Of a stretch of 32,430 bases of DNA, positions 1-32,430 are shown piece after piece. Source of the stretch: Desulfobulbaceae bacterium (GTDB lineage: Bacteria > Desulfobacterota > Desulfobulbia > Desulfobulbales > Desulfobulbaceae); contig JAABTP010000031.1 of NCBI GenBank assembly GCA_011389815.1, positions 1 through 32,430 on the forward strand. The letters run 5' to 3'. Under the pieces are notes generated by a model, which worked only from the letters and a program-made list of their open reading frames with translations, made no database searches and was not told the origin of the DNA. The first letter of the stretch is position 1, and each line of letters opens with the position of its first letter. The position numbers and the translations under genes are program-made.

Positions 1-90
1 TTAAAAAGCATTTTCATGGAGTATAACACGGTTAGCTATGAAAAACAGCCCGTTGAAGGTCAGGTGAAATTATCAGTTATTGATTATTGA
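1..90 (+). CDS. C-terminal end of an unknown gene (partial)
   Basis: Frame 1 is open from the window edge and stops with TGA after 29 codons. The visible tail contains MEYNTVSY and ends in KLSVIDY. I do not recognise the family. It could be the end of a real gene or a chance open stretch. No terminator-like hairpin directly follows; the next 150 bases are AG-rich and hold nothing I can name. Confidence 0.3.
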   Translation, partial: LKSIFMEYNTVSYEKQPVEGQVKLSVIDY

Positions 91-239
91 TCGAAAGAAA
101 AAAGAGATCATAGTCGATCTACTCAAGAATCCTCCTCCCAAGGAAAAAGAAGGGATGAAGAAAAGCTGACTTTCATGCCATCAGTAAATAATTCGGGTTT
201 ACGTGCTGAACAGGTACTCGGTAAGTTGACCATAAAGAA

Positions 240-276
240 AAACAAGGCCACAGGCATAAAGACTGGGGCCTTGTTT
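240..276 (-). terminator. Hairpin terminator after the kinase operon
   Basis: A perfect 10-bp inverted repeat (AAACAAGGCC at 240-249, GGCCTTGTTT at 267-276) encloses a 17-nt loop. Read on the minus strand the stem ends in a T-rich run, as expected for a Rho-independent terminator of the genes at 447-1870. The identical stem recurs at 17071-17109 after another minus-strand gene, with an unrelated loop. Confidence 0.7.
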
Positions 277-307
277 CAAACAAAAATTAGAACCACCTCC
301 TGTCCCG

Positions 308-406
308 CTATTCGGCAAAGACATCCTCAAGGATGGTAGCACTGAGAATGCGTTCGGACCAGACCTCAAGCATTCCGCCGGATGCTTCTTTCAGCATCTG
401 GTCCAT
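308..406 (-). CDS. Possible 32-residue peptide downstream of the kinase
   Basis: A short frame begins with ATG at 406 and ends in EDVFAE, between the kinase stop and the terminator. The composition looks protein-like (KEASGGMLEVWSERIL), but there is no convincing ribosome binding site and I recognise no family. It could also be the decayed end of a third gene of this operon, because the same frame stays open further upstream inside the kinase gene. Confidence 0.22.
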   Translation of the reverse strand: MDQMLKEASGGMLEVWSERILSATILEDVFAE

Positions 407-446
407 TGCCGAATATTTTACCCGACATTTTCCAGAGAAAATACCC

Positions 447-1313
447 CTATACCCCCAAATCCTTATGCACCTTCTCCAATGCCTGGGGCAGGCAGAGCAG
501 GATTTCCTGAACCTGAGTAGCAGGAGTTGGCTGCGATAACTCGCCAGCAGCCCGATTAGCTCGGCCAGCAATCCGACAGGCCAATAAAGGATCTACCCCG
601 GCATAGAGCATGCCACTGATCATTCCTGTGATCAGATCCCCGGTTCCACCAATAGGCTCCATAGTCTCAATGCTTGGTTCCCTGATGGTATCAACAATCT
701 CTCCGTCCTGACAGATATAATCTACAGCCCCTTTGACAAACATGGTTTTGGTGGCGTTCTTACCTGCATAGGCCCGACGAATCAACTCTGGTACATCCTC
801 TTCCATATTAAAGATAAAACCTCGGGTAAAACTGGGATGGTCTGCCTTATCATCAGCCAGAAAAGCAACTTCGCCCAGATCCGGGGTAAAGACATCGTAA
901 TAATGGGCATCGCCACCTGCCTTGGCCACGTACATACTGCCTGCATCGGCAATCAGGGCAGGTTTTTCTGCCATCGTGTCAATGGTCGCCAACACCTTTT
1001 TGTTCAGCTTCAAATCCGGCATCACGTAATGAAGGGTCATTACCTTGGCCCCCATTTCCGGGAGATGCTCTGCCAAGTACTTGTAAATGGCTTCACTGCC
1101 TTTGCGCATACCGATATCTCCGGCCACCATACCCATGGGCGCATCCACGCCATAATGCTGGCAGGTTATACAGGCAGAGGTCATCATGGCTTCATTGCCG
1201 CGATTAATGGCAAGTTCACGTCCGTCTAGGGTTATCCCTTTTTTAGTATAGGTCACAGGCCCTATCAATAGCGTGGGATCGTCAATAGGCACTGCTCCGG
1301 CTAATAACAACAT
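447..1313 (-). CDS. Ribokinase-fold carbohydrate kinase, YjeF C-terminal/NnrD-like
   Basis: A 288-residue protein of the ribokinase-like superfamily. Near residues 225-250 it has the GTGD motif followed by a small-residue helix (GGTGDLITGMISGML). In this superfamily that is the anion hole and catalytic Asp, and it is the signature of ADP/ATP-dependent NAD(P)H-hydrate dehydratases and related sugar kinases. The ATG at 1313 was chosen because GGAG lies 7 bases upstream and only 2 bases separate it from the stop of the preceding gene; an open frame extends further into that gene. The two genes are clearly co-transcribed. NAD(P)H-hydrate repair is possible, but the epimerase half (YjeF N-domain) is absent, so the substrate is open. 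The superfamily call is firmer than the function. Confidence 0.72.
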   Translation of the reverse strand: MLLLAGAVPIDDPTLLIGPVTYTKKGITLDGRELAINRGNEAMMTSACITCQHYGVDAPMGMVAGDIGMRKGSEAIYKYLAEHLPEMGAKVMTLHYVMPDLKLNKKVLATIDTMAEKPALIADAGSMYVAKAGGDAHYYDVFTPDLGEVAFLADDKADHPSFTRGFIFNMEEDVPELIRRAYAGKNATKTMFVKGAVDYICQDGEIVDTIREPSIETMEPIGGTGDLITGMISGMLYAGVDPLLACRIAGRANRAAGELSQPTPATQVQEILLCLPQALEKVHKDLGV

Positions 1314-1315
1314 AG

Positions 1316-1870
1316 TTAGGCTCCTATTTCCCGGACAAGCTCTTCCCGGGCAGTATTCAATGAGTAGGCACAAAGAGAAAAACCAACCTCTGTGAGATCA
1401 GGTGCCTCGTTGATGCGCTGACCAATGAGTTCCGTTGCCAAATAGGGAACATCTGGACAGCCGCCACCAGAGATATTGACAACGACTTTGGTTTCAGTAT
1501 CAACGGTTATTTTCATATTTGCCGCTCTGACCATCAGGTATTTACCATACCATTTTTTGCGAACAAAATGAAGTGGCTCCATTCCTTCAGAAGTAATAGG
1601 AACAACGTCCAGCGGGGTAAGATTTGTTGTATTCAACAGCTCGGTAATAGCCGCCTCTGCTTCCATGGGAAATTCCACACTGAGATCACAACCAGTTCGA
1701 TAGGATGGTGGCGGACTGACAACCCGAATTTCATATCCTTCTTCCCGCAGGATATGTTCAACATCAATAACCGTTGTGGGATGGGCAAAGATAAGCAAAC
1801 CACGGGTGACATCCTGCTGGTCACTTTTCTCCTCTTGAGAGGGTTTCTCCTTTTTTTTAAACCATTTCAT
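1316..1870 (-). CDS. DUF3343 (putative Se/S carrier-like) protein with extra C-terminal domain
   Basis: A 184-residue cytosolic protein. After a charged lysine/glutamate-rich leader (1-20), residues about 23-80 match the DUF3343 fold (RGLLIFAHPTTVIDVEHIL, then SYRTGCDLSVEF with a conserved Cys). This family is described as Se/S carrier-like. The second half (about 95-184) is a separate alpha/beta domain with ISGGGCPDVPY and a C-terminal SLCAYSLNTA, contributing two more cysteines. Typical DUF3343 proteins are only about 80-90 residues, so this is a two-domain version. It is the first gene of a two-gene operon with the kinase. The Se/S handling role is family-level knowledge and is not shown by this sequence. 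Confidence 0.65.
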   Translation of the reverse strand: MKWFKKKEKPSQEEKSDQQDVTRGLLIFAHPTTVIDVEHILREEGYEIRVVSPPPSYRTGCDLSVEFPMEAEAAITELLNTTNLTPLDVVPITSEGMEPLHFVRKKWYGKYLMVRAANMKITVDTETKVVVNISGGGCPDVPYLATELIGQRINEAPDLTEVGFSLCAYSLNTAREELVREIGA

Positions 1871-1905
1871 GGTGCTCTTTTTTTACTGAGGGTGAAAGAA
1901 AAATA

Positions 1906-1928
1906 TCCTGCTCCCCAAGGGAACAGGA
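1906..1928 (-). terminator. Terminator of the polysaccharide operon
   Basis: A 10-bp stem (TCCTGCTCCC at 1906-1915, GGGAACAGGA at 1919-1928, one G-T wobble) has a 3-nt loop. On the minus strand it runs into TATTTTTCTTT. It sits just after the gmd stop and before the DUF3343 gene, and so separates the two minus-strand operons. Confidence 0.75.
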
Positions 1929-1987
1929 CAAAGAATTATTCCAAAGTGTTGCATAACTGACTGGTTTTTATAAATAAAAAATACCAG

Positions 1988-2962
1988 TTAGTTTTGTACC
2001 AAGGTAGAGTTGTCTCGGCCCGCTCTGATCATTTCCCGTACCACATCTTCAAGAGCAAAACGGGCCTTCCAACCCATTTCCCGCTCCGCCTTTCCCGGAT
2101 TGCCGCAGCCTTCCCGGATATCCGCTGGTCGCAGCAGGGTCGGATCACTGACAACATGATCCTGCCAGTCCAGGCCAACCGCCTCAAAGGCAAGAGCCAC
2201 AAATTCTTCCAGGTACCTGCTTGTACCGGTGGCAATAACATAATCCTGCGGGGTTTCCTGTTGCAGCATCAGATGCATGGCCTCAACATATTCCGGGGCC
2301 CAACCCCAGTCGCGACGGATGTCCATATTGCCAAGCTGGAGCAGCTCAGTACTACCAGCAGCGATCCGACAGGCAGCAGCAATAATTTTCCCTGTCACAA
2401 AACGCTCCGGGCGCAAAGGAGATTCATGATTAAAGAGAATGCCTGTACAGGCAAAGAGGTCATAGGCTTCCCGGTAATTCGCCACAATCCAGTGGGCTGA
2501 TGCCTTGGCCACAGCATAGGGGCTGCGAGGCCGAAACGGGGTTTCCTCATCAGCTTTGCTGCCACTGGTATCACCAAAGCATTCGCTGGATCCGGCATTA
2601 TAAAATCGTATATCCCTGCCCGTGAAGCGGATAGCTTCAAGAAAATTCAGGGCTGCCGCGCTGATACTCTCCAGGGTTTCCACTGGCTGTTCAAAAGAGA
2701 GGCCCACGGAACTCTGACCGGCAAGGTTGTAGACCTCATCCGGCTCTGTTCCCTGCAATACCTGGAGCACACTGCGAAAATCGTTAATTGCCAGAGAAAC
2801 TGTTTTTACCTGTTTCCTGATTCCTAAGTGATGTAAATTGCTGAATGAGCAAGACTGTGCATCACGGGAGGCCCCGTAAACCCGATACCCTTTTTCCAAC
2901 AACAAACCGGCCAGATAGGCCCCATCCTGCCCTGATGCACCGCTGATCAATGCTGTTTTCAT
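1988..2962 (-). CDS. gmd: GDP-mannose 4,6-dehydratase
   Basis: This enzyme converts GDP-D-mannose to GDP-4-keto-6-deoxymannose, the precursor of GDP-fucose, GDP-rhamnose and similar sugars for surface polysaccharides. The 324-residue protein is a complete extended SDR. It shows the NADP-binding GASGQDGAYLAG (residues 8-19), YNLAGQSSVGLSFEQP near 78-93, the catalytic SSECFG (125-130) and YAVAK with Tyr149 and Lys153, then NHESPLRPERFVT and RRDWGWAPEYVEAM for nucleotide-sugar binding. The ATG at 2962 follows an AAGGA site and lies 17 bases after the upstream glycosyltransferase stop. It is the last gene of a five-gene operon. No GDP-fucose synthase or reductase follows, so the next step must be encoded elsewhere. 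Confidence 0.93.
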   Translation of the reverse strand: MKTALISGASGQDGAYLAGLLLEKGYRVYGASRDAQSCSFSNLHHLGIRKQVKTVSLAINDFRSVLQVLQGTEPDEVYNLAGQSSVGLSFEQPVETLESISAAALNFLEAIRFTGRDIRFYNAGSSECFGDTSGSKADEETPFRPRSPYAVAKASAHWIVANYREAYDLFACTGILFNHESPLRPERFVTGKIIAAACRIAAGSTELLQLGNMDIRRDWGWAPEYVEAMHLMLQQETPQDYVIATGTSRYLEEFVALAFEAVGLDWQDHVVSDPTLLRPADIREGCGNPGKAEREMGWKARFALEDVVREMIRAGRDNSTLVQN

Positions 2963-2979
2963 CTGTTCTTTTCCTTACC

Positions 2980-4131
2980 TTATTCCGCGGAGTTCGTAAT
3001 GGAACGCAGCACCCGCAGTGTCTGTGCCGCAGTCCGTTCCCAAGTGAACGTTGCAGCCCATTGGCTACCCTGCCTGCCCCTTTCTGCACGCTCCTCATGA
3101 GACAATTGCAGTACCTCCATAATTTTGTCAGCAAGAAGAGACGGTTCAGCCCGTTCCGCATAAACAGCATACTGACCACCAACTTCCGGTAAGGAAGCCG
3201 CTTGTACAGTCACCACAGGGCGAGCTGCCATCAGAGCTTCCAGGACAGGAAGACCGAAGCCCTCATAGGTGGAAGGCAACACAAACACTGCGGCCTCTTG
3301 GTACAGGGCCTGCAAGTCTTCCTCTGCCAGCCCCTGCAATCGAATCACTCTGTTCGGAGCCTGTAAACGCTGGAGCTGTTCCTGAACAGCCTGCTCACCG
3401 CGACGCCCTTTACCCACTAAAACAAGCTGATGGGGAATCCGATCTTCAAGCAGAGCTAAAGCAGCAATCAGCTTGTCCACATTTTTATGGGGATAGGTAT
3501 GGGCCACACAGAGAACAAAAGGCAAATAAGCCCCCAGAGCCTGTACCTGTTGAGAAGTATCACCTGCTGCCTCATTCCTGCGGGCAAAGGCACCAGTCAC
3601 ACCGAGCAATACCGGATGCACCTTTTCTGCTTTGGCAAAACCGTATGTTATAACCTCCTGCCGGGAAAACTCCGAAATAGTCAAAACCGCCTGACAACGG
3701 CTACAGGCTGTTCGGACAAGAATATCCAGGGTTATCCTCTCTAGCAAGCTCATATCTTCCGGAAAGCTCTTATACTGAAGATCACAGACCGTAACCGCCT
3801 GCGGAGAAAAACAGAGCGCCGGGGCTGTATATCCAGGTGACCAGAGCACGTCCACTGCTGCTTTTCTGGCAACAAAGGGCAGAAAAAACTGCTCCATAAA
3901 AATACGTAAAGGCCGCACAGCAGCAGGACAAGGAACCCGGTAAAACTCCACCCCTCTGTATTCAGCAAGATCTGCCTGAAGCAGGCTATGGTTTTCCTTA
4001 TTGGTGAAAAGCACCAAGGTATCAGGGCTTTTGGAAAGAGCGGCCATAGCAATGAGGGTTTCGCACAGATAGACCTCGGTCCCCCCCACATCGCCCGGTA
4101 CCATAAACAGGGTATTTATCCCGATACGCAT
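2980..4131 (-). CDS. Glycosyltransferase family 4 (GT-B fold)
   Basis: A 383-residue cytosolic glycosyltransferase. The N-terminal Rossmann half opens with GINTLFMVPGDVGGTEVYL, the glycine-rich acceptor/donor loop of GT4. The C-terminal half carries YPHKNVDKLIAAL, LVLVGKG and the donor-binding FVLPSTYEGFGLPVLEALMA with the EGFGLPVLE form of the EX7E signature. It probably transfers a nucleotide-sugar residue (perhaps GDP-mannose-derived, given gmd next door) onto a lipid-linked oligosaccharide. The spacing is 21 bases from the GT2 gene upstream and 17 from gmd downstream, so translation is probably linked. The exact sugar cannot be read from sequence. Confidence 0.9.
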   Translation of the reverse strand: MRIGINTLFMVPGDVGGTEVYLCETLIAMAALSKSPDTLVLFTNKENHSLLQADLAEYRGVEFYRVPCPAAVRPLRIFMEQFFLPFVARKAAVDVLWSPGYTAPALCFSPQAVTVCDLQYKSFPEDMSLLERITLDILVRTACSRCQAVLTISEFSRQEVITYGFAKAEKVHPVLLGVTGAFARRNEAAGDTSQQVQALGAYLPFVLCVAHTYPHKNVDKLIAALALLEDRIPHQLVLVGKGRRGEQAVQEQLQRLQAPNRVIRLQGLAEEDLQALYQEAAVFVLPSTYEGFGLPVLEALMAARPVVTVQAASLPEVGGQYAVYAERAEPSLLADKIMEVLQLSHEERAERGRQGSQWAATFTWERTAAQTLRVLRSITNSAE

Positions 4132-4152
4132 ATGCGTCCTGTTCTCCTCTTG

Positions 4153-4959
4153 CTATCCCTGCTGTTTTTTCCGTATTTGGGCCATTGCTGAGTAGCTACC
4201 AACAATCCCCCAACGAACAAAAAAATGAAACAACGTCTGGAGGCTAAAAGATCCTGCATCTTTTTTGACAGACAGGTATTCTTCCTTAAACTGGACCTGA
4301 AAATTCTGACCACTGATGGATTCTTCATGCCAACGAAAGGCAGCAAGCGGAGATCCAGCCACCTGTACGGCATCACCAGAGTGCCAAAGGCGGAGAATAA
4401 AATCATAATCCCAGGCAGCAACCATATCCTCTGGCAGTAAACCTGCCTGTTCCACGGCCTGCCGACGAAAAAACAAGGCTGGCTGGGAAAGGTAGTTAAT
4501 ACATTGATAGGTAAAACGCGAGGAGAATGGGTAAAAAAACTCCTTACAACGGGTAATGCCGGAACGAATCTCCTGCCCTTGCTCATTAATAATCGGGCAG
4601 CGACCAAAACAAAAGGCTGCATCAGGCCGAGCTTGCAGGGCTTGGGCAACACGCTCCAGGGTTCTTGGATAATAGAGATCATCTGCATTCAACCAGGCAA
4701 TAACATCACCTGTTGCCTGTTGCAACCCCTTATTAATGGCATTGGCCGGACCAGTATCCGGTTCTATCACCGTATGAGCGATATTCTCTTGGTAGTACTG
4801 GAGAATCTCCTGAGAGCCATCTGTACTTCCGCCATCAATAACAATATACTCCAGCTCAATAGTACTCCCTGTCTGGCTGATGACACTCTGTAGAGTTTGT
4901 TCAAGAAATCTTTCGCCATTATAATTCGGCGTTATGATCGAAAAACGCGTGGATGTCAT
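4153..4959 (-). CDS. Glycosyltransferase family 2 (GT-A fold, WfgS-like)
   Basis: A 268-residue GT-A enzyme. FSIITPNYNGERFLEQTL opens the nucleotide-binding domain. The segment VIDGGSTDGSQEIL, then PDTGPANAINKGL and the metal-binding WLNADDLYYP (DXD-like NADD near residue 92), is the classic GT2 layout as found in WfgS-type O-antigen enzymes. A second half with FFRRQAVEQAGLLPEDMVAAWDYDFILRL provides the acceptor site and the ED/W-D region. It is part of the polysaccharide operon, 28 bases after the membrane protein. Donor and acceptor are unknown. Confidence 0.9.
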   Translation of the reverse strand: MTSTRFSIITPNYNGERFLEQTLQSVISQTGSTIELEYIVIDGGSTDGSQEILQYYQENIAHTVIEPDTGPANAINKGLQQATGDVIAWLNADDLYYPRTLERVAQALQARPDAAFCFGRCPIINEQGQEIRSGITRCKEFFYPFSSRFTYQCINYLSQPALFFRRQAVEQAGLLPEDMVAAWDYDFILRLWHSGDAVQVAGSPLAAFRWHEESISGQNFQVQFKEEYLSVKKDAGSFSLQTLFHFFVRWGIVGSYSAMAQIRKKQQG

Positions 4960-4987
4960 AATACTCCTGAACAGGTATCTGGAAAAA

Positions 4988-7090
4988 TTATTTCGTTACG
5001 CAGACGACCTTTTTCCTGCAACACAGATCAAGGCTGGCAAAGGCGGGAAGAAAAAGCAACCCAACATAGAGGAAATAATAATATCGCCAATTAAAAATCC
5101 GCAAATACACCAAAGGCAGGGAACCAGCCAGCAGCATGGTACCTAAAATCGCTGTATGAGGGAACCACCAAAACAATAGCGTTAATATGGGCAACAGCCC
5201 AAGCAGCCAGACCGGATTCCAGGAAAATCGCACCCACGGTTCCTGATAACTCTTTTTGTATATCTGCATGGCGACCTTCCGCAGTCGCGGAAATTGTACA
5301 GTGTCTTTTTTATAGGGATATACATCCCACCAGCCAGAATGCTGGAGGAACCTCCAGGCATAGCGGTCATGAAAATAATAATGAAATTTATCCCATTTCT
5401 GTTCTTTCTGATTGATATTCAGGACCCCCATGTACTTTTGCATGGTCCAGCTTGCGTCTTTTGCCATACCTTCTAACGACAACTGTCCGGTATAGTTACG
5501 TATCTTCTGAGAAAAGAAACCTGTTCCTGCTGTTTTTCCTGCAAGATGCAGACCTATGAAAACGACCCCTCCGGCCAGCAACAGAGCCACAAAACCTGTA
5601 AGAACCTTTTTTACAGGTACCAGGCCAAGGACGAGAAAGAGCAAAGGCAGGACAACCAAATATACCAGACCGTTATGACGAATAAGCACCAGAGACAGTC
5701 CGAGCAGAACAAGGGAAAAAATTCGTTGCCAAGTCCATTGCAGACAGCCCTGCCGCCTTTCCCGATACAATTTTGTCAGCAAACAGGCCCAGAAGACCAC
5801 CAGCAAGGCAAAGGGAATATCCTTCCAAAGCATAAGATTATACAGAGCGATCGGGACAGAGCACAGTATAAAAAGAAACCAGAAGGCTAATACCATGCCG
5901 GGCATTCCCTGCTGGTACAGCCAAAAACCGAACCAAGACATCAGCAGAACAACAAGGAGTATCTGCACAACAGGGACAACTGCGGGGTCATTCCATATAT
6001 GATAAAGGTATTTATACAGGATCACATTCATGAAGGGGTGATCATTTGTAAAGACATCCGGCAGTACAGCGGCCCGCCATATTTTGAGGGAATCAACGGA
6101 CATCACGCCGGGCCAGAATGCTGCGAGCCACGTACCGAACACCGCAATACCACTGCCGAACATCACCCAGAATACATATCGTTTTTCCGCAAAAAAAAGA
6201 TTACGCAGTTCGCCGGTCTTGTAAACACGTTGAATAAGGGAAACCAACAACCATGCCGACAGCAACGCAAAGAGTATTTGCCAACAGAATTGCACCGGAT
6301 GAAAGAAAGATCGCATACCCTGTAGCACATCGCGAAAGCGAATTTTGCCGAGAAGCGGTTGCTGGCCCTCAAGTAAATCAATAACTTTTTCTTTTCCGTG
6401 AATTTCTGCTGCAATGAGCTGCACCGGCTTCTCAGGATAACCACTCAGGATTTCCAGCTCATGCACAGGGTAACGCGGCAGCGGCATTTCCACGGAAAAA
6501 GAACCGTCAGGACCAAGGAGCCAATAATCAAACTGTTTAAATTTTGCTGCCTCATTGGCTATATACAGGTCATGTTCTTTCACTGCCCCGTTGACAGCAA
6601 CAAAGGCGATTCCTGAATGATTATTTGTTCTGAATCTGAAACCAATATGTGACTTTGCCCGAACCGTGAAGGACGCCTGCTGCTCGCCGTTAAAATGCAG
6701 TTCTCCATTTGAATACGTTCCGTATTCTTTCAATTTTTTAAGATCAAAGGGTTCACCATCAATCACAATAGCAGTACAGACAACCTGCCTGCTCAGGGAT
6801 GCTGACAACATTCTCCCTGTGGCACCTATGGTCACTCTGTTATTGTATTGCTCATCCAATGGTTGAAATGCCGGACGAAACACACGTTGCTCGTATGTAT
6901 TCAATCCTTCTCCGCTGTTCCAGCGCACCAAAAGCAAAGGATTGCCTGATGTAGCCCGGCCCTGCAAAAGCAAGCGGGATGGCTCGAACCAACCATTGCT
7001 GAAAACAAAGGAGAGAAGGCACAGAAAAACAAGAACGACAGCTACCAACCCAAGACTTCTATGGGATGAAAAAGAGGGAAAAACAGACAT
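4988..7090 (-). CDS. DUF6020-like polytopic membrane protein, possible GT-C glycosyltransferase
   Basis: A 700-residue membrane protein. One helix near residues 12-31 is followed by a soluble, presumably periplasmic, beta-rich domain to about 265, then by roughly ten membrane helices. The motif between helices, FWPGVMSVDSLKIWRAA...NDHPFMNVILYKYL, is the acidic Asp/His loop typical of DUF6020 and GT-C-type polyprenyl-sugar transferases. LMLWKDIPFALLVVF follows. It fits an integral-membrane sugar transferase or polymer modifier using polyprenyl-linked donors. The large N-terminal soluble insertion is unusual, since DUF6020 proteins mostly start directly with membrane helices. It lies 17 bases after the HAD gene. 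The family placement is from remembered motifs. Confidence 0.68.
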   Translation of the reverse strand: MSVFPSFSSHRSLGLVAVVLVFLCLLSFVFSNGWFEPSRLLLQGRATSGNPLLLVRWNSGEGLNTYEQRVFRPAFQPLDEQYNNRVTIGATGRMLSASLSRQVVCTAIVIDGEPFDLKKLKEYGTYSNGELHFNGEQQASFTVRAKSHIGFRFRTNNHSGIAFVAVNGAVKEHDLYIANEAAKFKQFDYWLLGPDGSFSVEMPLPRYPVHELEILSGYPEKPVQLIAAEIHGKEKVIDLLEGQQPLLGKIRFRDVLQGMRSFFHPVQFCWQILFALLSAWLLVSLIQRVYKTGELRNLFFAEKRYVFWVMFGSGIAVFGTWLAAFWPGVMSVDSLKIWRAAVLPDVFTNDHPFMNVILYKYLYHIWNDPAVVPVVQILLVVLLMSWFGFWLYQQGMPGMVLAFWFLFILCSVPIALYNLMLWKDIPFALLVVFWACLLTKLYRERRQGCLQWTWQRIFSLVLLGLSLVLIRHNGLVYLVVLPLLFLVLGLVPVKKVLTGFVALLLAGGVVFIGLHLAGKTAGTGFFSQKIRNYTGQLSLEGMAKDASWTMQKYMGVLNINQKEQKWDKFHYYFHDRYAWRFLQHSGWWDVYPYKKDTVQFPRLRKVAMQIYKKSYQEPWVRFSWNPVWLLGLLPILTLLFWWFPHTAILGTMLLAGSLPLVYLRIFNWRYYYFLYVGLLFLPAFASLDLCCRKKVVCVTK

Positions 7091-7107
7091 GAGTATGAAT
7101 TATACCC

Positions 7108-9261
7108 TCATGAAAACTCACGACGAAAACGCCTGTACCCATTGATACGGCGATAAAAATCCAGGCCAAGGCGACGCAGGATGATGGGCGGCCAGATTCC
7201 TGTCTCCAGGATAGCGGGATTCTTGCGCATCTTTATGAAGTTACGATAACGATCCCACAGCGAGAGATGTCCTTCCGTGCGGAAATCAGTATACTCAAAC
7301 ACGCCGAAATTCTCCAGATGATAGAGACGCTCAAAAAACTCAATTTCTTCCACAGTGGGGGTGAAGACCATTCGGGCATGGCGGCGAGCAAACCATTCCG
7401 GTTCTGGCAGGGTACAGCCTGAACGCAAAAAGGCCTGGTTCAACTGGCAGGCATCAGTATAAATCTGCTCCTGTAAGGGAAGTATCTTTTCACGAAAAAG
7501 CCTGCGTTCTTCGGGCAAATCCAAGGTGGTGACCAGCACCTCTCTGTTTTCGGGTTTCAGAACTCCTGCGACCTTGGCAGCTCTGTCCCCACCCACCCAT
7601 TTCACGCGCTCTCTGATTTCCCGCTGATGATCATCCGGCAATGCGGCAAACTGCTCCGGGGTGAAATAACCGTCTGCACTGCCGTGAGAAGCACCAAGCA
7701 TCATCTCGAACAGGGACCGGTTATTATTATACACATTAAAATATGGCAGAGAGCGGGTATTATCAAACAGAATCCCCTGCTTTTTATTATTCTCCAGAGG
7801 GTCTGCTGCGATCAGAAAACCAGTATAATAGCCCTGCATGGCAACACGGCCTTCCAGGATATTATAAATATTCTCCTGAATAGATCCCTTCCAGCCCACA
7901 TCAACAATGGTCAGTCCGTCCTCTTCATAGTCGATTCCCAGCGAATCCAAATAGAGTAAAAAATTGCTTCGCTGCTGTTGTCGTCGCTCTTCATAAACCT
8001 GTTGAAAAGACTCTGCTGCCAGCAAGCTGGAAAATTCAGCACTCTCCACAAAATTGACCACCCGTGCCTCATATTCAATACCAATCTCTGCGCAGAGCGA
8101 TCTGGACAAGGATTCTTCAAAATTCAGACTGAGAAGAAAATCCCTTGGGGCAATATCCCGATAATAAACCAAAAGACGGCTGAAATCTTCTTCCGCCAGA
8201 GGACGTAAAGAGGCAAGAAAAGTGGCTTTGCGGGAAACCAAAAGGTAGTGGGACCGAATAATCTGGCAACCAAAGAGGTCTTCCTGCATCCGATCAAAAA
8301 GTTTTTTCAGAAACTCCCCTTCCTTGGAAAAAAAGACCACATCCTGAGCCTGCTGTTCCTGCAAGGTCACTAAGAGCTTGCGGATAAAGTACCAGAGTGT
8401 GCTACTGATTTCCTTAAACACGCCCTCTGTGGATACAGCCTCTTCAAAACGCTGGCGCAATCGTGTGGATTCGCCGAGCATCTCTGGTTGCCAGCGTTCG
8501 TACATCTCCTTCTGCTGCGGATTGATGAGATAAAGAGCTTGGATCCCCAGGTCATCTGCTCGTTTCACATCAGAGTTAAGATTATCCCCGATCATAAAGA
8601 GCTGTTCCGGTGAACAGCCAAGTTCAGTGCAAACCTTCTGGTATAGACGGCCAGAACTTTTCGCCACTCCATGATCTGCTGAGATATAGATATGATCAAA
8701 CAGACTCCTGATTCCCATGCTTTCCAGTATGACGTGAAACCAGGGACTGGGCAGATAAAAATCTGAAATCAGCACTGTGCTCAATCCCTGGTCCCGTAAC
8801 CAGGCAAGAACCTGTATGCTCTCCTTGCAGGGCTGTTGCACGGCCCTTTCCACCACAGTTTCTATAGAAAGGATTTGCTCCGTAAAACGGGATTCGTCCT
8901 GAAGCGGGGGGATATTCCCCAGTGCTGGCTGTAACAAGGTGCGATACATGGGGGCAAAGGAATGCAGATAAAACTCCAGCTCTCCGCCAGCAGCCTGACT
9001 CTGAACACAGATCTCCCGTTCCAACTCCTGCCGCAGGGCATAAAGCTGGTCTGCCGGGGGGATGTTATACAACAACTCACTATGGAGCTTGGCAGCCAGC
9101 TGCTTGGTGTATTCTGGTTGGATCTCACGAACCGCTAAGGTATCAAAATAATCAAAGCAGAAATACTGCACTCCGGCATCCGCCTGTTGCAGGAGGTGTT
9201 CGCAGACGGTTTCCGGGCTATCCTTGCCGATGGTCCAGGTAACGAGCTTATCTCTGCTCAT
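7108..9261 (-). CDS. Large two-domain HAD-superfamily protein of polysaccharide loci
   Basis: A 717-residue cytosolic protein. Residues about 30-255 form a HAD domain: motif I FDYFDTL with nucleophile Asp37, motif II VLISDFYLP, a motif III lysine in VAKSSGRLY and motif IV MIGDNLNSD. The residue two after Asp37 is Phe rather than the general acid/base Asp of HAD phosphatases, so phosphatase chemistry is uncertain. The C-terminal about 400 residues (DVVFFSKEGEFLKKL..., TIVDVGWKGSIQ) form the conserved second domain seen in long HAD proteins of capsule and O-antigen clusters; its function is unknown. It is first in the operon, and a TATACT box lies at 9302-9307 upstream. It may hydrolyse or transfer a sugar phosphate during glycan assembly. 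Confidence 0.75.
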   Translation of the reverse strand: MSRDKLVTWTIGKDSPETVCEHLLQQADAGVQYFCFDYFDTLAVREIQPEYTKQLAAKLHSELLYNIPPADQLYALRQELEREICVQSQAAGGELEFYLHSFAPMYRTLLQPALGNIPPLQDESRFTEQILSIETVVERAVQQPCKESIQVLAWLRDQGLSTVLISDFYLPSPWFHVILESMGIRSLFDHIYISADHGVAKSSGRLYQKVCTELGCSPEQLFMIGDNLNSDVKRADDLGIQALYLINPQQKEMYERWQPEMLGESTRLRQRFEEAVSTEGVFKEISSTLWYFIRKLLVTLQEQQAQDVVFFSKEGEFLKKLFDRMQEDLFGCQIIRSHYLLVSRKATFLASLRPLAEEDFSRLLVYYRDIAPRDFLLSLNFEESLSRSLCAEIGIEYEARVVNFVESAEFSSLLAAESFQQVYEERRQQQRSNFLLYLDSLGIDYEEDGLTIVDVGWKGSIQENIYNILEGRVAMQGYYTGFLIAADPLENNKKQGILFDNTRSLPYFNVYNNNRSLFEMMLGASHGSADGYFTPEQFAALPDDHQREIRERVKWVGGDRAAKVAGVLKPENREVLVTTLDLPEERRLFREKILPLQEQIYTDACQLNQAFLRSGCTLPEPEWFARRHARMVFTPTVEEIEFFERLYHLENFGVFEYTDFRTEGHLSLWDRYRNFIKMRKNPAILETGIWPPIILRRLGLDFYRRINGYRRFRREFS

Positions 9262-9321
9262 AATAAGCTCTTTTGGCTGTCATTGGTGAATTTCCTCAGA
9301 AAGTATAGTAGTACAGCAGGG

Positions 9322-9434
9322 TTCATATCAGAACTTTCCCCTTTTCCAGCACTTCTCTTGTGAAAGAGTTATCGGCTTTAATAAAATTATCCCATTCCTG
9401 CCTTGTATACACGATCAGATCCATAGGAACCTTA
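9322..9434 (-). repeat. Direct repeat, left copy (MNT 3' end)
   Basis: This 113-bp segment is repeated in the same orientation at 11125-11237 (constant offset 1803, no gaps, about three mismatches). The two copies bracket the genes at 9454-11105. The layout could result from insertion of the intervening block together with a duplicated gene end, or from a tandem duplication followed by loss. Confidence 0.85.
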
Positions 9435-9436
9435 TG
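9328..9436 (-). pseudogene. 3' fragment of a nucleotidyltransferase (MNT) gene
   Basis: The minus strand encodes only the tail KVPMDLIVYTRQEWDNF...EVLEKGKVLI-stop. This is almost identical to the last 36 residues of the complete MNT gene at 11126-11479. The catalytic GSYADG domain is missing. The match to the intact copy is ungapped over 113 bp with about three differences, so this is a recent duplicate. The fragment lies at the left border of the accessory block, just upstream of the polysaccharide operon. Confidence 0.85.
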
Positions 9437-9453
9437 TTGGATTATGTCAGTTG

Positions 9454-9684
9454 TTACGCTTCAGCTCTGATTGCAGAATTTTTTCTTTTCAGCTGTGCCG
9501 CCACCTTATATACCGGTGCAATCTCATATTCTCTCAGAAACCGGTTCATCGCCCGGATTTTTTCTCTCGGAGTTCCAGGAACAATTCCGTCCCCGACTGC
9601 TATCTGATTCCAGATATCCAGCAGATCACCTGTCCGATAGCCTTTGTAATTTTTCGGTAAGTTTTGCTCTTTCATCTTCGGCAC
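9454..9684 (-). CDS. Small conserved-looking protein, function unknown
   Basis: A 76-residue basic protein (NYKGYRTGDLLDIWNQIAV, then REKIRAMNRFLREYEIAPVYKVAAQLKRK). It reads like a folded helical domain, but I cannot assign a family. It overlaps the end of the phosphoribosyltransferase-like gene by about 50-59 bases. The second ATG (9675) has AGGTG six bases upstream and may be the true start. It could be the second gene of a small two-gene unit. Confidence 0.5.
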   Translation of the reverse strand: MPKMKEQNLPKNYKGYRTGDLLDIWNQIAVGDGIVPGTPREKIRAMNRFLREYEIAPVYKVAAQLKRKNSAIRAEA

Positions 9685-9940
9685 CTGTTCTGTTGATCAG
9701 TTCAATGATAATCTTTGCTTCTTCAAATGTCAGGTTTCTTACAAGCTCCCGCGCTTTCACGGGAATGGTCGCATTCTTCAGAGCCTTGCGCATGGAACTA
9801 ACTGTCTGTGGAGGAACCGAAAGTCTTGCGTTCCCGAAATATCCGGCTACGGCTCGCACCGATATTCCAATATGGTCAAGTGATCTGATAACCGAAGCGG
9901 CCGATCCTCCGGTTGTAAAATTATCATCCGTAATGATCAA
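9626..9940 (-). pseudogene. N-terminally truncated phosphoribosyltransferase-like gene
   Basis: The frame opens with IITDDNFTTGGSAASVIRSL. This matches the PRPP-binding loop of type I phosphoribosyltransferases (two acidic residues followed by TTGGS), which in whole enzymes lies more than 80 residues from the N-terminus. A tail of about 80 residues follows (VRAVAGYFGNARL..., then helices). The first codon used here is TTG, and all three frames just upstream contain stops, although AGGAGG lies about 20 bases before it. So the hood and N-terminal half are gone. It might still be translated as a fragment. It overlaps the next small gene. Confidence 0.55.
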
Positions 9941-10099
9941 CTATTAAGTTTTTCAACCTCACCTCCTGCGCCGCCAAACATTAAAATCACTCGCCTGCTC
10001 AACATCACCGCAATAACCCGATACGGAACGAATCCTAAAATTTAATCCGAATTCTGCCGTTGTCCGCAGGTCGGATGCAATGGCTGGATGGCTATATAA

Positions 10100-10549
10100 T
10101 CACGGCAATTGATCGAGATCACTGATATCTTTCGGTCTCCCGCTCGCTTTCTTATTTATTCTGAGATGCTCTGAATTGATGAGGTTTACCTTTATACCGT
10201 CAATAAAGTCAGCTATTCTTTTCTCATAGCATTCCTTAAAACTTACACCTGATATGTCAGTCAGCACCTCAATCCTGACAGGAGGCATTCCCATTCTTAT
10301 CACCTGTCTTCTTTTCAGGAACAGATCAGCACTCAGCTCTGGTAGATCAAACCCGAATTCTTTCAGCACGCCGACCATCTTATCCGCATTTTCGGGAGAA
10401 GTCGCAATCCAGATATCCATATCTCCGGTCGCCCTCGGATATCCGTGATACCCTACAGCGAAACCGCCGATAAGCAGATATTCTACTTTATGAGAGTTCA
10501 GCAGTCTCAAAAACTCTCTGAAGTCTTTCGGTAAGTGGATTGTATCCAT
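10100..10549 (-). CDS. DUF6036/AbiEii-like nucleotidyltransferase, probable TA toxin-type protein
   Basis: A 149-residue nucleotidyltransferase-fold protein. Residues 20-50 show YLLIGGFAVGYHGYPRATGDMDIWI: the GG helix start and the DMD catalytic pair of the polymerase-beta-like superfamily, in the form common to DUF6036/AbiEii/MenT relatives. A basic tail, KASGRPKDISDLDQL, closes it, as is typical of the family. Its start overlaps the preceding 71-residue gene by 62 bases, so the pair is translationally coupled. By family knowledge such pairs behave as TA or defence-type modules that modify RNA with nucleotides. No activity can be inferred directly here. Confidence 0.8.
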   Translation of the reverse strand: MDTIHLPKDFREFLRLLNSHKVEYLLIGGFAVGYHGYPRATGDMDIWIATSPENADKMVGVLKEFGFDLPELSADLFLKRRQVIRMGMPPVRIEVLTDISGVSFKECYEKRIADFIDGIKVNLINSEHLRINKKASGRPKDISDLDQLP

Positions 10550-10703
10550 AAAGTATCTGTCTCATTAGTTCAACAGCGTACATGCGTTCAACCGGTTTTT
10601 TTGACAGCCAGTACTGTTTTTCGTCAGATTCTTCATCAAGAGAGCTTACTGAAAACGATGTCTTATCCATTCTGACACTGTCCAACGGCAATTTTTTTCG
10701 CAT
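10488..10703 (-). CDS. Small partner protein of the DUF6036 nucleotidyltransferase
   Basis: A 71-residue soluble protein containing SFSVSSLDEESDEKQYWLSKKPVERMYAVELMRQILYGYNP. This is a widespread small family that I associate with genes directly upstream of DUF6036-type nucleotidyltransferases. Upstream position, size and long overlap suggest a cognate antitoxin or regulator. That role is inferred from gene order, not demonstrated by a motif. Confidence 0.72.
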   Translation of the reverse strand: MRKKLPLDSVRMDKTSFSVSSLDEESDEKQYWLSKKPVERMYAVELMRQILYGYNPLTERLQRVFETAELS

Positions 10704-10796
10704 AAAATTATCACCTCACAAGTAACCTCCGGCAGCTCCGAAAAAAAGATTGATCAGACACCGGGTACACTGAAACTACAGATATTCATTTACCGC

Positions 10797-11105
10797 TCAT
10801 GCGGCTCTGTTTTCCCGAAGCTTGGCCTTCAGTTTCGAGGACGTGTTTCTCCGCATGATTCCGAGAAACTTTTCGCTTTCTTCAATCTCTCTGTCGATCT
10901 CTGTCTGATGGTCGAAATAGTAGGCGAGAGCGGCATAAATATCCGCAAGGCTCAGGTCGTATTCCGCCGCGATTTCATCTGCGCTTTTTCCCAGATGATC
11001 GTGCCAGACCGCAATATTCCGAACCGTAATTCGGCGTCCCGCAATCCGGGGTCTGCCACCCGCTATTCCCGGAGTGACATCAATATGTCTGTCAAGACTG
11101 CCCAT
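10797..11105 (-). CDS. DUF433 antitoxin-like protein (orphan)
   Basis: A 102-residue protein of the DUF433 (VapB-like) winged-helix family: HIDVTPGIAGGRPRIAGRRITVRNIAVW, then SADEIAAEYDLSLADIYAALAYYFDH. The start at 11105 has GGAGG 7 bases upstream; an upstream ATG (11129) would overlap the MNT stop by ATGA. DUF433 genes usually precede a DUF5615 PIN-like toxin. Here the TGA overlaps a new ATG (ATGAGCGG), but that frame stops after four codons and no toxin follows before 10703. The antitoxin therefore appears orphaned. It is probably co-transcribed with the MNT gene upstream. Confidence 0.78.
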   Translation of the reverse strand: MGSLDRHIDVTPGIAGGRPRIAGRRITVRNIAVWHDHLGKSADEIAAEYDLSLADIYAALAYYFDHQTEIDREIEESEKFLGIMRRNTSSKLKAKLRENRAA

Positions 11106-11124
11106 AACTCTCCCTCCATCTATT

Positions 11125-11237
11125 TTCATATCAGAACTTTCCCCTTTTCCAGCACTTCTCTGGTGAAAGAGTTATCAGCTTTCATAAAATTATCCCATTC
11201 CTGCCTTGTATACACGATCAGATCCATAGGAACCTTA
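11125..11237 (-). repeat. Direct repeat, right copy (end of intact MNT gene)
   Basis: This is the intact partner of the 113-bp repeat at 9322-9434. It covers the last 36 codons and stop of the complete nucleotidyltransferase gene. The match stops at codon RKVP, where the left copy diverges abruptly into unrelated sequence. Confidence 0.85.
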
Positions 11238-11479
11238 CGTTTTAAAAAAGTGAAATATTTTTTTACCGAAGAATAATTCGCGACTCTTTCGTCAAAATCC
11301 TTCGGCATACCGTCTTGATCCAGCACCACAATTAAATCTATATCGCTGTCATCGCCGACTTCTCCGTCTGCATACGAACCGAACAGTACGGCTTTATACG
11401 GATTCAGCTCGGTCAGAATATTTTTCAATTCAGTCAGGTAATTCCGCAACATGCTTTTATGCTCCATAATATATTTCAC
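11126..11479 (-). CDS. Minimal nucleotidyltransferase (MNT domain), antitoxin-like
   Basis: A 117-residue MNT-type protein with the catalytic signature AVLFGSYADGEVGDDSDIDLIVV (residues about 30-52: GSY, then DXD). A C-terminal region with KVPMDLIVYTRQEW follows. In HEPN/MNT systems the MNT protein neutralises a HEPN RNase by adding AMP to it. No HEPN gene is adjacent here; the DUF433 gene follows directly instead. The annotated start is GTG with a GAG-rich site upstream; an ATG four codons later (11467) is an alternative. The last 36 codons are duplicated at 9322-9434. Confidence 0.82.
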   Translation of the reverse strand: MKYIMEHKSMLRNYLTELKNILTELNPYKAVLFGSYADGEVGDDSDIDLIVVLDQDGMPKDFDERVANYSSVKKYFTFLKRKVPMDLIVYTRQEWDNFMKADNSFTREVLEKGKVLI

Positions 11480-11625
11480 AGAAGCTCTTTCATTTAAACC
11501 TGTTCATGCGTTTCATCATACCATGTATCCCGGCTCTGCAAACATTATTTTTGCACCACACAGGAAAGATAGGGAGATGCTTTTGATATTAAAAAGCCCA
11601 AGCATTGCCGCGATGATCAGGGGGC

Positions 11626-11702
11626 ATTTTCCATAAGAGGGATATTACCTGATGCGGGGAGAAGGGGCAAGGGGGATGGCCGATAGTGCGAAGGAATGCC
11701 CT
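11626..11702. repeat. Intergenic direct repeat, copy 1
   Basis: The segment including TTACCTGATGC, GGGGCAAGGGGGATGGC and GTGCGAAGGAATGCCCTGAA recurs in the same orientation at 12184-12262 with a few substitutions and a 1-2 base gap. The two copies flank the MNT/truncated HEPN pair. No coding function is evident. Confidence 0.75.
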
Positions 11703-11718
11703 GAAACCGGGCGGTGAT

Positions 11719-11856
11719 TTAGTTTCGGATAACGGCATCCTGCGTTTTTATATCCTCAAAGAAATCACTACTGCTCATTGTTTCAGTATAGGCAGTTATT
11801 CGTTGCAACGCCTCTCTGATATGACTCAAAAAGTCGCTGTCCGTTCTTTCAGACAT
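11719..11856 (-). pseudogene. Truncated HEPN (DUF86) toxin gene
   Basis: The frame overlaps the MNT stop by 8 bases (ATGTCTGA) and encodes 45 residues: MSERTDSDFLSHIREALQR through DIKTQDAVIRN, then TAA. This is the N-terminal third of a DUF86/HEPN RNase, where the chain normally continues after VIRN with LEIIGEA and a later RX4-6H active site. The active site is absent, so toxicity should be lost. The break coincides with entry into the intergenic repeat copy at 11626-11702. The MNT antitoxin upstream is intact. Confidence 0.8.
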
Positions 11857-12151
11857 AAATAATGCTCCGCTCAATATCCCGGGCGATTCTTTTCACGGTT
11901 ATCCTTCGTACACCTTCCGGTGTCAGAACGTCGGCCTTCTTTCCCAGAATATCCTCAAGATACTCTGTAAACTCGACGAATCGGAGACCGATCGGGCGTT
12001 CAAATTCCGCCACAAGGTCAACATCGCTTTCTTCCGTCTGCTCGCCCCTGGCATAAGAACCGAACAGGCCCAGCCTTTTTACGCCGTACTCTGCCATAAG
12101 ATAGGGATATTTTCCTCGGAGAATTTCAGTAATCTTTTCTTTCGTCAGCAT
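11849..12151 (-). CDS. mntA: MNT-domain nucleotidyltransferase antitoxin (HEPN/MNT type)
   Basis: A 100-residue MNT protein: a helical start MLTKEKITEILRGKYPYL, then RLGLFGSYARGEQTEESDVDLVAEF with the GSYARG loop and the DVD metal-binding pair, and KADVLTPEGVRR with an Asp on the next strand. This is the classical MntA form, which AMPylates its HEPN partner. The ATG at 12151 is preferred over an upstream extension of the frame that runs into the repeat. The partner gene is truncated (11719-11856), so the antitoxin has nothing intact beside it to inhibit. Confidence 0.85.
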   Translation of the reverse strand: MLTKEKITEILRGKYPYLMAEYGVKRLGLFGSYARGEQTEESDVDLVAEFERPIGLRFVEFTEYLEDILGKKADVLTPEGVRRITVKRIARDIERSIIYV

Positions 12152-12183
12152 GATTCCGTTACAGTGTTCTATTTTTCCGCAGG

Positions 12184-12262
12184 ATTTCCACAAGAGAATA
12201 TTACCTGATGCAGGAAGGAGGGGCAAGGGGGATGGCGGAGAGTGCGAAGGAATGCCCTGAAG
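12184..12262. repeat. Intergenic direct repeat, copy 2
   Basis: Second copy of the segment at 11626-11702, just upstream of the MNT gene and next to the last integron attC site. Both copies keep the GGGGCAAGGGGGATGGC core and the following GTGCGAAGGAATGCCCTGAA. Confidence 0.75.
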
Positions 12263-12294
12263 TTGATGGGATTCAGGGCGGTTTGCTTCATTCG

Positions 12295-12357
12295 GTATAA
12301 CGTTGCCGCTCAGCCGCGCGCGCCTTTGGCGCGTCGGCTGGATTAGCCTTGTTATGC
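12295..12357 (-). other. attC-like integron recombination site (cassette 2)
   Basis: On the minus strand a 63-nt imperfect palindrome starts GCATAAC and ends GTTATAC (simple sites). The inner arms are CAGCCGACGCGCC and GGCGCGCGCGGCTG, with an extra base on one side. It starts 4 bases after the cassette gene stop, as is usual for integron cassettes. The extrahelical base and arm asymmetry are typical of attC folded on the bottom strand. Confidence 0.72.
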
Positions 12358-12361
12358 GCTT

Positions 12362-12922
12362 TCATGGAAAATACACCTTCATGACGGCTGAATAGACCAT
12401 TGCGCTGATAATAGATAACAAAATTACATTTGCCACAAGCGAAGCAAGAAGGGTTGGCTTACAGCAGGAATAATATGGCTCTTTTCTAAATTCTTTGTCT
12501 CGATATTTATCAAGGCTTGGAAACTCGATGTTTACATTTGTATCAATTCGGCTGTCCCATTTCCTGTGAATACGTGAAGTTATTAATCTCTCGGCATGAC
12601 GCCGTATGAGTTGAGCACCTTCTATGAAATTTTTGTAATTTGCTATGAAGTAATATGAACCCAATACTGCGCTAAAGAAAATAGTGATGCTACCATTTGT
12701 GTGGCCCAGCACCTGAGTTTTAATATGAAGACCGAAGAACTGCTCTAATTCTTTAGGGAGATGAACAAGAATTATGTTTTCTACATCCTGCCTTAAAGAG
12801 CCTTTATCGATATTGCTATTTTCTCCATCAGCGTTCAAATAACGCCCTTCTATCTTTGCTTCATAGTTGTAGTCAAGATGAACGTTGAATATGAATTCAC
12901 GTTTTTTTCGGAAGATGCTCAT
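12362..12922 (-). CDS. Integron cassette protein with two membrane segments, unknown function
   Basis: A 186-residue protein. A soluble N-terminal part (1-85) is followed by a hydrophobic segment around 85-105 (SITIFFSAVLGSYYFIANY). A charged loop contains EGAQLIRRHAERLITSRI, and the C-terminal helix lies at about 155-182 (LLASLVANVILLSIISAMVY). I recognise no family. It is tightly packed between two attC-like sites, with GGAG before the ATG and its stop 4 bases from the site. The base composition is more AT-rich than the nuclease cassette beside it, which suggests separate origins. Confidence 0.75.
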   Translation of the reverse strand: MSIFRKKREFIFNVHLDYNYEAKIEGRYLNADGENSNIDKGSLRQDVENIILVHLPKELEQFFGLHIKTQVLGHTNGSITIFFSAVLGSYYFIANYKNFIEGAQLIRRHAERLITSRIHRKWDSRIDTNVNIEFPSLDKYRDKEFRKEPYYSCCKPTLLASLVANVILLSIISAMVYSAVMKVYFP

Positions 12923-12938
12923 GACTCTCCTTTTTTAC

Positions 12939-13011
12939 GCATAACGCCAGCCATCACCGGCGGGAATGGAGCGCAGCGGAATTCCCGTCCGTGTGCATGG
13001 CTTTGTTCGGC
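12939..13011 (-). other. attC-like integron recombination site (cassette 1)
   Basis: A 73-nt imperfect palindrome on the minus strand runs from GCCGAAC to GTTATGC. Its arms are AAAGCCATGCACACGG and CCGGTGATGGCTGGCG around GGGAATTCC and GGAATTCCC-like inner arms. It begins 4 bases after the nuclease stop. A chance reading frame through it gives NKAMHTDGNSAALHSRR, a peptide pattern often mis-annotated across attC sites. Confidence 0.78.
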
Positions 13012-13015
13012 ATTT

Positions 13016-14068
13016 TCATTGTTTCAGTCCGTGTTGCTTCACCGCCTTCTCGACGGACTCGCACCACTGGACAAGACTGTCGATTTCCGGCTCCGTCAGG
13101 GGTCGGGTAATCTGACATTTCAGGTCTCGTCCTGCAGGAGCAAAGAGACCTGTTGCCTCTGCCTGCTTCCATAGTCTCTGAATCTCGTCCTCGGGCACTG
13201 CCGACTTCTTCTCTACTCCGCCACGGTCCCGTAAGGTTGTCCGTAACGTTTGTTTGTAGACGGAGTCAGGTGGATACACGAAACACACGGCGACGTGTGT
13301 GCCGTCTAAATCAACATTCAGGGAGAACCCCTTTGTACCCCAATGGATGGGCATGGCTCTGGACTTTGCCAGTTTCAGAATCCGTGCAAAAACGGCTTTG
13401 CCGTTTTCGTCGGCAGAGGCAAGGAATGCATCTTCTGTCACAACAGGTAGGGAACCAGACGAAACCTGCTTCGGTTTCTCCGATTCCGTCCCGACAACGA
13501 TCTCTTGCGAAAGCAGACGGGTACCTCCGTCTGCTTGGAAGAATGTAAACTCCACACATGTGACACGAAGGCCCTTGGAACGAAGGAAAGTCGCTGTCTG
13601 CCGGATCTCAGGCGTAACACGTTGACCGACAATGACAATGCGTTGATCTTTGTTGAATGCGACCGCCTCGTCGGAACCCAGCTCAAAATACTCCCGGTGG
13701 TGTTCGGCAAGGCTCAAGGAGTCGTCATTCAGGTACGACCGGAGAATCCCTTCAAGCTGAGCGGTGTCCAGTCGTTCAGCAAAGGAGACGTATTCGAGGG
13801 ACTGCGCAATCGTATCGCGTGGTGTTCGATCTCGCTTCAACTCGACTACGACGACATCGCCCTCGCGGTCGAGGCCGAGAAGGTCGATGAATCCGCCGAA
13901 GTTTGTAACAACTTGCCGTCCGATGATGAGGATTCGTCCGTCTTCGACAATCCCGTCGGGATTGGATTCCAGCCAATCTTCCAGCACGGCCTCCGCGTGA
14001 TCGACCTGGAAAGGCGTTTGCACGTATTCGCTGAATTGGCCGTCAGGTTGTACGCCGAAGACTCTCAT
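13016..14068 (-). CDS. Integron cassette: NucS/DUF91-like PD-(D/E)XK endonuclease
   Basis: A 350-residue soluble protein. Residues 25-110 form a restriction-endonuclease-like core: LEDWLESNPDGIV, then FIDLLGLDREGDVVVVELKRDRTPRDT. This gives the Asp (about 62) and the ExK pair (ELK) of the PD-(D/E)XK fold in the NucS/DUF91 arrangement, followed by the QSLEYVSF helix. The C-terminal half (about 215-350) is a separate domain with no recognised family; it may bind DNA. GAGGAGA precedes the ATG. It is the first cassette beside the putative attI, where expression from an integron promoter would be strongest. It appears GC-richer than its neighbours. A role in DNA repair or phage defence is plausible but unproven. 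Confidence 0.8.
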   Translation of the reverse strand: MRVFGVQPDGQFSEYVQTPFQVDHAEAVLEDWLESNPDGIVEDGRILIIGRQVVTNFGGFIDLLGLDREGDVVVVELKRDRTPRDTIAQSLEYVSFAERLDTAQLEGILRSYLNDDSLSLAEHHREYFELGSDEAVAFNKDQRIVIVGQRVTPEIRQTATFLRSKGLRVTCVEFTFFQADGGTRLLSQEIVVGTESEKPKQVSSGSLPVVTEDAFLASADENGKAVFARILKLAKSRAMPIHWGTKGFSLNVDLDGTHVAVCFVYPPDSVYKQTLRTTLRDRGGVEKKSAVPEDEIQRLWKQAEATGLFAPAGRDLKCQITRPLTEPEIDSLVQWCESVEKAVKQHGLKQ

Positions 14069-14081
14069 ATTCTCCTCTCAT

Positions 14082-14242
14082 GCCGAACAGTATTAATAAG
14101 TGGAAATTTGTCCTGCTATTGACCGTAATAGGTACCGCAAAAATCCACTTATTCAGATATTGACACGGTAAAAGCGGAAACCTTTTCCACTTATCAATTT
14201 TCACCTACATCTTTCCTCTTATCATGATATACAGCAGCTAAC
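14082..14242 (-). other. Presumed attI region of the integron
   Basis: This gap separates the integrase start from the first cassette. The cassette boundary reads GTTCGGC on the minus strand (14088-14082), the same core as the start of the attC at 13005-13011. Three copies of a 9-mer lie inside: TCCACTTAT at 14144-14152 and 14186-14194, and its inverse ATAAGTGGA at 14096-14104. Direct repeats bound by the integrase are known in attI1. A cassette promoter is expected here, but I see no clear consensus boxes. Confidence 0.6.
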
Positions 14243-14575
14243 ATGGAAAATAAAAAGAGTAAACAAAAATTTCGTCCAAATCCGAAGCTTAAATTGATGG
14301 AGCAAGTTCATGAAGTTCTTCGCTATCATCACTATGCCTACAAGACAGAGCAGACATACAGTCAGTGGATCCTCCGCTACATTAATTTTTTCGAGTGCAA
14401 GGTTCACCCTGCCGAACTCGGGGCTGGTGATGTTGAACGCTTCCTTTCTCATCTTGCTGTTGAACGGAAAGTATCCGCATCCACTCAGCGTCAGGCATTG
14501 AACGCTCTGGTTTTCCTTTACCGACTCTCTCCTCCCCCCTCATCTTCCGGCTTGTTCCCGCCTTTACGCGGATGA
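14243..14575 (+). pseudogene. intI: Truncated integron integrase (IntI-like tyrosine recombinase)
   Basis: The first about 93 residues are a typical IntI N-terminal core-binding domain: KLMEQVHEVLRYHHYAYKTE, QTYSQWILRYINFF, the HPAELGAGDVERFLSHLAVE segment and VSASTQRQALNALVFLYR. After LYR (about 14523) the sequence changes to a proline/serine run and stops. The whole catalytic domain with the Arg-His-Arg-Tyr residues and the IntI-specific patch is missing. The gene points away from the cassettes, the standard integron layout. No catalytic activity is possible from this copy. Confidence 0.88.
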
Positions 14576-14901
14576 TGATTGATTTCACTCAACCGCTTAC
14601 CCCCCGCCATCTCGTATTCATTGCTGTCCCTACCGAACTTCACCTTCACCCCGGAGAGCATCTGCGAAGACATATCGCGAAGATCCTTTTCATCCGTATC
14701 GAAGTTATTACCCGCCGCATCAGCCCGGGCAAGTATCCCGTTATAGGTATCTTCGGATGTCTGTGTTTTGTTTATCCGGGCTTCAAAAGCCGCAACGGTG
14801 AGGCCATTGCCTAAATCCAGGTTCGGGTCGATTGCCTTGAGATTGGCGAGACGTTCAAGGGCTTCTGCGATGATGCGTGAGGATCTGCGACGAAATGCCA
14901 T
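14518..14901 (-). CDS. Conserved protein of unknown function interrupting intI
   Basis: A 127-residue soluble protein. NLKAIDPNLDLGNGLTVAAFEARI, then KDLRDMSSQMLSGVKVKFGRDSNEYEMAGG and a basic HHPRKGG tail. I recall close relatives with the DS-EYEMAGG-RKSER ending in cyanobacteria and other bacteria, with no known function. It is helical, charged and has no membrane segment. It has an excellent AAAGGAGG site 7 bases before ATG and a consensus-like promoter. Its stop falls where integrase homology ends, so it is the insert, or the survivor of a deletion, that removed the intI catalytic domain. Confidence 0.72.
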   Translation of the reverse strand: MAFRRRSSRIIAEALERLANLKAIDPNLDLGNGLTVAAFEARINKTQTSEDTYNGILARADAAGNNFDTDEKDLRDMSSQMLSGVKVKFGRDSNEYEMAGGKRLSEINHHPRKGGNKPEDEGGGESR

Positions 14902-14966
14902 GAGCGGGCCTCCTTTGGGAAGAATTATTCTTTTTAAGAAAGGGAGTTGCAGCGGAAAGTAAATAA

Positions 14967-14995
14967 ACTGTAAAATGTTTACGCTCTTTTGTCAA
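14967..14995 (-). promoter_or_regulatory. Sigma-70-type promoter for the unknown 127-residue protein
   Basis: On the minus strand TTGACA (14995-14990) and TACAGT (14972-14967) are separated by exactly 17 bases. The -35 box is perfect and the -10 box is good, about 65 bases before the ATG at 14901. Confidence 0.65.
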
Positions 14996-15056
14996 GCAGA
15001 AAAAAGCATGAGCAAAGGAAATCCTGCCCGATCAGACTTCCTGAACGGCAGACAAC

Positions 15057-15350
15057 AAAGGAGCCTTGATAAACAAAATTCCTTTGCTGTCTATCAAGAC
15101 TCCTTCCTGGTTTAACAAAACTTCTTCCTTGATAATCAACGCTCCTTGGTTGATAACAAATGCTTCTTCGTTGTTTAATAAAACTCCTCCGTTGATAAAC
15201 AACACTCCTCCCTTGTTTATCAAGGCTCCTTCATGGATAATCAGGACTCCTTGTTTGATAATCAACGCTTCTACGTTGATGAGCAGGAATCCTTGGTTGA
15301 TTGATAAGACTTCGTTGACAGCGAACAGGACTCGCTGTCAGGCAGGACGA
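15057..15350. repeat. Tandem array of fourteen 21-bp units
   Basis: Fourteen diverged units of exactly 21 bp run without a phase break; a representative is ACTCCTCCGTTGATAAACAA plus C. Most begin with a purine, then CTCCTT or CTTCTT, followed by TTGATAA-like sequence. Because 21 is a multiple of three, frames stay open on both strands. The minus strand (15032-15265, TTG start only) gives a heptapeptide repeat such as GVLIIHE, GALINKG, GVLFING, and the plus strand gives another. No ATG or ribosome site supports either. It might be a relic of a repeat protein, a minisatellite or a regulatory array. Confidence 0.88.
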
Positions 15351-15399
15351 TCTCTCTACGGGAATTTCCTCGACCTTTCTTTGAAAAACAAAAATCAGA

Positions 15400-16857
15400 T
15401 TATAGCTCTGGACACTTCCCTTTCACACCAGCCCGCAGTTCCACATTCCAGGCAGCCCGCAATAAGGCCTCTTCCTGAAAATGGCTTGCCTGCAACTGCA
15501 TTCCAATGGGCAAACCATCAGCAGAAAATCCGCAAGGCACTGAGAGACTCGGTGTTCCGGCCAGGTTGGCTGAGATGGTGAGGATATCTGACAGATACAA
15601 GGCTAACTGATCCCCGCTCTTTTGCCCGATCTTCCAGGCCGGTGTTGGTGAAACCGGGGAGGCCAATACATCGCACTGGCTAAATGCCTTGGCAAAATCA
15701 TCCTTAATCAGGGTACGGACCTGGGATGCCTTTTTATAATAGGCATCATAATAACCAGCAGACAGGGCATAGGTTCCGATAAGAATACGCCGTTTGACCT
15801 CATCGCCAAAGCCCTGAGATCGGGTCTGCTTATACATATCAATCAGGCTGTCTGCATCAAGATCCCGCTTGCAATAACGAACTCCATCAAACCGGGCCAG
15901 ATTAGAGCTGGCCTCTGCCGGGGCGATCAGATAATAGACCGCAACGCAGTATTCAGTATGAGGCAGGGAAACTTCCACGATCTCTGCACCTGCCTCCTCA
16001 AGCATAGCAATACCAGAGCGCACGACCTTGTCCACTTCCGGGTCCAGTCCTTCACTAAAATATTCATGAGGAATGCCCACCCGAACGCCCTGCATACCAT
16101 CCTGGAGGGCTGCGGTATAATCTGGTACTGCCTGTTGGATTGAAGTGGAGTCACGGTTATCATGACCGGAGATGGTATTCATCATCAGGGCGCAGTCTGC
16201 TACATCCTTGGTCAATGGCCCAACCTGATCCAAAGAAGAGGCAAAGGCCACTAACCCGTAACGGGAAACCCGGCCATAAGTAGGTTTCATGCCCACGACA
16301 CCACAAAGGGAGGCGGGCTGACGAATGGAGCCCCCGGTATCAGAGCCTAAAGAGGCCAGGCATTCGCTGGCAGCCACTGAGGCCGCAGAACCACCACTGG
16401 AGCCACCAGCCACATAGCCAGCCTTCCAGGGATTTTCCGGCGTACTGTACGCACAGTTCTCATTGGTGGAACCCATGGCAAATTCATCCATACTTACCTT
16501 GCCCAGCAGAACCGCATCAGCATCATACAACTTTTCCACCACTGCGGCATCATAGGGTGGGACAAAACCCTCCAGAATCTTGGAACCACAAGTGGTGGGC
16601 ATGGTTTCAGTGCAAAGCACATCCTTTATAGAAAGCGGCAATCCGCAGAGCATACCGCCTTGGCCTGCCTGCAATTTTTTATCTGCGGCTTCTGCTGCGG
16701 CCATTGCCTGATCCTTATGCAGACTCAGGTAGGCCTTGACCCTGTCCTCGACCTGATCAATACGATTAAGGATGGATTCGGTTAAAGCAACAGAGGTGAT
16801 TTCACGGGCAGCCAGTTTGTCTTTTGCCTGCTGAAGGGTTAGGTTATATAAATCCAT
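15400..16857 (-). CDS. gatA: Asp-tRNA(Asn)/Glu-tRNA(Gln) amidotransferase subunit A
   Basis: GatA is the amidase subunit of GatCAB. It releases ammonia from glutamine so that misacylated Glu-tRNA(Gln) or Asp-tRNA(Asn) can be amidated in the cytosol. The 485-residue protein has the amidase signature and the full Ser-cisSer-Lys triad: Lys78 (PLSIKDV), Ser153 in GGSSGGSAA and Ser177 in SDTGGSIRQPA. The C-terminal VSPTPAWKIG and NLAGTPSLSVPCG segments are also present. The length is normal. gatB and gatC are not adjacent: the next gene upstream is an unrelated methyltransferase gene about 320 bases away, and the 21-bp array lies downstream. It is therefore probably transcribed alone. Confidence 0.95.
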   Translation of the reverse strand: MDLYNLTLQQAKDKLAAREITSVALTESILNRIDQVEDRVKAYLSLHKDQAMAAAEAADKKLQAGQGGMLCGLPLSIKDVLCTETMPTTCGSKILEGFVPPYDAAVVEKLYDADAVLLGKVSMDEFAMGSTNENCAYSTPENPWKAGYVAGGSSGGSAASVAASECLASLGSDTGGSIRQPASLCGVVGMKPTYGRVSRYGLVAFASSLDQVGPLTKDVADCALMMNTISGHDNRDSTSIQQAVPDYTAALQDGMQGVRVGIPHEYFSEGLDPEVDKVVRSGIAMLEEAGAEIVEVSLPHTEYCVAVYYLIAPAEASSNLARFDGVRYCKRDLDADSLIDMYKQTRSQGFGDEVKRRILIGTYALSAGYYDAYYKKASQVRTLIKDDFAKAFSQCDVLASPVSPTPAWKIGQKSGDQLALYLSDILTISANLAGTPSLSVPCGFSADGLPIGMQLQASHFQEEALLRAAWNVELRAGVKGKCPEL

Positions 16858-17176
16858 GGATGTATCTTGTTCTCAACTCTACGGATGATCTTTTATGAAG
16901 AGACAATAAGGCTCAGGTTGTTTCCCTGAGCTGATATTTTATGAACTCGTTAAGGGTACTTTGCTTTGCTACGGAGACGGTTTTACAATACCAGCACCTT
17001 GCTGTCAACACAACCTCTTTGCTGTATGTTTTTATGTGAGCAAGGAGGGCAAGATAAATGATGGAGAGAAAAACAAGGCCTGAATCGTGCTGGAGGCAGG
17101 GCCTTGTTTATCAATGGGGAGGGGAAAGAGCCTGTTTTTCGGTGGCTCCCACCCCAGTGAACAGTGTTTGTAAACA
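16858..17176. other. Intergenic region between gatA and the methyltransferase
   Basis: This 319-base stretch has no credible gene. It contains a 7-bp hairpin (GCTCAGG 16911-16917, CCTGAGC 16925-16931) in the gatA leader and the terminator at 17071-17109. The small frames that cross it have no family resemblance or ribosome site. Confidence 0.6.
17071..17109 (-). terminator. Hairpin terminator after the methyltransferase gene
   Basis: A perfect 10-bp stem (AAACAAGGCC 17071-17080, GGCCTTGTTT 17100-17109) has a 19-nt loop. On the minus strand it is followed by TTCTCTCC. The stem sequence is identical to the one at 240-276. Confidence 0.65.
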
Positions 17177-17938
17177 TCAGCATTTGCGCCGCAGCACCCA
17201 AATCTCCAGCAAAGCCCATTCTTCACCGGGGTAGTTTTCCTGCTCCAGCTGCGACATGCGGCGGTGGCGCGTGGCGGTACTGCCGACAAAATCCAGTCGA
17301 TCAAGCAGAATACGCTTGGTGGCGTCTGCTTTTTCCAGGCTGAAGGGATTAAGAAAGTTCACCAGCATATAGCCTTCATTGGGATTACTTGCAAAGCTGT
17401 CCACGAGACCTTCAATGGCTTCTTCATCCAGATAAACCAGTGACGCAGTGGAGATGACAACATCGGCATTCGCCATCACCTCATTCACTGAACGGCCCTG
17501 CTCTTCCGACGGGGCGTTAAGATCTGCCACAACCACCTCATCAAACAAGCCACTGCTCTTGCCATACGCCATGGCATTGGCCGAGATATCAATACCTGTG
17601 GTGTGGGCAGGAAAACGTCGTGGTGCGTCAATGGTTTGACAGGTCTGCGCATCGCACCAGTTATTGCGGATGGCGTCATAATCCATACCGTTAGCCAACG
17701 CCATGGTGGTATTGCCGAAGCAGGAGCACAGGTCAACATAATTCAGCGGAGTGCCATCTGCGTTCTTCTCCTTGACCCAAGGCAGAATCAACCGATCAAA
17801 GGTCTGACGGTTAAAATCGTCGGAAATATACTCCAGCTCGTCCAGGATCCGCTCCTTAAACGGTACCGGGGTCTCAGCGACATAAATATCGTCAAAATGC
17901 TGCTTTTTCTCGTCGGTCTTGATTTGTGACTGGCTCAT
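17177..17938 (-). CDS. Class I SAM-dependent methyltransferase
   Basis: A 253-residue cytosolic protein. Motif I is YVDLCSCFGNTTMAL (about 66-80), with Cys-Ser-Cys-Phe-Gly in place of the usual glycine-rich GxGxG. Motif II is TGIDISANAMAYGKSSGLFDEVVVADLN (about 115-142), with the acidic residue contacting SAM ribose. Motif IV is like NADVVISTASLVYLDEEAI. The substrate is unknown. The leader carries a strong hairpin (17970-18006), and GGAG lies before the ATG. The gene stands alone between gatA and mtaB, which is divergent. The unusual motif I may mark a subfamily or altered cofactor binding. Confidence 0.75.
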   Translation of the reverse strand: MSQSQIKTDEKKQHFDDIYVAETPVPFKERILDELEYISDDFNRQTFDRLILPWVKEKNADGTPLNYVDLCSCFGNTTMALANGMDYDAIRNNWCDAQTCQTIDAPRRFPAHTTGIDISANAMAYGKSSGLFDEVVVADLNAPSEEQGRSVNEVMANADVVISTASLVYLDEEAIEGLVDSFASNPNEGYMLVNFLNPFSLEKADATKRILLDRLDFVGSTATRHRRMSQLEQENYPGEEWALLEIWVLRRKC

Positions 17939-17969
17939 GAAATTCTCCAGGGATTTAAAAATTTAAATT

Positions 17970-18006
17970 TACACCTCGGTGGAAAGCGCATTCCGGCCGA
18001 GGTGTA
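17970..18006 (-). promoter_or_regulatory. Strong hairpin in the methyltransferase leader
   Basis: A perfect 10-bp stem (TACACCTCGG 17970-17979, CCGAGGTGTA 17997-18006) encloses a GGAA/TTCC mini-stem. It lies about 32 bases upstream of the ATG on the minus strand and is followed there by AT-rich sequence. It could be an attenuator, an mRNA-stabilising hairpin or an operator. It does not match a riboswitch class I know. Confidence 0.5.
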
Positions 18007-18299
18007 CAAGGGCACCAATTTTTCGCATGAGCCTACCTTATTGCACTGTTTTTTTCAGTCCTTTTTTGGATGAGAAGGGTAAAAAAATATAAATCCAGTA
18101 TGATAAGGAATGAGACGGCCATTCCCTGGCAGAAAAAAAGGAGCGGGTGGCCCACTTTCCGGCTGAGGAGGATTGAGTGTTGCGTTTTGGGGCGAAAAAG
18201 GGTACTGTTATGGATTTGGAACGGGGTTACGACTATAATTTTCATGCAGAATTTAAAAGAAAAGCACTTTTTTCGGCCTGATCGGTCTATGACAAATTA
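18007..18299. other. Divergent intergenic region before mtaB
   Basis: About 290 bases between the methyltransferase leader hairpin and mtaB. A perfect TATAAT at 18234-18239 on the plus strand is the best -10 candidate for mtaB; the -35 region is weak. Small frames on both strands show no family resemblance. Confidence 0.4.
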
Positions 18300-19616
18300 A
18301 TGGGCGCAAACAGCATGTCCCCCCAAAAAATCGCTGTGACGACTCTGGGGTGCAAAGTCAATCAGTTTGAATCCGCCTCCTTTATCTCTGGATTCGAGAA
18401 ACAGGGCTGTGAACTGGTTACCGCCCTTGAAGACGCAGATATTCTGGTTGTCAACACCTGTGCAGTCACAGCGCGGGCAGGCCAACAATCACGCCAGTTG
18501 ATCCGCAAGCTGAGAAGAAAGAATCCCCAGGCCCGTTTGCTCGTGACTGGCTGCTATGCCCAAATGACCGCAGATGAGCTGCCAGAGCTTGTTGCAGATA
18601 CGTCATTGGTTGTTATTGGCAATGCAGATAAGCACCTGCTGGTCAAGGCAGCACTGGAACAAGATACGTACCCATCCATCACAGATATCGGGACAGCCTG
18701 TGAAATTTGCCCGTTGCCGGTTCAGCGATTCAGCGACAGAACCAGGGCCTATCTCCGCATTCAGGATGGTTGTAATAATTTTTGCTCCTACTGCATTGTC
18801 CCTTTTACCCGAGGACGGTGTCGGAGCCTCCCGCTGGCAGAGGTCTTGCATCAGGTAAAGGTCTTTGCTGAAGAAGGTTACCAGGAATTGGTGATTACCG
18901 GAATCAATGTGGGTAAATATGGGTCAGATCTGGCAGAGGGAGAAGACATCTACTCCTTGCTGGAAACCCTCTGCTCCTGTTTTCCAGCAATGCGGATTCG
19001 CCTCAGTTCAGTGGAGCCAACCGAGGTCAATGAACGCCTCCTTGATCTCATGACAGGCTTTCCCAATTTCATGCCCCATCTCCATATCCCCTTGCAAAGT
19101 GGTGATAATGGCGTATTAGCACGAATGAAGCGCAAGTACAGCACAGAATTTTTTGCTGAAGTGGTTAATCGGGTTCATACGGTTGCACCTCATGCTGCCA
19201 TTGGCTGCGATATCCTGGCTGGTTTTCCGGGCGAAGATGAACAAGCTGTGGACAGGAGTTATAATTTTCTTGCTGACCTGCCCGTTACCTATCTCCACAT
19301 TTTCCCCTACTCCCTACGCCCTGGCACGGCTGCGGCAAAATTCCCTGATCAAATACCCGGCCCGATCAAAGATGCACGGGTGGCCCGTTTACAAAAACTT
19401 GATAAACAAAAAAGGCAAGCTTTTTATCAGCAGCATTGCGGGACAATACAAAACGTTCTCTGTGAGGGCAAGGATAAGCAGGCAGGCGTACTCAAAGGAT
19501 TTTCTGCAAATTATATCCCGGTGTACTGTAAAGGAGAGGCTTCATTGGTGGGAAGCGTGGTTCCGGTTCAACTCCTCAGAAATGAGGATAACAGGGTTTT
19601 CGGAAAAATTATCTGA
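18300..19616 (+). CDS. mtaB: tRNA t6A37 methylthiotransferase MtaB
   Basis: A radical-SAM methylthiotransferase that converts t6A37 to ms2t6A37 in ANN-decoding tRNAs. The 438-residue protein has three domains. The UPF0004 domain carries cluster cysteines 18 (TLGCKVNQ), 54 (VNTCAVT) and 85 (VTGCYAQ). The radical-SAM domain has CNNFCSYC (Cys158, 162, 165) and RGRCRSLP. A C-terminal TRAM-like region ends the chain. The CKVNQFES form of the first motif, rather than the MiaB/RimO form, supports MtaB. Two in-frame ATGs (18300, 18315) compete; neither has a good ribosome site, and the second fits homologues slightly better. It is convergent with the next gene, 33 bases away. Confidence 0.93.
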   Translation: MGANSMSPQKIAVTTLGCKVNQFESASFISGFEKQGCELVTALEDADILVVNTCAVTARAGQQSRQLIRKLRRKNPQARLLVTGCYAQMTADELPELVADTSLVVIGNADKHLLVKAALEQDTYPSITDIGTACEICPLPVQRFSDRTRAYLRIQDGCNNFCSYCIVPFTRGRCRSLPLAEVLHQVKVFAEEGYQELVITGINVGKYGSDLAEGEDIYSLLETLCSCFPAMRIRLSSVEPTEVNERLLDLMTGFPNFMPHLHIPLQSGDNGVLARMKRKYSTEFFAEVVNRVHTVAPHAAIGCDILAGFPGEDEQAVDRSYNFLADLPVTYLHIFPYSLRPGTAAAKFPDQIPGPIKDARVARLQKLDKQKRQAFYQQHCGTIQNVLCEGKDKQAGVLKGFSANYIPVYCKGEASLVGSVVPVQLLRNEDNRVFGKII

Positions 19617-19637
19617 CCGGAAAAATTATCTGACCGG
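19604..19637 (+). repeat. Perfect 17-bp tandem duplication over the mtaB stop
   Basis: AAAAATTATCTGACCGG occurs twice in a row (19604-19620 and 19621-19637). The first copy contains the mtaB TGA; the second repeats it out of frame in the 3' region. It looks like a recent slippage event with no effect on the protein. Confidence 0.9.
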
Positions 19638-19649
19638 AATAATGAGGGT

Positions 19650-22304
19650 TTAACAGGCTGTTACTATTTTTTTTTCGTTGGCCTGTTTCTCCTGCTGACT
19701 GGACTCAAGAATCTGTACCTCTCCTTTTTCTCCGTTTATCCACAGGAGGTCGCCTGTCTGAATCTGTTGAATACAGCCTGCAACATCAACAATACAGGGT
19801 AAGCTATACTCGCGGGCAGCTCTTCCGGCATGGGAGAGATAACTCCCCACTTCCACAACAGCACCGCCAGCTGTGAAAAAACACGGGGTCCAGCTCGAAT
19901 CTGTATAAGGAGCCACCAAGATTTCCCCTGAGCAAAGCTCTGAGCTTTTTCGGGAATCTACAATTACTCGGGCCCGTCCTGTATAACTGCCTGGTGAAAC
20001 CGTTTGACCTGGAAGAATCTTCTGAGATTTTTTAGTAAGGTGGGAGTCTGGCAGGGCTATACCAATGGTTCTGGCAGGAGTCCTTCGTGTTGCCCTGATA
20101 AAATCATGACGCCGCTGATGGATGCGCTCCTCAATATCAGGCCAACAGAGATTTCCTTGCTGAATATGCGTAATTTCATGAAGCTGGAGAAAAAAAATAT
20201 CTCCTTTGCATTTTAATACCCCTTGCTGCATAAACTCTTTTTCAAGACAAAGTAATTTTTGGCGCACAACCGACATGGCCATCAGGTGGTAGGAGCGCGA
20301 GTTTTCACCAAACTTGAGTAATCGCTTGCTTGCCCGTGAGAAAAAATTCAGAAGATACCAGCGCAGACGCAAATGGCGTTCCAAAGGAAAGGTTTCCAGT
20401 TTCTCCTTAATCATCTTGAGAAGGCGAGCATCTTCTCTTGATAAATCAAAACGATGTTGGTTGTCAACCGAAGCAAGGAGACGTTCCTGGATCAACCGGA
20501 TAACATGATGAGGATGCTCTTTCCATCTGGCAGATTGCAATTCCAACTCTTTTGCTGCTCTGTAACCGTGTTTTTCCAGAAAACTTTTAAACAAACGAAG
20601 AAAAGGCCGGGCATTGGGATTTTTTTTCAGGGCGGTTATGACCTGATCAGGAGGGCGATTCAGGAATTGTTCGCGAATTGCAGGGAATTGTCCTGCTTTT
20701 ACGACAAGTTGATCAAGAGCAGCATGCATTCCTCCGGATGCAGGACTCTTCTCTCCAATGCGAAAAAGAGCAAACACTTCGGAATGAAGTTCAGGCAACC
20801 AACGCTGGACCAGTACTCTGAAAAAAAAGAAAGGGAGCAGGTGCTGTACAGAAGAAGCATTCATCCATAAAGGAATGGTATCAATGGGATCAAAAAGTTT
20901 GGGCAGGAGACTGAGCCGTAACAGGCTTCCTAAGAGGCTACAACTTTTTTTTTCCTTAACATGAGGAAGCAATGCATGATCATCGGCTGCAATATTTTCC
21001 GATATATTTCGGGATCGAATCCAAAAAACGCCAAATAATAAATATGCGCCAAACCAAAGAAAGAGAGATAGCGGTAGTTTGCGTAACGAAAATTTTCGCA
21101 AAGCCAGGCCCTCATGAGAAAATGAGCTGGAAAAAAAATCAACCAGTTCATTATCGGACAGGCTTAACGGAAAAAAAGGTCGGATATACTTAATGTTAAG
21201 ATAACAATATCCATTGATAGGACGTAATACCGGCGAGGCTGCCAGGGAAATCAGATGGTCAGTCAGTGGTGTTAAAGGCTCTAGCGGACTGTTATTATTG
21301 ACTGATTGAAACAGGACATACTGTCCTTCAGGCTCTGCTTGTTGCCTTCTGGATCCCATAAAAGAGATTGGGAAAGACTGGAGAATAGAGCAATATCCAT
21401 CGGCAATGGCCCATTCCACATTCTGGTGTGAACCAAAATGTTTTTTCGCCTTGAGTGCCCAAGTGGCCACTGTTTTAAGGAGGTCTGGACTCAGGGTTTG
21501 TTGCTGCTGAAGCCCAGGCGGCACCTCTGTCAGCCGAGAAGATGCTTTCTTCTGGAGTTGACCAGGAACCATAACGGTTTTTTCAGCAATTCGCTGATCA
21601 ATCACCTCTAATGTCTTGCAATCCAAAGTATAGCGGTCTGGAGTTACCCGTCCATCAACAAGAGCTGCTCCCATGCCCCAGGATGCCTCAATGATAACTT
21701 CATCTGCACCTGTAACCGGATCCGCTGTAAACGTAGTGCCTGAAATTTCCGAGCAAATCATTTCCTGGATGATCACAGCCATTGCTGCTGAATGCTCAAT
21801 ACCGCATGCATTGCGGTAGCTGACTGCTTCTTTGCTCCAAAGTGAGGCCCAACAGTATTGAATCATCTGAAGAAGGTTAGCACGCTCAACATAATAATAC
21901 GTTGCATGCTGTCCAGCAAAACTTACTTCTGCAAGGTCCTCTGTTGTTGCAGAGCTGCGCACAGCACAAAGGGTTTCCGCTTTCCTATTACCTACCAGTT
22001 GCTCATGTGCAGCAAGAATACTTTCTGCTAATTCACCAGGAAAACTGGCATTGGTAATTGTATTACGAATAACGCCACAAACACGGGAAAGCTCTTCCTT
22101 GTTCGCCTTATTCAGAGAGTGTAAAAGTTTTTGCAGGCGGAGGGAGGCAAAAAAGATACTGTATGCCTCTGCTGAGACCACAAAGCCCGAAGGAATCGGA
22201 AAACCTTCCCCTGCAAGTTCTCCCAGATTCGCTCCCTTTCCACCAACCCTAGTGATGTCCTTCTTGCGGACAGCGGAAAGTGTACTAATATATCTGTTGG
22301 CCAT
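19650..22304 (-). CDS. PEP-synthase/rifampin-phosphotransferase-like dikinase
   Basis: An 884-residue three-domain phosphotransferase of the PEP-utilising family. The N-terminal ATP-grasp/PEP-synthase ATP-binding domain (1-320) has VGGKGANLGELAG, AVRSSATTEDLAEVSFAGQHATY, and TFTADPVTG with NVEWAIADG. A long middle domain (about 330-750) is poorly conserved and has two hydrophobic stretches near 390-420. The C-terminal swivelling domain has PGSYTGRARV and VEVGSYLSHAGRAAREYSLPCIV, with the phosphohistidine at His825. The order and size match rifampin phosphotransferase (Rph, about 867 residues) better than true PEP synthase, which has a C-terminal PEP-binding TIM barrel that is absent here. The phosphate acceptor is unknown. 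Nothing nearby suggests an antibiotic cluster. Confidence 0.78.
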   Translation of the reverse strand: MANRYISTLSAVRKKDITRVGGKGANLGELAGEGFPIPSGFVVSAEAYSIFFASLRLQKLLHSLNKANKEELSRVCGVIRNTITNASFPGELAESILAAHEQLVGNRKAETLCAVRSSATTEDLAEVSFAGQHATYYYVERANLLQMIQYCWASLWSKEAVSYRNACGIEHSAAMAVIIQEMICSEISGTTFTADPVTGADEVIIEASWGMGAALVDGRVTPDRYTLDCKTLEVIDQRIAEKTVMVPGQLQKKASSRLTEVPPGLQQQQTLSPDLLKTVATWALKAKKHFGSHQNVEWAIADGYCSILQSFPISFMGSRRQQAEPEGQYVLFQSVNNNSPLEPLTPLTDHLISLAASPVLRPINGYCYLNIKYIRPFFPLSLSDNELVDFFSSSFSHEGLALRKFSLRKLPLSLFLWFGAYLLFGVFWIRSRNISENIAADDHALLPHVKEKKSCSLLGSLLRLSLLPKLFDPIDTIPLWMNASSVQHLLPFFFFRVLVQRWLPELHSEVFALFRIGEKSPASGGMHAALDQLVVKAGQFPAIREQFLNRPPDQVITALKKNPNARPFLRLFKSFLEKHGYRAAKELELQSARWKEHPHHVIRLIQERLLASVDNQHRFDLSREDARLLKMIKEKLETFPLERHLRLRWYLLNFFSRASKRLLKFGENSRSYHLMAMSVVRQKLLCLEKEFMQQGVLKCKGDIFFLQLHEITHIQQGNLCWPDIEERIHQRRHDFIRATRRTPARTIGIALPDSHLTKKSQKILPGQTVSPGSYTGRARVIVDSRKSSELCSGEILVAPYTDSSWTPCFFTAGGAVVEVGSYLSHAGRAAREYSLPCIVDVAGCIQQIQTGDLLWINGEKGEVQILESSQQEKQANEKKIVTAC

Positions 22305-22920
22305 TGTAGAAATATTATTGTCGGTGGTGAGACACTGGAGTGGTGCTTATTTATACTCCTTTGTTCCTGTCAGCGACCGACTGGCTCTGTGCGACCGACA
22401 ATATCAGATAAAAATAAAACTGATTCGACAGGAAATGCTTTCATCAAACCGGATAGTTCAAGCCTCCCTCTTGCATGTTACCTCTCATGCATAGGAAGAG
22501 TTCTCAGTATAAATTGTATCGTAGGGCATTCTTCCCTATTTCGCAATATTTTTCACACCCTTCACTCTAATAGATTGTAATCTATATTACTTGCTTCTTT
22601 TTCTTGGTACCTTTTTATGAACGTACAAACAGTTTCTCTCTACTACAGGATGTTTGCCATTTTCAACAAGACAGCCCTTTGACATATCTTTCTGAGAAAA
22701 AATACTGGAAAACAAAGGTGCTGCTGTGCTAGAAAGAAAGTTCTTAGCGTTTATTCTAAGCATTTTACTCGAACTTCATCAGGATCATCCTGTGGCAAAC
22801 TCAGCACTTTATAAATAAACACCCATCCCTCCCTTTGGGAAGGGATAACAAAAAATAAAGGTTGATCGAATGGTTTCAAGGAATCATCCGCTACTTTCAT
22901 GTAAAAATAAAGGGGAAAAT
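22305..22920. other. Long intergenic region before pepA
   Basis: About 615 bases, AT-rich, divergent between the dikinase and pepA. It contains GCGACCGAC twice near 22373 and 22390 and a GTG-initiated 30-codon frame (22726-22818) preceded by AAGGTG, encoding LERKFLAFILSILLEL; this is low-confidence as a peptide. A hairpin lies at 22825-22846. It probably holds divergent promoters, but no clear consensus was seen. Confidence 0.45.
22825..22846 (+). promoter_or_regulatory. Hairpin in the pepA leader
   Basis: ATCCCTCCC and GGGAAGGGAT pair around a TTT loop with one bulged base, about 75 bases upstream of the pepA ATG. It is followed by A-rich rather than T-rich sequence on the plus strand, so leader structure is more likely than a terminator. 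Confidence 0.4.
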
Positions 22921-24459
22921 ATGATATTTGAACTAAACAACAAAAAACCGGAAATGTTCAGCGGAGATCTGCTGGTCTATTTTATTCAGGAAACCGAGGA
23001 GAAGACAGTACCGTGTCCATCCAAGGCCGTGCGAAGAGCCTTAAAAAATGCCTGGAAGAGCGGTGATTTTATTGGCAAGGAAGGCCAGACCTTTTTGTTT
23101 TACCCGTCTGCATCAGTAAAAAGCCCTACTGCCTATCGGGTACTGGCTGTTGGTCTGGGCAAACCAGCGGATAAAAATGATACTAATGCATTGCGCGAAC
23201 AGATACGATTAGCTGCCGGAACAGCTGTCCAGCAGACAGCAGGTCAGAAGATCAAGAGCATGATGGCTGTCCTGCCGGAGGAAACAGGACTGGCAGATAA
23301 AGAGGTTGCAGAATGTCTGACTGAAGGTCTCATCCTGGGTTGTTATTGTTTTGATAAATATAAAAGCAAAAAGGACGATGAGCAAGAAGTGGTGAAGATC
23401 GAATCCTTTTCGCTTCAGGCCGGAACCCTTGATCCCCAGGCTGTTCAGGAAGGGATGAGACAGGGGAAGCGGGCTGCTCAGGCTGCTTGTCAGGCCAGAG
23501 ACATGGCCAATGAGCCAGGGAATGGCTGGCCTCCAGCTAAGTTTGCTGAATTTGCGCAACGATTAGCACGAAAGCATAAACTCTCCTGCGAGGTTATTGA
23601 AAAAGATGCCATGCAAGAAATGGGCATGGGCGGCATTCTGGGAGTAAACCAAGGTTCTGCGGAACCACCTAAGCTGGTTATTTTAAAATATCAGGGCGGA
23701 AAAAAGAAAACAGATCCCACCATCATGCTTGTGGGCAAGGGATTGACTTTTGATTCCGGTGGTATCAGCCTCAAGCCGGGCCAGGGAATGGAGGAGATGA
23801 AGTATGATATGTGCGGAGGTGCTGCGGTGATCTGTGCCATGCAGGCCATTGCCCAGGAACGACCTAAAGGAATCAATGTGGTGGCCCTGGTCCCATCCAC
23901 AGAAAACCTGCCTGCTTCAACCGCTCTGAAACCCGGTGATATTATCACCCATTATAACGGCAAGACCTCAGAAATTATCAATACTGATGCAGAGGGACGT
24001 TTGATCCTGGCAGATGCCCTGGCCTATGGCATAGAAACCTATGCACCAGATGCGGTCATTGATCTGGCTACCCTGACCGGGGCTGTCATCTTTGGGCTGG
24101 GCCATCATCGAACCGGCTTAATGGCAACAGATGATAGCTTGGCAGAACAACTACTGGCTGCTGGCGATCGGGCTGGCGAACCCCTGTGGCGTCTTCCTTT
24201 GGGGCCGGAGTATTCCAAGCAGATCAAATCCCAGGTGGCTGATATCAAAAATACCGGCGGCAGAGGTGCAGGGAGCATCACTGCTGCGGCCTATCTTCAA
24301 GAGTTTGTTGGCGACACCCCTTGGGCCCATCTTGATATTGCCGGGACTGCCTGGAATTTTACCGAAAAAAGCTATATTCCCAAGGGGCCGTCCGGGATCG
24401 CTGTGCGCACCTTAGTGGATCTTGTCCGGCATTGGCAGGGGAAAAAGAAGAAAGGGTGA
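22921..24459 (+). CDS. pepA: Leucyl aminopeptidase (M17 family)
   Basis: A cytosolic di-metal exopeptidase that removes N-terminal residues from peptides. The ATG at 22921 is chosen because AAGGGG lies 6 bases upstream; a longer frame from 22870 lacks a site. The 512-residue product has the usual two parts: an N-terminal alpha/beta domain and the C-terminal peptidase domain. The latter carries the metal ligands in VGKGLTFDSGGISLKPG (Lys about 273, Asp about 278), the MKYDMCGGAAV stretch, and the M17 signature NTDAEGRL (354-361). The length is normal. The gene is single, with a palindromic repeat after its stop. Confidence 0.95.
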   Translation: MIFELNNKKPEMFSGDLLVYFIQETEEKTVPCPSKAVRRALKNAWKSGDFIGKEGQTFLFYPSASVKSPTAYRVLAVGLGKPADKNDTNALREQIRLAAGTAVQQTAGQKIKSMMAVLPEETGLADKEVAECLTEGLILGCYCFDKYKSKKDDEQEVVKIESFSLQAGTLDPQAVQEGMRQGKRAAQAACQARDMANEPGNGWPPAKFAEFAQRLARKHKLSCEVIEKDAMQEMGMGGILGVNQGSAEPPKLVILKYQGGKKKTDPTIMLVGKGLTFDSGGISLKPGQGMEEMKYDMCGGAAVICAMQAIAQERPKGINVVALVPSTENLPASTALKPGDIITHYNGKTSEIINTDAEGRLILADALAYGIETYAPDAVIDLATLTGAVIFGLGHHRTGLMATDDSLAEQLLAAGDRAGEPLWRLPLGPEYSKQIKSQVADIKNTGGRGAGSITAAAYLQEFVGDTPWAHLDIAGTAWNFTEKSYIPKGPSGIAVRTLVDLVRHWQGKKKKG

Positions 24460-24465
24460 TCGGGC

Positions 24466-24500
24466 GGTAGGGGCAGGCCCCTGTACCTGCCCCTATTACC
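24466..24500. repeat. GGGGC-type palindromic repeat
   Basis: GGTAGGGGCAGG (24466-24477) and CCTGCCCCTATTACC (24486-24500) form a 12-bp stem with a 3-nt bulge, directly after pepA. Its core resembles the GTAGGGGC palindromes at 27704, 28437, 30169 and 31112, but the flanks differ. It may serve as the pepA transcript terminator or stabiliser. Confidence 0.6.
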
Positions 24501-24669
24501 GCACGCAACGGTCAGAGCGAACACAGGGATTCGCCCCTACGCAAAATACGTTGTAACGAAAAATATCAACCAATCGGTATTTCTTATGAAGCGAAAAAAG
24601 AAAAAAAATAAAGGGCAAAGCTCTTGTATGCCTGAAGCACCTCTGGATGATAAATAAATCTCTCTGATT

Positions 24670-24722
24670 TTGACGATATTCCAGCGGAAAAATTATAAAC
24701 TACAACATACTGAGACTCAGTA
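24670..24722 (+). promoter_or_regulatory. Candidate fbp promoter and operator
   Basis: TTGACG (24670-24675) and TATAAA (24694-24699) are 18 bases apart. A perfect inverted repeat TACTGAG-A-CTCAGTA (24708-24722) follows, just before the GGAG ribosome site. The position suggests an operator or a 5'-end hairpin. Confidence 0.45.
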
Positions 24723-24734
24723 ACGGAGATATAA

Positions 24735-25754
24735 ATGCCAAAAAGAAAAGGTATTACAGTCAGCAGGCAGCTCATGGACAGCCAGCAGATGCACCCAGAG
24801 GCGACAGGGGAACTCACTGGCCTACTCAATGAACTTATTGTGGCGGCAAAGATCATCAGTGCCGAGGTCAATATGGCCGGTCTTGCCGGTATTTTGGGGC
24901 AGTCGGGCAAGACCAATGTGCAAGGCGAAGAGGTGCAAAAACTGGATGATTTTGCCAACCGAACCCTGAAGCGGCGGATGGAACAATGCGGCTATATCTG
25001 CATCATGGGATCTGAAGAAGATGATGGCGTGATTCCGGTGCTGGACGGGTATGAGGGTAAATACACCTTGGCCTTTGATCCCTTGGATGGCTCCTCTAAT
25101 ATTGATGTCAATGTCAGCATTGGTACCATCTTTTCAGTGCATCGCCGCAAAAGCGAGGGCAAGCAAGGCAACATGTCTGACCTGCTGCAAAAGGGGAGTG
25201 AGCAGGTTGCTGCTGGCTATATTATCTATGGCTCCAGTACAGTCCTGGTGTACACCACCGGACATGGTGACGGGGTCCATGGCTTTACCCTTGATCCCAG
25301 TGTGGGCGAATTTTTTCTTTCCCATCCTGATATCAAAATCCCTGAGCAGGCCAAGTATTACAGTATCAATGAGGCCTATTCACGGTATTGGTATGATGAG
25401 ACCCGTGACTATATCAAGAAGCTGAAAGAGATGGATGAGCAGGGCGAGCGTTCCTACAGTCTGCGCTATATTGGTTCACTGGTGTCGGATTTCCATCGTA
25501 ATCTGATTAAGGGCGGTGTGTTTTTATATCCCCGGGATAAGAAGAGTACAGACAAGCCAGACGGCAAGCTTCGTTTGCTCTATGAAGCTGCTCCGCTTGC
25601 AATGGTTGCAGAAGAGGCAGGTGGGCTTGCCATTACTGATGACGGGCGTCGGATCCTGGATATTGAACCCAAGGATTTGCATCAGCGAGTACCCTTGGTG
25701 ATAGGCTCCCGTGATGAGGTGAGTCTGGCAAAAGAATATTTTACAAAGGGTTGA
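24735..25754 (+). CDS. fbp: Fructose-1,6-bisphosphatase, class I
   Basis: This enzyme hydrolyses fructose 1,6-bisphosphate to fructose 6-phosphate in gluconeogenesis. The 339-residue protein carries the class I hallmarks: GSEEDDG (about 92-98) with metal-binding Glu residues, FDPLDGSSNIDVNVSIGTIF (about 114-133, metal ligands Asp/Asp), and YIIYGSSTVLVYT. SLRYIGSLVSDFHRNLIKGGVFLYP carries substrate-binding tyrosines, and KLRLLYEAAPLAMVAEEAGG is near the end. The length is normal. The ATG follows GGAG by 6 bases. It is transcribed alone and ends in the hairpin at 25791-25814. It fits an autotrophic or gluconeogenic sulfur-metabolising bacterium, but is not diagnostic. Confidence 0.96.
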   Translation: MPKRKGITVSRQLMDSQQMHPEATGELTGLLNELIVAAKIISAEVNMAGLAGILGQSGKTNVQGEEVQKLDDFANRTLKRRMEQCGYICIMGSEEDDGVIPVLDGYEGKYTLAFDPLDGSSNIDVNVSIGTIFSVHRRKSEGKQGNMSDLLQKGSEQVAAGYIIYGSSTVLVYTTGHGDGVHGFTLDPSVGEFFLSHPDIKIPEQAKYYSINEAYSRYWYDETRDYIKKLKEMDEQGERSYSLRYIGSLVSDFHRNLIKGGVFLYPRDKKSTDKPDGKLRLLYEAAPLAMVAEEAGGLAITDDGRRILDIEPKDLHQRVPLVIGSRDEVSLAKEYFTKG

Positions 25755-25790
25755 CGAACTCCCTCATACATCTTTCATTACAGGAATTAC

Positions 25791-25814
25791 AGGGGTATAG
25801 ATTGCTATACCCCT
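25791..25814 (+). terminator. fbp terminator hairpin
   Basis: AGGGGTATAG (25791-25800) and CTATACCCCT (25805-25814) form a perfect 10-bp stem with a 4-nt loop, 36 bases after the fbp stop. The following T-run is weak (CAATCATCTT). It also ends the higB remnant read on the other strand. Confidence 0.65.
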
Positions 25815-25817
25815 CAA

Positions 25818-26012
25818 TCATCTTGACAAAATCAACTGGAAGTTGACCGGTATATTGGTTGCCGGAGGAACCCGTAAATCATTCAACTCCGCAGCTCTAT
25901 TCAGCATAAACAGCTTTCGCAGACCAATCTTCTGAACCGCCAAAGGCCATTTTTTGGATTTGGTCTGATTCCATATTTTTTCGGTTTCTGTGCATTTGAA
26001 TGATTCAATCAT
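25818..26012 (-). pseudogene. Truncated HigB-like (RelE-superfamily) toxin
   Basis: The frame opens MIESFKCTETEKIWNQTKSK and runs to LRKLFMLNRAAELNDLRVPP, which is the N-terminal two-thirds of HigB/GraT-type mRNA interferases. After VPP the expected GNRLE-LKGDR-GQYSIRIN-QWRICF strand region is replaced by unrelated sequence and a stop. The C-terminal catalytic strands are lost, and no HigA gene follows. An inverted repeat upstream (26024-26038) suggests the old operator survives. It is the leftmost, broken member of the TA array. Confidence 0.78.
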
Positions 26013-26023
26013 ACATAAAATAA

Positions 26024-26038
26024 TATCGCTTAACGATA
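26024..26038 (-). promoter_or_regulatory. Candidate operator of the higB remnant
   Basis: TATCG-CTTAA-CGATA is a perfect 5+5 inverted repeat 12 bases before the higB start. A further TATCG follows at 26040-26044. Antitoxins of this class bind such repeats. Confidence 0.45.
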
Positions 26039-26054
26039 GTATCGCCAAGAAAAA

Positions 26055-26186
26055 CTATCTGTCGTGTCCGAACAGGTATTCCCGGTGTTGCACGCAGATG
26101 GTGACGAAATAGGCCCCGGCCTGCGAATAATCGTAATTGCGCAGGCGGATGGAACGGCGGTGGTGGATATCAGGGTTGTATAACAT
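26055..26186 (-). pseudogene. N-terminal remnant of a REP-associated tyrosine transposase (RAYT), copy B1
   Basis: The minus strand encodes 43 residues from ATG at 26186: YNPDIHHRRSIRLRNYDYSQ, then AGAYFVTICVQHREYLFGHD and a stop. This is the characteristic start of RAYT/Y1 (TnpA_REP) proteins, where AYF-VT begins the first beta strand of the HUH domain. The HUH motif and catalytic Tyr are missing, so the gene is dead. It is the longest of six copies of this 5' fragment (B1-B6) and identifies the source of the shorter ones. Confidence 0.82.
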
Positions 26187-26304
26187 GGCGAATTATTGGA
26201 TATACCGTGGTTTCGCAGGGGCAGATCCCTGTGCCTACCCTATCGGAACATACCGGGATGGCGGATGAACAAGGCGGAGATGGGGATCCGCCCCTGCCGA
26301 ATTC
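26187..26304. other. Gap with GGGGC-type degenerate palindromes
   Basis: This holds GCAGGGGCAGATCCCTGTGCC near 26217 and GGGGATCCGCCCCTGCC near 26283, which are imperfect relatives of the GTAGGGGC palindromes. No gene is seen. Confidence 0.5.
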
Positions 26305-26397
26305 CGAATAATCACCCCGGCCCGTGCATTATCATCATTACGCAGGCCGTAGATACGTAGGTCTTAATTGAGTATAACGAAATCAGATAATCCGAGC
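26305..26397. repeat. Composite repeat A, copy A1 (hairpin right arm missing)
   Basis: The copy starts CCGAATAATCACCCCGGCCC, continues through a RAYT-like CGTAATGA stretch (minus strand), and has the left hairpin arm from GTAGGTC at 26357 to CAGAT at 26388. It ends in the loop at CCGAGC. The right arm present in A2, A3 and A5 is absent, and YafQ-remnant sequence begins immediately. Confidence 0.85.
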
Positions 26398-26406
26398 TGA
26401 AGAATC

Positions 26407-26457
26407 CTATTTCTTAAAATCCCTTGAAAACTGGCGCATCTGAGAAACTTTTCTCAT
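26407..26457 (-). pseudogene. Beheaded YafQ/RelE-type toxin (16 codons left)
   Basis: The ATG overlaps the RelB stop as ATGA (26457-26454), which is the usual coupling in dinJ-yafQ/relBE operons. The frame reads MRKVSQMRQFSRDFKK and stops. That is a good match to the first strand and helix start of YafQ-type toxins, whose next residues would continue the helix. Repeat A1 begins 10 bases beyond the stop. The rest of the toxin is gone. Confidence 0.75.
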
Positions 26458-26711
26458 GAGGGCCAGGTTTCAAACATCTCGTCAAGGCTGTCAAATTCCT
26501 CCACCTCCTCACCTTGCTGGCTTTTTACCAGGGTTTCGGCAATGCATTTATTCGGAATTTCAACAGGAAAAGGCAGTCCGTTACCGAGGCATATTTGACG
26601 ATAGAATATCCGTATCGCCTCGGTGGGTGTCAGCCCCAAGCGTCGGAGAACCTGTTCAGCTTTCTCTTTGGTGTCCGGCTCAATTCGAGCATGTATGGTT
26701 GCAGTTTTCAT
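26454..26711 (-). CDS. RelB/DinJ-family antitoxin (orphan)
   Basis: An 85-residue ribbon-helix-helix antitoxin: MKTATIHARIEPDTKEKAEQ and VLRRLGLTPTEAIRIFYRQI, then NGLPFPVEIPN, the typical DinJ hinge. The C-terminal part (KSQQGEEVEEFDSLDEMFE) would wrap the toxin. The start at 26711 fits the family; an upstream frame extension does not. It has an inverted repeat upstream (26722-26741). Its toxin partner is reduced to 16 codons, so this gene may now act only as a free antitoxin or repressor. Confidence 0.85.
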   Translation of the reverse strand: MKTATIHARIEPDTKEKAEQVLRRLGLTPTEAIRIFYRQICLGNGLPFPVEIPNKCIAETLVKSQQGEEVEEFDSLDEMFETWPS

Positions 26712-26721
26712 AGTAGCTTTA

Positions 26722-26741
26722 GTGTAGCACGTATGCAACAC
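26722..26741 (-). promoter_or_regulatory. Candidate operator of the RelB/DinJ locus
   Basis: GTGTAGCA and TGCAACAC flank CGTA with one mismatch, 10 bases before the ATG. It suits an RHH antitoxin operator. Confidence 0.45.
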
Positions 26742-26765
26742 ACTGGCAAGGGTATATCAATACCT

Positions 26766-26824
26766 CTGGCCCGTGCATAATCGTAATTGCGCAGACGGAT
26801 GGAACGGCGATGGTGGATATCAGG
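26766..26824. repeat. RAYT 5'-fragment repeat, copy B2
   Basis: The minus strand reads PDIHHRRSIRLRNYDYARAR, the RAYT start without its first codons. It is joined directly to the hairpin of copy A2, so the hairpin lies where the 5' flank of the RAYT gene would be. Confidence 0.8.
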
Positions 26825-26930
26825 CACGTAGGTCTTAATTGAGTACAACGAAATCAGACAATCCGAGCAAAGAACCGTCTGCTTTCGTGGCACTCAAGCG
26901 GATCTACCCGGCTGACTCCATTGATTTGCT
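26825..26930. repeat. Composite repeat A, copy A2 with complete hairpin
   Basis: The left arm GTAGGTC...CAGAC (26828-26859) pairs with the right arm GTCTG...GATCTAC (26877-26907) around a 17-nt loop, AATCCGAGCAAAGAACC. The stem is about 31 bp with a few mismatches. A GATTTGCTTG tail follows. Confidence 0.88.
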
Positions 26931-26960
26931 TGTTGCGTTTCTGGGGTGAACGGAATAAAA

Positions 26961-26979
26961 TGTAATTACGGTAATTACA
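26961..26979 (+). promoter_or_regulatory. Candidate MazE operator
   Basis: TGTAATTAC-G-GTAATTACA is a perfect 9+9 inverted repeat 46 bases before the mazE ATG. Confidence 0.55.
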
Positions 26980-27025
26980 CAAAGACGGAAGGCATTAATG
27001 ACATAATCATACCCGGAGCAGAATT

Positions 27026-27289
27026 ATGGGAAAAAATCTCAGAAAAAAGACGGTTAAGATTGTTCCTATCGGCAACTCTCAGGGAATTCGCCTTCCGAAA
27101 GAAGTGTTGCGGAAGTACGGCTTTGTTGATTCGTTGATTCTTGAGGAAACAGGCACCGGTCTTCTTCTCCGAAAACAAGAAAATAACAAACTTTCATGGG
27201 AAGAGACCTACAAAGCGATATCCGAGGAACAGGAGGACTGGAGCGATTTCAATGTGACGGTTGCAGATGGGCTGGAGGAAAAAAGTTGA
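27026..27289 (+). CDS. mazE: MazE-type antitoxin (SpoVT/AbrB fold)
   Basis: An 87-residue antitoxin. The N-terminal swapped-hairpin DNA-binding domain reads KTVKIVPIGNSQGIRLPKEVLRKYGFVDSLILEE, with the hallmark GNSQGIRLPK. The acidic C-terminal tail (WEETYKAISEEQEDWSDF) would block the toxin active site. GGAG is 7 bases before ATG, and an operator-like repeat lies upstream. Its TGA overlaps the mazF TTG start. It is the only plus-strand TA locus in the array. Confidence 0.9.
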   Translation: MGKNLRKKTVKIVPIGNSQGIRLPKEVLRKYGFVDSLILEETGTGLLLRKQENNKLSWEETYKAISEEQEDWSDFNVTVADGLEEKS

Positions 27290-27618
27290 AGGTGCAACGC
27301 TATGAGGTCTATTTTGCCGATCTGAATCCCACACAGGGCAGTGAAATACGCAAGGTTCGTCCTGTAGTGGTTGTCAGCCAGAATGCCATGAATAACCATT
27401 TGGAAACGGTTGTTATCTGCCCCCTGACCTCATCGTTGCATCCGACCTGGAGAAGTCGTCAGCAAGTTTCCTGTGCAGGAAAAGCAGCTGAAATCGCAGT
27501 GGATCAGATACGGACGATCAGTAAGACTCGTCTTCGGCAAAAACTTGATATCCTGTCCAAAACAGATGCATCCCAGCTGCGGAGGCTGATTTCTGAAATG
27601 TATGGTGAGGGGTCGTGA
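27286..27618 (+). CDS. mazF: MazF/PemK-type mRNA interferase toxin
   Basis: A 110-residue sequence-specific endoribonuclease. RYEVYFADLNPTQGSEIRKVRPVVVVSQNAMN is the first conserved block, with Gly-Ser-Glu and the catalytic Arg. TVVICPLTSS is the second, with the catalytic Thr/Ser, and DQIRTISKTRL is the third. All blocks are present, so the toxin should be functional. The start is inferred as TTG at 27286 (TTGA overlap, GGAGG 7 bases upstream); GTG at 27292 is the alternative. The copy B3 repeat starts 2 bases after the stop. Confidence 0.9.
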   Translation: MKVQRYEVYFADLNPTQGSEIRKVRPVVVVSQNAMNNHLETVVICPLTSSLHPTWRSRQQVSCAGKAAEIAVDQIRTISKTRLRQKLDILSKTDASQLRRLISEMYGEGS

Positions 27619-27619
27619 T

Positions 27620-27680
27620 GGAGTAATTGCGCAGGCGGATGTAACAGCGGTGATGGATGTCGGGGTTGTATGACATGGGT
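27620..27680. repeat. RAYT 5'-fragment repeat, copy B3
   Basis: The minus strand reads SYNPDIHHRCYIRLRNY, the RAYT start again. It begins immediately after the mazF stop codon. Confidence 0.8.
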
Positions 27681-27703
27681 ATGTATCATTCCACGGTATT
27701 GTG

Positions 27704-27746
27704 GTAGGGGCGTTACGTGTAAGGGCGTTTTGCGAAACGCCCCTAC
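27704..27746. repeat. GTAG/CTAC palindrome, copy P3
   Basis: GTAGGGGCGTT (27704-27714) and AACGCCCCTAC (27736-27746) form a perfect 11-bp stem around a 21-nt loop that includes a further GGGCGTTTTGCG hairpin. It has the same GTAGGGGC ends as P4-P6 but a different centre. Confidence 0.8.
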
Positions 27747-27777
27747 GACGCAACGGAAAGGCATTGCCCCTCTGTTA

Positions 27778-28041
27778 TCACGAATAATGGTACCTGCATG
27801 AAATAATAGTAATATACTGATCAGTCACAGCGTAAACCAACCTGTTTGCCTCATCAATTCTGCGGGACCAGAACCCAGATAAGTTCTCCTTTAACGCTTC
27901 CGGCTTACCTATTCCTCTAAAGGGATCACGCTTGACCGCATCAATTAGCTTATTGATCCTTTTCAGGCTTTTTCTGTCCTGGGATTGCCAGTAGATATAA
28001 TCCTTCCATGCTTCATCGGTCCAAGCAAGCTGTCTATTCAC
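27778..28041 (-). CDS. yoeB: YoeB-type mRNA interferase toxin
   Basis: An 87-residue RelE-superfamily toxin that cleaves mRNA in the ribosome. LAWTDEAWKDYIYWQSQDRKSLKRINKLI opens it. DPFRGIGKPEALKENLSGFWSRRIDEANRLVYAV is the typical YoeB centre, and ISCRYHYS is the C-terminal active-site segment with the His-Tyr pair. It starts with GTG, overlapping the yefM stop by 8 bases. All key residues appear intact. Confidence 0.93.
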   Translation of the reverse strand: MNRQLAWTDEAWKDYIYWQSQDRKSLKRINKLIDAVKRDPFRGIGKPEALKENLSGFWSRRIDEANRLVYAVTDQYITIISCRYHYS

Positions 28042-28288
28042 GAATCAGCTCTCTTTCCTTTACCTGACCGTTGTTATACTGCATGATGGAATTTGTCAAA
28101 TGTTCGGCATTGGCCGGAGTTTTGAGGAGGTAAAAGGTTTCCATCAGACTATTGAAGACCTCCAACGACATCACAATGGCATCCTCTCGGTCCCGCCTTG
28201 AAATAATTGTATAATCTGCATCATCAGTTACCTGATCCAGTACCGCTTTCAGGTTGTTTCTTGCTTCGCTAAAATTGACCACTTTCAT
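28034..28288 (-). CDS. yefM: YefM antitoxin (Phd/YefM family)
   Basis: An 84-residue antitoxin. The N-terminal domain has VVNFSEARNNLKAVLDQVTDDADYTIISRRDREDAIVMSL, the Phd/YefM DNA-binding fold. The C-terminal helix (SLMETFYLLKTPANAEHLTNSI) binds YoeB. The yefM-yoeB order is normal, and a TGTACA-containing repeat lies upstream. Confidence 0.93.
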   Translation of the reverse strand: MKVVNFSEARNNLKAVLDQVTDDADYTIISRRDREDAIVMSLEVFNSLMETFYLLKTPANAEHLTNSIMQYNNGQVKERELIRE

Positions 28289-28300
28289 GATTACCTCCTG

Positions 28301-28324
28301 ACTTGTTCTGTTTGTTGTACAAGT
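28301..28324 (-). promoter_or_regulatory. Candidate YefM operator
   Basis: ACTTGT (28301-28306) and ACAAGT (28319-28324) are inverted, and TGTACA lies at 28316-28321 inside TTGTACAA. The E. coli yefM-yoeB operator also uses palindromes with a TGTACA core. Confidence 0.55.
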
Positions 28325-28350
28325 TTAGCTCGGCGACATACAAATGGCAA

Positions 28351-28406
28351 GCGAATAATTGCACAAACGGATGGAACGGTGGTGGTGGATGTCCGGGTTC
28401 ATTCAT
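28351..28406. repeat. RAYT 5'-fragment repeat, copy B4
   Basis: The minus strand reads MNEPGHPPPFHPFVQLF-like codons, with a shifted frame relative to B1 but clear base-level identity (GATGGAACGG, GTGGTGGATGTC, TTCATTCATG). It is the left part of a full B-P-A composite (28351-28606). Confidence 0.75.
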
Positions 28407-28436
28407 GGTCATGCGATGCGGCAGGGGTGGAACGTT

Positions 28437-28464
28437 GTAGGGGCACGGCGCGCCGTGCCCCTAC
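28437..28464. repeat. Perfect 28-bp palindrome with GTAG/CTAC ends, copy P4
   Basis: GTAGGGGCACGGCG is followed directly by its exact inverse complement. It sits between copies B4 and A3. The GTAG end resembles the tetranucleotide next to REP hairpins recognised by RAYT enzymes. Confidence 0.9.
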
Positions 28465-28606
28465 CGAATAATCACCCCGGCCCGTGCATTATCATCATTA
28501 CGCAGGCCGTAGATACCGTAGGTCTTAATTGAGTACAACGAAATCAGACAATCCGAGCAAAGAACCGTCTGCTTTCGTTGCACTCAAGCGGACCTACACG
28601 GCTATT
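28465..28606. repeat. Composite repeat A, copy A3 with complete hairpin
   Basis: CGAATAATCACCCCGGCCC, a RAYT-like piece, then the hairpin: left arm 28518-28549, loop AATCCGAGCAAAGAACC, right arm 28567-28597. The end abuts the stop of the XRE gene at 28609. Confidence 0.88.
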
Positions 28607-28608
28607 TT

Positions 28609-28911
28609 TCAGCCTGTTAAGGGTACAGTCTTTCTTCCTTTTTGCGCCACCAATTTGTACCCCAAGGGTTTTAACAAGGAGGCCATTGTTTTCATGGTAA
28701 TATTCGTCGACTTCATTGAGCGCATATTCTGAATAATAGAGGTTGAGATACCTGATTTTTCAGCAAGCTCCCTTACGCTAACATGCTCCTCTTTCATCGC
28801 TTCAAGGAGCAGTTCAGAAAAAAGAAACTGCGCATATTCTTTTTCGAATTTCTTTTTTTGTTCCGCATCGCTCATAATACGATCAAAGGTGGTCTTTTTT
28901 TTATTCTTCAT
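28609..28911 (-). CDS. XRE-type HTH antitoxin of a HigBA-like pair
   Basis: A 100-residue protein. After a helical start (FDRIMSDAEQKKKFEKEYAQFLFSELLLEAM), the HTH is HVSVRELAEKSGISTSIIQNMRSMKSTNITMKTMASLLKPLGYKL. It follows the toxin with an 11-base overlap, the toxin-first order of HigBA systems. The last codons (QKGRKTVPLTG) end 3 bases from repeat A3; the true ending may have been altered there. The ATG at 28911 is favoured over an upstream start inside the toxin. Confidence 0.85.
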   Translation of the reverse strand: MKNKKKTTFDRIMSDAEQKKKFEKEYAQFLFSELLLEAMKEEHVSVRELAEKSGISTSIIQNMRSMKSTNITMKTMASLLKPLGYKLVAQKGRKTVPLTG

Positions 28912-29284
28912 AATAACATCCACTTGTTACCCTTGACATGTAACTCTTCATTCTTTTCAGGGCCAATGCCTTTTCTTTTTTTGGCAACTTTTGAGTCTTC
29001 TTGCGAAAACCATTTGTAATAATGATCTTTTTCCCTGTATAGAAAAATGACATAAACCGATCCGGCTGCGGTTTGAAGGCGAATATTTTCTCACCCTCGT
29101 TTCGGAATTTTGTAATATCAGATATTCTACCGAAATCACCGATTCTTTTAAAAAGCATCAATGTCTTTCGTTTTTGGGCATCAGAAAGAGTTTCAAAAAA
29201 TTTAAGAGCTTCGCTCTCACCTTTCTCGTTGAAAAACCACTCAACGGTTAAGGTGTCTCCTTCGTATGCGATGAATTCTTTCAT
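28901..29284 (-). CDS. RelE/HigB-like toxin (phage-derived Gp49-like family)
   Basis: A 127-residue toxin. EALKFFETLSDAQKRKTLMLFKRIGDFGRISDITKFRNEGEKIFAFKPQPDRFMSFFYTGKKIIITNGFRKKTQKLPKKEKALA. This is the Gp49-like HigB layout, with the KP-x-RF strand and a final NGF-KK-QK-P basic segment. The intact C-terminus suggests a functional toxin. An inverted repeat lies just upstream (29293-29312). Confidence 0.85.
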   Translation of the reverse strand: MKEFIAYEGDTLTVEWFFNEKGESEALKFFETLSDAQKRKTLMLFKRIGDFGRISDITKFRNEGEKIFAFKPQPDRFMSFFYTGKKIIITNGFRKKTQKLPKKEKALALKRMKSYMSRVTSGCYYEE

Positions 29285-29292
29285 AAGAGTAG

Positions 29293-29312
29293 TGTATCAT
29301 TATTATGATACA
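29293..29312 (-). promoter_or_regulatory. Candidate operator of the Gp49-like TA locus
   Basis: TGTATCAT-TATT-ATGATACA is a perfect 8+8 inverted repeat 8 bases before the toxin ATG. Binding here would block translation initiation or transcription. Confidence 0.6.
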
Positions 29313-29341
29313 GAGGGCAAGCACTTTTGGACTGCTTACAG

Positions 29342-29437
29342 GTAATCACCCCGGCCCGTGCAGTATCGTCATTACGCAGGCACGTAGGTCTTGATTGGGT
29401 ACAGCGAAATCAGACAATCCGGGCAAAGAACCGGCTG
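29342..29437. repeat. Composite repeat A, copy A4 (right arm truncated)
   Basis: The RAYT-like piece and left arm (29384-29415) are present. The loop, AATCCGGGCAAAGAACC, is followed by only GGCTGCC before sequence of the next TA locus. The left arm has a few substitutions (TTGGGTACAGCG). Confidence 0.85.
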
Positions 29438-29441
29438 CCGA

Positions 29442-29705
29442 CTATTTCATCTTGTATACCTCACGACGATGCCGCACAAAATAAATCGTGATACTTTCTT
29501 TCTCCTTACTGAACGTGTAGAGAACGCGGTAATCTCCGACACGCAATTTATATACACCTGACCATTGCCCGGTCAGCGATACCGGAGACAGTGAGCTGAA
29601 GTTCTCGGAAAGCCATCGAATCTTGGAGAATACTCGCTGGGCAACAGGCTTGTTCAGACGTTTTAAATCGTTGGCGGCAGTCGGAGTAAAATCTACCTGG
29701 TACAT
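29442..29705 (-). CDS. RelE/ParE-superfamily toxin
   Basis: An 87-residue RelE-fold toxin: YQVDFTPTAANDLKRLNKPVAQRVFSKI, the LTGQWSGVYKLRVGDYRVLYTF core with Lys/Arg/Arg, and ITIYFVRHRREVYK with the C-terminal His-Arg active segment. The ATG at 29705 lies 2 bases after the antitoxin stop. It looks complete and likely functional. Confidence 0.9.
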   Translation of the reverse strand: MYQVDFTPTAANDLKRLNKPVAQRVFSKIRWLSENFSSLSPVSLTGQWSGVYKLRVGDYRVLYTFSKEKESITIYFVRHRREVYKMK

Positions 29706-29707
29706 GC

Positions 29708-29929
29708 TTACCACTCTAATCCAAGTTGAGAAGCCACACTATCCGCTGATAACAAGTTACCGTCCGCCTGAGATGTATTCAAAGAAGCCTGCATCTCGCT
29801 TTTGAAGTCTTCCCGTAATTCCAAGCCCTCGTCCGGGTCTCGAAATATATCTTTCAATGTTTGGCGGACAACCTCCTGAATAAGGACGCGCAGTTCATCT
29901 ACGCTTAAATCTGATACACGGGCTGACAT
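29708..29929 (-). CDS. Antitoxin partner of the RelE toxin
   Basis: A 73-residue acidic helical protein: MSARVSDLSVDELRVLIQEVV, DPDEGLELREDFKSEMQASL and SADSVASQLGLEW at the end. This small antitoxin family, with LSVDEL near the start and LGLEW at the end, is widely found before RelE genes. It lacks a recognisable DNA-binding domain. The ATG at 29929 has GGAGAAG upstream, within a longer frame. Confidence 0.82.
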   Translation of the reverse strand: MSARVSDLSVDELRVLIQEVVRQTLKDIFRDPDEGLELREDFKSEMQASLNTSQADGNLLSADSVASQLGLEW

Positions 29930-30067
29930 TTTCTTCTCCATATAATAAGGTGTTGACATGGCGTCATTCGGAACCCTCTCTTATTTTGTTCCTTTTGTAG
30001 GATAAAGGCTGAAGATGTCTGTTGTCAACAGGAGAGATGGGGAACGCGACAACCGCACCCTGTCTGG

Positions 30068-30140
30068 TCCGGCCAGTGAATAATCGTCATTGCGCAGGCG
30101 GATGGAACGGCGGTGGTGGATGTCGGGTTCATTCATGATT
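30068..30140. repeat. RAYT 5'-fragment repeat, copy B5
   Basis: The minus strand from ATG at 30136 reads MNEPDIHHRRSIRLRNDDYS, then LAGPDRV, the RAYT start. It is the left part of the B-P-A composite at 30068-30340. Confidence 0.82.
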
Positions 30141-30168
30141 GATAGTATGAACGGGGTTGGATGACGTT

Positions 30169-30196
30169 GTAGGGGCACGGCGCGCCGTGCCCCTAC
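30169..30196. repeat. Perfect 28-bp palindrome with GTAG/CTAC ends, copy P5
   Basis: Identical to copy P4 (28437-28464) and in the same position between a B and an A element. Confidence 0.9.
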
Positions 30197-30340
30197 CGAG
30201 AATAATCACCCCGGCCTGTGCATTATCGTCATTACGCAGACACGTAGCTCTTGATTGAGTACAACGGAATCAAACAATCCGGGCAAAGAACCGTCTGCTT
30301 TCGTTGCACTCAAGCGGGCCTACCCGGCTATTGATTTGCT
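30197..30340. repeat. Composite repeat A, copy A5 with complete hairpin
   Basis: RAYT-like piece, then left arm 30244-30275, loop AATCCGGGCAAAGAACC and right arm 30293-30323, then a TTGATTTGCT tail. It is slightly diverged from A2 and A3. Confidence 0.88.
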
Positions 30341-30350
30341 ATTTTCCCTC

Positions 30351-30635
30351 TCAACTTAACCTTGCTCTATCCTGCCTTTCGTCCCACACCCTTAAAATTT
30401 CAATTACTTCGCCTTTAATTCGGTAGATAAAAGAAAACGGTATGTTGGGTATAGAAAACTCCAAGATATTATTATCTTGGATAACGTGCCCGATGTATGG
30501 ACTCTCTTTTATTAAACCTTTTGTGCTATGAAATTGTTTTTGCGCTTTTTCCAGTCCTTGAGGAAAAACACTCTCATAGTAATACCTGAACCATTTTAAA
30601 TCATTTAACGAGCTTGCTAAAAATTTTACCTGCAT
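30351..30635 (-). CDS. RelE/ParE-family toxin
   Basis: A 94-residue RelE/ParE-fold toxin: VKFLASSLNDLKWFRYYYESVFPQGLEKA opens it. The core is YIGHVIQDNNILEFSIPNIPFSFIYRIKGEVIEILRVWDERQDRARL, with the Tyr-Arg strand and the C-terminal VWDERQD typical of ParE/RelE relatives. The ATG lies 6 bases after the antitoxin stop. It appears complete. Confidence 0.88.
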   Translation of the reverse strand: MQVKFLASSLNDLKWFRYYYESVFPQGLEKAQKQFHSTKGLIKESPYIGHVIQDNNILEFSIPNIPFSFIYRIKGEVIEILRVWDERQDRARLS

Positions 30636-30641
30636 AATTTA

Positions 30642-30923
30642 TTAGGTATCAGGGAATATATCCGGTTCAGGTACAGGAAGTTCATTTTCAATTCCCCATG
30701 AATCAACCCAAGCATCGACTGCCTCTTCAGAAACGAATGCTCCCTTATCAGCCTTCTTGATTGCCTCGTTAATAGCCTTTCTTTTCGCTGTTCTAGCCTG
30801 CAGGAAATTCTTGATTGCTTTGTTGGCAAGGTAGGAAGGTGTTCGGTCACCTCTTTTCGCTTCCTGTTCAAGCAGTGCCTTGGTGCTTGGATCAATCCTT
30901 AGAGAAAACGGAATAGTAGCCAT
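30642..30923 (-). CDS. RHH (CopG/Arc-like) antitoxin
   Basis: A 93-residue antitoxin. ATIPFSLRIDPSTKALLEQEAKRGDRTPSYLANKAIKNFL is the RHH DNA-binding half. KGAFVSEEAVDAWVDSWG is the toxin-binding segment commonly found in CopG-type partners of ParE/RelE. The start at 30923 is chosen for the RHH start; the longer frame crosses the operator. The upstream DNA carries an exemplary operator and promoter (30943-30992). Confidence 0.9.
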   Translation of the reverse strand: MATIPFSLRIDPSTKALLEQEAKRGDRTPSYLANKAIKNFLQARTAKRKAINEAIKKADKGAFVSEEAVDAWVDSWGIENELPVPEPDIFPDT

Positions 30924-30942
30924 AGTAGTTAGCTCCATAAAA

Positions 30943-30992
30943 TTAAAAAGTATACGTCGTATACATTGTATACTTTTTAAAATTTCTGTCAA
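30943..30992 (-). promoter_or_regulatory. Promoter with triple GTATAC operator of the RHH/ParE locus
   Basis: TTAAAAAGTATAC (30943-30955) and its exact inverse GTATACTTTTTAA (30968-30980) surround a third GTATAC (30959-30964). On the minus strand TTGACA (30992-30987) and TACAAT (30970-30965) are 16 bases apart, so the operator overlaps the -10 box. Cooperative RHH autorepression is expected. Confidence 0.75.
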
Positions 30993-31022
30993 CTTAAGAA
31001 TCAACAGTGAACAGTCCCCGGC

Positions 31023-31080
31023 CTATGAATAATCGTACCTGCGCAGGCGGATGGAACGGCGGTGATGGGGGGATATTCAT
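31023..31080. repeat. RAYT 5'-fragment repeat, copy B6
   Basis: Base-level match to the other B copies (GCGCAGGCGGATGGAACGGC, GGTGATGG). It is the left part of the B-P-A composite at 31023-31227. Confidence 0.75.
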
Positions 31081-31111
31081 GGTTTATGCGATGCGGCATG
31101 AATGGTGCGTT

Positions 31112-31139
31112 GTAGGGGCACGGCGCACCGTGCCCCTAC
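31112..31139. repeat. 28-bp palindrome with GTAG/CTAC ends, copy P6
   Basis: Same as P4 and P5 except for one central change (GGCGCACC), which makes the centre imperfect. Confidence 0.88.
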
Positions 31140-31227
31140 CGAATAATCACCCCGGCCCCCGTGCATTATCGTCATTACGCAGACACGTAGGTCTTGATTG
31201 AGTACAACGAAATCAGACAATCCGAGC
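31140..31227. repeat. Composite repeat A, copy A6 (hairpin right arm missing)
   Basis: RAYT-like piece and left arm (31187-31218). It ends in the loop at CCGAGC, the same position where A1 stops. HigA-gene sequence begins within 15 bases. Confidence 0.85.
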
Positions 31228-31240
31228 TGCGGGTTCAATG

Positions 31241-31555
31241 TCATAAGGCAGGATGAAGAACTTGAAAAGGAAGCTGCCTGACGCATTTCCAACCTGTCGA
31301 TGCATGTTCCGCATTCCACAGGTCAATATTTTGCTGAAGATTGAGCCACAACTTCGGTGTGGTATCAAATGCCCGTGCCAATCGCAGAGCCATGTCAGGG
31401 GTGATCGAACTCTTTTCATTTAATATTCTGGAAAGCGTCTTGCGGGAAACTCCCAGTTTTGTGGCCATTTCCGTAACACTGATCTCTAAAGGAACAAGAT
31501 AATCTTCCTTTAAAATATTACCCGGATGGGTTGGTTTTCTTTTTACTTTATCCAT
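31241..31555 (-). CDS. higA: HigA antitoxin (XRE family)
   Basis: A 104-residue protein with the HigA signature: RKPTHPGNILKEDYLVPLEISVTEMATKLGVSRKTLSRILNEKSSITPDMALRLARAFDTTPKLWLNLQQNIDLWNAE. GAGAGG precedes the ATG at 31555. It follows higB, the toxin-first order normal for this family. The last about 25 residues (CVRQLPFQVLHPAL) differ from what I expect of HigA and border repeat A6, so the C-terminus may be a junction product. Confidence 0.92.
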   Translation of the reverse strand: MDKVKRKPTHPGNILKEDYLVPLEISVTEMATKLGVSRKTLSRILNEKSSITPDMALRLARAFDTTPKLWLNLQQNIDLWNAEHASTGWKCVRQLPFQVLHPAL

Positions 31556-31566
31556 GACATTACCTC

Positions 31567-31845
31567 TCAATGATAATCGGCATAATTGACGATATATGCG
31601 TCACCATCTCTAAATTCAAAAAATATACGCCAATTCCCTGAAACACGAACCGAGTATTGCCCTTTCAACGTACCGCTCAACTGATGAAGAAATGAACCGG
31701 GATAATTCATATCTTTAATATTTTCAGCAGCGTTTAATCGATCTAGAATCCTGGCAATCTTGAGAGCTTGTTCCGGGCGAATTCCTTTCTTCTTTCCAGA
31801 ATAGAAAAATCTTTCCAGTCCCTTATGTTTGAATGACTTGATCAT
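31567..31845 (-). CDS. higB: HigB-family mRNA interferase toxin
   Basis: A 92-residue HigB. IKSFKHKGLERFFYSGKKKGIRPEQALKIARILDRL opens it. PGSFLHQLSGTLKGQYSVRVSGNWRIFFEF has the active-site Lys/Arg strand, and GDAYIVNYADYH is the conserved end. The ATG at 31845 gives the canonical MIKSFKHKG start; an upstream frame extension has no family support. It looks fully functional. It is the rightmost member of the TA array. Confidence 0.93.
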   Translation of the reverse strand: MIKSFKHKGLERFFYSGKKKGIRPEQALKIARILDRLNAAENIKDMNYPGSFLHQLSGTLKGQYSVRVSGNWRIFFEFRDGDAYIVNYADYH

Positions 31846-31846
31846 G

Positions 31847-31872
31847 CGATATATCGTAACCCCGCAGGTTAC
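31847..31872 (-). promoter_or_regulatory. Candidate operator of the higBA locus
   Basis: The palindrome CGATATATCG (31847-31856) directly precedes the higB ATG. It overlaps an inverted GTAAC/GTTAC pair (31856-31860, 31868-31872). Confidence 0.4.
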
Positions 31873-32025
31873 ATTTGTCAAGTAACGTACCAGCTCTGGG
31901 GAGCATTCCCAAAAAGTAGGAATGTATTTTTTTTTGGCTGTTGCTCTGTTTTTGCAAGACATCAGGATCAATTTATGGAATTAACATTACCCTAAATCAA
32001 TCTTTCAAACTCAGGACAGCAAATC

Positions 32026-32430
32026 ATGAAAAGGGCAACTTGTTCAGTCTCAGGAAATCTCGGTATATTGGAAAATGAAATCTATGACAGTGAGCTTGAA
32101 ATTAAATGGCTGATTAATGAGAAAGTTCATATCAAGGATCCGGCTTCTTTATATGAAATCGAAGAACGGATACGTGAAGCAACAAACAGGCTCGCCTCTC
32201 GTATATTAGCCCTGAAAGTACAAGAAAGTCTTGATAAAAATGAGATACGGGAAGAGGAGAAGAAGCTGATAGGCTCTGTTCCGAAGAAAATGAAGAACCA
32301 GGGTGTAAGGGGAGTTAACATACTGACTTCCTTCGGTGTAGTGATCACAGTGGTGGCGAGCTACTTTAATCAGGCAAACAAAAAAGACAAAAGACGACAA
32401 AAGCGAAGCGGTATTTATCCGGGCTTGTTT
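32026..32430 (+). CDS. N-terminal part of a probable ISKra4-like transposase (runs off the window)
   Basis: The frame is open from ATG at 32026 to the window end (135 codons, no stop). The region has charged helices (ELEIKWLINEKVHIKDPASL, EIEERIREATNRLASRIL), then a basic stretch (NKKDKRRQKRSGIYPGLF). The latter resembles the arginine-rich linker ending in YPGL/CYP-L that precedes the catalytic core in ISKra4-family transposases. A marginally hydrophobic piece (ILTSFGVVITVVASYF) lies between. The family call is tentative; it could be another helical DNA-binding protein. Confidence 0.5.
   Translation, partial: MKRATCSVSGNLGILENEIYDSELEIKWLINEKVHIKDPASLYEIEERIREATNRLASRILALKVQESLDKNEIREEEKKLIGSVPKKMKNQGVRGVNILTSFGVVITVVASYFNQANKKDKRRQKRSGIYPGLF

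Follow-up and report, generated by a model that had tools for sequence, protein, structure and literature searches.

Dispersed attI copies and a truncated integrase locus in a genus of Desulfobulbaceae: a putative distributed integron

Integrons are usually pictured as one cassette array at one attI, beside one integrase. The window analysed here, a stretch of 32,430 nucleotides from a Desulfobulbaceae bacterium, contains two attC-ended cassettes next to the beginning of an integron integrase gene (intI). A sequence-only reading of the window had described this layout as a degenerate integron, composed of a broken integrase, a presumed attI and two cassettes. The locus raises the question of whether cassettes at an attI without a working integrase beside it can still be exchanged, and which enzyme would act on them.

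The truncated integron platform of the window

The plus-strand open frame at 14243–14575 started as an integron integrase. Residues 19–94 matched the integron integrase profile TIGR02249 with 86 bits, under the family cut-off of 265, and residues 18–94 matched Phage_int_SAM_4 with 98.5 bits (cut-off 27). No profile match to a catalytic domain was found in this frame. The intI fragment itself (14243–14524, plus strand) comprised the first 94 codons and encoded the N-terminal SAM-like domain only, in agreement with the earlier description of an IntI start that lacks the catalytic domain. The functional intI in cis that belongs to a complete integron was not found at the window, where residues 1–94 stand alone.

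The fragment was identical in 90 of 94 residues to a complete IntI encoded on another contig (C196) of the same genome. At the DNA level, the window was homologous to the C196 platform from 14084 to 14523 (94.3% identity, gap-free), and the homology restarted at 14585, behind the C196 intI. The first homologous stretch ended with the 6-mer TTACCG (14518–14523), which occurred in both intI and the 3' flank; the flank sharing this 6-mer was the neighbouring-gene flank CCTTACCGACTC in genome G004. Since the intI homology ends at 14523, at the TTACCG junction, the catalytic part is gone, and the frame's final 16 codons do not belong to intI. A minus-strand gene for a 127-aa protein (14518–14901) overlies the junction; its counterparts follow intI in C196 and also several attI copies without an integrase. 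We propose that the locus is a chromosomal integron platform in which a deletion took the catalytic part of intI, while attI and two cassettes stayed intact. A scan of 13950–14400 gave one promoter-like match (0.8 expected) and, inside the intI fragment, one terminator-like match (0.2 expected), on which no claim rests.

The attI and the intI upstream region (14086–14242) were 94% identical to the region 5' of the C196 intI and included a conserved 21-mer (14086–14106). The homology to the C196 platform began at 14084, within the core at 14082–14088. From the way IntI cuts, we place the recombination point (G|TT, minus strand) between 14088 and 14087. As in a complete integron, attI was located next to intI at the window. 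The conserved 21-mer, with up to two mismatches, was present 5' of intI in 12 of 22 loci of relatives with at least 150 bp of upstream sequence, at a distance of 149–159 bp from the intI start in 11 loci and of 78 bp in one. On the opposite strand, none of the 24 relatives' loci tested had the motif with fewer than 4 mismatches. These 24 were part of 35 named loci with intI (Desulfobacula, Desulfocapsa and others); most of the named intI relatives belonged to Desulfobulbales or were other sulfate reducers, and some were gammaproteobacteria or Scalindua. A search for attC covered 23 relatives' loci and gave 24 matches, which were spread over 12 loci and in every case occupied the minus strand and the cassette side of intI. 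The motif was taken as attI because of its position upstream of intI and the cassette-side attC in relatives. The homology of the window region to the C196 platform from the core onward bears out the attI that had been presumed from the sequence.

Two cassettes, delimited by minus-strand core sequences, adjoin this attI. Cassette 1 (12945–14087, minus strand) is bounded by the cut in attI and the R' cut of attC 1. Its gene (13016–14068, minus strand) encodes a 350-aa protein with a NucS C-terminal-like nuclease domain (Pfam NucS_C, 31 bits, cut-off 24), which is what the sequence-only reading had recognised, and matched the PADLOC candidate defence family PDC-S11 (135 bits). Cassette 2 (12301–12944, minus strand) contains a gene for a 186-aa protein (12362–12922, minus strand) with a hydrophobic C-terminal segment, as judged by eye. 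For this protein, neither Pfam (E up to 1) nor PADLOC (E up to 0.1) gave a family. The genes in both attC-ended cassettes are directed away from attI, as in a complete integron, and their stop codons lie 4 bases ahead of an attC.

Both attC sites are on the minus strand. attC 1 (12939–13011; R'' GCCGAAC, R' GTTATGC) was identified by its match to the own core, its fold and a covariance model (71.3 bits), and attC 2 (12295–12357; R'' GCATAAC, R' GTTATAC) scored 41.6 bits with the model. The next-best score elsewhere in the window was 11.2 bits. Because both sites were among the 13 attCs from which the model was built, the independent evidence for them is the core site logic. The R'' of attC 1 is reverse-complementary to the core on the attI side, GTTCGGC, and the R'' of attC 2 to the core between the cassettes, GTTATGC. 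Such core complementarity is the expected trace of circular-cassette insertion by IntI. By definition, attC sites have R''/R' pairing, an L''/L' stem and extrahelical bases on one arm, and all of these were found in the 13-attC consensus. Of its 19 pairs, 13 had both bases changed in one or more of the sequences, and columns 16 and 19 were unpaired with nothing opposite (one arm). In attC 2, R' probably started out as the outer half of attI; outward from this R' (GTTATACC), 64 bases of flank were identical between the window and genome G007.

An Rfam search of the window gave no match. A free scan for attC-like hairpins was dropped as far too unspecific (181 matches in the window). A core test with unconstrained folding was also dropped, as it missed attC 1, and the thresholds of the revised core test were set after this had been seen. 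The broken integrase, the attI and the two attC cassettes, which were confirmed by core logic and model together with the 4-base spacing of their genes, support the reading as a degenerate integron. With two attC and an intI fragment, the locus likewise has the composition of a CALIN (at least two attC, no intact integrase nearby).

Complete IntI and dispersed attI copies in the genus

In the window's genome (G000), contig C196 encodes a complete IntI of 334 aa, which scored 434.9 bits against the family cut-off of 265. Its residues 21–332 aligned with V. cholerae IntI4 (2A3V; E 2.4e-94), and the R, H-R, H and Y motifs, which are catalytic in IntI, were all present. The attI and intI start of C196 were 94% identical to those of the window, and the cassette at the C196 attI carried a GmrSD-like gene (600 aa) with its own attC. 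The sequence-only reading had called the window cassettes frozen unless another IntI acts in trans; to this can be added that a near-identical complete IntI and attI exist in the same genome.

Among eight genomes of the genus (G000 to G007), the single intact IntI of the proposed distributed integron was found above the family cut-off in three, namely G000 (on C196), G004 and G006. The profile search gave no intI above the cut-off in the other five (G001, G002, G003, G005 and G007), so attI docks in these genomes cannot be served today, unless intI was missed or recently lost. The intact intI of G004 had no recognisable attI of its own (the best candidate on the plus strand of the 1.5 kb before the gene had 7 mismatches), despite 7 attI copies elsewhere in that genome. 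Some intI-like matches were set aside. Those on contigs C203 and C35 reached 58–82 bits in halves, resembled matches seen in 36 of 37 genomes and in all 14 controls, and are presumably Xer-type recombinases. By sequence reading, the best match in G007 (97 bits) was the C-terminal part of another tyrosine recombinase.

With the segment 14060–14524 of the window as the query, matches were found in all eight genomes of the genus. The 21-mer AACARTRTTAATAAGNGGAAA, with up to one mismatch, was present in 3, 5, 8, 10, 7, 0, 6 and 7 copies in G000 to G007, respectively, and the reversed 21-mer pattern had 0 matches in all 37 genomes searched. In a search of 257 genomes of the class, 23 contained the 21-mer (control: one match in one genome), and outside the genus there were never more than 4 copies per genome. 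The attI-like sites with up to two mismatches numbered 52 in the eight genomes of the genus. They comprised all 46 genus matches with up to one mismatch and six matches with two mismatches, the latter from the extracted loci only; 55 sites had been reduced to 52 by removal of double entries and of sites with more than two mismatches. With up to 3 mismatches, the reversed pattern gave 1 match, versus 55 for the true pattern.

Within the stretch covered behind each site (up to 1.6 kb), four of the 52 sites had an intI match and the other 48 had none. Full intI adjoined two sites, C196 and G006:215275. At the latter, residues 1–156 reached the end of the extracted locus, and the full IntI was established by genome search and motif check. 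Fragments of intI adjoined the window site (residues 1–94) and one site in G003 (residues 2–28).

The flanks were compared for 41 oriented attI copies, which were kept after matches without the core side had been dropped. Their homology started at the core or adjoining it, and the sequence on the cassette side varied from copy to copy. Exceptions were six copies sharing one unit, orthologous pairs, a copy at a contig edge (L127) and a short reversed match (L114). Some attI copies had 0.5–1 kb in common on the right side, and parts of the left flanks of docks were repeated. No common site was seen at the right-hand ends of seven dock-copy pairs.

attC sites and cassette differences at the docks

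A distributed integron would have several attI copies that hold attC cassettes without intI. At 29 of the 52 sites, a model attC was found within 5 kb on the cassette side. attC on the wrong strand was found at 0 of the 52 sites and attC within 1.5 kb on the other side likewise at 0, and at 23 sites the covariance model found no attC; three matches with E above 0.05 were dropped. At 21 of 29 sites, the R'' of the nearest attC was reverse-complementary to the own core, compared with 11 fits in 1423 for the cores of other sites. For sites outside the model training, the own core fitted in 9 of 17 cases and other cores in 11 of 830, and only the 9 of 17 is independent because the attC model was trained on sites picked by the own-core rule. 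The nearest attC did not fit the own core at eight of the 29 sites, four of which have a gene-less cassette or a variant of it first. In the hairpin core test, applied to those 29 of the 41 copies whose core was AAC and whose sequence reached 1.5 kb or more to the left, an attC-like hairpin for the own core was found in 13 of 29 copies, versus 2 of 493 with other cores. Five further loci (L152–L155 and L157), of which G007 has three and G004 and G000 have one apiece, had model attCs but no attI within two mismatches. A whole-genome attC scan, in which 150 of 455 to 1090 candidates per genome were scored, gave at least 35 matches. None of these was in G006 among the candidates scored; the locus searches did find attC there.

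Orthologues of the window's dock, which lies beside the 127-aa gene and a gatA-like gene (our reading), exist in G004 and G007. The two orthologues have an integrase-less junction in common (ATGGAAAAGCCTTACC), and their flanks are 97–98% identical. They carry different cassettes, one encoding an 898-aa restriction-modification-like protein and the other a 213-aa protein, and the window holds a third cassette set, with flanks that are 86–87% (right) and 96–98% (nearest left) identical to those in G004 and G007. A second dock (G004:818k and G007:3.6k) also had flanks of 97–98% identity and differing cassettes, with no intI in either genome. Other docks were anchored on both sides with nothing in common above 120 bits between them: G002:494k/G003:C35:46k/G006:2995k, G002:63k/G006:3538k and G002:530k/G006:4138k. 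In this two-sided comparison, matches below 120 bits on the left and below 300 bits on the right were dropped, and neither G002:530k nor G006:4138k had a model attC. The G004/G007 pair 2871k/1980k had the same content next to attI; its attI has diverged and is outside the 52 sites. The description of the window cassettes as frozen can be sharpened from these comparisons, as relatives differ in cassettes at attI copies without an adjacent integrase.

In G006, which is assembled as a single contig, an identical 206-bp unit was found at four attI sites (215069, 2699765, 3538143 and 4137532). The site at 215069 adjoins intI, and the other three are without intI. Further copies were present at an attI site in G003 (99.5–100%) and inside an array in G006 (94%), and partial copies at another G006 attI (95%) and as a 77-bp match in G000; the search of the eight genomes listed no other match. 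The unit had no recognisable gene. Its ends paired as a long attC-like hairpin, with the core GAT instead of GTT. At five attI copies (the four in G006 and the one in G003), it was flanked by an attI half (ATACTG or ACACTG) on one side and, on the other, by an older cassette that starts with GTT and differs from site to site. The nearest model attC of the older cassette complemented that core at two of six sites read (L117 and L139); at the remaining four, a complementary attC was not found near the gene. The attI beside the four identical G006 units had three different sequences. We read the unit as a gene-less cassette that may have been placed in trans by the G006 IntI.

A proposed trans-acting integrase, its alternatives and known systems

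We consider it quite likely that these genomes contain a distributed integron, in which one IntI would act in trans on many attI docks, the window being one dock. One attI exists in many dispersed copies across the genus, nearly all without intI, and an intact IntI from elsewhere in the genome would recombine attC-bearing circular cassettes into these docks. IntI in trans would thereby be the agent of cassette placement. The docks would stem from an attI–intI platform that was copied and then lost intI. The window cassettes may still be able to move; no evidence was seen of movement at the window locus within its species. We see even odds for a more far-reaching, decentralised integron, in which attI docks would be maintained as working docks for one trans IntI, cassettes (defence-gene or gene-less ones among them) would be placed at several chromosomal sites at once and not in one array, and integrase and attI would already be fully separated in some lineages (G004).

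Ordinary decay would be an alternative, with the window and the other attI copies as fossils of many former integrons and no trans activity. It would account for most docks being without intI, for the five of eight genomes without intI above the cut-off and for the one G004/G007 dock pair that is unchanged next to attI. We regard it as unlikely, given that three attI sites of G006 without an integrase hold the identical gene-less cassette, that cassettes differ at the G004/G007 orthologous dock with the same integrase-less junction, and that attC hairpins and core complementarity have been kept. Core complementarity is also at odds with the attI-like segment being a mobile repeat element that carries attI, with the adjoining genes there by chance. 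At all 29 sites with attC, the nearest attC had the cassette-side position and strand (0 opposite), and 12 of 22 loci of relatives had the same motif upstream of intI, which makes this reading very improbable. The many copies, some with 0.5–1 kb in common on the right, do resemble such an element, and a mobile repeat may have been the route of dock spread.

The dock cassettes could also have been changed without IntI, through gene conversion or homologous recombination among attI copies and their repeats. The similarity among attI copies, and among the repeats behind them, is high enough for this, and the left flanks are partly repeated. We hold this to be very unlikely, since each of the two boundaries fell on a core (G|TT, and G|AT in the case of the gene-less cassette), unrelated cassettes lying to one side, and since the 206-bp unit was identical at four sites where the adjoining attI came in three versions.

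The proposed distributed integron has the same IntI family, an attI and attC cassettes read away from intI in common with the sedentary chromosomal integron of the V. cholerae type. It differs from the latter in that intI is truncated at the locus, attI occurs in many dispersed copies, and there are one to a few cassettes per dock where attC was found. CALINs, defined by attC alone in the passages considered of the IntegronFinder paper (PMC9024848), similarly have attC sites without a working integrase nearby, whereas the docks here each keep a homologous attI. According to excerpts of another study (PMC12444791), CALINs can be mobilized in trans, and the multi-locus CALINs of Xanthomonas are likewise integrase-less cassette loci at several conserved positions; these excerpts describe neither dispersed attI nor a single cassette at several attI. 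Cassette sites away from the canonical attI are also presented in the passages considered on attG insertion (PMC12444791) and delta-attI cassettes (PMC12901181). In contrast, the sites here are attI copies upstream of cassettes, not a consensus unlike attI, and not attI remnants serving as a cassette's own site. Each component is already known. The dispersed attI layout was not found in, and is new relative to, the literature searched, which consisted of titles, abstract openings and some passages, with most subscription papers outside its scope.

If a distributed integron is indeed present, half a dozen or more docks with one integrase would provide several first positions, so that cassette expression, dosage and stability would have to be rethought, and integrase-less loci would gain an active role. 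The docks also constitute a supply of natural attI variants, attI being poorly described outside class 1 in the passages considered (PMC9024848). Several docked genes resemble anti-phage defence genes, and several docks may be loaded with candidate defence genes, as suggested by profile matches. In PADLOC, 7 of 11 first-cassette proteins matched a defence or candidate-defence family; as we selected these 11, the proportion cannot be taken as an estimate, and membership of a candidate family is no proof of a defence role. A Pfam scan covered 21 first-cassette proteins, that of the window and 20 others, including three at sites without a model attC. Matches were obtained to NucS_C, GmrSD (two), N6_Mtase with HSDR_N_2, PDDEXK_4 and HNH_2, together with a sub-threshold match to GIY-YIG.

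Cassettes of the genus

A gene-less integron cassette of 206 bp was observed in genome G006 (locus L123, 4793–4998), with further copies in G006 and in G003. Four attI sites of G006 carried identical copies, and the core of the cassette was GAT in place of GTT. The cassette may act as a promoter, a terminator or a spacer. In the array of contig C196, which belongs to the genome of the window, positions 4119–6743 of locus L007 formed one cassette flanked by two attC sites. This cassette seems to contain three overlapping genes, one of which, by our reading, is formyltransferase-like.

Cassettes and integrase apart from attI

Loci L152–L155 and L157 matched the attC covariance model, yet a copy of attI was not recognisable at these loci. 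They are integrase-less cassettes at other places in the genomes of G007, G004 and G000 (the window's own). Integrase and attI are separated in G004, where attI was not recognisable at the intact intI (locus L076). In the stretch 18253–18370 of this locus, a weak attC-like match (21 bits) lay about 60 bp upstream of the start of this intI. Outside the genus, attI-like sites were observed in genomes G018 (three; C12, C19 and C24) and G240 (four), some with an ATC core.

Flanks of the window integron

To the left of the integron, MNT-like nucleotidyltransferase genes and DUF433 genes lay in a row on the minus strand (10100–12226). Two of them matched PADLOC candidate families, and the genes of this row are possibly toxin–antitoxin parts. 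The left flank also contained direct repeats of 117 bp (97%; 9322–9438 and 11125–11241) and 78 bp (90%; 11628–11705 and 12185–12261).

To the right, a 127-aa gene without a match in Pfam or NCBIfam was followed by a repeat block (together 14518–15330) with short repeats of about 21 bp, as judged by eye. The gene and similar repeats were observed behind many attI copies genus-wide. Farther along the window, diverged direct repeats of one family lay between small genes (26104–31230) and included a 28-bp palindrome (28437–28464, 30169–30196 and 31112–31139).
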